Shown here one piece after another: positions 1-64,000 of a stretch of DNA of 64,000 nucleotides. The DNA comes from Nymphaea colorata. Its lineage: Eukaryota > Streptophyta > Magnoliopsida > Nymphaeales > Nymphaeaceae. Location: the NCBI RefSeq assembly GCF_008831285.2, contig NC_045144.1, positions 19,979,716 to 20,043,715 on the forward strand. Direction: 5' to 3'. The position numbers were made by a program, and so were the translations under genes. Below the pieces are notes generated by a model. The model was not told the origin of the DNA. It made no database searches and saw only the letters and a list, made by a program, of their open reading frames with translations. Each line of letters begins with the position of its first letter. Positions within the stretch are counted from its first letter, which is position 1.

Positions 1-22
1 GCCCAGACCTAAACGGCCATGC

Positions 23-221
23 TTAGGCGTGGCAAGCTAGATCCAGCAGCACGTCCAAAACTAACCGGATCTCAACTGAGACCTTCAAGTCCAATACGAT
101 GCGCATCACCGGCGGGCAATAGAGCCAGACCACCGTCACGGTCAGAGTGACAGCCACCTTTAGGGCGCTGGGTAGGGGGATGGCGCCGACGGCCCTCTTC
201 AGGCAAACCTTTCCGGCTAGG
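23..221 (-). pseudogene. C-terminal fragment of a wax-synthase-like acyltransferase
   Basis: Read on the minus strand, this stretch matches the last ~62 residues of the intact copies at 8044-9135 and 15770-16861. It has the GxxCLKR segment, the PLPSALKVAVTLT stretch, then WLYCPPVMRIVLDLK, and stops with TAA at 23-25. About four residues of the last membrane segment (MLYV in the intact copy) are missing. Upstream of about position 221 the homology ends abruptly, although the 5' side lies inside the window, so the enzyme core (FWGxRWN and the catalytic His) is absent. It is therefore a broken relic and cannot encode an active enzyme. It belongs to the subgroup of the 8044 and 15770 genes. Confidence 0.8.
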
Positions 222-271
222 TCGGAACTCTTTCGACTGAGATGACAAAGACATTTTCATTTCTGCCCCCA

Positions 272-2320
272 TAAATTTATGTTCTTTTTCATGAACAGTG
301 TCATGATTGAAAACGAAAAGTATTTTCAGAAAAGTTAACCGAGTTCTTCGATTTGTAAAATCCCAAGGTTTGTCCGAAAACTTAACTGGGTCGTTGGGCT
401 AAAACCTCTTCGTATGTGCTGGAGGAGAATGTTGTGTATAATAGAACGAATTTTGTAAATAAGAAGTAACAAAAGGGCCTTGGTCTTCATGTTTAGCTGT
501 TCGTCTCTCTTCGGGATGGCCTTGTTTAAATGTAATCTTTAGTTGTAAACAAGCTACCATCTTGTCAATTAATTCACAGAACAGAAAGCAGATTGCCAAA
601 CTGTATATGCGCCTGCAGCAACCGTTTTGTCTAGAGACCAAAAATTTCTGTTCCACTTATTCATTTTTTATTGTAGAGAGTTGCTATTTTAGCGTTTAAT
701 GATCTTCTTTGACAGATTTCAACTCTTATATGCTTGGATTAGGTTGCTTACTTGACAGTGGCGAAGATGTCAGACCTCTTTGAAATGAGATCTGCCAAAT
801 GAACAAATCTGCTTTCAATCGTTTGGAGAACAAAGTAGTGGGCAGTACTACACAAACTGTTGGATCTGCTTTCAATGATTTGGCCAAGAGAAAAGAATAC
901 AGTAAAACACAAAGAGTTATCTTATAGATGTAGTTGGCTGGAGTAGGACTGAGACTTGCGCCGTTATCATGTGGAAGATCGGTTTCCCCAATGACAACAA
1001 AAAAAGCTACATAAAAGCAAAAGCAGGCGCAATAGGTAACTATCAATATGACTAATGGCCACAGTGCATTCAGCACCATGTCAAGAGCCAAAAAAAATCA
1101 TTGAAAAATGGCAGCCAAATTTTGCTTGCCTACGAATAATTGCATCATATTGGTTCTAGTTGGGTCTCCTGCAATTGATCCTCACTTCACCTTGGGTTCC
1201 AGTGAGGGGGCTAAGGTTCGCCATCTTGGCCATCGCATTGGCGAAGTCGTTCAGTACTGTAAGTTCTGACAATGGAGTCAGTGGCTCCGCCATTAAAGAG
1301 GACCTGTATTTCCGAACCAGTGTTAAACTTAAAAAAACAAAAATGTCTGTGCCGTCTCGTTTCTTTGAACATATTTTCAGAAACGGAGTTCACGAATCGC
1401 CACCCAGTTTTGCAAATTCTGGTCTCTGGCAACGCCTGAAAACATGCCTCTTAAGCTTAAAATTTCCCTCGCCTCTCCTTCAGCTTTGAAAACGGTTTCT
1501 ATTATGTTTTCTATGAACTAAGTTATGAAAAATAGTTTTCTTGCTCAATTGGGATTTCATAAATAGTGATTACTGTGGACTTTGAGGCTTAATATTAGAA
1601 TATTGAGGTATAATTTTGGTCCCTTTCTATTTGTATGCTGGTTCTATTTATGAGCTTATTACCTTGACTGAAAATGAATTGGGATCCTAAGTTGGGTATA
1701 GTTTAGCTGATACGAGATTAACAAAACAGATTGAGTTCACACTTATTATTAAAGGTTGACCTTGTAGAAAAATAACCGAAGGTATATAAAAGACATGCGG
1801 GTCGGTTTAGAGAATTAGTATAGTTGGATTTGGATCTCATTTATCTTAAAATAGATGTTTTGGTTTATGTAAGTTTGAATTCAATTATGTTTTTAACTAA
1901 TCATACCAGTGATGCGCTGAATATCCATTGGTACATATTCCGTTTGATTTGAAATATGATTCATTGTGAAAAAACAGGTTTAGAATACATCACCTTGAAC
2001 CTACTAGACTTTGAGTCTAAGTAGTTTGGAACAAGGTTGATTAAATTAAGGAGTTTTTCAGAAATTTGTCATTTGGTGGTGCGTTTGAAACTTGATGTGC
2101 GTTTGATTCAAATAATTTTAAAATCTGTTCTGCATGCAGAAAGAATTGCTTACAATCTTGAATGTTGTTTTATGAATTATTGGTCTTGAATTATGTTCCA
2201 AGAGTTTTGAATTTGATACCAAATCTTGGTTTGGATCCGACTTGTTTTCAAACTTACTATACCAGTTGTTTATGAAAATAAATATTTAATGGCTTCCAAA
2301 GAATTTCATTTAAACTAGAT
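272..2320. other. AT-rich intergenic stretch
   Basis: No supported gene. From about 1800 to 2560 the DNA is full of short words such as GATTTGGAT and AAATCCAAA, resembling the dispersed 'GGATTCGGAT' repeat family seen better preserved at 36038-36464. The only noteworthy open frame is listed separately at 727-1080. Confidence 0.6.
727..1080 (-). CDS. Hypothetical 117-aa open frame with two hydrophobic segments
   Basis: From the ATG at 1078-1080 the frame reads MVLNALWPLVILIVTYCACF and then a second hydrophobic segment (YIYKITLCVLLYSFLLA). A polar loop with DLPHDNGASLSPTP lies between them. The two parts of the tail (LKADPTVC and LKADLFIW) come from a small direct repeat in the DNA. I do not recognise the protein, there is no paralogue in the window and no clear promoter. 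It may be a chance open frame or an exon of an unseen gene. Confidence 0.2.
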
Positions 2321-3306
2321 ATATTGGGTGTTTCAAATGGAATTGGATACGGATTTCACTTGTTTAGAGCCTATTCATTCGAATTAAATTTGATTTGCTT
2401 TGAGAATTCAGGCATTTTGGATTTGTTTATTTTTATAAAGAGATTTGATTCAGATACAAATCCAAAATCTAGTTCGACCAAGTTAGTTAAATTTACATGG
2501 ATTCGAACTCAATTTCTCATGTTTAATTGTTATAAATTAAATCCAAAATAATAGACAAATTTATGAAAATAAGGCAATACTTGAGATAAACCAATAGATA
2601 TGGATATGGATCTCCTATATTTTATTTGCATTTAATAGATGTGGACTGAATTCATTTCATGCACACCTATGCCTATTACTTGCTGCAAAATACATGTGGA
2701 TTTAGACCTGACTTATCATAACATATGTATATGCTTGCAATATGCACTTGTTTGTGTTGTGGCCTGAGAACATGATGGACATTTAGACCACTGTATTTTA
2801 GAAAAAACATGAGTTAATTATGTACCGTGGTGAGTTGACGAGAGAAACTTAATTATGTTTGCAAGCATGCCAATGTATAACAATTATTGCATGCATATGT
2901 ACTTATTAGATACATGACATCGTTGTTTCAAATAGTCGTCATTCTTGAATGTTTCATCTATGGGCACATGGAATATTTGAACCATGCAATGTTTATATTG
3001 TCTTCATGCTGTATAAGGTAAGTTTGATGTTGAAAATATTGACATAAACCAATGTTTCATCCTAATTGTTCATTTTCAGGTGATTGTAATAGAAAGGATG
3101 GTGACGAGGTTGCTGTACTGCCATGATGATCTTATGCTGCCCAACCGAACTATGTCATAAATTGGATTTTGTAAATCTAAATACTAGGAGATATCCCATA
3201 TGATCGTACTCCGTAATTTTATGAGACATTGTCTTTAAAAATGTTATTTGATTACTATTTTAGTGTTAATGATAGCACCCTTAGAAAATCATGGCACATC
3301 GTTAAA

Positions 3307-3612
3307 AGTTTAAACATGAGTGACATCGAACCGAGTACCCGGCAGGTATAAAGTTGATCGTCGGCCCCAGCATGATAACTAATCCGGCCGGGCTGGAGTC
3401 GCTGACAAGGGCTTTGGGCCAGCCTGAGTCCGACTTTAGCAAGTTTAAACATGAGTGACATCAAATTGAAAATTCGGCAGGTATAAAGTTGATCGTCTGC
3501 CACAGCCCCATAACTAAGCGGGCCGGGCTGGAGCCGCTGACAAGGGCTTTGGGCCAGCCTCAGTCTGACTTTAGTAAGTTTTGGGCCAGTCCAGTTCTGC
3601 CCGATGCCCAAC
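3307..3612. repeat. 135-bp GC-rich tandem repeat, two units plus a partial
   Basis: Units beginning AGTTTAAACATGAGTGACATC start at 3307 and 3442, and a third, truncated unit starts at 3577. Each unit carries a GC-rich core (GCCGGGCTGGAG, GGGCTTTGGGCCAGCCT). Similar GGCCGGG-rich blocks recur at about 18120-18290, 19060-19145, 19560-19760 and 35869-36020, several ending in a TGATGCCC-like phrase, so this is one member of a dispersed non-coding repeat family. Confidence 0.75.
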
Positions 3613-5185
3613 CTTATAAACAGGCCCCTAGTTGAACTCTAGAAAACACGAAGTTCAATCTCAGGAAAATGGATTCATTTCATTTTTAGAGTCTGATATG
3701 TCTGCCGACATAAGCAAAGGACTTCGAAGGGAATTCAGGCACACTTACAGATGCTTTATCTTTGATATAGCGAGCCAAACAGCAATTGCAAAGACAGGAA
3801 GACCGTGTAACCGAAGACAACAACTTGTTTTACCATTAGAGATGCTCTTATTGGGTTCCAGTAGCATGGAAGAATTCAACACGTATATGTAACACAAATT
3901 AATATATGTCGACGAAAAGAAAGATAAATTAATGCGTGATTCCATTTAAACATTGATTTAACATTACTGACATGAGCGAATTGTTTCATTTAATACTAGC
4001 AAATCTGCTAAAATGCAGAACTAGCAGTTCTATGTAAAATTTTGTCCGAATATTTCTTTCTTTTAGAAGAGATTATTGATAAGAAAGTCAAGCACTGGGC
4101 TCATATAAGCAAGTGACAAGCTCATGGTCAGCCGAGACAAAGCCAACGTCATAAAAAAGCCAAAGAGGAAAAGTCTAATTAGATCTTAATACAGTATGGA
4201 GACATGGTTTCAATTCCCAAGCTATTTCTTATAAATCTGACTGATTTACAAAAGAAGATGCTTATGTACTATAGAATTACAGCTTTCAACCTATCCCTTG
4301 CAAATCAGATGGCTCAACCACTTATCACAGAATGCAGCCCCAATCTTCTCAACGAAGGGGCAGGCAGGCTGCCGGCGGTCGCCGCCCTGGTGGAGGCAAC
4401 GGTGACACTCAGTTGCCTGACTTTTTTTTTCCAAAATAAAACTCGAAAAATCATTAAGGGTAGGTCTATCGCAGAACCACATATAGGATGGTGCGGCAGC
4501 TTTTCAATTTTCATTTGTTATATATACGTGTCTATTTAAGTGAATCAGTGACTTTTTAAAAAAAAATTCTCGCTCCGCCATTACTGGACACATGCCCCCT
4601 CCCTCATTGTCCTTCCCGAGGCAGAGAAGGCGACAGCCTCCCCGGAATTCAAAGCTGCCAAGTGTCATCCTTTATTTTTAGATTTTTCAAGACAAGATGA
4701 CATGTGTATGAACAGCTCAACCAGCCGAGCAGTTAGTTTGGTGGGTATATATATATATATATAACATAAGCGCGCTGGGAGCCGTGTCTACCACATTTTT
4801 GGGATGTAGAGATCATCACGGCCACCTCCTTACCAATCAGTATCCCTAAAAACTGGCATCTAGCAAATGAACAATCAATGAGATTAAAAAGAAAGCATTA
4901 ATTATATGTTCATTTTGAAGGCAATTAAATGTTCTTGGACCCAAATGCCGTCCCGGCACCATGTGGTATTGCGATAGCTTAAAAGCAGCACAGCCAGGTG
5001 TCTAACTTTATGTGGTCTCTCTATTATTATAAAACAGGATGCAAATTAATAAGGTTTGTGGACCTTGAGATAGGGATGTTGGAGTAAAGGGGTGTACTCT
5101 TTAACATTCTTTTATGTTCGTATATTCGGATTTGAATTTGGAATATGAATGAAAAAAAGCCAATTCATAATAATCTGTTATTTAA
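3613..5185. other. Intergenic, no gene recognised
   Basis: AT-rich with a short GC-richer patch at about 4330-4420 and another at 4570-4650. A (TA)n tract lies at 4748-4763. No open frame here is supported by splice sites or by similarity to anything else in the window. Confidence 0.5.
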
Positions 5186-5193
5186 CTTCAAAC

Positions 5194-5528
5194 CTAAGTC
5201 ACTGAACTCTTCTATTTTATTGCCGTATACGGCTCCGACTCATACTCAAGCCCAATTAAAATGTCATATTATTAAATTACTTATATAATATATGTTGTTT
5301 TGATATTTTCTTATGCAATACAATTATTCAAGTATGTTATATACATTAATAATTAAATTGTAATAATAACATATACATGCTTATTCTGTTATATATATAA
5401 TAAATTTTAAAAATAATAATAATAAAATACCTTCATCGCACCGCTCCACTGCCGCACTTAAATTTTTTTTGGATGTGCCACTCCGGTACCGGCACTCCGC
5501 ACTCTGGTGACATACTCTGGTGGCATAG
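5194..5528. mobile_element. Non-autonomous DNA element, ~335 bp (copy 1)
   Basis: Homologous to the insert at about 45286-45775. Both begin with a YTAAGTCAYTG phrase and share the stretch AATGTCATATTA...ATATATGTTGTTTTGATATT, a run of TAA triplets and a GC-rich end ('GCACTCTGGTG'). The copy is flanked by CTTCAAAC (5186-5193) and CTTTAAAC (5529-5536), an 8-bp target duplication with one mismatch. It has no coding capacity. The 8-bp duplication points to a hAT-like mover; the family is inferred. Confidence 0.6.
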
Positions 5529-5549
5529 CTTTAAACTGAATCTGCTCCA

Positions 5550-5705
5550 CAATAACAGACGATGGTGGAGAGGAAGACTCTGAGCGGTGAGTGGTGCTCG
5601 CTCAGTCTAGGGCTGATGGGTAATGAAGGGAAAATGGAAGGCATTCATAGCAGTTGTGAGGTTAAGAGGATTGAGCTTCAGAAAGAATGGATAGGCCGCC
5701 ATTTT
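5550..5705 (-). pseudogene. N-terminal fragment of a wax-synthase-like acyltransferase
   Basis: On the minus strand it reads MAAYPFF...LNPLNLTTAMNAFHFPF, matching the start of the 8044-9135 gene (LNLTTAMNAYRFPF). A frameshift follows, then remnants equivalent to SPRLSE and LRVFLST. Homology stops after about 35 residues. Its upstream flank (5760-6640) also matches the flanks of the 9.1-kb and 16.9-kb genes, so this was a genuine gene start that lost its body. It may be the missing front of the fragment at 23-221, which would be one locus broken apart, but the middle ~265 residues are nowhere between them. Confidence 0.75.
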
Positions 5706-5759
5706 TGTGTGCTGCTCTTTTTTTCTTCCCTTCGTTCTTCTTGATTTTCTTGTGGTTGA

Positions 5760-6640
5760 TCAGGGAGGACCTCCCACAGAAGCTTAAAACGTAGAAAAAT
5801 TAACGGTAGAAGTTATTTTCATGGCATTTTTCTCACCCTAACTGCCTCAAAAATTTCATTTGACAGGAGAAATCAACCGACAATCTTCAGACACATAACC
5901 AACCATCTTTCTTCCGTTGCACAAAGAAATAAAAAACATATAATCGTTCTGATCTAAACAATGTGCTTCGACAAACTAAGAAGAAATCAAGCCTTAGAAG
6001 CACTTTCAAAAAGCACCATTTTGTTCTACGAGTCATTTTCATCATTCTTAATTTAACGGTGCACCGATTTTTAAATTTTTTGACATGGACGACCACACAG
6101 TTGGAAAGGGACTGAATAAAGCTGGTTATATGTTTGTAAGCTGGTTAATGTTCAGGTGAAGTAAATTACAACAAATGCCTCTTACGAGATAAAAAAAAAA
6201 ACAGCCTGATTTAGGAAGACAAAATGGTCATCCGAATGTCTTATACATGCAGCTGCATCTGCATGTTATGCACATATTAACTATATAGGTCATACCAATC
6301 AATGTACTTATACCTCCATATGCATCAAGACAAAACTTGTAATTAATTTGCATCAATTCATGACACAAGTCCTCTTAAACATAGAATTTATGTCACGGCT
6401 GGTTTCAATGCATTGGTCACATCAAAAAGCTCAAATTTAGATATTGGCTTGCTCATAAAGGATCACATGACCAAACTTCGTTATATCTCAGGAGGTGAAC
6501 TAAGTTTCAATGTTTAAATATCGAGATTCCAGATAAGGGCAATGTTCACCACGAAACGTCATGACTTCGGGTTAAATTTCCCTCTTTATGTACTAAAATC
6601 ATAGTTTTCCTTAACTCAACTGCTCAATGAAGCCTAGTGA
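5760..6640 (-). repeat. Duplicated upstream flank of the acyltransferase genes
   Basis: The part at about 6240-6600 matches 17200-17520 in the same orientation, with shared phrases such as CATAGAATTTAT, TGGCTGGTTTCAA, GTTCACCACGA and ATGACTTCGGGTT. The part next to the gene (5770-5880) matches 9235-9360. These are the 5' flanks carried along when the acyltransferase genes were duplicated and probably include their promoters. No clear TATA box could be assigned. Confidence 0.7.
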
Positions 6641-7880
6641 AACCCTTATCATCGGTTTGATTCTCATGGATGCTATGCCTTTAAACTAAAAATGTTGGAT
6701 GCGCAATATTTTAGTTGATAGATGTATCATTTCTCACTCAGTTCCCAAAGTGGCCCTTGGACCTGAAAACGGCAAGGGGAAAGAGGACGGGCTTCGGTCT
6801 TTTCTTTTCGGGGTACCGCTCCTCCTCCCCTGAATCTCACTAATTATTAATGTTATTAGCTTTTGTAATCCTCAAAATGTCAAACAATAGCTATATTAAA
6901 TACGAACCATTTTTCAATAACTTATCAAGTTACTTGATATATTTTCAATCATTTTAAATGATCATTCTTTTAATTACTAATGAAAGTCCAAATGCTTTCC
7001 TTGTTCAAGGTTTGGAACTACATTAAATCTTAATTAATAATATGCCAGATGAGATTTGATACAATTGACCTACTATGGCTGCCAAAGTTTGTTATATAAA
7101 CTCCCAATTCTAGAACTAATTTAAACAAGTAAACAGATTTTGCTTCCTGAACATCTAGACGACTACTTAATTGGAGCACAAGTCTCATAAGGATCCACCT
7201 TAGTTATTACACCGTGTTCTCTAAGCCCTTGATTTCTACAAATTCCTGGTTCTCGGCCATGTGGAAACAGAACCGGTTGCTTCATAGAAATGATTAAGCC
7301 AGCCAATTATGCTTAGGTCCGATGCTGCTGTTAAAGTTCACAAAACCCTATCTTCATTGCAAGAGAATGTTGTATCTGTCAAATAGGTAACTTAACTCTA
7401 CGAATACTGGTGACTAAAGGCCTCTATTTGCATATAACTTTGACCCCTTATTGGTTCACCTTCAACAGTTAATCTTTGATTTATTACTCCAATAAAAGTT
7501 ATCAGTGACATATATATACATATATACTTTATAAAATACAAAGCATATTTAGGTGAAATACTCTTCAGACTATCATATAGGCCGTGAGTTGCATTTCCAG
7601 TCAAGTGCATGCATCCTATATACGCGAAAAGAAAAGGGGAGATATTTTGGTAATGATTTAAAAAGTAATGTCTTTTCTAATCTTTTCACTTTTTTCGATT
7701 TTCATATTTTGTTCTTATAAAAAGTCTTTTTTAATTTATTAACTGGAGGTATTTTCTCATTAACCATAAAATTTAGTTCACCAATATGACATACATAAAT
7801 GCCCTTAATGATGCAGTTAGGACCAAGGGTTTAATAAAAAGGAAAATGGAATAAACACAAAGGTAGACAAGATTCACTTG
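6641..7880. other. Intergenic, no gene recognised
   Basis: AT-rich sequence between a fragment and the 3' side of the gene at 8044. The last ~120 bases (7900-8043) resemble the 3' flank of the gene at 15770, including GGCACGACTCGTG versus GGCACAATTCGTG and a shared GGAGCTG. They are likely the common 3' untranslated region. Confidence 0.5.
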
Positions 7881-8043
7881 CTACTCCCTACCATCTGCCG
7901 AACAGTCACACGATATAAGAGGCACGACTCGTGTGCCATTTTTATTGGAAAGACGTGACACGACACAGGAGCTGGGGGTTTGCACCCTAAAGAAAAAGGG
8001 CAAGCGGCGGAGATCGGCCGTGCCCAGGCGGCGAAAGCCAGAT

Positions 8044-9135
8044 CTAGGCGCGACCTAGCAGCACTTTCAAAGCGGACTGGACCTCAGCTGCGGCCTTCGA
8101 GTCCAAGCCAATCCGTATCAGCGGCGGGTAAAATAGCCACATCGCCGTCACGTAGAGCATGGTCAGAGTGACGGCCACCTTCAATGCGCGGGGCAGGGGG
8201 ACGGCGCCGGCGAACCTCTTCACGCAAGCCTCTCCAGCTACAAGGAAGCCATGCAGGACGAAGAAGCCGGTCCACTCCCACTTTGGAGGCTCCAGGATCA
8301 GGTAGTACATCACCAGCTCGTGCATGAGCGCGGACACCAGGAAGGTTGCCACGATAGCCACCAGGCGCGCCGGGAACGAGCCTACCAGGCGCGAGCACGC
8401 GGACCGGACGGGCCAGTACACGGCGGGCCTGAGCGTGGCGGTGACGACAAGGTTCCAGCGGTGGCCCCAGAAGTTGGCGAGGGACGTCGCCAGGTACGGC
8501 CGGTCGAACTGCTGCTCGACCTCGACGCCCAGCCAGAGGCGCGCCGGGATGGTCCCGACGGCCAGGAAGGCGTCGAGGGAGGAGGACATCAGCAAGGTGT
8601 AGAGCGCGGGAAGGCACAGCGCCCGGCGCCGCTGTACGTAGTCTGTGAACAAGGCGCCGAGGGAGAGGAATATGGTGGATAGCGCGAGTGCAACTCTCGG
8701 CAAAGTCGTCCCTGAGGAGGAATGCTGATGGTGGTGGTGCTGCTCCACTTGCCGCCGGTCTTTGCTGGTTTCCGGCAGTCTGATCTGGATGGGGAGGGCG
8801 GCGAAGGCAACGAAGTGGGGGAGGGAACGGCGGTGGAGGAGGAGGGGCCCAGAGTCGAAGCAAAAGAGGAGGAGCCTGAAGTTGCAGAGCCATGAGAGGA
8901 AGAAGACACAGGTTATGCGGAAGGCTATGGAGGAGAACAGCCAGGGGAGGATGAAGAAGAGGTAGACGATGGGGAGGGTGGCGATGAGGCGGGGAAGGTT
9001 CTTGGGGACTCTGGATACGACGATGTGGACGAAGGTGAGAGAGGCGACGGTGGAAAGGAAGACTCTGAGAAGTGCATCTAACTCGCTCAGTCTCGGGCTG
9101 ATGGGTATGACGAAGGGAAAGCGGTAGGCGTTCAT
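8044..9135 (-). CDS. Wax-synthase-like long-chain-alcohol O-acyltransferase, copy A (363 aa)
   Basis: Predicted membrane-bound O-acyltransferase (MBOAT) of the plant wax-synthase family. Known members join an acyl-CoA to a long-chain alcohol or sterol in the ER membrane. The frame is intact and intronless, typical for the family in length (about 340-370 aa). Visible marks: the SRVPKNLPRLIATLP segment (41-55), FCFDSGPLLLH (91-101), a His-rich cytosolic linker (133-138), the conserved NFWGHRWN (221-228), MHEL with the presumed catalytic His272, PPKWEW (283-288) and many hydrophobic helices. I chose ATG 9133-9135 because MNAYRFPF is shared with copy B; an in-frame ATG 13 codons upstream (9172-9174) is equally possible. 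The gene is far richer in G+C than its surroundings. Substrate cannot be told from sequence. Confidence 0.9.
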   Translation of the reverse strand: MNAYRFPFVIPISPRLSELDALLRVFLSTVASLTFVHIVVSRVPKNLPRLIATLPIVYLFFILPWLFSSIAFRITCVFFLSWLCNFRLLLFCFDSGPLLLHRRSLPHFVAFAALPIQIRLPETSKDRRQVEQHHHHQHSSSGTTLPRVALALSTIFLSLGALFTDYVQRRRALCLPALYTLLMSSSLDAFLAVGTIPARLWLGVEVEQQFDRPYLATSLANFWGHRWNLVVTATLRPAVYWPVRSACSRLVGSFPARLVAIVATFLVSALMHELVMYYLILEPPKWEWTGFFVLHGFLVAGEACVKRFAGAVPLPRALKVAVTLTMLYVTAMWLFYPPLIRIGLDSKAAAEVQSALKVLLGRA

Positions 9136-9252
9136 GGCTGTCGTGAGATTGAGAGGATCGTGGACAACTGCCATTTTTATAGGCGAATCTTCTTTCTTTC
9201 TGTCCTTTCGATCCTCTTCGTCTGGTTGAAGAGGGAAGTACAAAGCTTAATA

Positions 9253-9300
9253 ATTTTAATGGCTCCCAGTGTTGAATGACACTGGGAGCCATTTTAATGG
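9253..9300 (-). repeat. Perfect 14-bp-arm hairpin inserted in the 5' leader of copy A
   Basis: AATGGCTCCCAGTG (9258-9271) and its exact reverse complement (9280-9293) are separated by eight bases. ATTTTAATGG stands on both sides (9253-9262 and 9291-9300). The homologous flank near 5800-5830 has only one ATTTTCATGG and no hairpin, so about 38 bases were gained here. The hairpin lies about 120 bases upstream of the start codon and is probably transcribed. Confidence 0.8.
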
Positions 9301-10315
9301 CATCCATTTTCTTACCATAGCAGCCTAACAATTTTGTTAGACATGAGAAATCAAAAACTTAGATCTTAATCGCCACACCGGGGAGCTAAAAGTTTTTTTA
9401 TGGTAGGATCAAACTATAACTTTTTAATTTTTTTTTTATAGGCGGCTCTTCTGTGTTTTAATTCATGGAACAAGGAAAAACAGATCTGGAAACTAAGGCC
9501 CCAGGCTTTAAAGGAAGAAATATTAATGTTCAACAAATTTAAAGTTTAAGAACATCAAGACAAAGTAATAAAACACGAAAGCAAGCCTTGATCGTTCTTT
9601 TTTATCAAATTTCTTAATACATCATCCAAATCAGCTTTGAGGGTAGACCATAACCAAACACGAGAGGTTGTTTGTAAGAACAATATCGTGTTTTTATGCT
9701 ACATAATCTAAAATAGTATCTCCTTATTAAATGCAATAGTGACATTTACGATTAATATTTAGTAATTTAGAAATATAATGTTCTTCTTAGCAAAATAAGG
9801 TTCTCATTTGTCTCGGCATGCATAAATCCACAATCTATCTCCAAGTCATCTTGAAAATGTGATTACTAGTCCTGATAATTAAAAATTTTAACGCAATAAA
9901 ATGGCACGTGCATTTAGAAAATAGTAAAATATAGTAGGTGGGCAATGTCCCACCATCCCAAGAACTTGCCCACCACGTTAAATATATATTATGAATTACT
10001 ATGTACTATTAATTACTGTCAAAACATTCAACGCTCAACCGGTGCTGACATACTAATTTTTTCCAAAGGTAGACTTGATTTTTTCTCAAGCTATTTACCG
10101 CTTATTTTTGGCGCTCCCTTAAAAAAAAATTTCAAATCAAGTGAGTGAATGATGACTATTTTTCTATTAATTATCCATCATGGGTCGATGGTGATGGTTA
10201 AATGACTCGCCGACTCTAAAAAGCAGATGCATGTCACTACTTTTCAAAGTCACTCAATCATTTAAAGAAAACAGACCCACATAAAGGTGACTGACTAAGT
10301 GACTCTCCACAGTAA

Positions 10316-10361
<46 letters not shown>

Positions 10362-10440
10362 AAAAGTATATAGAAATAATTATTTAGATGTTAAATTTGC
10401 TCTCAAAACATTAAATAATGGAGGCATGTAACCAACGTTC
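9301..10440. other. Intergenic, no gene; small inverted repeat and (TA)n tract
   Basis: AT-rich. A 9-bp inverted repeat GGTGGGCAA / TTGCCCACC lies at 9937-9945 and 9966-9974. A (TA)n tract of about 42 bases occupies 10317-10360. No supported open frame. Confidence 0.6.
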
Positions 10441-10449
10441 TATCATGCA

Positions 10450-10623
10450 CATAATATCTATTTGTCTTCGGATCCGCCATTCATTATAAGGAAGAAGGTT
10501 GATGAGGTCACGAGGCAGCTGATTGGTGAAGGAGAGCATTTATTTGACGGCGTAGGCTCTAAGGGATGCTCACATACTGTTGAACAAGTTAGGCAGCTGC
10601 GTCAACTTGCCAGATGCAAGTAA
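10450..10623 (+). pseudogene. Orphan exon-like coding fragment, product unknown
   Basis: A coding-looking stretch embedded in very AT-rich DNA. In one frame it reads SSDPPFIIRKKVDEVTRQ, then LIGEGEHLFDGVGSKGC and SHTVEQVRQLRQLARCK. A possible acceptor (TTCATTATAAG) lies at the front and a donor-like AA|GTAATC at the end, giving the look of one internal exon. No partner exons were found on either side. It could be a relic or an exon of a host gene carried into this region; the protein is not recognised. Confidence 0.4.
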
Positions 10624-11184
10624 TCTAAAAGCAAACATTATTTTTTTTTGTATTTTTTTAATTTTCATTTAATGATTATAACATACTAGTTTTAAATATT
10701 TCCAGCTATCCACGCATTTTGAAAAATTTCAATTTTTTTGTATTATCTAGTTAAATCTCAAATCATTCTTAATCTAAAATAAACCTGTTTGCTTAATTAA
10801 TTGGTTCTTTCAAAGATAACAAGTGGGTACATAAGACCTTAATTAAGGAGGCATTTGGTAACAGAAATATTGCATGCTTTAGAACCCAATGTCCGATGAA
10901 TCTGTTCTAAAGGGCTCTGTGTAGCTTTGTAGGTGCGGTGCCGTTCCATTGGCAGTACACAGCGACATAAGAACAAGGGAAAGACTCAATGGACATCTGC
11001 TCATCCCAATCCTTCTTAAGAGGGCGTTTGGATTGAGTGACACTTTGTTCCAACGACCACAATTCACTGGACAGGAAACAATGGAGGACACGTGGTTCTC
11101 CTGTACGTCAAGAGTACATTTTTGTGTTCTTATGGGAAATGACCTCTCCCCGTGGAACCGGAGGCATTTATTTCTTTGGAAACT

Positions 11185-11460
11185 GCTCGCACTCAAAACC
11201 CTCACACTCTTGTCGCTCAATATCCTCACACTGGAGTCGTCTCTCTCGCTGTCTCCTTGTCTTGCTCCTCGAAACTCTCATGCCGAAGTCACTACTCTCG
11301 CCGTCTCACTCTCCTGCAAACTCGTTGTCTCCCTCTCTTGCTGCTCGAAACCCTCACACTGAAGTCGTCTCTCTCACTGTCTCACTTTCCTGCACACTCG
11401 TCGTCTCCCTCTCTTGTTGCGCAGGTAATCATCTCTCTCTCTCTCTCCCTCTCTCTTCGT
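11185..11460. repeat. Degenerate CT-rich tandem repeat
   Basis: Diverged units built from phrases like CTCGAAACCCTCACACTGAAGTC, GTCTCTCTCGCTGTCTC and GTTGTCTCCCTCTCTTGCTGC recur every several tens of bases. The block ends in a pure (CT)n run near 11431-11456. It could be the leader of an unseen gene, but no start codon or long open frame follows convincingly. Confidence 0.5.
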
Positions 11461-12024
11461 TGCTGGTGATGTGGTGACTCTGCTCTCCGTCTCTCTTCCG
11501 CCATAACATGAACTTGCAGCTCACTCGGTGGAGCTGCTTGCGCCACAAAAAAACATCGCCCCATCGTTGCAAGGGCTCAAAAACAATCAGGTGAGGCGTT
11601 ATTATCCTTTTTCTATTCCGTGCTATAATTGCTATTTAATTTTATCCCCAACGGTGTGAGACCAAAATCTTGGGTCCGTTGCAGTGGGTGGCTTGCTCTT
11701 TATATATATATATATATGTGTCTGTGCGGGGGCGCTCACCCCTTTTGATCGACCTTCTTTGTCTTTGTCTCTCTTTCATTTTCCTTGTGCAATGCCTCTT
11801 TTGTTTTCTCTTACCAATTTTAGAATTGTACAGCTGAACTCTTTTATTGGTATCATTGCATGCTTCCTTATTTTATTATCTTTGTTTTCTCATTTTTAAG
11901 AATACTATGTGACTCTTTGGAAGAGAAGAGAAAATAGTGCATGAGTTGGTCATGTTACTATTTTATTCTTGAGAGAGCAGATGGAATGTAAAATCTGGTT
12001 AAGGTTACGAAGTTTTTCTATAGA

Positions 12025-12357
12025 TTGGCGAGAGGCGGGGGTTGGAGAATGCACATCCAAATTGTGAAGGATGGCAATTCATTTCGGAGGTGTGCATTTC
12101 CTTTGTCTCTGGGTCTTATGTGTGTAGCAAGGCGAGTCGAAGAGAAGAATATTGCATTCTGGTCCCGTGGTGATGGCGACGACATTGTTTGTGTTCTTGA
12201 CTCCAAGCTTGCTGTTTCAGTTGCCCAACCAGAACAGAGTGGTGGAGTTTGCAAACCTGTACACCAGTGGGCTCTCCATTTTGATTCACTCCATCATCTC
12301 TTTGGACTGGTCACCATATTCCTCATAGCCATCAGGCTTCATATTTACACAGGATAG
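12025..12357 (+). CDS. Hypothetical 110-codon open frame, uncertain
   Basis: Open frame containing MHIQIVKDGNSFRRCAFPLS and ending in a hydrophobic tail (LFGLVTIFLIAIRLHIYTG). It is followed by a T-rich stretch that looks like a 3' untranslated region (12360-12600). No recognised domain and no paralogue in the window. An exon of a real gene and a chance frame inside a decayed element are both possible. Confidence 0.2.
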   Translation: MARGGGWRMHIQIVKDGNSFRRCAFPLSLGLMCVARRVEEKNIAFWSRGDGDDIVCVLDSKLAVSVAQPEQSGGVCKPVHQWALHFDSLHHLFGLVTIFLIAIRLHIYTG

Positions 12358-13925
12358 AAGCTCCAGGAAGCATGAAGCAGAGTCTCCCTCCTTTTTCTTG
12401 ATCTTTCTTTTGTTTCACTTTTTAAACTGCTGCTTTGTGCTTGTCTCCCTTCCCTCCTGTCTACCTCTTTCTGTGCCTGGGTCCTGTGGTCTGCAAGATG
12501 TTTTTATTGATTCTGTGACATTTGGTTAAATGTTATCTGGATGCTTTCGCTGTGTTTTATTTCCTTCTTGTTCTTGTCATCCTATTGTAACTAATTTCAA
12601 TATTTAAAGCAAGCTTAGGGTTTATAAGAGTTTAGCTGGACTACCACCTACTTGTTTTTTAACAACTAGATGGGAGAAATGCATGTTCTTGAAAGGGTTT
12701 TAGAGAAAACCCAATGCTTCTCTTCCCTCTGTCTCCCCAAACATGCAAGATAGAAAGGAAGTATCATCTCCCATGGTCTGTCTTGATTGATGGGCAATCA
12801 GTTACCCGTTTCTTTGCAGTCAAATGTGGAAAATTAGAATCATCATGGAAGATTAGATCATGTCGAGCCGGCCTAATGCCCGGGCAATTAACCATGGTTT
12901 AAAGCTGATAATGTGTATATAGTCCATGCATTATTTGTGTGATTTTGTTTATAAATTGTTAATAACATTTTTATTAATATATTGTAGTGAAATAGTTTTG
13001 ATGTTTGTTTTTTGTCATTGTCAAGCCAATTATACATGTTGTTTCTCTATTAGTGCATATTGTATTATCACTAATATTCACATAAATTATTGTTGCAATG
13101 CAGGGAACAAGGTGAAAATGCAATAGACAGCATTATTTTATGGTGGTTGTACGATCGTCACCATTTTGAAGTCATGGACTTCAATGAAGAATATCAAAGT
13201 TTTTTTTGTCACCTAATTGTTGTGATGTACCTTTACCTATTTTTGGATGCTTGTATCTGAATATTTTCATATAGTTTGTATCTAACAAATTGAAACTTAC
13301 TCTTTAGTTATGTTTTTTTGTTGTTTATAATTAGATTATGTTTTTTTTATAATATATGAATTTTATGTCATTTTTGTAGACAAAGGAAGAGAAAACAAAA
13401 ATAAGAAATGACAAAGAGTATTTTTTTTGGCTCGTGCATTTTTGATTTTTTGTATTTGTAGAGATAGAAAGAGCAAGAGGGAGAGTACTTTTGTTGGCTT
13501 AGATACTTTCTTAACATATTTTATTTGTTTTTTCTTATTAGACATGGATTTTAAGTCTCTCGTGTGTATAGAAAAAAAAGATTGAGAGTGGATATTTTTA
13601 TTTGTTTATATTTTTAATAACTTTTCAAAAATATATTCCTTTCGTATGTGAATTTTTATTGAGAGAAAGAAGTAATATTTTTATTAGTTCATATATTTTT
13701 CAGTTGTTTTATGATGTGCTTTATATATAGAAAGAGAGAGAGAGAAATAAAAAATACTTACATGTGTTAACTTGTCTGTCTAGTTATTTAAACAAACGGT
13801 AGACGATAGAAGTTAAAAATTTTGTTTTTATAAACAAACACTGGACAAAGTTACAACTTGTTCACATGGACAAGGACTCCTTGTCCTTAGGACATTTATT
13901 CTTTGTAACCAAACGGTATTTATGG

Positions 13926-15700
<1,775 letters not shown>

Positions 15701-15769
15701 AAGACGCCGGAGCTGCCATTTATCAGGCGACCGGCGACCAGGCGAGCCCCAGGCCGAGAAGGACCAGAC

Positions 15770-16861
15770 CTAGACGCGACTTAGCAGCCCGCCAAAAGTG
15801 GACTGGACCTCAGCCGAGGCCTTCGAGCCCACGCCGATCCGTATCACCGGCGGGTAAAAGAGCCACACCGCCGATGCATAGAGCAAGGTCAGCGTGAGGG
15901 CCACTTGGAGGGCGCGGGGCAGCGCGACGGGGCCCAAGGCCCACTTCAGGCAGAGCTCTCCGGCGATAAGGAAGCCGTGGAGGACAAAGAATCCGGTCCA
16001 CTCCCACGTCGGGTACTCCATGCTCAGGTAGTACAGCATCAGCTCGTGCATGAGCCCGGACACCAGGAAGGTCGCCAGAATCGCCACGAGGCGCGCCGGC
16101 ATGGAGCCCATCAGGCGCGAGCACGCGGACCGGACGGGCCGGTACACGGCGGGCTTGAGGGTGGCGGCTACGATGAGGTTCCAGCGGTGGCCCCAGAACC
16201 CGCCGAGCGACGTCGAGCGGTAAGGCCGGTCGAACTGCGGCTCGAGCTCGACGTCTAGGAACAGGCGCGCCAGGACGGTCCAGGCGGCCACATGGACGTC
16301 GAGGACGGAGAACATCAGCAGGGTGTAGAGCGGGGGGAAGGCTAGCTCCGGCCGCCGCTGTGCGTAGTCGGTGGACAAGGCGGCGAGGGAGAGGAACGTG
16401 ATGGATTGCGCGAGCGCAACTCTAAGCAGCGTCGTCCCCCAGGAATGCTGATGGTGGCGGTCCTGCTGCACGTGCTGCTGGTCTTCGCTCGGTCTGCTGT
16501 GCGGCTGCCTGATCTGGATGGGGAGGGCGGCGAAGGCGACGAAGTGGCGGAGGGAATGGCGGTGGAGGAGGAGGGGGCCGGAGTCGAAGCAGAAGAGGAG
16601 GAGCCTGAGGTTGCAGATCCATGAGAGGAAGAAGGCGCAGATTGTGCGGTGGGCTATGGAGGAGAAGAGCCAGGGGAGTAGGAAGAAGAGGTAGAAGATG
16701 GGGAGGGTGGCGATGAGGCGGGGGAGGTTCTTGGGGAGCCTGGACACGACGATGTGAACGAAGGTGAGGGAGGCGACGGTCGAGAGGAAGGCTCTCAGCA
16801 GCGCGTCGAGATCGCTCGATCTCGGACTCATTGGTGCGAAGGGAAAACGGTAGGCGTTCAT
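15770..16861 (-). CDS. Wax-synthase-like long-chain-alcohol O-acyltransferase, copy B (363 aa)
   Basis: Intact, intronless and colinear with copy A. It has SRLPKNLPRLIATLP (40-54), FCFDSGPLLLH (90-100), a His/Gln-rich linker (about 130-139), GFWGHRWN (221-228), LMHEL with the presumed catalytic His272, and YPTWEW. These mark a plant wax-synthase-type MBOAT expected in the ER membrane. The start is the ATG at 16859-16861 (MNAYRFPF). The upstream ATG used in-frame in copy A is here out of frame and encodes only six codons (M-A-A-H-P-S), so a short upstream ORF lies in the leader. Copy B sits about 6.6 kb upstream of copy A's 5' end on the same strand, so each gene has its own promoter. Compared with A it carries substitutions such as GGFWG for ANFWG. 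Confidence 0.9.
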   Translation of the reverse strand: MNAYRFPFAPMSPRSSDLDALLRAFLSTVASLTFVHIVVSRLPKNLPRLIATLPIFYLFFLLPWLFSSIAHRTICAFFLSWICNLRLLLFCFDSGPLLLHRHSLRHFVAFAALPIQIRQPHSRPSEDQQHVQQDRHHQHSWGTTLLRVALAQSITFLSLAALSTDYAQRRPELAFPPLYTLLMFSVLDVHVAAWTVLARLFLDVELEPQFDRPYRSTSLGGFWGHRWNLIVAATLKPAVYRPVRSACSRLMGSMPARLVAILATFLVSGLMHELMLYYLSMEYPTWEWTGFFVLHGFLIAGELCLKWALGPVALPRALQVALTLTLLYASAVWLFYPPVIRIGVGSKASAEVQSTFGGLLSRV

Positions 16862-17009
16862 GGCTGTCGTGAGGCTGAGAGAATTGAGCTCCAGAAGGAA
16901 ATTAAGATGGATGGGCAGCCATTTCTGCGTGAGTTGATGTTCTGGTTTTGGTTTCGAGTTGCAGGAGGTTACGCTCTTGTATTGAAGCTCATAAACAATC
17001 CAAGTCAAA

Positions 17010-17530
17010 GCTAGTTAATTATGCATTATTTATAAGCTCACCTCACGGATATATATATAGAAAAAGAATATAAAAAGTGACACACATACAATTCAAAAAT
17101 GCCCAGCAATGGAGAAATTCCATATGAACTGATTTAATTAGTATATGGATGTGTGGCGAAATTATAGTTATGGCCTTTAAGGTAAATAAATTATAATGAC
17201 GTGCATTCGCTTATTATGCACATTTTAAAGTGTATATATCACACTAATCAATGCATTTCATGCATCAATTCGTGGCACAATTATTCAGCAACATAGAATT
17301 TATATTATGGCTGGTTTCAACACATAGGGTCACGTCAAAAATGCTCAAATTCATTGAAATATAACCTAAGGGCTCACAACCAAACTGCGTTATCTCTTAA
17401 GACTTAAAAAATTAAGTTTCAACAATAAATAACTAGATTCCGGACGTGTTCACCACGATAAGTGATGACTTCGGGTTGAAAGGACCCTTTTTATGTACTA
17501 AATTTTTTTTTATTTCCGTAACTAACATTT
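17010..17530 (-). repeat. Upstream flank of copy B, shared with 6240-6640
   Basis: This 5' flank matches the flank of the N-terminal fragment (see 5760-6640). Blocks of shared bases are broken by small indels, showing that the duplication took in several hundred bases of upstream DNA. It is the best candidate region for conserved promoter elements of this gene family. Confidence 0.7.
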
Positions 17531-17676
17531 AAAATTATTGTTATTGACTTCTAAACTCTTCGAACAATAGTTACATTAAATCAAGGCTGCCCATGGAATG
17601 CTTCCGGTGCAAGTGAATGTTTGATTGCATTGGACGTTGTACTGTGAATAAACACAGCTGAGTGCATTGGGTGGTG

Positions 17677-17741
<65 letters not shown>

Positions 17742-19559
17742 TGGTTTAAATAAGAAAACAAAAAAAATAATGAGTATTTTATATTAGTCTTCATCTTTTT
17801 CTCTATAATGGGCGACTCGCTATAGTTATAGTCCACCTTTTGCTATATAAGGAAAAAGGGAACGAACAAGACCCCATTTTCAACTGAAATAGCCAGTAAA
17901 TTATAAATATATTTAATTATTCAATCAAGAAACTTGGGGTTTTCACTATATATTATAATTTTTTTGGATAATAAACGAAAATTTATATATGATAGGTAAA
18001 CTGGTAACACCAAAGATTGGAGGCAGACGCACGAAAAGATGAGAAAAGTGATATCTCCAAGCCCGTTCCATCTTACAACGTACCTCACTGGTTTGTCCAA
18101 CCACCAGTTTTCTAGACAAACACATGATCGAGTCCAGCCTCAGCTTGGCCAGCTCGAACTTTACTCGGATAAAAAAACTCAAGCTTGAGCCCCGAAAATA
18201 AATAGGCCAAGCCGGGTTACATACAGGCCCGGTTGTGGCCCAGTCTGCCCAGGCCGGCCAGGTCTGATGCCCGACGTTATGAACATTAATAACCTTGCCG
18301 TTGGAGGGAAAGCTCTTTTAACTCCTTGTCTGTTGCTGAGCAACGATCTTGTGCATTAGGTCAACTTTTTTATTTCTGGGGCACCAATATATATATATAT
18401 ATATATATTTCTTGTTAAGAACCAACTTTCCAAATGTAGAGATATTGATTGTAAGATGTATATACATCTATAGCTTGTCTAAATTTAAATTTGATCGGAT
18501 ATTTTGTTAAAACCAATCCCAAATCCAGTCGGATCTCATTTATTAAAGCCATGTTTTAGTTGATTTTTCAAACTGATGTCGACTTCTTCTTCCATGTCTG
18601 ACTTTTTTTTAATCAGTTTGCTTGGACATCGGATCCAAATCAAATCCATTGACATTCTCAACAAATTTCGCTGCGTCCTTTTTGGCATGATAAGAAGAGA
18701 AAAATCAAGAAAGAAAAGATTGAACTCTATCTTTCATTTGGTTCGAAGAAGGCACACCGTTAGGGACGTAAATGGTTCGGATTCAGATACTAATATTTAA
18801 GAACTAGTGTTCAAATCCAACAAGCACAAGATCCGAAATCGATAGGTAATTGAGTTGAATTTTTATTAGATCTAGTTGGATAGCAGATACGGGCTTGGAT
18901 TCAGTTACGGAACTTCATACCTAACTCAAATTTGAATACTTATCAGATCTATATATTTTTTCTCTTCATCTCGCTAAATGAATTCAAAATTGAAAAAATA
19001 ACTAGATATGTTTGATCTGTTTAAACTTTAAACCTAAAAAATTATTATAAATTAAGAGTGAGCACCGGGGCAGGCCCGCATGGGTAGTTGGGGCCAGTCC
19101 GCAATGGACCGGGCTCAGGTCTGCAATTTGGGCCATGGAACATCATATACGCCTTATATAGCAACGAACTGGGCCAAGCAATGGGGGCATGATTTGAGAC
19201 TTTGATGTACCGTAATTTTTAATTATTAATACTTCGATTTTATTTTTGATTTCTCTCTGTATGTTAATATAGATATATATCCTTGAGGAATATCGCAAGT
19301 TCCTGAAGCTTATTTTATATTGCATTGCTCTATCTTAAATGCACATGATATAGAAACTTTGAACTATCACCAACCTGGTTATATGCTTCAGACTGGTGCA
19401 TGAATTTTAGTGTGTCAATCAATAATGACTAAAATACCCTTAGTTCACACAAAAAAAATAAATTTTTTTGTAAAGACAAAATTAAAAATGAAAAAAAAGG
19501 ACTATGGGGGACCTTACTTTTTAATAATGTATACGGTGCACCTAACTTTCTCTCCAACG

Positions 19560-19760
19560 GTCACAACTGGCCGGAAATTAAGCCAAATTAAATGGGCAGG
19601 GTGTTGGACACATGGTCTAGTCTGTTGCCTACTTAAACCTTGCCTAATCCGGCCGGGAAATAAATGGGCGGGCCCGGCCGGGAAATAAATGGGCAGGGTC
19701 AGTGGTAACAGGCCTGGTGGTGGCACAATCTGCCAGGGCCGGCCGGCCATGATACCAAAC
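19560..19760. repeat. GGCCGGG-rich dispersed repeat with short direct repeat
   Basis: GGCCGGGAAATAAATGGGC occurs twice about 24 bases apart (near 19651-19695), followed by CTGCCAGGGCCGGCCGGCC and an end phrase ATGATACCAAACG. It is related in composition and phrases to the blocks at 3307-3612, 18120-18290 and 35869-36020. Non-coding; possibly the inner part of an unclassified short transposon. Confidence 0.55.
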
Positions 19761-21179
19761 GGTGTGAATATCAATTGACATTATGTAGGTCAATTTTTAT
19801 TGATGGTGCACTAATATGTACGTTGTTTTGTTGAATAAAGACACCATCATGTAAATATATGTGTTTCTTTTATTGAGTTTCTACAGAAGTGCTAACCTCT
19901 CACATGTGGCCTTCCAAAGTACCTGCAAGATTTTATTATATATTGTGCACAGCTCGTCCTTAAATCTGTTTTTCCGATCAAATATGGTATTCTAAATGTG
20001 GAGTTTGGTGTCGCTCGTCTGCTGGCATCAAACAGTAGCAGGGGCAGAGCCAAAAGAAATTTCGGCCCATTAAATATATAATCTCTAATTTTTAAAGGGC
20101 ACCTGTATGTTAATGAAAAAAACTGTAATAAAGCTTTAATAAGAAAATAAACACTTTGAATGAAACCTGTGTGGGCAACTGCCCGTACCTACCTGCACGA
20201 CTATGCTTAAATCTGTTGTTTTGATCAAACCTGCTGAACGACCCTGCTAGAGGATTTTGCTCCCGATAAATTAATCACAAATATGAGTACAATCAGAGGA
20301 TATTTTTACTAACGAAAGAGTGGCCTAAGCATATCTAAAGCAACTATTAGTGGAGCTTTAAATTTTTTTTGGTGGGAGCACTCATTCAATACCTTTAATT
20401 TGTTTGGGGCACTTATATATATAACAATAAAATATATCAAAATATTAACATATATATTAAACTAATTTTGTGAAGCTGGTGTGGGCAACTGCCCACACCA
20501 ACCACCATGTGGCTCCACCACTTAAGGTGAGCTATGACCACATCAAAATCAAGTACCCTGAAATGGTCAGACAACAAAACAACTAAGTCAAAACTCGAGC
20601 ATAAGCAAGATAATCCCACTAGAAGGCTCGCTCTGGCAGCAGAACAGTAAGTGGGTCGATTTGAGGATTCAAGAACACTTCTTTCCCCTCGCAGCAGCCT
20701 TTGAGGCAGTTGGATACCCGGCTCGATGCCCAAGTCTAAGTTTAGCTATGGCTTTTGATTGGAGGCAAGAAGAATTTTGGACCAACCTCAATGTCCCACA
20801 TCGATTGGGTTTTTGGACAATGTTAGTTTTTGGAAAGGTAAATGTACACCATATTCTCCCTCATCTAGATTCTTTGCCTCATAAGAGATGAATTTTCTTC
20901 CCCTTTAGCCAGGTAGAAAATTTGAATACATACATGCCCCACCTAAAGGAGAGGCTAGTTGTTTGCACAACCAGACTTGAATTAACTTTATTTCCTTATT
21001 GTTCCTTTCAGCAGCAATAATGTTGGAATCCTATGCAACTTCACAATTTTCCTATATTCCAGCCCTTTCTTGACAAATTTACACGAGAAAAAGATGTAGT
21101 TGATGCTTATTGTTCCTATATCCTTATAATCAATATATCCCTTTAAGTAGTAAAAAAGTATTTTCAGTTTTTTTTGTCT

Positions 21180-21560
21180 TGCTTATAACGTTATTATCTT
21201 ATAAACATGATCTCATACTTATGTTTGTGTTATCTTATGCATCCGTTTGTTATTTCATTACCTTATAAAACTTTTGTTATCTTATAAACATTATCTCATA
21301 CTTATGTTTGGTGTTATCTTATACATTTCGTTCATGCATTATCTCATAAATATTTTATTATCTCATAAACATTATCTTATATTTATGATTAGCGATATCA
21401 CTTTGCATCCATTTGTTATCTTATTATCTCTTAATCTTTTTATTAATCTTTTTATCAATTCATAAACATTATGTCCTATTAGCGTTATCTCGTACATTCA
21501 TCCGTTAGTGATCACATAAATCTTTGGTTATCTTATGAACATTATTTTATTATTATTTCA
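21180..21560. repeat. AT-rich tandem repeat, TTATCTCATAAA family (copy 1)
   Basis: Diverged units of about 80 bases contain TTATCTCATAAACATTATCT, ATACTTATGTTTRGYGTTAT and CATCCGTTTGTTAT. The same units occur at 47240-47575 and, inverted, at about 52975-53100. The three blocks also share a flank (CAATATATCCCTTTAA...AGTAAAAA...TTTTC), which implies that the array moved or was duplicated with its flank rather than arising three times. Confidence 0.7.
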
Positions 21561-21690
21561 TACATACATATATAATGATTAGGCATAAAAATAACACCTC
21601 CAACGTACACTGGTTATGTAAGTGGGGGTGGGCGGGTGGCGCAGCTAACTCTTGCTCTACCAGACTAAATTAATTCGACCTTTTCCTAAT

Positions 21691-21885
21691 GTCCACTGAA
21701 CCAACCCTACGATCTTCTTCCCGCCACCGTGAATTCCTCGAAAACACCAAGAATCTTTCCCTTTAGCTTCCATATTCCAGGAGCTTCTCAAAGTCCACTG
21801 AACCAACCCTACCATCTTCTTCCAGCCACTGTGAACTCCTCTAAAGCACCAAGAATCTTTCCGCTTTCATATTCCAGGTTCACAT
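21691..21885. repeat. 102-bp tandem duplication
   Basis: GTCCACTGAACCAACCCTAC starts at 21691 and again at 21793. Each is followed by ATCTTCTTCC, a GCCAC-GTGAA phrase and CACCAAGAATCTTTCC, then CATATTCCAGG. A few substitutions and an indel separate the two units. No coding role is apparent. Confidence 0.75.
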
Positions 21886-22573
21886 CTCTTAGCTCCTTCA
21901 ACCCGCTGCCTCCTTCAAGGATTCGTCTGCAAATCCTCTCCCGAGCCACGGCAGAGTGCCGCTGGTCCCTCCCCAAAGGAAAGCTGACATGATGGAAGTG
22001 TTATTTGGAGCATATTCATGGCTCATAGCTCAGGAAGTGTTCTTCTTAACAAACTATCCCAAAGGGGTGCGACTCTATCTTGTGTATCTTTTTTATCAAT
22101 AAAATGGTCGGAGGTCTGCCCTATCCTCCAGCAGATTTGATTCTGAAATTGGTTAGATTGGTTAATTCAAGCCAATTCTGACAAGAGCTTCGTATAACCA
22201 TTATATAATTGCCCCATTTTTTCCATAATATAAAAAAATTGAATGCCTCAAGAAAATTGTCTAAAATTCAAAAACATATTAATGTTTCTTCAATTGCCAA
22301 AAGATAACATTTCTCCTTTGTTACTGGTCTCTATAAATTCTCATAAAAATGAAGCTGCTTGCTTCCTTTTGAAACTTTCCTCTAAGGTTCATTTGCTTCT
22401 GCGACTTCATGTATAATTACCGAGAATTTTTCAGTTCAAATGCGAAAATGATAAAAATGTACATTACTTTTGTAAAAAAAACTAAAATGCCCCAAGCGCC
22501 GTCCTCCTTCCAGAATCATCTACGTTCACTGGTACCAGGACAACATGAACAATTACATACCCAAAACGTTCTG

Positions 22574-23626
22574 TTAACTAAGAACTTGAAGAAGTGACGT
22601 GGGCAGCCCGTCCATGGCCGACCGGAGGTCGGTCGCGAATATCACGTCGAAGCTTGCTCTGATCAGTGGCGGATAGAACAGCCACGCCGCCGTCACGTAG
22701 AGCACGGCCATGGTCATGAGCAGACTGACGAGCCGAGGGAGCTCGGGAAACCCGACGACCGACTTGAAATAGAGCTCCCCAGAGGCGAGAAAGCCCTGCA
22801 GCACAAAGAAGGCGGCCCACTCCCATGTCGGCGGCTCGAGGGTCAGGTAGTACAGCATGAGCTCGTGCATGAGCCCAGACACCAGGAAGGCGGTCAGCAT
22901 CGCCGCCAGGCGCGCCGTGCTCGAGCCCACCAGGCGCGACCAGGCCCAGCGGGCGGGACAGTACACGGCGGGCCTGAGGATGGTCGGGACGGCGAGGTTC
23001 CAGCGGCGACCCCAGAAGTCCGCAAGCGATGTCGCCCGGTAGGGCTGGTCGACCTGAGGCTGGAGCTCCAGGGCCAGAAGCAGGCGCGCCGGGACGGCAG
23101 AGGCGACCAGGAGTACCTCGAGGTTGCAGAACAACACCAGCGTGTAGAGCACGGGGAGGACGGCGGCGCGGTGACGCTGGGCGAAGTCGCTGGCGCAGGC
23201 CTTGAGGGACGGGACAATGAGAGCACAGGCGAGAGCGAATCTGGGCAGGGTCCTCGACAGAAGGGGGCGCCGGTCATTCTCAGGGTGGGGATGCACTTGC
23301 CTTGGGTCGGACTGTTTGGCATCGACGGGGAGGGCGGCGAGGGCGAGAAATCGGCGAAGGGAGTGGCGGTGGAGGGGGAGGGGACCGGAATCGAAGCAGA
23401 GGAGGAGGAGCTTGAAGTTGGACATCCAGGCGAGGCAGAAGGCGGTACCTCCGCGGAAGTGGACGGATGAGATTTGCCAGGGTAGCAAGAGGAAGAGGTA
23501 GACGATGGGGAGGGTGGCGATGAGGCGGGGGAGGTTCTTGGGCAGCCTGGAGACGACGGTGTAGACGTAGATCAGGGCGGCGATGGCCGAGATCCACACT
23601 CTCGCCACCGCGTTGAGGTCGCTCAT
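22574..23626 (-). CDS. Wax-synthase-like long-chain-alcohol O-acyltransferase, copy C (350 aa)
   Basis: Intact, intronless MBOAT of the wax-synthase family. It starts at ATG 23624-23626 with MSDLNAVARVW, without the MNAYRFPF extension of copies A and B. Marks: SRLPKNLPRLIATLP (26-40), LCFDSGPLPLHRHSL (76-90), DFWGRRWN (203-210), LMHELMLYY with the presumed catalytic His254, PPTWEW (265-270) and several hydrophobic helices. The FWGRRWN form differs from FWGHRWN of A and B. With the broken copy D it forms a second subgroup. The leader just upstream is CT/GA-rich, and a compound (CT)n(TA)n tract stands about 170 bases upstream. Likely ER-located ester synthesis; the acceptor alcohol cannot be predicted. 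Confidence 0.9.
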   Translation of the reverse strand: MSDLNAVARVWISAIAALIYVYTVVSRLPKNLPRLIATLPIVYLFLLLPWQISSVHFRGGTAFCLAWMSNFKLLLLCFDSGPLPLHRHSLRRFLALAALPVDAKQSDPRQVHPHPENDRRPLLSRTLPRFALACALIVPSLKACASDFAQRHRAAVLPVLYTLVLFCNLEVLLVASAVPARLLLALELQPQVDQPYRATSLADFWGRRWNLAVPTILRPAVYCPARWAWSRLVGSSTARLAAMLTAFLVSGLMHELMLYYLTLEPPTWEWAAFFVLQGFLASGELYFKSVVGFPELPRLVSLLMTMAVLYVTAAWLFYPPLIRASFDVIFATDLRSAMDGLPTSLLQVLS

Positions 23627-23796
23627 TCTCTATCTCTTTCACACACACACCACGAAGATGGGAGTGATCTATCTCTTTCCCAAGCAAACGGCGACTGAGG
23701 TGAAGGAAGAGAAAGAGAGAATCCCTCTCCCTCCCAGATAGCGTCGGCCATGGCCTATGCCGAGACATTAATTGCAGAAAATGTTACTGTCAATGA

Positions 23797-23798
<2 letters not shown>

Positions 23799-23884
<86 letters not shown>
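23799..23884. repeat. Compound (CT)n(TA)n microsatellite upstream of copy C
   Basis: About 48 bases of (CT)n, then about 36 bases of (TA)n, at the 5' side of copy C. A similar compound tract occurs downstream of the secreted-protein gene at 55776-55937. In transcript orientation the first part is a (GA)n element, which in plants can bind GAGA-type factors; that role here is inferred only. Confidence 0.85.
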
Positions 23885-23887
<3 letters not shown>

Positions 23888-26235
23888 TTATTATACAAAT
23901 AATTTTATTTGTTTATATTTTAATTTTTTTTACCAAGATTACATTGAGTGAATCGATCTACTAATAAAAACTCCATCAAAACATTTTTTGAAACGATCAA
24001 AAATTTTTTTGCAATTTTTTTTTTTTAAATTTAGAGTGGAGCTAGTTTTTTATTAAAAGACCTAGTTTCAAAATTTTACACCGACTGAAATAAATTTTTA
24101 AAATTTTTATATGACATAATTAAATTTTTTAAAATTACATGAGTCTTTTTCCTGGCTCTACTCTTGGTTCTACTTGTCCTACTAGTCCAACAGATGGTGT
24201 TGTTGGTCTAAGGGTGTTGTCGTTGATCACAAGATAATTTGTCCTCCCACAAACTTCTTTGACTGACCAAGAAACTTCCTACATCTTAAGCAGACTATTT
24301 TTTATTTATATATACTGTTATAAAAAGTAGGAAATTACTGCAGCACTCTTTTTTTAGAATCGCATAAAATTTGTTTTGAACTGATTCACATGAGAAGGAT
24401 TCCTTAAAAAAATATTTCAAAACTCATATTTAGATTTCTTATTGTTTTATCCCCGTCGACATTATGGCGTACACGGTGGTGCATTACAGAAGGCCAAACA
24501 AATTGGAACTACATATATTATGATTTAGTTTTAAATAAATATTTTATTTTTAAAATCTGTTAGATTCGGTTCAAAAATCTAGATTTAGATTTGGATTCGG
24601 ATCTAATTGTAAAAATCGGATTTAGATTGTGAACTCAACCACGGCGTCTTATTCAAGCTTTGTCTACTACAGAACTTCAAATTGTCATGAAAATATATGG
24701 AAGCAAAAGTAACATACTTCCCTTCTGTTATATGACACACTGAAAATAATCTTAGTACCAGTCTTTTAAAAGTTTTATAGGATCTAAACTCACAGTTTAA
24801 AAAAATTGGGCAGGTAAATTTTAATTTTTCAAAATGTGAAACGGTTCTTCTGTGGCCCCTGGGTCCGCCACCGGGTTTCGCGGTGCTAGGGACAAAAAAG
24901 TTTGTTTTTCTTCATGATATGTTACCTCACATTTGGAATATAATGAAATGAAGGACAGAGCTGTCCGTTCCATTTATTTATTGTAATCGTACAAATCCAG
25001 AATTACATATTTGTGTCACACTTTGGTCGAACCACATGGCATCCAGATGAACCGTCAAAAAGGATATTGTTATATTAACTTTTTGAAGAATTGAATATTT
25101 ATACGAAATAAAAATCTAAAAAATCGGTTAATATGATAAGAGTAATAAAAAAGTATGTGAAACATAGCCCTCATGTATCTGGCTTAGAATCAAATTGATT
25201 TTTCACAAATTCGATTAGAGATGGGCTATTAAGCCCCATTTTTCACAACAATCAAAATGCCATCTCCGAAAATTTGGCAGTAGGTCTATCGGGTTCAGAT
25301 TTAAGAAATGACATCCAATAAGGATTTCGATTTGTATGTACATAATTATTTGATTGAATTCTGATTAGGTTTTAAATATATGTTCTATATGTGATGCTTT
25401 TACATTTTGAAAATCAATCAAATTCAATTCAAAATTCAAATTCAAATTCAAATATGAAAGTAAAATTGGATTCGAATTGGATTCAAATTATGAAATTGGA
25501 TTTCAGATTCGGATTTAAATATGAATTTTCTTCATTCCTGGACGGAGTGTTTACTACAAATGAAAAGCCAAAACCTCTCTCATTCTCTCCTTCTTTCTCT
25601 CACTGCTGCTCAAAAAGGAAAAAAAAACTCTCACACCGGTTAAAGTGGATTTTCTTCTCTTTTTTTAAATAAATCCACAAATTTTGGCTTATTTCATAAA
25701 TTCTCAAATGTTGAGAATAATTACCTTTTGTGTGGGTTCAAAGCACACTTGACTTACTTTAATAGATCACTTGTACTTTGTATTCTCTGCATAAGATTCA
25801 ACGTTTTTATGTAAAAAAAGAAAGTGATTACTGATAATTAGTTCGGAAGATTTACAATCATCACACTAAAGCTTATACCCTTTTATGATTTTTTTTTCTT
25901 TTTTTTTCTTACAACTCTACATAACTTTGGCTTAGAAAAAGATTACTCTATCCATGTCCTAATGTAACCTTGGGATTCGAAAGAATAGACGCATCTTCCA
26001 AGCTTTTCAAAAAAAAAAAAAAAACTGTAAATGAAGCCATTTATATAATTTGACAATTATTTTTCACCTTGTTTTGCCGGAGGCAGCTCTGTTGGCGGCA
26101 CCTTGTTAATCTCTCTTTCCCTGAGCGCTTATTCTGATTTTTCAGAGTTACAATTTTCTCTGATATGATCTTGCATATCATATCAGAATAATCTGCAATC
26201 GCTGCTGCTACTGTTGCAACAACAACAATGGCTCG
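23885..26235. other. AT-rich intergenic region, relics only
   Basis: No supported gene. A stretch at 24033-24164 has short inverted ends (AGAGTGGAGCTAG and, reverse complemented, AGAGTAGAGCCAGG) and may be a tiny relic element; no target duplication was found. At about 24840-24900 a fragment resembles the end of the CAGGGGCGGAGCC MITE family. From 25290 to 25520 the DNA is of the GGATTCGGAT repeat type. Confidence 0.5.
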
Positions 26236-26238
26236 GGT

Positions 26239-27306
26239 TTAACAGATTTCAGATCGCTTCAGTTTACTCTGAACTTGAAAAAGAGACGTTGACAGCGCGC
26301 CCATGGCGGAACGGAGCTCCGCCGCGGCCATCGTCTCGAAGCTTCCTCTCATCAATGGCGGATAGAACAGCCACGCCGCCGTCACGTACATAACGGTCAG
26401 AGTCAACAGCACACTGACGAGCCGAGGGAGGCTCGGAGCGCCGACGACCCACTTGAGGCAGAGCTCCCCGGAGGTGAGGAAGCCGTGCAGGACGAAGAAG
26501 GTGGCCCACTCCCAAGTCGGCGGCTCGACCATCAGGTAGTACAGCATGAGCTCGTGCATGAGCCCAGACACCAGGAAGGTGGCCAGGGTCGCCACCAGGC
26601 GCGCTGGGCTCGAGCCGACCAGGCGCGAGCAGGCTGACCGGACGGGGCAGTACACGGCGGGCCTGAGGATGGTGGTGACGGCGAGGTTCCAGCGGCGGCC
26701 CCAGAAGTCGCCGAGCGACGTCGAGATGTAAGGCCGGTCGAACTGAGAGTGGAGCTGCACGCCCAGAAACAGGCGAGCCGGGACGGTGGCCGCGCCGAGG
26801 AGGACGTCGAGGGGGGCGAACAAGACCAGCGTGTAGAGCAACGGGAGAACGGCGGCGCGGTCCGCTGGGCGAAGTCGCTGCCGCAGGCTTCGACGGTCGG
26901 GACCGTCAGAGCGCAGGCGAGCGCGATTCTCGGAAGGGTCCTGAACAGAAGCAATCCCCGATCATTCTCATGGTGGTCCTGCACTTTCTTCGGATCGAGC
27001 GGTTTGGCCTCGATGGGGAGGGCCGCGAAGGGGAGGAATCGGCGGAGGGAGTGGCGGTGCAGGGGGAGGGGACCGGCGTCGAAGCAGAAGAGGAGGAGCT
27101 TGAAGTTGGACATCCAGCTGAGGCAGAAGGCGGTGGAGCTGCGTATGGCGATAGAAGACATCTGCCAGGGGAGCAAGAAGAAGAGGTAGACGACGGGAAG
27201 GGTGGCGATGAGACGAGGAAGCTTCGTGGGGAGCCTGGAGACGACGGAATGGACGTAGATAAGGGCCGCCATGGCCGAGAGCCACACTCTCACAACTGCG
27301 CTGAGT

Positions 27307-27314
<8 letters not shown>
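26239..27314 (-). pseudogene. Wax-synthase-like acyltransferase, copy D, one-base frameshift
   Basis: Sister of copy C. From ATG 27312-27314 it reads MKELSAVVRVWLSAMAALIY and SRLPTKLPRLIATLP, in frame to SDFAQR. Near 26862 copy C has GGTGACGCTGGG while D has GGTCCGCTGGG, one base shorter. The rest (LYTLVLFAPLDVLL, DFWGRRWN, LMHELMLYY, PPTWEW) continues in the next frame to TAA at 26239-26241. All catalytic residues remain in the second part, and apart from the single deletion the gene would encode about 358 aa. It may be a young pseudogene, an allele, or a sequencing error. As it stands the product stops being an acyltransferase after about 150 residues. Confidence 0.85.

Positions 27315-27343
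<29 letters not shown>
27315..27343. repeat. (CT)n directly abutting the start codon of copy D
   Basis: About 29 bases of pure CT repeat lie immediately 5' of the ATG of copy D, so the transcript leader would end in (GA)n. Copy C has a shorter, interrupted version at the same place. Confidence 0.85.
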
Positions 27344-27348
<5 letters not shown>

Positions 27349-28269
27349 AGGTGAAACCTAGATCTCTCTATCTCGATCCCTCAGCTGAATTCGATGATAT
27401 AAAATAGCGAAGAAAGTACAGAGAGATAAAGAGAGAGAGGAAGAAAGTGGCAGAAAATGTTTGGACAGATTCACAAATTCAAATTTTGAAGTTTTTACCG
27501 TATCCTAAAAATGTGTGATACTATGACCATATTAGTTTAGACCAATGAAGACGTACCCTTTTTAGCCGAAGTTCGTTATAGGAGCTACAGTAGTTAACTA
27601 AAATACTTTTAGTTTTATCAAAATAAAATTGAAAAAAAATAATAAAAAAAAACTAGGAAGAACATTTCCTTTTTAATAAATTATCAAAAGTCTTTCTCTC
27701 CTTAACTGTGCATAACTTTCTCTCAAACAATATTTCATTTTACTATTCAGTTGAATGCAGAACCAATTGAAAGTCGAACAGTTGCCATCCTCAGTCCCAC
27801 GATACCAAACTTGCTTTTGATGTCTCTTCTCATAATAAGCTTCAACTTGCACACATGGATTTTACAACACAAGCAATTAACGTCCCTGACACTCAACTGT
27901 TCACCTACCAGTCTATACATACCATCGCATACCAACCAAATCTGAGCAACACTGATGACATGGGACCGGTCCAAAGAATAAACTATACAGCCAAGTGTTC
28001 TTATGTTTATGTCAGTACATTATCAGTATCGATATCCAATATATCTACAACTGTGAAATTGATATTTAGCTTGATTGCACCTGACGTAACGTGAGAACCA
28101 CATTGTGCAGTTTAATCACTTGATATTTCTTCGCCGTATGCCTCGATCAGATGAAAGTGATAATGCTTTTTGTCTTGAAAATTCAGATCCCCAAATACCA
28201 CTTCAATCCTCAAGAGCAACGCGATTACTTGAAATCATAAAGCGTTGAAAATTTGGCTTTCTGATCCCA

Positions 28270-28358
28270 GGCAGTGGCGAAGCTGTCGCCGGACAACAGA
28301 ATCCAGCCATCGCCTGCTAAAGGCTTTGAAACCTTCGGCGACCACAGAAATCGTATCG
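28270..28358 (+). other. Exon-like stretch, unknown protein
   Basis: Framed by an acceptor-like TTTCTGATCCCAG and a donor-like GAG|GTATTT, it reads VAKLSPDNRIQPSPAKGF then ETFGDHRNRIAR without stops, with codon composition unlike its AT-rich surroundings. No neighbouring exon was identified. It could be an internal exon of an unseen small gene or a relic. Confidence 0.3.
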
Positions 28359-29420
28359 CGAGGTATTTTCTCACAGCAGCCTTACATCGTTGTCACCCTA
28401 ACCACAAGTCTACATCACTCTATTCATTGCAAGAAGTTAAAAGAAGGAAAAAAGATCTCAAGTGTAGGGATGTTCATACTCTTAACTCTATCACCCTTTC
28501 CGGATGTTCACATTTCTAATGTTAAATCTTAACTCTTGTCTCCTTTCTGGATGTTCACATATCAGAGTCTAATGTTAACGAAGAAAAATCATATCTGAAA
28601 TCTGAAGTCTGATTTTACAATTGGAATCTGATATTTGAATTTACATCCGAATACAAATCCAATTTTTTAACTAAAGTCAACTGACTTTCAAAATGTAAGG
28701 GCATTGAATATATGATATTTATTTAAAACTAAATATGTTTTGAATCCGAACCTAATTCCAACCATAAGTTTGTGTATCTCTGAATCTGATTGGATGTCAT
28801 TTCTTAAATATGAATCTTATCTGATTTCTAAATCAAAATATTAATTTGTTTTTTCATATCTAGTTTTTTTTTTAAACTGTTCAAATAAAATATATTGACT
28901 CCCATAATTAAAGGTGCAATGATGTGATTTAGGGCGAAAAATTCCTGTGCCTGCTTGCAATCAGCAAATTGATAGACATGCACATGTTCTTCCCTTGGAC
29001 AATGTTGCAAAAGGACGAGGCTTCTTCCAGACAGAGTGAGCTTCGCAATGTGCAGTTCCAATGATCAGTAAGAAGCACAATGATTTTTTTTTAAAAAAAA
29101 AAGGCAAACAGCGGAAAATGTAACTCCAGCTGCTTTTCAAATTAACTACTGCAATATCATTAAATTTTTATACAGCCATGTCCATCACTTACAAGTTCAG
29201 CATCCCTAACGATTCCAAGAAAAAGGAAAACAAAAATGAGAAGATACCAGCTAAACATCCAGAATGGTAAAAGTCAATGTTAGGTAATAAGAACAACAGA
29301 GGGAAGTAGAAATTTGTACACCTCGACAGAAAGTAACAAGAAAACCAACTAATGCAGCATGAGAAAATGTGCTCTGGCTACTGATGAAGGGGCACAGTGA
29401 GAAATGAATCTGTCCATGTC

Positions 29421-29612
29421 CAGTGCAGAGCTATGAGTTTTTCGTTGCAGAAACAAAACTATAGTTTCGGGGCCGAGATATATTTTTTCAAAATTTTTAT
29501 ATAGATTAAACAGTTAAACTAACATTTTTAAAATTTACATGTAAATTTTTTTTTTTAAAAAATCTGAGGGGTGGCCATGGCCCCTGCCAGCCCTGCCCAC
29601 CGTCCACCCCTG
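29421..29612. mobile_element. hAT-type MITE, 192 bp, perfect 8-bp target duplication
   Basis: TCCATGTC stands at 29413-29420 and again at 29613-29620. The element between begins CAGTGCAGAGC and ends CCACCCCTG, so the ends are CAG...CTG with the right end reading CAGGGGTGGACGG in reverse. The interior is A/T-rich and ends in a GC-rich 'GGGGTGGCCATGGCCCCTG' patch, as in the copies at 46299-46499 and 62652-62863. No coding capacity. The 8-bp duplication and CA(G)G ends fit non-autonomous hAT elements. Confidence 0.8.
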
Positions 29613-31363
29613 TCCATGTCAATCTCATCACCTTCATCAGAGAAAAATTTAAATCACCTGACCCACATCCTAGTTCTTATTTGACTATTACATGTTTTGC
29701 AGATTTACTAGATCTTCTTATTACTAAACTACACATTACATTGACAGATAGTAAGCTCATTTGTGAAGCATGGAGAGCATGCATTCTAAGAAAAAGAACT
29801 GCAAGCCTGCAAGAATGCCATTTGATTATATACTTCTCATAGATTTCTGTTCGGACAGGCACATGACAATGATGGAAGCAAGATTCCTTGTCATTGTGTC
29901 TCAAGTCTTTGTGTAGATTTGCCCACTTCTATTTTTCTCTCTGGTACAGCGTAATGAGGAAGATGACCATTTCATCTTATAGTAACCATCTATTTGTTAC
30001 AGAAGGTCTGGTTAAGTACAACTTCGGACTCCTGCAGAGTGCAGAGTGAAAACAACTACCTGACTGTTCATACAACATTGTTATCAAGCTGTAGGGCTAT
30101 GAGGAAGGAAACTAACCTTTTGCAACAAGATTGAAGAACTAGGCAACTAGCTGCATAACCAATTTCCCACAGTTTAATCGCATTGATGCATGTGTTGTGC
30201 CCACATGGGCACTTAGATATGACATGGATTAATCACAGGTTTAAATTTGATATTCATCTAACACAATTAAAAACAGCGAATAATTTTCACGTGCTTCGAG
30301 CTAAATTTTTTACCATCGGATTCTAAAGGATAATACAGATCATACATAGGTATGGTGATACACCAAAAGACCTAGGATTCTAGTGGCTTTCATGCAGAGA
30401 CATTTTTTTGGAATATGGGTATGCAAGAAAATATGAAAATTTAGAAACTCAAGCTAATCTGGGGCCTAGTTCTTTCCATGAAAAAATAGTACATGCCAAA
30501 AATCTTACACATTTACGTGTCTATAAGAAAGTCCAACACAGTTGGCATCTAATCTTTAATATAAAGTGGGAGCCTACATGTAGCTCTGTAGCTCCTTTTC
30601 GGATAACCCATCCTGACACAACTGTGGCTAGTGTTATCGGACCAAAAAGAATAAAGGAAATCATCTTTTGACATTCAATAATTTTCTGGCATAACAGAGG
30701 GCTCAAGCATTTTCAAGTTTTCTGTAAGAAACATTAATCACACAAAGGTGTTTTCTAGATAACCATGACAAATTATGTTTTTAACTGATTGTCTTTATAA
30801 TTTAATGACCCAGCATAGTAGAGAGTTGAATGTTGATATAAGAAATTTCATATCCATAGAAGGGAGATCGCAGAGGTGCCTTATTAATAGAAAAGAAATC
30901 TTTGAGTCCAAACAGAACAGAGAATTAAAGCAGGAAACACGGAGCTTCATGTCATGCAATATGCAGTGTTAGGCTCTTCCAGCCCAACAGAGCCTCCACA
31001 TGGCTCTGTGTGATATTCTAACATATAACACCAAAAATAATTTGCTCAGAGGAAAAATTTTACATTGCCCTTCCAACTTAGCAAAACAAAAAGTAACTTC
31101 TTGGGCACAGCAACCTAGTTCCACTTGCTAACCATCTCTAGATGTTAATGATTTGCATCTTCATAACCCATGTACAAGATCCATTTACAAGTCAGGTCCA
31201 CCAGATTTTTTGTGCAAAAGTCAATAAACATGGCACCCAGGGTTCATGTTTGCTGGATACAAGTGTACACACTGAAAAGAAGGCTTGATCAAGACGGGTG
31301 ACATCGAGAATAAACAAGGAACTAGCTTCCTTGAGAATGAATGTATCACCAGAAAATGAAAAT

Positions 31364-32509
31364 TCATATTCGGATGCCTGCATAGAAACCACTAACTGCA
31401 GAAACACCTACAACTATTGACGCCTGCAGCATATCAAAAAAAAAAAAAAGAAAGGAAGATTTCAATGCCAGCACGCAAGTTTGATAGAGCACATGAATAT
31501 GCTCATGTTATATCATATGCCTGTGTTTGAATGCACTATCATGTAATATAAAAGGTCCAATATACTATCCAACAAGGAAAGTATTTCTTCCTTTAAACTG
31601 CTTTTCTTTTGATAGACAAACCGGAATCATATAAATCAAGTTTCACTTTATTCCTCCAGTTACGAACGTTTGCCCCTTATACTCGGTCTTCCCTCCTGAA
31701 TCATTGTCAACAAAAACCAGACCCACTCTTTTGTGCCCACACAGCTATATATATATTTTTCCAATTCAATCTGGAATCCCAGATCAAATCTCTTATCTTA
31801 CAGTCACAACAAATAAATAAAAAAAGTTGGCCTTTCGTTTTATAAAAATTAACATCATATCACAACAGTTTATACCAGAATTAACCAACGCAAGAGAAGG
31901 TAAAGAAAAAAAATGAAACCAGAAAACATAAAAAGCTCATTGGGTGCTAAACTTTCTTGCTGTTCGCATCATTTAAAGCTAGAAATTTCTTTACCATTTC
32001 TGAAAGAACACTTGCAGCACCCCCTGTTTTTTCTCAGTACTCATCACTACTTTCTCTTGTTTCTTTAGAAACTTCTTCCTGGATCTTTTCTATGCTGAAC
32101 AAAGCAATAAAAACAAGCAGACATCGAGAATCTGGAATGAGTCGCGTGAAATAATTGAAAGCGGGAAAAAGAGGGAACTGCATCTAAAACATTAGCACAA
32201 ACCTACAATCCTTTCCCTGTTGATTAGTTCCAAGGGCTCCATAGCCCGAACCATTGCCTTGCCTCGGCCTCTGTCATATATATGCAATAGATTTAACAAC
32301 CCATTACTAAATATGAGGAAGCAGAAGGATCTTACAGTGTCTTTAGGTTGTGTCTGATAAGTGCAGTTGAGGATCTTAATTAGCCCACCGTACCTTAGGT
32401 CCGACATATGCAAATGACAGTGAAGAGGGAGACCAATAACAGGGAGAGGGCCGAGATACACCGCTGAGACGGAGGTGGGAGAAAGCAGATGACGGACGGA
32501 GAATGCCAT
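31364..32509 (-). CDS. Small four-exon gene (112-codon reading) with an in-frame TGA
   Basis: Exons on the minus strand: 32509-32394, 32270-32203, 32089-31995 and 31423-31364. Each junction has GT/AG and the phases fit. The reading is MAFSVRHLLSPTSVSAVYLG, then HMSDLRGRGKAMVRAMEPLE, LINRERIVEKIQEEVSKET, SSDEY, a TGA at 32036-32034, EKTGGAASVLSEM and finally ASIVVGVSAVSGFYAGIRI with its own stop. The tail has one hydrophobic, glycine-containing segment, suggesting a small membrane protein; the N-terminus could be an organelle-targeting region. The TGA stands where a one-base change from TGG (Trp) would explain it. If translated as is, the product is 79 aa and lacks the membrane segment. I do not recognise the family. 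The exon structure is inferred from splice sites and frame only. Confidence 0.5.
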
Positions 32510-35500
32510 TTGAGAAGATGAAATGTCGGAAATTTTCGGAAAGGCGTAAAATGTCGCCGGCAAAAAACGAAACAGTGCGTTTTTTCACCTTCTTAAAAAG
32601 AAATCATATTTAGTCCACAAAATTTTCAAAAAATCCCAAATCCTCTTTCGTGCACCCGTTTTCACAAAGACCGTTCTGACTTATTACGACGGCTGAAAAC
32701 AACGTTGTTAATTCCCCATACAAGCAGAACACCAGCTGAAGCACAAATCTCTCAGCCTCAGCTTCAGGGATTCAGAATCAGATCTTTGAAAGTTGTGCAG
32801 TTGCGTTAGAGGATAGGGCCAAATTGTTCCACCTTTTATAGTTTTACAAAGAACAAACGTTCTAGGTCTGTTCAGTGAACTGGTATGGCTTGTGGATGAT
32901 GAAGGAGATGAGATAAATATTACTGTAATTGGCAGCAGCTACACTATGGTCTTTGATATAGATATTCATGCTCTTTCTTGAAGTGTTGCCATAGTTTTCC
33001 TTATGATTGTGCAATAAAGGGTCAAGTTTGCTGCTTTAACTGAACCAGGTCAAGATCTGTCACCTAAAACATGCATTTGGAAATCGGTTGCCGTTTGATC
33101 GCTAAATGGGAATTACCACTTCTAAAGCCATTTATGAATCCAAAGAAGCATTTGGTAAGAGTCTTTCAGTTTGCTATTATTGAGCTATCCAACCAAAAGA
33201 GCAAGCAAACTGGAAAAAAAGAGAGAGACAGTTCCAGTAAACTGAAGAAGAGAGACTACTTCTCTATAAAGTTTAGACTAAACGAAATTTAGGTTTTCTA
33301 TTAGTTTATGGAATTCCTTTTTTCTTGTGTGTAATATGTCCTTGATTCAATTTTTTTTGAAAAAAGTTCTAGTATCAAAGCTTGAAGAAATAATCGTCAG
33401 GATATTCTCAACTGAATATTCTCTGTTTCTCAACTGAACTTTTGAGCATTTCAGTCTCATAAAACCGAAACAATTCGGGTAGTCGCTTTGGCCTGCTGTA
33501 ATGTTACATGTTGAAGTTATGGCTATGGACCATTTTTAAAGAAATATGCTCAAAGGAAAAGACAAAAGCATTACGTTGGAATGAAGAACAGTGACTGAAG
33601 GAAATGGAAATGCGCTTTTAACCTCCATGAATAAGCATCTCCTACTGTCCTACACTTACTTTCCAGGACAGCAGTTCTCATGGTTTAATGGGAGTTTATG
33701 GTCCTCTCCCCATCATCCTACCTTAGCTACAAAGAATGCAGAAATGGCTTCTTCACTTAGTATCATATAATGCTCTGGTTCCAAGTTCACTGCATCTGAG
33801 AAGATAGTACATGTCTGATATTACGAAGGCACAGCAGTGGGTGTACATGTCTGATATTACGAAGGCACAGCAGTGGGTCAATCAAATTGAGATTGAACAT
33901 TCTACTGTTCTCAAAGTTCACAAATTTGGCAGTGACAAAATTGGGGTACGATAACAAATCACACCAACGGAGCCCAAATCTACTATGCAATGCCTAATAG
34001 TTCGACTGTCCTTAAGGGTTTCTCTACACAGAAGGGATTGCCCACAAAAGTTTTCCAATAAAGTAGGCAAGATGTTTTTCCAATAGTTCACTGATGTCTA
34101 ACCATTCGGGCCTTAGATCTTAAGAAAAAGAATCAGCTAGGTAACTGCACACTGAGCAGTTGCAAAGGACCTGGTATGCCGAAAGCTCCATTGTTTTTTC
34201 ACGACTCTTTAAAGTTTAAACAATGGTGTGTTATTGTGCACCACTTTTTTATTTCAAGCAGCTTATAAAATTCGATGTAATTTTTCTTTTTTGTTTGCCT
34301 GGAGAGAACTTAAGCAGCATATAATTTATGCTGTGCATTAGGCTCTTTCTTTCCAGCATTTCAAGTTAGAAATTAATTGCATTGAGATGATGCTGTCATT
34401 TTACAGCATATGACACATTTTCTAGACAAGTGAACACTGTAAGCATTCCCCAAAAGAGATATAAAGGTGGCTGGATGTCCCGTTCTACTTTATATCCATC
34501 AAAGCAATGGTGGGCATGCTGGATTTGGATTGGAACAAAGAAGAAATAGTTTTTGGTTCTATCACTACACAGTTGAACCCTATTACCTGTGGTTTTCCCC
34601 CAAGTTACGGGTTTTTCCACATTAAAATAATGCGGTTATATGATTTGTTTGTTTTCCGCACGATCCTAAGGGGACTTGTTAGCTTCGACAGGGTTCAATA
34701 ACTCCTAATCTTGTTAGAAAATGGAATTTGGTGCAAAAATTTTGGAATGATTTCTTGGACAAGGTAGAGAGTGCCCCAATCTTAAGGGCGCGCAACCGGG
34801 CCGCACGGCAGTTCACATCCAAAAGATTCGAGTTTTGAATCACATGGATGCTGTCACGTTCCGATGCATTATTTCTCTATGTTGAAAATGGTAGTGAGAA
34901 TGACATTCGAGTTGAACGGTGTACCATAAATCTACACACACGGACTTTAAAGTAAAACAAAACCTTTGAACCATGAGAATATGACCTCAGAAGGCTATTT
35001 CTCCAAGTAAACATTCAATTTTTTTTTTTTAAAAAAAGTTGAGTTTTCTTTTTAGATTTGGTTTGAAAATTTCAACCATAGCAAGCAGACGTGGAAAACC
35101 ACTATTTGAAGATTCACGATCCCGCGGAATCCTACTCACACAAACAGCGGAAACTTGTAAGAAAGGCAATTTGTACATTTTAGACCCTTGAGGTTGCGTT
35201 CACAAAGTTTAGAAATTGTATATATATTTAAGGAATGAGTTCAATCAATGATATTTTGTTTTACTTTAATTCATTCTCTTTTCTCTTTTTTTTTATAATT
35301 ATTTTGCTCGCATTAAAGACCGAAAGATCGTAAAAAAGAATGAAGGGACTCGAGAAAACCAATTCCAGAGGGAAACTGGTTAACCAATCGTACAATATTT
35401 ACCATTGATTTTTTAAATATATAATAAATAATAAATAAACCTGATTAGAATAAAAATCTTAAACATATTTCAAGATAAAATAGTGAATGTCATGTGACAT

Positions 35501-35640
35501 CAACGAAGTCATTGATCGACGAATTAGTCAATTCAATAGATGGAGTGGTTGAGGAGTCCCCTTTCAATAATAGCACAATCATTTTTAATAGGCTTCCCAT
35601 TCCCACGAGTAGAAGTGAGCGAATCCTGTGAAAAGCGGTG
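32510..35640. other. Intergenic, no gene recognised
   Basis: Moderately AT-rich DNA. The single structured item is a perfect 36-bp tandem duplication at 33807-33878. A GC-richer patch at 34787-34860 (CGCGCAACCGGGCCGCACGG ... GATTCGAGTTTTGAATC) vaguely resembles a tRNA-derived SINE head but is too diverged to call. Confidence 0.5.
33807..33878. repeat. Perfect 36-bp tandem duplication
   Basis: GTACATGTCTGATATTACGA...CAGTGGGT is repeated exactly, starting at 33807 and 33843. Lack of differences suggests a recent slip or an assembly artefact. Confidence 0.9.
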
Positions 35641-35755
35641 TGAAACAACTGGTTGAGCTTGGCGCTAGTAGGCAGTCATTGGCTCGTTCAAATCCCAATG
35701 ACGCCCACTTCTTATCTTCGGCAACCGACAAAGTCTCTTGTTTTCTCTAAGTAAA
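35640..35755 (+). repeat. Possible tRNA-derived SINE fragment
   Basis: TGGTTGAGCTTGGCGCTAG resembles a Pol III A box, and GTTCAAATCCC (35686-35696) a B box, about 35 bases apart as in tRNA-type heads. No clear tail or target duplication is visible, so this is only a suggestion. Confidence 0.3.
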
Positions 35756-35868
35756 ACCCCAAATAAATGAAGCATTTATCCTATTGTTGTATCCCTTATT
35801 TATAAAGAAAAAATTTAAAATTAAGGAAAAACATTAGATCAAGCCCAGCCAGAGTGTGATGTCAATTC

Positions 35869-36020
35869 GGGCTCAGGCTGGCCTGGAACCATTTTTATGA
35901 ACCGCACCCAGCCCAGCCTGAGCCTGGCCTGACCCAGGCTGGGCGGGCTCAGGCTGGCCTGGAACCATTTTTATGAACCGCACCCAGCCCAGCCTGAGCC
36001 TGGCCTGACCCAGGCTGGGA
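35869..36020. repeat. 76-bp GC-rich tandem duplication
   Basis: GGGCTCAGGCTGGCCTGGAA...CCCAGGCTGGG is present twice with a 76-base period, almost without differences. It belongs in style to the GGCCGGG blocks elsewhere. The units contain self-complementary words (CAGCCTGAGCCTGG / CCAGGCTGGGC), so they can fold. Confidence 0.8.
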
Positions 36021-36037
36021 GCCGGTAGGCTCGAAAG

Positions 36038-36464
36038 TAGGGATGTCAATATATCTGATTTGAATCGGATATCCGACCGATCCGATTCGAAAAAATCGGA
36101 TATGGATAAAAACTTAATATCCGATTAAGAAATCGGATCGGATTCGGATTTAATAAATGACATCCGATCGGATTCGGATATACATGAATATCGGATCGGA
36201 TTCAGATACAAATTCGGATCGGATTCATTTTTAGACAAATATCCTCTATCTAATACTTGAAAAATGACAAAATCCGGTTCAAAATTCGGATTCGGATTCA
36301 GATATAAATATAAAAATCGGATTCGGATTGTAAAATCGGATTTCGAATTCGGATATGACTTTGCTTTATTCGAATCCGAATCCGAATCCGAATATATGAA
36401 TATTCGAAAAAGCGGATATGATTAAAAATGTATGCGATCTGAATCCGATCCGTTGATATCCCTA
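36038..36464. mobile_element. Ac/Ds-like non-autonomous element, 427 bp, with subterminal repeats
   Basis: The left end is TAGGGATGTCAATATATC and the right end, reverse complemented, is TAGGGATATCAACGGATC. This terminal inverted repeat starts like that of the maize Ac/Ds family (TAGGGATG). Flanks CTCGAAAG (36030-36037) and CTGGAAAA (36465-36472) agree at six of eight positions, as expected for an 8-bp hAT target duplication. The interior is packed with ATCGGAT, ATCCGA and GGATTCGGAT words on both strands, the kind of subterminal motif that hAT transposases bind. No open frame of note. Diverged relatives lie near 18420-18960, 25290-25520, 28590-28860 and 56400-56765. Confidence 0.7.
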
Positions 36465-36469
36465 CTGGA

Positions 36470-37892
36470 AAACCTGCCACGGAACATTTTCTAAGTTGAA
36501 TACTAACCTTTTAACCTGTATGTCACATTCATCCTTTCATTTATTTGAGTCCGTCTTACCTTTCTTGAGATTACAAAGCGAAGAAATTTGTTCTTAAAAA
36601 AAAAAATGTTGGGTAACAAAGGAAAATGTTAGATTAGTTTTACCGTTTGATTTAAGGACGGCCACATTGCAAATAAAAATATACAAATTTTTATATGTAG
36701 TAAATTTTCGCAAAGTGTTGAGCTCTGCATCGAGAAAAAACTAATAATTACTTTAAAACCATAAATTATTATTATATAAATAGGATTTGTACGGTTTAAA
36801 ATTTGATAGAAGCTTCCATTTACAGCGTTTAAAGAGCTGTTACATAATAATTTTTTTTTTAATACAGATAAGAAAAAGGAGTTTTGTATATCGGTGGCAT
36901 TCTCTTCATTAAAATGACTAAAATAACTTCACTACAAACAAATCTCATCTTCCTTACTTTATAAACGCCAACCTCTTTAAATTATGCCCAAATAATATTA
37001 GTCCATGTTTGTTATACCCCAACCAGTTAGCTTTCTCATGAGTATCTAAATTAGTAAAATGGATTATTGACGACGAAAAATTTTCCAAGAGCAAGTCTAA
37101 GTGCATTACAAGTTAAGATAAATATATTTCAAAGTCTTGACGTCAAGATCAAAATTAAGAATGGGCTTGACAGGAACAAATTATTAAACATTTTTGAATT
37201 AACCACTTAAAAACCTGTATATTCTTTTAACGATATGAAATATATGGTGTACTATTATTTATTACTTTAATTTACTTACTAGCATTTTAAATTTTAATAA
37301 TTTAAAAAGCCACGTATACTTTTATATGAGAAGTTCATGTTTTGGGAGGCAAAGTACTTTTTATTGTTGCTAGCTTTAAAAAGAGTTTCCTCATAAAAAA
37401 AAGACAAAAAACCATTACTTCTTATCCACATCGTGCATTAAGGACCTCCATATATCAATGTCAGCCTATCAATGTCAACACACACACACACAAATTAGGC
37501 TCATTTTTTGTTATATTTTTGAAGGAATTAAGTTTTAATATTACATTCTACGACTAAGTTACTATTTAACTTATATTTTTTGTTTTTGATCAAACTGAAA
37601 ATTAACTCCGGGTTATAAGATTATTTAAATTCCACTGAGTTGCCCAACATTAAAGACAAAACCAATTCATTTAATTTTATGTTAAATATATTTCGTTTAA
37701 GATAATTTGATAAAAAACAACAGTTTTTTTCACTACCAACCTTTCTTATCTTTAAGAAAAAACGTGTTTAAAATCCAGAAAATGAATTTGTTCGTTTTCA
37801 ACATTTTTTTTGTTTCTAAATGCATTTGCATTAACAAGTTGTATTTTAAAATATATATGTAAAAAACTTAAATTTTTTTAACTAATATTTAA

Positions 37893-37925
<33 letters not shown>
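36470..37925. other. AT-rich intergenic region upstream of the TBC gene
   Basis: No gene recognised; a (TA)n run at about 37896-37923 closes it. The DNA from 37926 becomes CT-rich and leads into the TBC gene. Confidence 0.6.
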
Positions 37926-37928
<3 letters not shown>

Positions 37929-38293
37929 CGTTCACGCAGTGTCGTGGGAAGAGATAGAGGTCATCCTTGTCATCAAGGTCACGAGGCGCCACCTTGGTCG
38001 TAGGCGTTCTATTTGCTATCAGTGCACCCAAAAAAACTCCATCCCATCCACCACCATTTTCCTCTCCCCCCTTCTTTTACCTGGTCATCATCATCTTTCT
38101 CTTTCTCCATGATAACCCAACAAACCCATCTTCCTCAAAATCGCAGAGGAAAGTTGACAAACCCACCAACCTTGTTGTTGCTGCACCACCTTCATAGATC
38201 AGATTTTTAATCGCATCAATGCGGTTCCTCTTCTCTCCTTTTCTGTAAATACCACCTCCCTTTTTTCTGTCTTCTCTCCCTCCGGGCTTTGAG
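37926..38293 (+). promoter_or_regulatory. Probable promoter and CT-rich leader of the TBC gene
   Basis: About 370 bases between the (TA)n tract and the start codon. The 3' part is pyrimidine-rich (for example 38040-38105), typical of plant 5' leaders. No certain TATA box or start site can be named. Confidence 0.35.
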
Positions 38294-41200
38294 ATGCATA
38301 TAACTCAAACAAAGAGAGGAGTATCCAATGGGGGCAATGTCCAGAGACTCCATTGGAAGGTTATCAACACCGTGAACAGCACCAATAAAATCATCAACGG
38401 AAACACCAATGGGAATGCTGCCAAGAAGAACGCCACCATCAAGGTGAAATTCACCGACCTTTACGAGTTCTCTGTAGAGGGGAACCTTGATGATGTGAAT
38501 GTATTGAACGAGGTGAGGGAGCGGGTGAGGCAGCAGGGGCGTACTTGGTGGGCTTTGGAAGCTAGCAAGGGTGCCAATTGGTACCTGAAGCCGCAGATTT
38601 CTTCGCTTTCGGAAGCTCTTACCGTTTCGTCGTTGAAGATTTCCGTTCTCGCAGACACCATCTTGTTGAAGCGGTTGATCAGGAAGGGCATTCCTCCTGT
38701 TCTTAGGCCGAAGGTCTGGCTCTCTTTGTCGGGGGCGGCGAAGAAGAGGTCGATGGCGCCGGAGACCTATTATGCCGACCTCATCAAGGCTGTGACGGAC
38801 AAGGTTACGCCTGCAACCCTGCAAATTGATCACGTGGGTTTGCTATCTTTTCTTTCCTCCTACCTTTCCATCAATTATGTATCTCTAAATTGGTATTGCT
38901 CATGCTTCTGGACATTGGCCCATGAATGGTGCATTGGGTGCTTCGTTTTTGGAATATGTTTCATAACTTGCTTCAGGTGGATGGTTACGAATGTGCGAGA
39001 TTCTCTATCTCTGTTTCTGTCTCTCATCTCTCTGTCTATCATCTCTCTGTCTTTCTGTATAGATTGTTTTGCTTAGATGTTTCTCATTCACGAAAGGTGC
39101 CAGAGTTTATTTTACTTGTGTTTTTCCTTTTTTATGTGGTGGATCTTTATCACCTATGGACTTTATATAGTTTTGGACCTGTGTATCTTTTTGCATGTGC
39201 AACTTTTTCTGATATGTGCTTTGCACTAAAGTAGCGAGTCAAGATACCGGGTACTTGTTTATTGAACTGGGCATCAGCAATATTTGTTGTTCCGACCGCT
39301 TTGTGCCTCCTGATCGTATTTTATTCTAAGATTAGTTTGTAAACTTGGTCGTATTTTAGATCCTGGTGAACAATCTTTCTTGTCATCTTGGGTTATTTGC
39401 AACTGTCGGACCTAATTATGAAAGATGGAAGACTCAAAATCCTTAGAGAAGCACGGGTGATCTTCATTCACATCGAAGGAAAGAAATGTTTTGAGATTTT
39501 ATTTGATGAATGGAGTGAAAAGCAGTTCTATGCTGACCCAGTATTCATTTATTTTCTTAACTTCCATAATACTTTTAGGCTTTTAACATTCTTGAAACTG
39601 AACAATACCAATTTGATAATAATCTAGTTTATGCATGAGAGCCATTACAGAGTCATGAGCGAATCCATATACTTGGACTTCCGGATTGCTTTCAGCATAT
39701 GACTTCGGCACTTTGCTCATTCACAAGTTTGCTAAACTACTTCGGATTTTCATCTTCCTGTGAATCTTTTACATTTTTTTTTTCTGAAATTCCTTTTTAT
39801 CCGAAATTTTGGTGATCTATTCTGCAGTTTTATGTACTTGCAATTCAGTTCATAATGTAACTCAGTATCGTGTATCATGTTTCTTTTAGTTTTTGTCTGC
39901 TTTACTGTATTGTTCATTCCTTTTTTTCATTTTTTTGTGGTTCAGAAATTATCTTTTTTTTTCTTCTAATTTTCAACAGGATTTACCACGTACATTCCCA
40001 TCCCATCCTTGGCTGGACACACCAGAAGGTCATGCATCTTTGAGACGTGTTCTAGTTGGTTATTCGTTTAGAGACTCTGATGTTGGATACTGTCAAGTAA
40101 GACATACTTAATTCTCCAATTGGTTGCGTTCTTGGCTCCTGAATTCATGTGTAGCATCTCTTTTGAGTTCAGGGATTAAATTATGTGGCTGCACTGCTGC
40201 TGCTTGTGATGAAGACGGAAGAAGATGCATTCTGGATGCTTGCCACCCTTCTGGAAAATGTGCTAGTGAATGATTGCTACACTGACAACTTATCTGGTTG
40301 CCATGTTGAACAAAGAGTATTCAAAGATCTGCTTTCAAAAAAATGTCCAAGGTTAGTTGCCTTTATTTTAGCTTCTAACTTGAGCCTCTTATTTTCCTTA
40401 AATATTGTAAGTTAACTAGGACAATGTATTCCAGAATTGCTACTCATTTGGAGGCTATGGGGTTTGATGTGTCTCTTGTTGCCACAGAATGGTTTCTGTG
40501 CCTCTTCTCGAAAAGCTTGCCATCAGAGGTAGGCCATGACATATGAACAGAAGAATATTGTGAACTTCAGGGAGATAATTCTATGGCTTATCCGCATGCT
40601 CTAACAGTTGCTAAAAGATTGTTAAGCAATGCCTTTGCTGATTAATGAATATGCTTGTCATTGTTATAAATCATGGTACCCACAAGTTCATATGTCCAAT
40701 CCTGTCCTTGAATTGCACATTTTGCTAAAATAGGTTTGTCCTTCAGATGCTTTAGCTTCCAAATAAGAATCTGTGCTTTTTTTCATCCTCACACAGGTGC
40801 ATATGTGCATTATCAGTGCACATACATAAGATTTTTCTGTTTTCTTAACAATCATGATAAGGCTTGTAGTACAAATTGTGTTCCTGTAAAGATGCTTATA
40901 TTTCCAGTTTAAGAAATTATCCCATCTGGCCGTCTTACCTCCGGATTTTAAACAAGCATACTGCAGGATAGATGGTTTGAACTTAAATTCTCCAAACAGT
41001 AAACACCACATTTGTGTATGAGGCTCCTAAGGAGATTAGTTCTTTCTCTGGTTGTCCTCTATCAGCCTGAAAGATAGTTATCCAAAATTTTGCAATGCTC
41101 TATCTTTACGTAGCTAATTCTTGAAAATTCAAGTCTTGTTCATCATGACAGCTATAAATGAGCTTGGATTCCCACCGATTTCCCTGATTGTTAACCATAA

Positions 41201-43459
41201 AAAACCTTGATTTTGTCCCTGATTGTTAACTATGGATGAGCTAAATGCTCCTTCACCATCTAGTTTTGCATCAAATTTGGAAGAAAGATATCTTCTGTGC
41301 ACAAATTCACACTCTCCATATGTTTGATGTGAATGGGCATTTGAACATTGGTGATCACTGGTTTCCTTTTCTCGTTTGCATAAAACCAGCTGCTGTTTAA
41401 GGAACTTTAGATTGTTTTAACTCTTAATATATCTGGTAGAGAGTTTCTAATAAAACACCAACCAAACGGCTAACACTCTTAAGCTCTTACTTGATTATTA
41501 CTCTGTTCCTTGAAAGATGTTACTTTCAGCTGTGTTCCATTTCTACTTCTGATAGCCTACTGCAGGTTTCTTCCACGCATCTTCTTACTATCCAATTTGT
41601 CATTCCATATCATTATGCCTTCAATTTCATCCAGTTGAGTGTGTTGCCCTCTAAGTCAGCTGTAGGTAGAGAAGGAATACAGAGTATTTGTGGTACACAC
41701 AAATTCTTTCTTCAAGATTATATGTAAGCCACTTGCTAACAAAACTCATCTGAGAAGGCTGAAGTTAGAACATGAGATCTCGTACTGCTTGGGAGTTTAG
41801 GGTCCACGGGAATTTGATGCTTCTCTTACTGGCCATCCAAGTGATGTTCTTTAAATTTCCCCCACTGAGTTCTATATTTCAGTCTTCAGAAAAAAAGCAA
41901 ATAAACAACTGTGGGCTGCACCACCATGTTCGTTCTTCTACTATAGGAGTATTCAGTTCTAATAAAAACTTAAACAAATGATGAGTCTAAGCATTCGTAT
42001 TAATGACTAAATTCATAAGCTAGCTTTGTTGTTCTCTTTTAGCCTTGAAGTCTACCTCGACCTTTAGGCTTGATTCTGCATAATTTCCCTTCAACCATGT
42101 GAGGCCTTGTGAAATATCATATTTTCTGTTAAGGGAGTACATGAATCTTGGTTGGGCTTCAATGCACTTTTAACCTACCTATTATCCCTTTGCTAGCAAA
42201 TGTTACCAATTTTTATTTCTTTCTATCGTGCTAACTGAATGGGGAGTTGTTGGAATCACTCAGTAGGCAGAAGCGTCTGCTTAGATAAAAAAAGAAGATA
42301 GTGGATTAGCATAGCAAAAGTGGCAGAAAACAGTAATAGTTCTTAGAAGCTAAGCCTGTCCTTTTTATGGTTTTGTAAATTATCCATTCTCCCAGTTGGG
42401 TATTTAATATTTAGTTTCATGATCTATTCTTTATTAATTTGCTGATGAAGTTCTTTGTCTCAACTGCTATTTTTCATCAGTTGATAAAAAAAGTCATGAA
42501 TTCTTATATTCTTTTGGTGAGGCGATGTTGAGTCTGATTTTATGTTCTCAATCCAAAGCCTATATGTTGATGTGTCTAGTGTAGTTTTGCTTTGTTCTAT
42601 GATAACGTTTTAATGTTGGAAATTTCCAGACAACCATGAGGGTGTGGGACGTCCTATTCAATGAGGGTGTGAATGTTTTGTTCCGTGTTGCTTTAGCTAT
42701 CTTCAAGGTAAATCTAAACGACTAACTTATAATATAAAATGCATACGAAATTGTGCTGTTGTCAGATAATGTGGTTTATTACTGTTATCTTAGAATGCCA
42801 GTCTTGCTTTGTTTACCCCTTAAAACTGCGCTGATTTTCAGAATATTTAGTCTATTTGTTATATTTTTTTAATCTAGATTGGATATTAAAGTGGTTGGCT
42901 TTCAAATTCTCAAAATTCATTCAACTCCGATAGGCCCAATTCAACTGAACCGCTAAGCCAAGTAGATGTAGCATTCATTTCCCACTGGGACCATAGAAAG
43001 CATGTGATGGTTGCTTGACCTTTTCATCAATTTGACCGTGGTATCTATGTTGAATATCCTTCTCCTAACAATTGGGTTTTAAAGTTTTCTTGTTCTAACC
43101 AAGTATCTAGAAATAACCATTTTCTCCTGCCTTTGTGGGTGGTTGCAGATGAAGGAGGAGGAATTGTTGAGTGTCAATCATGTTGGAGATGTGATCAGTA
43201 TTTTGCATACAACCGCTCATCATCTTTTTGATCCTGATGAACTCTTGACGGTAAGCTGATCTTCTGAAACTAGCGTTCTACTGACCTGTGTAAGGCACTT
43301 CCATTAAGTATTAGTACTGTATTGCAATAGGTAGCTTTTGACAAGATTGGCTCTATGACAACAAACACCATCACAAAACAGCGGAAAAAGCAGGAACCAG
43401 CAGTAATGGCAGAACTTGACCAGAGATTAAGAAGACTCAACTCCTTAAAAAAGGATTGA
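38294..43459 (+). CDS. TBC-domain Rab GTPase-activating protein, seven exons (412 aa)
   Basis: Exons: 38294-38833, 39980-40096, 40173-40351, 40435-40528, 42630-42707, 43149-43250 and 43331-43459. All junctions are GT/AG with fitting phase. The product is a plant TBC (Gyp1-type) protein expected to speed GTP hydrolysis by a Rab GTPase in membrane traffic. The N-terminal ~100 residues carry the plant-specific VKFTDLYEFSVEGN and GRTWWALEASKGANWYL motifs. The TBC domain begins at RLIRKGIPPVLRPKVW. It holds IDHDLPR with the arginine finger R184, and GYCQG with the glutamine finger Q219, followed by GLNYVAALLLLV, NDCYTDNLSGCHVEQ and RVWDVLFNEG. The C-terminal tail ends RRLNSLKKD. Intron 4 is the longest (about 2.1 kb). 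The last two exons recur, orphaned, at 56987-57297. Which Rab it serves is unknown. Confidence 0.92.
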
Positions 43460-45285
43460 TGTGCTTTAGCATGTAAAAGTCGTTTCAAACACATCTTCTG
43501 TAATATATCATCCTAATCTGTTGATAGAAAAAGTCTCTTGTAAAGGTCTTATCTGCAGGCAAAAAGAAAAAGGAAAAGCGAAAGAGATGTAGTTTTGCAA
43601 TTCTTACCAGCATATTTGTTGTATAAGTGAATCCATGAGAAAGCTCAAATATTTGGCACAGGGCTTTCTTGCTCCACTAATTTTGTTAGGCCAACAATTG
43701 CAGATCTGGTTATCCCTTCTTTTTGTGCTGGTTGGTATCAGGCTCTCAGCTAAGTTTGGAGTTCTTGTCTACACTTTATTAAAAATGACAAAATTGATGA
43801 CCCGTAATCATGATTTAATGTGGTACATTTTTATAATTATACCACTGACACCAAAAACAGTAAAAAAAAGGAAATGACTGTTCCCGGACATTCTAGATAC
43901 ATTTCTATTCGAAAATTTTCGACATACTCAGTTTTATATGTCCGAACTAGTTTCTAGAGCGATCGGGATCATGCAAGCTTCAGCTGCTTATACTCTTAAA
44001 TGAAGCGAAATGCTTCAGAATTTCAAGGTTTTGCTGTTTTGATGCGACCTTGTTGAGGGGCACACCAAATTTGACTATCGTAAAAAAGGAATCCAGAATT
44101 TATAAAATAATAAAAGAATCAGAAGGAAAAACAAGCAGATTACTCGAAAAGCACCAAAAGGACAGAAACAATTAAACCACATAAAAAAATCAGGATTCAA
44201 GAACCAATTCATTGCTGGCCAATAAACGTATTAATTCTCCAGACAGAAAACTGTCAGACAATCTGATTTTTGCCAAGAACTACTACCGAAGACACTAAGA
44301 AAACAATTATGATCTCCCTCAATATAGCCCCGAATGGCTGAATCCGTCGCTTCCATCTGGAATTATTACCCTTAATCTTGGCCCTCGATGCATAATAGGA
44401 AGCAACCCCCAAGCATCCTCTACACCAAAGAGGTCTTGAGACAAATCTTATCTTTTCAGAGTCGAGTAATAGAAACCTATGAACACAGGAATCATTATTC
44501 CAGAACAACCCGTTCAAGGTATAACAGAATGTTTCCCAGGAAGAAAAAATCAGAGCTGGAAACTCTGATTTTTTGTTTCATGGAAATTTTCACTCGCAAT
44601 AGCCCATCAAACGCTCTAGATCAGATTAATCGCACCAGAGATTTTTTGGGTGAGCAGAAGGCAAAAGTGAGCCGAAGGCCCCCAACAAATACTCCATCTG
44701 TCTTTTGGGATCTTGGGTTGCATCCGAGACCTGGTTGGGGTGCGAAACAACCATCACCTGGTGCCACTTTCCTACCATTTGCAAGCTTAAGGAAGTAGCA
44801 CTCATGGGAATTGAATAAAATAATAGACATAAATCTAAAAAATTAAGGCACATTGATATAACACTGTAACATAAATTTATAAATTTTATGTTATTTTTAC
44901 ACTTCAAGGGTGTGAAACGACTGGGATACCCTTAGTATGCCAAAAGAAAAGGCCTTCTTATGTGGGGTAAAAGGTGGAAAAGGAAAAAAAAAAGACAAAC
45001 TCCCCGAAATATTAATTTCTTTTTCAAAAATGGCTAAAACGACTTCATTTTCGTCGGTGCATGCTGTAAGGGCAGTGTACGCAATTACTTGGTCAGTGGT
45101 TTAATATTAGCTAGTGCTAAAGCCCAAATAAAAGAGCTTATGTTTAAAAACATCATATATATGCATTATGTGACGTCACACGAGCACAAGACATGTTTTT
45201 GGACTACTTAGTTTCAATCAACAACTAAAACCATGTTAATTGGAAAAACATGCATTGGAGGTTTCATATGAAACATAGTTGTGTG

Positions 45286-45535
45286 CTTAAGTCATTGGAT
45301 TCTTCAATTTTACTGCCGGCACTTGAGTCGCATCGAGTCAGATGTGCACCGGATATGGATGCGACTTCGACTCACACTCGAGCCCAGTTAGAATGTCATA
45401 TTACTAAATTACTTATATAATATATGTTGTTTTGATATTTTTTTATGCAATACAATTGTTCAAATATGTTATATACATTAATAACTAAATTGTAATAATA
45501 ATGTATACATGCTTATTTTGTTGTATATATAATAA

Positions 45536-45571
<36 letters not shown>

Positions 45572-45637
45572 GTAATACATTAATAACTAAATTGTAATAA
45601 TAATATATACATGCTTATTCTGTTGTATATATAATAA

Positions 45638-45679
<42 letters not shown>

Positions 45680-45775
45680 GTACCATTGCCGCACTGTCGC
45701 ACCTAAATTTGTTGGGATGTGCCGCTCCGGCACTGGCACCTGCATCAGCACCCGCACCCCGCACTCTGGTGACAG
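45286..45775. mobile_element. Non-autonomous DNA element, ~490 bp (copy 2)
   Basis: Homologous to 5194-5528 and flanked by AGTTGTGTG (45277-45285) and AGTTGCGTG (45776-45784). The duplicated TBC flank at 59382-59395 has a single AGTTGCGTGCACC and no element, which is an empty site. Internally, a unit of roughly 90-100 bases ending in (TAA)n is doubled (45480-45680), which explains why this copy is longer than the one at 5 kb. Confidence 0.75.
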
Positions 45776-45935
45776 AGTTGCGTGCACCAGATAGTGCATA
45801 TAATGGATTGAAAAACTATGCCGCCGAGGTTTTATATGAGATTGAGTTGCGTGCACCAGGTAGTGCATATAATGGATTGAAAAACTATGCCGCTTTTATA
45901 TGAGATTGAGTTGTGTGCACCAAGGTAGTGCATAG
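45774..45935. repeat. Tandem duplication of ~66 bp beside the inserted element
   Basis: GAGTTGCGTGCACCAGATAG...TATATGAGATT is present at 45774 and 45843, and a third partial unit begins at 45907. The TBC-flank duplicate has only one unit, so this local amplification happened after the duplication, probably around the insertion event. Confidence 0.8.
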
Positions 45936-46128
45936 GTGTAGTTGGAGTATTTTTTATTTTTCAAAAAGTTTTATTATTAACTTTTTTCATTACTTTTTTG
46001 TCCTTTTAGGAGCTCCCCTTTTTACTAGCCAGAAGTATCATGGTCACCTTGCCAACTTAGGTTTCATGTATACCACTGTCTGGGTGACATGATCACCTAT
46101 ACTGGTGGACCTACAGTGACGATTAATG

Positions 46129-46130
<2 letters not shown>

Positions 46131-46212
<82 letters not shown>
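46131..46212. repeat. (AT)n microsatellite, ~80 bp
   Basis: Pure AT dinucleotide repeat. At the homologous place in the duplicate (about 59646-59652) only CATATATAG is present, so the tract expanded in this copy. Confidence 0.9.
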
Positions 46213-46216
<4 letters not shown>

Positions 46217-46298
46217 AGACTCCCATTTGTGTATGTAGAAATTGAATGTCGCTTGGTTGAATTTATAAGAATGCATTTCCTACAGTTACATCCGAAAG

Positions 46299-46499
46299 CA
46301 GGGGTGAAGCTAGGGGGGCCATGGGCCATGGCACCCCTCAAATTTTAGAACAAAAACAATTACATGTATTTTTCAAAAATTTGCATTTAGCCTATATAAA
46401 AATTTTAAAAAATTAGATTTAGGCACCTGCTTAAATTACAAAACTATACTTCCTCTCTCGTATCCGTAGGGCATATGCCTCTACCTACCTCCGTCGCTG
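46299..46499. mobile_element. hAT-type MITE, 201 bp
   Basis: It begins CAGGGGTGAAGCTAGG and ends CTCCGTCGCTG, with the GC-rich GGGCCATGGGCCATGG patch next to the left end and an A/T-rich middle, as in the MITEs at 29421 and 62652. Flanks TCCGAAAG and ACCTAGAG agree in five of eight positions, so the target duplication is worn. Confidence 0.6.
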
Positions 46500-46697
46500 A
46501 CCTAGAGTAGAACCATGTTGAAACTCGTCTGTGCGATCTCGTTTTAGTATATATATGTGTATTGAACAGAACTTATTTAATTTCATTGCACAGGTGCAAA
46601 CACGACAACCGTAAATATATATTGGTTCTTGCTAACAACAAGAAATAGGAAATCCATAGATTGAATGCATGCTTTCTGCGAGAGCATGCACTGTTTC

Positions 46698-47867
46698 TTA
46701 TTGAGAAGCACTATAGATACTATCATCTTCACCATAATCATACAAAGTCTCAGTTTTGACGGACTTCATGAACTCAGCATGCTCCTCCACTGTGCAGCAC
46801 TTATTTAAACAAATATGGCACCCTCCAGAGTGTGAGATCGCGCCACCTATCATCCCTAATGCTCGTAACCAGTTAAAATCAAACATATGTTTAAACAGAA
46901 ATGACACTTTCCAGTAGTTTATATCAACCTCACGTTTCCGATTGTTTTCATCTGCATCCACATTCACAATTATAAAAGTTCAGCCCTGCAATTATAGATG
47001 CACATTAGATGGTTATATACACCACTCTTGTGTATGTAATTTCATGCGTCATTTTAATAATGACAAAAAATGCTCAAGATTAATATAAAAGAAACCTTTT
47101 TTACAAAAAATGAAACTATAAAAAAAAGATTTGAAGACTCAATAAATATAAAATTTGTGAGTACATATATACATATCGTTATGACCAATATATCCCTTTA
47201 AACAGTAAAAAGACATTTTCGTTTTTTTGCCCCACTAATAGTGTTATCTCTTTATCTTATAAATATTTTATTACCAGATATTTATGTTCAACATCATTCC
47301 ATACATCCGTCCATTATCTGATTATTTCATAAATATTTTATTATCTCATAAAACATTATATCATATTTATGTTTAGTATTATCTCATACATCTGCATGTT
47401 ATTTCATTACCTCATAAATCTTTTGTTATCTCACAAACATTATCTCATATTTATGTTTAGCGTTATCTCATACATCTATCCTCTGTTATTTGTTTATCTC
47501 ATAAATCTTTTGTTATTTGATAAATATCATCTCATACTTATTTGTTGTTTCTAACATATTTGTTAACTCACACACATGTATATGCAATGTTAGGTCATAA
47601 ACGTAAATATGCATATTGATAGTATGGTCTATATCCGGCATAGGCTCGTTACATATACAAAAAGACCTACATCTGCCACCGCCAAAGCAATAGGTGGCAT
47701 GATCTGTCGTTGATGGGCTAATGACTTTGGAAGGAAAAAGAAGTAAATTAAGGAAGACTTAGAGATCAGCAAAACATACTCTTATTCTCGTATAGTCTAC
47801 TTGCAAAAGTCACAGAGGACAGTAAGAGAAAGGCAACAATGAAGATTAAAAGAGGAACTTGCTTCAT
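46698..47867 (-). CDS. Small secreted Cys-containing protein, gene 2 (two exons, 113 aa)
   Basis: Exon 1 is 47867-47780 and exon 2 is 46951-46698. The donor is A|GTATGT and the acceptor ...GGATGCAG, the same phase and site as gene 1 at 54378. Residues 1-22 are a signal peptide (MKQVPLLIFIVAFLLLSSVT-FA). The mature part is about 91 aa: a basic/polar stretch (ENNRKREVD), a mixed middle, then GGCHICLNKCC (Cys 74, 77, 81, 82), followed by TVEEHAEFMKSVKTE and an acidic tail. The CC-x2-EE-x-AEF-x-K signature is shared with gene 1. The middle differs wholly from gene 1's proline-rich segment, which suggests fast change or a different use of the intron-exon sequence. Function unknown; a secreted peptide or wall protein is inferred. 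A distant link to glycine-rich/Cys-rich GRP proteins is possible. Confidence 0.65.
47240..47575. repeat. AT-rich tandem repeat, TTATCTCATAAA family (copy 2, in intron of gene 2)
   Basis: About four diverged units with a period near 82 bases (for example TTTATGTTTAG at 47367 and 47449). Same family and same flank as at 21180-21560. It lies inside the intron of the secreted-protein gene 2. Confidence 0.75.
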
Positions 47868-47947
47868 TGTAAATAGCAACTGCGTCTGGTGGAGGAAGAC
47901 TGGATGAATGCATTGTAGAACGAGACCTCCTCCATCATCGATCATCG

Positions 47948-47954
47948 ATTTATA
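47948..47954 (-). promoter_or_regulatory. TATA box of secreted-protein gene 2
   Basis: On the minus strand GCATATAAATCG stands about 80 bases before the ATG, at the place matching GTATAAATAGG in gene 1. The surrounding ~280 bases of promoter and leader are conserved between the two genes, with shared phrases such as CCAGTCTTCCTCCACCAG and GCAGTTGCTATTTACA. Confidence 0.7.
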
Positions 47955-48364
47955 TGCGTGACATGAGACTTAGTCAGAGAGCTACCTACCTTTCTGGAAA
48001 GAGAAAGAATTAATGAGGGTAGTTGAGAATCTGACCATAATTAATTTGAGACATTGTTCCAATTCTCCATGCTTCCTTTCAGTTAATCTTTCCTCCTCCT
48101 CTCACTCTCAATCCTGGATGCAAACCTGCAGGGCAAAAGTCCCTCAAGTCATTCTTTTTTATCAAAATTTAGAGAGGGCAAGCGTAAGAGGTAGGGATGA
48201 TGTAGAGATGGACATTGATCCATATTTCTGTAGATATGAAAGCTGGGCAATTATATTCCTAGTTGTTGCAAAAGTATATATGGATGGCACCACCAACAGA
48301 ACATATATAGATGTAAAGTGGAGATTAGGAGGAATTTACCGATTAACGATGATTTTTATGTAAG

Positions 48365-51330
48365 AACTTTTACAGAAAATCAAATTTTACGTGCAAAGAA
48401 TTGGTCTTATGCACCAACCGCTATTCAATATTTACAAAAAAAAAAAAAAGGAAAGAAAAGAGAGATAGAATGTATCTTTCTCTACTCCAAATGGGCCCGG
48501 GATGCACTGCAAGAGATAAAGCTCGAATTAATTAACTGTCGTGCATTGAATTGAGTAAAGCTCTTGACTCGGTCTTGGCCTTCTAAGAAAATGACGCCTA
48601 TTTATGGACAAGCGACTTCATTTATAGAACCATATAGGCCTATTAACATCGGAACTTTCTTCAAATTAGAAATTCTCATTATATTAATATAGTTAGGCAT
48701 ATTCCTCATCTTATTTGTAAAAGGTAAAATAATTGACAATTTTTTCGCTGATTTAAAAATTAAATTTTCAAAAACAAACTTATGATCAATTTTTTATTAG
48801 CGGTAGAAAGCTTAGGAGCAACTTAAAATTGTCTTTTGGTTGCTTGTGTTTGACATCAAGAGTATCACCTACAATGTCACATGGTCTACTCTTGGTTTGT
48901 GGGGGAAGGGGAAGCAAAGGAAGAATCATATTAGAGAATGAAACATGCTTTCAATTTTTGAACCAGATCAGAAACCATATGAGAAGGCTAAGGACAATGA
49001 GAAGGGAAACTCGCTTCACTGTTGACACTTACATTGGTGGATGAAGACCGGATGAGACACACAATGGCATCCCCTCGTAAGATCTATTTACAATAGTCGC
49101 ATGAGAACATTTCAGAGATCAACATTTCCCCTTCTTCTACGGCCACACAGGTTGTTTTTTTTTTTTTCACTAATATCTGAGAAAACATTTTTTTTCCACT
49201 AATATCTCAGAAAACACAACGAGAGCATAAGAAAAATAACTGTCCCCATCTTAACCATAAAAATGTAAAATTATCTACATGTTATAGATCAGGCTCCGCA
49301 CTCCCACACATATTTCATGTTAGTAGAAGACTCAAAGTAAAGAAAAAATTTCAAAAGCTGGCGGGGCTAAATTTTGATATATTAATGTGAGGACATACGA
49401 GCTGTATCACCGGCCGCGTCACTTATTTTTTGGTACCGGCAATTGCCTACATCAGCCCAACAAAAAACTTATTATACTGTCCCAAGATCACATTATCGTA
49501 ACTCAAAATTAGATTATATGTTATGTCCACACCAAATTTATGTTGCCAACTCAAGTGCCTCTTAGCAAAAAAATCCTAGCTCCACTACTGAGCTGTAAGT
49601 AGTAGTTGTAGAGACCCACCAGCTGCTACTGGTGCTGGGACGACCCTTCAATTGCAGTTGAGGGGCACACACATAAGTAGCTGACTTTTTTCCTCCAAAA
49701 TTTAGATCTCACCAGTAAAATGACCTCGAAGATGACCTCCACGAAGCAACTTGAATTTTTGCATGATTCAATGATCCTGAATAATGAAGTTGGCCCTATA
49801 CAAAGAAAGGCCTCCCTTTGAAATCCACGGTGAGAACGGGATGATCTTTAGAACGTTGTTCCACAATATCTGACATATCGCAGTAAGTTATGGAGTATGG
49901 TGTCTGTAATGATTGGGCATCCACGGACCACATTTGCTAGAATTTAACTCCCCACCAAACTCTACGACCTCGCCTTTGATCCAAGCATGGCCATATTTCT
50001 GGCTGTCTTTAGCTCTCACCAAACCCTTCGTCCACTTAAGGTAATAGGCCTGTTTTTAGTGTCATAGAATGCCGATTCCAAGCCGATTCAACTTACACAT
50101 CATGATGACCATATTGAAACTAAATCTCGCCAAACAACCCAACTCCCTACTCACCTCATGTCAGCTGTTGGAAGCCAACACGATTGAGAGAACTGATGAG
50201 GCTAAGGCTCACCACATTAGCCTGCTAGATACAAAGCAAAAAACAATCTTTTTGTGTCAAAAAACTTGGTGTGTGCGTGCTGGTGTGAGGCAGTCTGGAG
50301 GGCGAAGCTAACTGGAGCAGCATGTTCCAAGATATTCAAGAGATGTTTGTGAATGAAGATCTACATTTCTCACGATAATCCGTCCACAGATCTCATGAAC
50401 AGGGCCACTTTAACGAAGCTGGTTGTATAAACTTTGTTGTGTACAGTGTATGTGACAAGGATGTGTAATGACCAAAATACAGCAAATAAAATGAAAAATA
50501 AAGATTTTGAAAACGACAAAAATGAAATTGTAAAAAAATAAAAAGATTTATAAAAAGTACACTTTATCATTAAAACTTTCTAACATACCCTCAACTCTCT
50601 CTCTCTCTCTTCGGGAGGCGTATATTTGTTAAACTTCAATAAAAAGGGAAAAACATAAATAAAGTATTCACTAACACGATTATGATGGTCATAATAAACT
50701 TTGGCGAAAGTAGCGTCGATGAAAGATTATAAACATGCATGCGTCAATCAATGAAAAGGCACTTTTATTGACATAAAAAACAGCTAGCAAGGAATGACCT
50801 AAGTGCTTGTTGAAGAAGATAGCGGCTATCATTCAGTAATCCCTTTTAGGGACGTGAGCAACAGTAATGGCACAGATTGTTGTAAAGTTTCGTAAAAATT
50901 TTACATATCCAACCCTACACAAAATTGAATATCAATATACAATTTGAATATACATCAATGGTCATCGTTGAGTAATAAATTTACAAAAAAAAGTTTCCTT
51001 TGACACCATTGTGAAAATTTTCAACATTATATAATGGACACCATAAGAAGAAGTTACCAGCTCTGCTACTGTGCATTCTGATCGTGATCCAAGATTGACA
51101 ACTAAAATGGCAGATAAAAGCTGGTTTTACTTCGTTAATGTTTAACTCATGTTATCTATTAGTAGCAAACTTTACACACACAAGGTTTTTTATATATGTA
51201 AATCTAATTTAAAGTAATTAATCACCACATATTTAATTTCAAGTACATACACAAAAGACGTATCTATTGCTTCTTGGCTTCTTGTTAACAACAAAAACTA
51301 GAAAATCCACAGGAACCGCATGCATACATG
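48365..51330 (-). repeat. Duplicated upstream block A (inverted relative to C)
   Basis: Read on the minus strand, this block matches 60640-64000 (block C). Matching points include the ends near 50664 / 61613 (ATTTATGTTTTTCCC) and 51060-51190 / 60740-60890 (AATGGCAGATAAAAGCTGG). Parts also match block B (51960-53870). It contains a decayed first exon of the secreted-protein family at about 48930-49019 and no intact gene. A conserved phrase ATCCACGGTGAGAAC near 49826 is present in all three blocks, possibly an old coding relic. Confidence 0.75.
48930..49019 (-). pseudogene. Decayed exon 1 of the secreted-protein family (in block A)
   Basis: On the minus strand, GTGAAGCGAGTTTCCCTTCT...CTTCTCATATGG gives VKRVSLLIVLSLLIWFL, matching the signal peptides MKRASLSILFLAFLFLSS and MKQVPLLIF. 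GTG replaces the start ATG. Upstream, GGTCTTCATCCACCA and a TGTAAATAG element correspond to the promoter and leader of the intact genes. No second exon was found. Confidence 0.65.
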
Positions 51331-51556
51331 TTCTCGTGTATAATTACCAAACAATAAGAATGTTCTCTTTTTTAATATTTTTATCCGAAGCTCCAATACC
51401 ACCACCTGCGCAGGTGCCAGAAACCAGTGATGAGGAGGTTTCAGTTAAAGGGACACTATGACCTCCGACATACTTGGCATACTCATCTTTGAAGCAGCAT
51501 ACATCGCCACAGCAGTGTCACTGCTGCAGTTGAGCCTAAAACCAGGGACTAAGATC

Positions 51557-51592
51557 TCCCTCCTACACACACACAACACACACACACACAAC
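51557..51592. repeat. (CA)n-type microsatellite
   Basis: A short interrupted ACAC tract. Around it (51330-51640) nothing else is recognised. Confidence 0.7.
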
Positions 51593-51639
51593 TTATAATC
51601 AAAATAATGCGACTATTTCCATGTATTGAAAAACCAAGG

Positions 51640-53870
51640 GACACGACTAAGAGAACTGAAGATGCTAAGACTCATCTCTCTAGCCTGATAGAAGAAACGA
51701 GCAAATGGCCACTTGCCTTGCCTTCCCTATTTGGTGGATAAGGGGAGGGAATTGTTTGGTGAGATTCAATGTCAATAAATCCATTCTGACATGCAAGTTG
51801 AAGCACAATTGGGGTCACCGAGGCATTGAAAGTAAACTTTGTGTAAAAGGATGAGGAGTTGATGGGAGCTTCGGCTCTCCTTGAGACGATAGAATAAAAT
51901 ACTCATTCTGTTCACTCAGAAGTATGGTCATCCCTAGAGGGCAGGTAAGGTGGTAGATTGGTGGTGGGGAGTTAAGTTCGAGCACATGTGGATGCCCAAT
52001 TGTTACAGGCCATGAAAACTCAAAATGCATGCATTCATAGACATGAGAATCAATAACCGATCAAATTCAATATGTCAGATCTTGTGGAATATTAATGTTC
52101 TAAAGTTGCTTTAGTTCTCACCATGGATTCCTATCTGACACCTTTGTTTGTATAGGGCCCAGTACTTGGCCATCTTTTGGTGAGTCCCACTTGAATATTT
52201 GTGTTCAAGTCTGGTACCTATTGATTTGTCTTGGGATATAAATTTAGACAAGTTGCTTCATGGGGGTCATCTTTGTGTTGGGACCTAAATTTTGAAGGAG
52301 AAAAGTCAGCTATGCATATGTGTGTCCCTCAACCACAACTGAAGGGTCCCGACAATAATCTATCAAATCATATCCCAGTTGTCATGACTTCATCCTTGCC
52401 CCTTGGTTAAGTTACCTACTAACGAAGTGCCTACTGCTTGCAAGAAACAGTAAACATTATACGTCATTATTGAATCTCTATTCAAGCATCAAGCAAACAG
52501 ATAAACATAATAGCTAGGTAGAATTAGAACTTTTGTGAATGCTTCATGGTCCGATCTCGCAAAAAATGATCGATGGTGACCTATTTCTAAAACATATTAT
52601 TCAGTCCAAAAGTTCTTAGGAGGTTATCAAATGTGATTGTAGATCAAGTAACCTCTACGCATGTCAGGGGCCATGGCCCCATTCAGATTATAAAAAAATC
52701 AAAATAGAGCATGTAAATTTTGAAAATTTTAATTTATCCTGTATCAAAAAATTTAAGAAATGATATTTCAGTCCCTGTTAAAATTTTTCAAACTATAATT
52801 CACTCTTACAACAAATAATTTCTAACTTTGTCCTTGTCTCGACAGTTTCAAAGCATACAATTACTAAACATAAGCTGCATGCAAAACATTTAAACACTAC
52901 AAGAAAGTATGTCCTTTTATTTTGCAATTAAGGTAACTCCGAAGGTCACCCCTTGCTGGTTGTAGTCTAACAAGAACACTCTTATGAAATATTTATGAGA
53001 TATTGAAATAACGGATGAATGTATGAAATAACGATAAACATAATATCAGATAATAATAAAATATTTATGAGGTAATGAAATAACATATGAGTGGAACAAA
53101 AAGACGAAAACATTTTTCACTGTTTGAAGGCTTATATTGGTCATAATGATAAACATATAAGAACCAATAAATTTTTACCCATCTTGAATCTCTAAATCAT
53201 CTTTTTTTTTGCTATTTTCTTTTTTGTCCCTACAAAAAGAAATATTAATCATGGGTATTTTTTTGTCATTATTAAAATGACACATGAAATTTCATACACA
53301 AGAACAATGCATATAACCAGTTTCGCCACAAACCAAGGGAATATTATGCGACATGGTAGGTGATACTATTGATGTCAAACACAGCAACTGCACACACGAC
53401 AATCTAAAGTTGCGCCTAAGTTTGCTACCGCTAATAAAAAACCTGTTCATAAGTTTATTTTTGAAAACTTAATTTTTAAATCAGCCAAAATTTGTCAATC
53501 TTTTACCTTTTACAAATAAGATGAGGGATGTGCATGCCTAACCAGTAACCAGTTTATTGATATAATGAGGATTTCTTTGAAGAAAGTTCCGACATTAATA
53601 GGCCAATATGATTCTATAAACGAATACACCCGAACATAAATAGAACACATTTTCTTCGAATCCAAAGCTGAGGCAAGAGCGTTGCCCAATTCAATGCAGC
53701 GACAGGCAATTAATTATAGTTTATCTTTTGCAGTGCATCCCCGACCCATTTGGAGTAGAGAACCAAACATTTTTTTTTGGTGTCGTTGTAAATATTGAAT
53801 AGCGGTTCTGGGCATAAGACCAATTTCTTTGCATTTAAAATTCAATTTCCTTAAAAATTTATCACATCAA
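51640..53870 (+). repeat. Duplicated upstream block B, next to gene 1
   Basis: From about 51960 to 53870 it matches block C in the same orientation (for example CCAATTGTTACAGGCCATGA versus CCAATTGTTACACGCCATGA) and block A in reverse. A short part at 51650-51700 (GAGAACTGAAGATGCTAAG) matches block A in the opposite sense, so a small local inversion lies inside. A MITE-like patch (CAGGGGCCATGGCCCC) starts near 52665, and an inverted TTATCTC-type array lies at 52975-53100. No gene. Confidence 0.65.
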
Positions 53871-54302
53871 AATCAGCATTAATCTGTAAATTCTCCTTAA
53901 TCTCCACTTTAAATCTATATATGTTTGGTTGGTGGTGCCATCCACATTTGTGCAACATCTAGGAATATAATTGTCTAGCTTTCATATCTACAACAATATG
54001 GAGCAGTGTCCATCTATATATCATCCCTCCCTCGTACACCTGCCCTCTCCAATTTTGATGTAAAAAAAAAAAGATTTGAGGGCCTTTTGCCCTGCAGGTA
54101 TTCATCCAGGACAGAGAGTGAGAGGGGAAAGATTAACTGAAAGGAAGCGCGGAGAATTGGTACAGTGTCTCAAAGTATGGTAAGATTATCAAGCTTGGGG
54201 AAATTGAATTGAATGGAAGGTGGCACGACATTCTCAACTACCCTCATTAATTCTCTCACTTTCTAGAAAGGTAGATCTCTGACTAAAGTCTCATGTGGCA
54301 CG

Positions 54303-54310
54303 TATAAATA
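54303..54310 (+). promoter_or_regulatory. TATA box of secreted-protein gene 1
   Basis: TATAAATA about 70 bases before the start codon, at the place matching the gene 2 TATA box. The flanking CTCATGTGGCACG and GATGGAGGAGGTCTC are also conserved in gene 2. Confidence 0.75.
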
Positions 54311-54377
54311 GGTGATGGAGGAGGTCTCATTCTACACTCATCCAGTCTTCCTCCACCAGTTGCAGTTGCTATTTACA

Positions 54378-55557
54378 ATGAAGCGAGCTTCTCTTTCAAT
54401 ACTCTTTCTTGCCTTTCTCTTCCTGTCCTCTGTGGCTTTTGCGCGTGAATTGGTTGAAGATCCGAGTATGTATCGTTCCCCATTCAATCCATCTTTCTTT
54501 AGAGGTTGTTTAGCTAAAGTAACACTCTGTCATATAAACCTGTTTTAAAAAAATGGGGCAGTTTCATATAACATTGTAACAAGTGTTCCATGCTCTTTTC
54601 ATTTTATTTTGTGGAATATCAGTAACAATCAAACAGCATCTTACTTCATCCAAAGCGATTGCAGAGGATCATGTCACCCGGTAAGGGTGATACTCTTGAT
54701 GTCAAACCGGCAACTGCACGACAGACTTGCTTCGATGAGACACCAACAAGGATTGATGAATCTGCGGTTGTCCTTTATTAGTGGTGCTAGATATTTGAGT
54801 AGTCTCATCTGTTCTGCCTCCCCAGATCTATATCTCTCTATCTCTCTTTATTTCTGACACTACAAACACACACATGAACATGCTCAAAGACATATTATGA
54901 ACAACATGCTCGTTATAGTTGGTTTTGCTGCTTTTCTCTTGTATTTATTTCCAAGCAGTCATGGTGTAGTTGCCAGTTTCTACTTGCTGCTTTCGAACTT
55001 ATGTTGCATACCTGCATTTTTCCTTTTGGCAAATTTGTTCCAAGGACCCAAAAAGAAAAAAAGAAAAACCTCCCATCTAATGCCTGCTCGGACAATTTTT
55101 TTTTTTTGGCTTGGTTTCAAAGTCCAAACAAGGAAGTCTCATTGCAGGCATCATAATGCTATTGGGTTACAGGAAACATTATTAATAAGAAACCTGCTTT
55201 TGATCGACTTTCTGTCAAGTGCTAAAAGAAATAGTAACTGGAAAGGCGAGTAGTTCCCACTAGCTGGCCTTTCGGATATATTAAGCAAACCACCGTGCGT
55301 GTTATTCGGCTGAACGCTTTCCTAATTGTGAATATATGTATATCTTTATGGATGCAGACGAAGGCAAAGTCGGCTTCCCCTTCCCCAGAACCGTCCCCAA
55401 AATCCCATTCAAACCCGGCCCGATCGTTAAACCTGTTCCCCGCATATACTCGTGCTATAATTGCCACCAAAGGGGTATGAGCTGCTGCGGGACTCATTGC
55501 TGCTCTGCGGAGGAGTATGCTGAGTTCGTAAAAGCTCACAGCGTTCCGCGGAACTGA
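54378..55557 (+). CDS. Small secreted Pro/Cys-rich protein, gene 1 (two exons, 95 aa)
   Basis: Exons 54378-54465 and 55358-55557, intron 892 bases with A|GTATGT donor and GGATGCAG acceptor; the phase matches gene 2. The product starts with a signal peptide (MKRASLSILFLAFLFLSSVA-FA, cleavage likely after residue 22). Then come RELVEDP, a proline-rich stretch (about 38-58: FPFPRTVPKIPFKPGPIV) and a compact Cys region with six Cys at 62, 65, 72, 73, 77 and 78 (CYNCHQRGMSCCGTHCC). It ends SAEEYAEFVKAHSVPRN. Six Cys could form three disulfides. I do not recognise the family with certainty. The SS-x-ARELxE signal end and terminal CC-S motif faintly recall plant glycine-rich GRP proteins, but there is no glycine-rich part. 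The intron contains a fragment (near 54670-54710) also found downstream of the decayed exon copies. Confidence 0.7.
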
Positions 55558-55775
55558 AAACTGCCGGCTGATCCCTGTTTTCTCTTATGATTATGATGAT
55601 GATGATGATAGTGATAGTGGTTACGGTCCTTCTCAATAAGAAAACGAGCATGCTTGTTGCCTACTAGCAGTGCATGCACGCAAGCTGTTCATTTCCTAGC
55701 TCTTGTTGTCTGGAAAAACATGTAGTATCTACTTCTGCCTGTTGTAATGCAATTAAATTTGCTGTGCAAATCCGA

Positions 55776-55941
<166 letters not shown>

Positions 55942-56399
55942 TTATTGTCCTCAATGAATTGTCGCAATCAATCTCGTTTTTTTTCTTTACTCTCTATCCC
56001 CTTCCTGCTGGTGGCACCCTACCTGCCTATTGACAAAAAAAGAAAAAGAAAAAAGTCTCAGTCCAAGCCAACCAATCTAACCTGTTCAGATGGCCAGCAT
56101 CAGTCGATAGGCTGCCTGCTAGCAGTTAGAGGAGCCGAAGGAAATGAACAGAAGAAAAAATACAAGCCGACCAATGCACCATCATTATTTTTATATTGAT
56201 ATATTCAAAATTTTTCTCATTTATCTATGGTGATGTCCCTTATAAAGATATGATTTAGAAAGCAATAGTGTTGCCAAGCTGTAAACAAAGAGGAACGGCA
56301 GCAGACTAAAAGTTGCAACTGATAAAAAAAATTGATGGTGCAACTAAAAAAGTAAACATGGAAAAAAAAGAACGAACAATTCACAGGAACAATTGCAGC

Positions 56400-56765
56400 T
56401 AAGGATGTCAATGGATTGACAATATCTATTTTTTCAATATTCACATGTTTAGATTTGAACATATCTAAATCTGAACTCAAAATCCATTTTCATAATCTGA
56501 AACTGATACAAATCCACATTTTACATTCATATTTGAATCCAAATTCAAATTTCGACAGAATTTGGCTTATCCTCAAAATGTAAAAGCAGTAAATATATGA
56601 TATTTGTTTAAAAATACGTGCGGTCCAAATCCGTATCCGAATTCAGTCCATATTTATGTATACCTAAGTATGAATCTGAATCTAATCAGATGTTGACATT
56701 TCTTAAATTTGAATTCAATCCAATTTCTTAATGAGATTTTTTTTCTATATCTGTTTTTTTTGGAA
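56400..56765. repeat. Diverged relative of the GGATTCGGAT element
   Basis: It begins AAGGATGTCAATGGATTGA, like the TAGGGATGTCAA end of the element at 36038, and is filled with AAATCCAAATTC-type words. It shares TTTCTTAAATTTGAATTC and AATATATGATATTTRTTTAAAA with the copy at 28590-28860. Old, with no clear right end. Confidence 0.5.
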
Positions 56766-56933
56766 CGGATCAGTTGGAAACAGGGAAGAGCGCCATTTAT
56801 ATGGGGCAGAATGGAGAAACGTTTCAACTACTGAAGGGCTCCTTACATTTTTTGCCTAATCCTCTTCTGTCAAGCAAAAACGGCTGCATACAGAATAAAT
56901 TGTTACTTACTTTTACTTCTGCAAATGTAGAAA

Positions 56934-59748
56934 TAACCAAGTATCTAGAAATAACCATTTTCTCCTGCCTTTCTGGGTGGTTGCAGATGAAGGAGGAGGA
57001 ATTGTTGAGTGTCAATCATGTTGGAGATGTGATCAGTATTTTGCATACAACCGCTCATCATCTTTTTGATCCTGATGAACTTTTGACGGTAAGCTGATCT
57101 TCTGAAACTAGCGTTCTACTGACCTGTGTAAGGCACTTCCACTAAGTATTAGTACTGTATTGCAATAGGTAGCTTTTGACAAGATTGGCTCTATGACAAC
57201 AAACACCATCACAAAACAGCGGAAAAAGCAGGAACCAGCAGTAATGGCAGAACTTGACCAGACATTAAGAAGACTCAACTCCTTAAAAAAGGATTGATGT
57301 GCTTTAGCATGTAAAAGTCGTTTCAAACACATCTTCTGTAATATATCCTAATCTGTTGATAGAAAAAGTCTCTTGTAAAGGTCTTATCTGCGGGCAAAAA
57401 GAAAAAGGAAAAGCGAAAGAGATGTAGTTTTGCAATTCTTACCAGCATATTTGTTGTATAAGTGAATCCATGAGAAAGCTCAAATATTTGGCACAGGGCT
57501 TTCTTGCTCCACTAATTTTGTTAGGCCAACAATTGCAGATCTGGTTATCCCCTCTTTTTGTGCTGGTTGGTATCAGGCTCTCAGCTAAGTTTGGAGTTCT
57601 TCTTGTCTACACTTTATTAAAAATGCCAAAATTGATGACCCGTAATCATGATTTAATGTGGTACATTAATTATACACTGACACCAAAAAACAGTAAAAAA
57701 AAAAGGAGGAAATGACTGTTCCCGGACATTCTAGTTGCATTTCTATTCGTAAATTTTCGACATACTCGATTTTCTCGTTGGATCCCGCATTTGTAGGATT
57801 CTGTTGCCTTCTTTGCCCAAAGGTTTTATATGTCCGAACTAGTTTCTATAGTGATCGGGATCATGCAAGCTTCAGCTGCGTATACTCTTAAATGAAGCGA
57901 AATGCTTCGTAAGTTCAAGGTTTTGTTGTTTTGATGCGACCTTGTTGAGGGGCGCACCAAATTTCACCATCATAAAAAAGGAATGCAGAATGAATAAAAT
58001 AATAAAAGAATCATAAGAAAAAACAGGCAGATTACTCGAAAAGCACCAAAAGGACAGAAACAGTTAAACCACAGAAAAAAATCAGGATTCAAGAACTATT
58101 ACGTCTCCGGACAGAAAACTGTCATAGACAATCGGACTTTTGCCAATACTTCCTACTACCGAGGACGCTAAGAAACCAATTATGATCTCCCTCAATGTAG
58201 CCCTGAATGGCTGAATCCGTCGCTTCCATCTGGAATTATTACCCTTAATCTTGTCCCTTGATGCATGATAAGGAGTAACCCCAAGCATGCATCCTCTGCA
58301 CCAAAGAGGCCTTCAGACAAATCTTATCGTTTAAGAGTCGAGTAACAGAAATCAATGAACACAGCAACCATTATTCCAGAACAACCCGTTCAACGTATAA
58401 CAGAGTGTTTCCCAGGAATAAAAAATCAGAGCTGGAAACTCTGATTCTCTGTTTCATGAAAATGTTTGCTCTCATTAAACCTTCAATCGTTCTAGATCAG
58501 ATTAATCTCATCATAGATTTTTTGGATTGAGCAAAAGGTTAACAACCCACCACTTAGAAAAGTGGCCGAAAGGCCCCCAACAACTAATCCCTCTGCCTTT
58601 GGAGTCTTGGGAGACCTGGTTGAGGTGCTAACAACCATAAGTGGGTGTCATGCTTCTACCATTTGCAATCCAAGGAAATAGCATTTATGAGAATTGAATA
58701 AACAATGAACCTTCAATACACCGAGCAATTACTATGCCTCTTGAGGCAACCTCACCGGAGCAAGAGTGTACTTAGTTTTAATGTTGAAATCGTCTTCAGA
58801 TTAAGTGCGTAACAGTCGATGGATCTGGGTTTGCACCTGGATCTGAAAAATAATTTGCTAAAACTGATTGTCTTGAACTCCGACAAACTAGGCCAAGTTT
58901 TGGCTAAGATCTAATTCGCGTCAAGTTTTCAGCTGACAGATTTAAGAAGAGAAAGAACTAGTGTCGCTTAAGGAGTTTTAGAGTTAAACATTAGACATAA
59001 GTGGAGATTAATCGAACACTGTGACATAAATTTATAAATTCTATGTAAATTTTATGCATCAAGGGTGTGAAATGACTGAGATACCCTTAGTATGCCAAAA
59101 TAAAAGGCCTTCTTATGTGGGGTGGAAAATGAAAAAAGGCACTCCTCAAAATATTCACTTTTTCAAAAATGGCTAAAATGACTTCATTTTCGTTGTTGCA
59201 TGCTGTAAGGGCGGTGTACGCAATTACTTGGTCAATGAAAGAACGTATTTTTAAACACATCATATATATCCATTTTGTGATCTCACACGAGCAAAGGACA
59301 CGTTTTGGGACTATTTAGTTCCCATCAACAACTAAAAACATGTTAATTGGAAAAACTTGCAGTGGAGGCTTCATATGAATCGTAGTTGCGTGCACCAAGG
59401 TGTTGCATTTATGTAGTTGGAGTATTTTGGGAATTTTCAAAAAGTTTTATTATTAGCTTTTTTCATTACTTTTTTTTCCTTTTAAAAGCTCCCTTTTTTA
59501 CTAGCCAGAAGTATAGTATTATGGTCGTTGTATTATGCTTCCATGCATAGTTTTTTTTGTGCAAGGCCATAACCAACTTATGTATACAACTGCGTCGGTG
59601 ATATGAACACCTATAGGTGGACCCACAGTGACAATTAATGAGCACATATATAGTCTAGACTGTCATTTGCGTATGTAGAAATTGCATGTCGCTTGGTTGA
59701 ATCCTTTCTTAATTGTGTATAGGAATGCCATTTTCTAGAGTTTGATTT
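56934..59748 (+). pseudogene. Truncated duplicate of the TBC gene (exons 6-7 and 3' flank)
   Basis: The copy starts within intron 5 (TAACCAAGTATCTAG) and contains exon 6 (56987-57088) and exon 7 (57169-57297) with splice sites and frame preserved. In exon 7 AGA became ACA (R to T in AELDQ-T-LRR); another difference is silent. The first five exons, with both catalytic fingers, are missing, so no Rab-GAP can be made. The left border abuts unrelated DNA (56766-56933). The high preservation suggests a fairly recent duplication. Confidence 0.85.
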
Positions 59749-60620
59749 TTCGCATGGTCAGAGGGGAGCCAGCTATTTTTTATGAGGACGGCTGAATGAT
59801 AGTTTCAAAATTTTAAGAAAAGATGAAATATCTTATTTTCAAAATTTTTATATACAATACATAATTTTTTTAAAAATCTATTTGTAAATTATTTTAGTTT
59901 CAACAATTTGACCCGCAAATAAAATTTTTAAACAAAACTAATCACATAAGCATGAAACTCTCATGCATACATTCATTCAATCATTTCACAATCATTCAAT
60001 CACATCATAATCTTAAGATCCAACGATCCTAAGAACACACATTCACAAGTTGGCCCATCCCTGCCTGAAATGCCGCCATACCTGTCATGCGTCCACAAAA
60101 TACCCAAAACGCCTTGAGTTTAGAATCTGGTCGCTCAAGGTCTATTGGACGTGCCTGGTGTACTTGCAAACATACACAAGTGGTAATCTCTACTTGTTTA
60201 GTTTCACAATCCATATAAATATAAAACAACATCATTGAGGCACATGTCATCGCCTCAAGAGGGTGTCGACGGGTAGTGTCGACCCACAAAGCCCTCCAAT
60301 AGGCCTCTTATCAGCCCTAGAGGTTGTCACCAAATGGTTTAAGCTTCACGCTTTCGATTTTGAACCGATCACTAATCTGTTTTTCCCTTGATTCTTTAGT
60401 TGAAGCGTCTTCCCAACATACAACATGCATGTACTTTAACACAAACATACTTCACTAGTTCTATAACACAGTTCTAAATCGTCTCCACATCACCATAGTT
60501 CTACCATGAGCGCATGGCAATGATTATGCACCAGGTAGTGATCTTGGAGCTTCCGATAAAAAAAATTAAAAAAAGAACATGATTATTGTTTTGTAAGTAT
60601 ACAAGAGGCCCTGTATGCAT
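59749..60620. other. Intergenic, no gene recognised
   Basis: The first part (from about 59760, CAGAGGGGAGCCAGC) may be a worn MITE-family remnant followed by AT-rich DNA. 60030-60420 is of average composition with phrases such as GGTAGTGTCGACCCACAAA and could be an unclassified repeat. Open frames 60029-60289 and 60050-60238 overlap on opposite strands and are not supported. Confidence 0.4.
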
Positions 60621-61259
60621 GCGGCTCATGTGGGTTTTCTAGTTCTTGTTGTTAGCAAGAACCCAAGAGGCAATAGGTACTAGGTACGACTTTCGTGTGT
60701 GTACTTGTGCAATGAAATTAAATATGTTGTGCTTTAAATTAGATTTGCATCTATACAAAGCCTTGTGTCCGTAAAGTTTGCTACTAATAGGTAACATTAA
60801 TTAAACATTAACCAAGTAAAACCAGCTTTTATCTGCCATTTTAGTTGTCAATATTGAGCCACGATCAGAATGCACAGTAACAGAGCCGGTAACTTCTTTT
60901 TACGGGGTCCATTATATAATATTGAAAATTTCCACGAGGGTCAAACGATTTTTGTTTTTTGTTTGTAAATTTATAACTCAAAGATGACCATTGATGTATA
61001 TTCAAATTGTATATTGATATTCAAAATTGTGTAGGGTTGGCCAAGCAATTTTTTACGACATGGCATGTTCCTAAGGAAGATAAATGAAAGGGAAATGAAT
61101 GGAATGGAAAGAAAAAGAAAATGGTCATTATAAAAAAGCTTGTTTTGATAAAAAGGAAAAGAAAGAAATGCAAAAAATATAAGAAGATGTAATTTCTCAT
61201 TATAAACAAGATTTTTCAGGTCCATTGGTGAAAAATGATCTTGCTGAGAACAAAGTGTG

Positions 61260-61471
61260 GCCAACAAGAAAGAAAAGGAAGAAACAGAACGCACGGTGTC
61301 TCTTCCAATCGAGGATCCACGCACACTTGAGAGTGCCGCCGTGCTGCTGCTGTTCTTCCTCTTGCTCGGTGGCCTCGCTGCGATCTTGCCTCTGCGCCAA
61401 AACAAGGAAGAACTTCAGCATTTGAAGACTTATCAAATGAGGAGAGTGACCACCTGCCTCCGTCGCCCGTG
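61260..61471 (+). other. Coding-like stretch with one membrane segment, unknown
   Basis: The frame reads KKEKEETERTVSLPIEDPRT then LESAAVLLLFFLLLGGLAAI and LPLRQNKEELQHL, ending RRVTTCLRRP. There is no proper ATG in frame (a TGA stands at 61245-61247), but an acceptor-like TTTTTCAG lies at 61212-61219. It could be a final exon of a membrane protein or an accidental frame in a GC-richer patch. Followed by a (GAA)n run at 61523-61550. Confidence 0.25.
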
Positions 61472-62651
61472 AAGAAGAGAGAGAGGACGGGGAGGAGGCT
61501 CGGTCTCCGTTGCCACAAAAAAAGAAGAAGAAGAAGAAGAAGAAGAAGAAAAAGGAACAGAAGTTAACCAGGGAGAACGGGAGGAGGCCTCAAAGAAGAA
61601 GAGGAGGAAGGCCACATTATTTATGTTTTTCCCTTTTTATTGAAGTTTAACGAATATACACCTCCCAAAAAAAGAAAGAGAGAGAGAGAGTCGAGGGTAT
61701 GTTAGAAAGTTTTAATGATAAAGTGTACTTTTAGTTTTTTTATTTTTTCACAATCTCATTTTTGTTCTTTCAAACTCTTTATTTTTTTACTTTATTTGTC
61801 ATATTTTGGTCATTATACACCCTTGTGACATGCACATGAAAGTGTTTATATAACCAGCTTCGTAAAAGTGGTCCTGTTCATCAGATCTGTGGACGGATTA
61901 TCTTGAGAAATGTAGATCTTCATTCAAAACATCTCTTGAATATCTTGAAACATGCTGCTCCAGTTAGCTTCGCCCTCCAAACTGCCTCACACCAGCACGC
62001 ACGCAGCAAGTTTTTTGACACTAAAAGATTGTTTTTTGCATTGTATCTATCAGGCTAATGAGGTGAGTCTTAGCCTCTTCAGTTCTCTCAATCGTGTCCC
62101 TTGGTTTCTCCATAAGTGGACCTTGTATTTGAGGTGCCAAGAAATGGCTCCAAACAACTGCTGACATGAGGTGAGTTGTATCGGGTTGGAATCGGCGGCA
62201 TTCTTTGACACTAAAAACAGGCCTATTACCTTAAGTTAAAAAGGGGTTTGATGAGAGCTCCAAGCCATAAAAATGGCCATCGTTGGATCAAAGGCGAGGT
62301 GTAGAGTTTGATGGCAAATGTGGAAGCCCAATTGTTACACGCCATGAAGGCTCCGGACGCATGTATTCAGAGACACGATAATCCATAACCGACTGCAATA
62401 TGTCGTGGAACAACGTTCTTAAGATCATCTCGTTCTCACCGTGGATTTCAGAGGGAGACCTCTCTTTGTATAAAGCCTCTTCGTTATTCAAACATTCAAG
62501 TCGTTTCTTGGTGGTCATTTTTTTGGTGGGACCTAAGTTCTGAAAGAGAAAAGTCAGCTATAAATATGGGTGTCCCTCAACTGCAATTAAAAGGTCATCC
62601 CAAGCAAGCTGTGCGGGTCTAGACAGCTACTACGTACAGCTCAGTGGTAGA

Positions 62652-62863
62652 CAGGGGCGAAGCCAGGATTTTCTTCAGGAGCGGGCCGACAGTCTGACCT
62701 CTGAATCCAGATAGGGTCAAACTGAATTCCAATACAAAAAATACATTACGTAATTAAAAAATATTATTTTTTAATGTAAAAAAAAAAATTCATTGGCTGG
62801 GGTGGGGCCATGGCCTAGGCGGGCCACCCCTTCCCTCGCGGACCCCCCTTCCCTCCGCCCCTG
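62652..62863. mobile_element. hAT-type MITE, 212 bp, with paralogous empty site
   Basis: Ends: CAGGGGCGAAGCCAGG on the left and CCTCCGCCCCTG on the right (reverse complement CAGGGGCGGAGG). Flanking 8-mers GTGGTAGA (62644-62651) and GTGGCAGA (62864-62871) differ at one position. The matching site in block A (about 49575-49600, reverse strand CAGTAGTGGAGCTAGGATTT) lacks the element. No coding capacity. Confidence 0.85.
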
Positions 62864-63342
62864 GTGGCAGAAGGATTTTTTTGCTAAGGGGTACTTGAGT
62901 TGCTGGCATAAGTTTTAACATGTAATTTTTGAGTCATGACAATGCAATCTTGGGCATTTACAATAATAAGATTTTTGTTGGGCGGATCTGAGCATTTCCT
63001 CACATTTATATATCAAAATTTAGCCCCACCAGCTTTTGAAAATTTTTGTTTACTTTGAGTTTTCTACAAGGTAATATGTGTCGGAGTGCGGAGTCTGATT
63101 CTCTATAACATGTAGATAATTTTACATTTTGATGGTTTTGCCTTATCCCCATATTTAAGAGGGGGACGGATATCTTTCTTGTGCTCTCGTTGTCTTTTCT
63201 TTTCTGAGATATTAGTGAAAAAAAACCTGTATGGCCGTAGACGTAGGGGAGATGTAGATCTAGGTCTCATGCCACTATTGTAAATAGATCTTACAAGGGG
63301 ATGCCATTGTATGTCTCATCTCCACCAGTTTCACCGTTAAAA

Positions 63343-63430
63343 GTGGAGCCAGTTTCCCTTCTTATTGTTCTTACTCTTCTCTTATTCCCTCTATAAATGG
63401 TTTGTGATCTGGTTCAAAAGTTAGAAGCAT
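63343..63430 (+). pseudogene. Decayed exon 1 of the secreted-protein family (in block C)
   Basis: GTGGAGCCAGTTTCCCTTCT...CTTATTCCCTCTATAAATGG corresponds to the decayed exon in block A and to the signal-peptide exons of genes 1 and 2. The start codon is GTG and a stop follows soon. Leader phrases (CTCATCTCCACCAG) are still visible upstream. Confidence 0.6.
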
Positions 63431-64000
63431 GTTTCCTTCTCAAGTATTATTCTTCCTTTACTTCCCCTTCCCCCACAAACCAAGAGTAGATCAGGAGACA
63501 TAATAGATGATACTCTTGATGTGAAACACAAGGAACCGAAAGACAATTTGAAGTTGCTCCTAGTTTTTCTACCGCTAATAAAAAATTGATCATAAGTTTG
63601 TTTTCGAAATTTAATTTTTAAATCAGCAAAAAATTTGTCAATTATTTTACCTTTTACAAATAAGATGAGGAATATGCCTAACTATATTAATATAATGAGA
63701 ATTTTTAATTTGAAGAAAGTTATGATGTTAATAGGCCTATATGGTTCTATAAATGAATACGCTTGTATCATAAATAGGCGTCATTTTCTTAGAAGGCCAT
63801 GACCGGGTCAAGAGTCTGACTCAATTCAATGCAGGACGAGTTAATTAATTCGAGCTTATCTCTTGCCGTGCATTCCGGGCACATCTGGAGTAGAAAGATA
63901 CATTCTCTCTCTCTCTCTCTCTTGGTTTTAAATATTGAATAGCGGTTAGGGCATAAGACCAATTATGTGCATGTAAAATCCGATTTTTTTATAAAAGTCC

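What the first reader, a model, noticed from the sequence alone, without database searches (positions are those of the whole stretch)
46698..55557. Divergent pair of genes for an apparently undescribed small secreted Cys-rich family
Genes 1 and 2 share TATA box, leader, signal peptide, intron position and phase, and a C-terminal Cys cluster followed by EE-x-AEF-x-K. Their middle parts are entirely different (proline-rich versus basic/aromatic), and Cys number differs (6 versus 4). Conserved frame plus fast-changing mature part is typical of signalling or defence peptides. I could not place them in a known family.
Basis: partly seen in the sequence, partly recalled or inferred. Interest (0 to 1): 0.7.

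Follow-up and report, generated by a model that had tools for sequence, protein, structure and literature searches.

The report
Cysteine-rich offshoot of glycine-rich proteins
Two small secreted plant genes turn out to belong to a large, fast-changing tandem gene family that grew out of a known class of glycine-rich cell-wall proteins and has largely swapped its glycine-rich middle for proline-rich, aromatic or cysteine-studded ones, which makes a known protein kind look quite new in this plant.

Summary
Genes 1 and 2 share TATA box, leader, an 88-base signal-peptide exon, a phase-1 intron and a Cys tail (CC-x2-EE-x-AEF-x-K), with unrelated middles. But they are not a lone pair. The plant's own genome was searchable, and they are the first two of 12 gene models in a 111-kb array on contig C7. 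One more model lies 0.2 Mb away, and 18 further unbroken second exons like gene 12's lie on the same contig. The family can be placed: a canonical glycine-rich protein (GRP, Pfam PF07172) of this genome, on C2, ends in the same tail, CCSAEEYAEFV, and has the same two-exon, phase-1 layout. A profile of the array finds it at E about 1e-7 (27.8-29.7 bits; best unrelated sequence 10.8). So this is a lineage of class-II GRPs that has mostly lost its glycine. Codon models show a conserved tail in 8 array genes (omega 0.24) and omega above 1 in the loops between fixed cysteines in two clades. Most likely these are apoplastic ligands or decoys. A WAK-type receptor target is inferred, not shown; no expression data were available.

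The parts
54378..54465 (+). gene 1 exon 1 (signal peptide, 88 nt, ends in phase 1)
55358..55557 (+). gene 1 exon 2: proline-rich middle, 6 Cys, tail CCSAEEYAEFVKAHSVPRN, stop
53326..54377 (+). gene 1 upstream region, TATAAATA at about 54303 and leader; homologous to the gene 2 upstream region
55558..55760 (+). gene 1 3' UTR, homologous to gene 2 3' UTR and, in part, to the DNA encoding gene 2's C-terminal extension
47780..47867 (-). gene 2 exon 1 (signal peptide, 88 nt, phase 1)
46698..46951 (-). gene 2 exon 2: basic/aromatic middle, 4 Cys, tail CCTVEEHAEFMK plus an extension whose DNA aligns with 3' UTR of genes 1, 4 and 5
47868..48902 (-). gene 2 upstream region with TATAAAT 87 bases before the ATG
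47010..47341 (.). dispersed repeat in the gene 2 intron (copies at 52984-53319 and, in part, at 21.1-21.6 kb)
51449..51517 (-). orphan relic of a family exon 2 (CCGDVCCFKDEYAKYVGGHSVP); stop just upstream in frame, no exon 1 found next to it
48978..49106 (-). relic of TATA/leader/exon 1 of a former copy (ATG now GTG)
   Evidence: and sequence
63250..63400 (+). relic of leader/exon 1 in the inverted duplicate of 48366-51408, by reading the sequence
63473..64000 (+). start of the upstream region of the next copy (gene 3), whose ATG lies 765 bases beyond the window

Best explanation
Genes 1 and 2 are members of a tandem, rapidly diversifying lineage derived from class-II glycine-rich proteins (GRP, PF07172). 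SHOWN: each of the 12 array models has a signal-peptide exon, an intron and a second exon ending in a Cys tail shared with a canonical GRP of this genome; the intron is phase 1 throughout, though g3 has lost its donor GT. SHOWN: the glycine-rich middle is kept in model A and in the C2 GRPs, and replaced by proline-rich (g1, g5), aromatic (g2, g3) or Cys-doublet (g6-g12) middles. SHOWN in sequence only: the tail of 8 array genes is under purifying selection, and the loops between fixed cysteines have omega above 1 in the two clades tested. INFERRED: the products are secreted to the cell wall; the conserved tail docks to a common cell-surface partner, as the Cys-rich C-terminus of Arabidopsis GRP-3 is needed for binding WAK1; the variable middle carries a changing specificity towards a pathogen or a mate; tandem duplication and recombination within introns keep producing new combinations.
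For: Shared architecture of the array. The PF07172 search of the own genome gave as its best hit a C2 gene ending GCYYRCGYRCCSAEEYAEFVQGGN. Spliced (junction by eye), it scores 41.7 bits against a cut-off of 30, E 1.8e-10. A tail profile of 11 array genes (model A, g8 and the C2 GRP not in it) finds it at 29.7 bits, E 7.8e-8, and the mature-part profile at 27.8 bits, E 3.7e-7. The 14 ORFs above it are the 12 models, A and the window relic; the next entry has 10.8 (tail) or 10.5 bits (mature) among 3423 ORFs, 200 shuffles and 1 reversed sequence. The C2 region holds two such GRPs and a proline-rich exon-2-like ORF with two tail units. Model A, with 15 Gly in 91 aa, reaches PF07172 below cut-off, 17.5 of 30 bits, E 0.0064. 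Selection: tail of 8 genes omega 0.24, lnL -290.36 against -297.72 at omega 1; loops of the 8-Cys clade, lnL -163.88 against -171.56; loops of the 12-Cys clade, omega 2.07, lnL -429.11 against -431.96. g2/g3 mature dN/dS 0.27, with exon 2 at 91% identity and intron at 81%. Mosaic copies. WAK1 link: passages of PMC4783359 and PMC4777284.
Against: Genes 1 and 2 themselves get no Pfam match at E up to 10. They have 5 and 6 glycines. No expression, secretion, disulfide or binding data. Omega of the whole mature part is not different from 1 (8-Cys clade 1.25; 12-Cys clade 1.03), so the selection signal depends on splitting off cysteine columns. The sets are small (13 codons in 4 genes, with omega and kappa at the bounds of the fit; 25 codons in 10 genes), and recombination is evident and not modelled. 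Behind the last Cys, omega is 0.55 (8-Cys clade) and 0.98 (12-Cys clade), neither different from 1: within these clades the tail shows no significant constraint, and the 0.24 comes from a wider set that includes the tail's CC. Pairwise g10a against g11 is not significant (Fisher p 0.24). g3 has lost its donor GT and its signal peptide has dN/dS 1.67 against g2; relics and broken copies are common. The WAK analogy rests on Arabidopsis; the AtGRP-3 sequence was not compared here.
Confidence: 0.6

Rival explanations
1. Secreted antimicrobial (host-defence) peptides: the disulfide-rich mature part acts directly on microbes and the loops change in an arms race; the tail is a folding or propeptide element.
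For: Fixed cysteines with loops at omega above 1, tandem expansion, signal peptide, 8- and 12-Cys cores.
Against: Genes 1 and 2 have only 6 and 4 Cys and proline-rich or aromatic middles; the tail is kept across members with quite different cores and in the C2 GRP; no match over cut-off to any Pfam family or significant PDB chain (chance-level hits only in 15 and 106).
Confidence: 0.25
2. Reproductive (pollen, stigma or ovule) recognition ligands: lineage-specific tandem Cys-rich peptides with changing loops, as for defensin-like LURE peptides.
For: Same evolutionary pattern; the LURE case is an analogy, recalled and seen only as the abstract start of PMC3525529.
Against: No expression data; no match to defensin-like families in Pfam.
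Confidence: 0.12
3. Ordinary cell-wall or metal-binding structural proteins whose middle drifts because only composition matters; apparent omega above 1 reflects relaxed constraint, gene conversion and recombination.
For: Whole mature omega about 1; 3' UTRs of g7, g10a and g11 98-99% identical beside exons at 81-84% hint at conversion; mosaic blocks; hybrid proline-rich proteins are known to drift in the same way (abstract of PMC2216038).
Against: The 12 cysteines are invariant in 8 of 8 rows of the 12-Cys alignment (L040, which has lost two, was not in it) while the codons between them change faster than synonymous sites; g2/g3 mature part conserved at dN/dS 0.27.
Confidence: 0.2
4. Mostly decaying duplicates with little function.
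For: Relics in the window; B pseudogene; g3 donor lost; exon-1 relics inside the g8 intron and in front of the g10 exon 2; one split copy at 21.5706 Mb; L040 with two cysteines lost.
Against: 11 of 12 array models keep start, donor, acceptor and frame; tail omega 0.24 in 8 genes.
Confidence: 0.08

Closest known systems
Class-II plant glycine-rich proteins (AtGRP-3 type; Pfam PF07172 GRP)
   Same: Signal peptide, variable low-complexity middle, Cys-rich C-terminus; in this genome the same tail CCSAEEYAEFV and the same phase-1 intron behind the signal-peptide exon.
   Different: Genes 1 and 2 have no glycine-rich repeats and no PF07172 match; the array ranges from 4 to 12 Cys; expanded in tandem with changing loops.
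Hybrid proline-/glycine-rich proteins (HyPRP/HyGRP)
   Same: A variable Pro- or Gly-rich part joined to a conserved C-terminal Cys domain, tandem multiplication and rapid diversification (abstract of PMC2216038; PMC4174136 seen only in the listing).
   Different: Their C-terminal domain is the eight-cysteine motif; no Pfam match to it was found in 11 members, and the doublet pattern here differs (pattern of 8CM recalled).
Lineage-specific plant Cys-rich peptide clusters (defensin-like LURE, NCR peptides)
   Same: Signal peptide exon, fixed cysteines, changing loops, tandem birth and death (analogy; PMC3525529 and PMC7230169 seen only in the listing).
   Different: No Pfam match to defensin-like families; descent is from GRPs.
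Granulin
   Same: Rows of Cys doublets in the 12-Cys members.
   Different: No Pfam match for 6 such members; PDB granulin A only at E 7.1 for one of them.

Membership tests
Class-II GRP | N-terminal signal peptide | tested here: met
   Hydrophobic N-terminus in the 12 array models and A by reading the sequence; no signal-peptide predictor was run.
Class-II GRP | Glycine-rich region (GGXXXGG-type repeats) | tested here: not met
   Gene 1 has 5 Gly in 95 aa, gene 2 has 6 in 113. Kept in model A (15 in 91) and the C2 GRPs, weakly in g4 (8 in 85).
Class-II GRP | Characteristic Cys-rich C-terminus | tested here: met
   Same tail as the C2 GRP; profile E 7.8e-8. Compared only with GRPs of this genome, not with AtGRP-3.
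Class-II GRP | PF07172 score over the gathering cut-off | tested here: not met
   Genes 1 and 2: no match. Model A 17.5 of 30 bits. C2 GRP 41.7 bits.
Class-II GRP | Binding of the C-terminus to a wall-associated kinase | not testable with these tools
   Reported for AtGRP-3 (passages of PMC4783359 and PMC4777284).
HyPRP / eight-cysteine motif | 8CM domain at the C-terminus | tested here: not met
   No such Pfam match in 11 of 11 members scanned (9 of them again).
Granulin | Granulin domain match | tested here: not met
   0 Pfam families for 6 of 6 twelve-Cys second exons and for g12.
Defensin-like / other Pfam Cys-rich peptides | Pfam match to a described plant Cys-rich peptide family | tested here: not met
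   0 matches over cut-off in 11 members scanned; sub-threshold only: PepSY_2 in 2, conotoxin in 1, GRP in 1.

The most novel reading that the evidence does not exclude
In a water-lily-like plant, a class-II glycine-rich wall protein has given rise to a new, chromosome-specific family of some 30 or more secreted peptides. The glycine-rich middle was replaced several times by other middles, including 8- and 12-Cys cores, whose loops are under diversifying selection, while one receptor-docking tail stayed fixed: a modular 'fixed anchor, changing head' recognition system.
Probability: 0.4. Interest if true: 0.68.

Novelty: new variant of a known kind. Interest (0 to 1): 0.52.

Why it matters
It shows, with likely intermediates kept in one genome, how a structural-looking cell-wall protein class can turn into a diversifying Cys-rich peptide family. 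That gives a route for the origin of lineage-specific Cys-rich peptides, whose ancestry is usually lost, and makes a prediction that can be tested: the fixed tail, not the variable middle, should bind a conserved surface partner such as a wall-associated kinase.

Tried and rejected
Tried without result: Pfam, NCBIfam and PDB searches with genes 1 and 2 alone (chance-level hits only for gene 2 in 15 and 16); PDB search with a profile of 11 members; Rfam and tRNA scans; text search for four tail motifs in papers, 0 papers; test whether the proline-rich middles are inverted glycine-rich ones: not for g5, only weakly for g1. In the PF07172 search, the other three of four hits (C13, which also reached the cut-off with its neighbours; C12; C1) show no such tail in the frames I read and were dropped. 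No structure prediction was run: the spliced proteins are not contiguous in the DNA, and a two-row alignment promised little.

Rejected: 'a lone divergent pair'; 'categorically new family'; granulin or toxin membership (chance-level PDB hits).

Rows dropped before counts: one search left g8 (near copy of g7) and A out of the profiles. Second exons of 11 of the 18 other unbroken gene-12-like places were fetched; one search left L035 (near copy of g12) and L040 (two cysteines lost) out of the codon model. One search used 4 of 6 eight-Cys genes for the mature part (g8, a near copy, and g9, more diverged, left out) and 8 genes for the tail (g2, g3, g8, g12 and A left out because of changed tails or near-identity). 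NG86 was computed for 5 of the 6 pairs of g6, g7, g10a and g11, and for 7 other pairs.
Full report
WHERE IT IS. The window lies at G000:C7:19979716-20043715 of a genome of 407,766,735 bases in 783 contigs. Its size fits the 409-Mb Nymphaea colorata genome (abstract start and passages of PMC7015852), but the paper's 804 scaffolds are not 783, so the species is an inference. C7 position = window position + 19979715.

THE OBSERVATION. Exon 1 is 88 nt in both, the intron is phase 1 in both, donors read A|GTATGT and acceptors GGATGCAG|A. TATA box, leader and exon 1 align at E 4e-40; gene 1's 3' UTR aligns with the end of gene 2's coding sequence plus its 3' UTR at E 8e-15. Gene 2's C-terminal extension (ETLYDYGEDDSIYSASQ) is best read as a frame shift before the ancestral stop: the aligned DNA is 3' UTR in genes 1, 4 and 5, and gene 4's 3' UTR reads LRTETLYDDGDDDSIYGAYQ in another frame.

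MORE COPIES IN THE WINDOW. A block 48366-51408 recurs inverted at 60532-63998 at 77-82% identity over three main pieces. It carries a leader/exon-1 relic (49106-48978 and about 63.3 kb). An orphan exon-2 relic lies at 51517-51449. The upstream region of a further copy starts at 63473 and runs off the right edge.

THE ARRAY. tblastn of exon-1 and tail queries over two fetched segments, C7 19815500-19825400 and 19884501-20168000, gave 17 exon-1 places and 16 exon-2 places, one of the latter a weak hit taken as chance (20123690). Twelve models were built between 20,026,413 and 20,137,353. Two (g2, g12) are on the minus strand and ten on the plus strand. Exon 1 is 88 nt in nine and 91 nt in three (g7-g9). 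Eleven of 12 keep start, donor, acceptor and frame; g3 has AT for GT at its donor; g10 has three candidate first exons and a 6.8-kb intron as modelled. Model A (19,818,785, glycine-rich) is intact and its neighbour B is broken. Cysteine number is 4 (g2, g3, g4), 6 (g1, g5), 8 (g6-g11) or 12 (g12). Invariant over 11 aligned members: M1, K2, A12, the CC of the tail and one E. The end is SVPxN in 7 of 13 models (12 plus A), and xVPxN or SLPNN in 3 more.

A SECOND LARGE BLOCK. A search with gene 12 gave 28 matches, all on C7: 21 rows for exon 2 (19 unbroken places including gene 12 itself, and one place split in two rows, one with a stop) and 7 rows for exon 1, 5 of them running past the exon into a stop. 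Most lie at 21.47-21.88 Mb, one each at 6.95 and 7.89 Mb. Second exons of 11 of the 18 other unbroken places were read. All 11 have the GATGCAG acceptor and an EY tail; 9 of 11 have exactly the twelve-Cys pattern, L042 has it plus one Cys in the tail, and L040 has lost two cysteines. The census is a lower bound: searches with g2, g7, A and the C2 GRP did not complete.

PLACING THE FAMILY. Pfam PF07172 was searched in the same genome and gave four hits. The best, on C2, belongs to a gene with exon 1 MALRRLSLLVIFAAFLLFSQVLARELEEKAVA and exon 2 (D)KKDALSQTQMDEFNDEKYGGYGGG...GCYYRCGYRCCSAEEYAEFVQGGN, joined in phase 1 (junction by eye). The spliced protein scores 41.7 bits against a cut-off of 30. 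Its first residues after the junction, KKDA, recur in g6-g8 (NKKDAR, DKKDAR). A profile of the array's mature parts and one of its tails find it at E 3.7e-7 and 7.8e-8. The 14 ORFs scoring above it are the 12 models, A and the window relic; the next entry has 10.5 or 10.8 bits (decoys were ORFs of the same C7 segments, 200 shuffles and one reversed sequence). The C2 region holds two such GRPs and between them an exon-2-like ORF with a proline-rich middle and two tail units, whose exon 1 and frame I could not resolve. Model A matches PF07172 below the cut-off. Genes 1 and 2 are therefore placed as descendants of class-II GRPs. They are not filed as GRPs, since the glycine-rich region and the Pfam cut-off were tested and not met.

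EVOLUTION. Among g7, g10a and g11 the 3' UTRs are 98-99% identical and the mature exon 81-84%. Pairwise NG86 dN/dS of the mature part is 0.70, 1.16, 1.24, 1.95 and 2.24 in the five pairs computed among g6, g7, g10a and g11; more distant pairs, whose middles hardly align, give 0.22 to 0.80 or saturated dS. The codon model gives omega 0.24 for the last 19 codons of 8 genes (2 delta lnL 14.7), 1.25 (not different from 1) for the whole 8-Cys mature part, and 1.03 for the whole 12-Cys mature part. Split by column, the loops between cysteines give omega at the upper bound in the 8-Cys clade (13 codons, 4 genes, 2 delta lnL 15.4, kappa at its lower bound) and 2.07 in the 12-Cys clade (25 codons, 10 genes, 2 delta lnL 5.7), while the part behind the last Cys gives 0.55 and 0.98, neither different from 1. 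Omega 1 was fitted on a grid of kappa values. The split by cysteine column is natural but was chosen after the whole-exon result. Signal peptides of 11 genes give 1.16, not different from 1. g2 against g3 is the other way round: mature dN/dS 0.27, exon 2 91% against intron 81%, signal peptide 1.67. Copies are mosaics: g7 and g8 are 99.9% alike downstream of mid-intron and 93.6% upstream; g7 and g9 are about 90% alike upstream and mostly 70-79% downstream; a g6-like exon-1 block sits inside the g8 intron. So exon 1 and exon 2 have partly separate histories, and recombination weakens any omega estimate.

HOW IT MAY WORK. AtGRP-3, a class-II GRP, sits mainly in the cell wall, binds the WAK1 ectodomain through its Cys-rich C-terminus, and modulates responses to oligogalacturonides and wounding (passages of PMC4783359; passages of PMC4777284). 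By analogy the fixed tail would anchor these proteins to a common partner, while the middle changes. This step is inference. Antimicrobial, reproductive and purely structural roles remain open.

NOVELTY. Papers were searched for the motif, Nymphaea with scent and Cys terms, class-II GRPs, GRP with tandem Cys peptides and selection, Nymphaea with GRP, class-II GRP with Pro-rich terms and Nymphaea with Cys-rich peptide terms. In the rows listed (searches show only the first ten of more) nothing appeared to describe this family. Only PMC5852109, PMC4783359, PMC7015852, PMC11756074 and PMC4777284 (passages) and PMC2216038 (abstract and outline) were opened. Papers outside the held open-licence library were not searched.

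CHECK AGAINST CALLS. 

Noticed in passing
window 8047-9246, 15773-17014, 22577-23629, 26242-27380 (all -): Tandem array of four MBOAT_2 (wax-synthase-like acyltransferase) ORFs; the fourth is split between two overlapping frames and looks frame-shifted; Pfam matches only its 26242-26961 part.
   Followed up: partly
window 38249-39073 (+): ORF that by eye resembles a TBC-domain (Rab GTPase-activating) exon; Pfam gave no match for the raw frame.
   Followed up: no
window 47010-47541, 52984-53319, 21118-21558: Dispersed AT-rich repeat built of TTTATGAGATAAT-like units; one copy fills much of the gene 2 intron, another sits upstream of gene 1.
   Followed up: partly
L033/L034, C2:1488500-1503000 (-): Second small GRP cluster with a proline-rich exon-2-like ORF bearing two Cys-tail units, a possible intermediate.
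   Followed up: partly
G000:C7:21.73-21.88 Mb: Five gene-12-like copies with identical scores at 21732314, 21763550, 21834825, 21857640 and 21880353, on both strands, suggesting very recent duplication or assembly redundancy.
   Followed up: no
window 46135-46215 and 55840-55940: Long TA microsatellites flank the pair on the outer sides.
   Followed up: no
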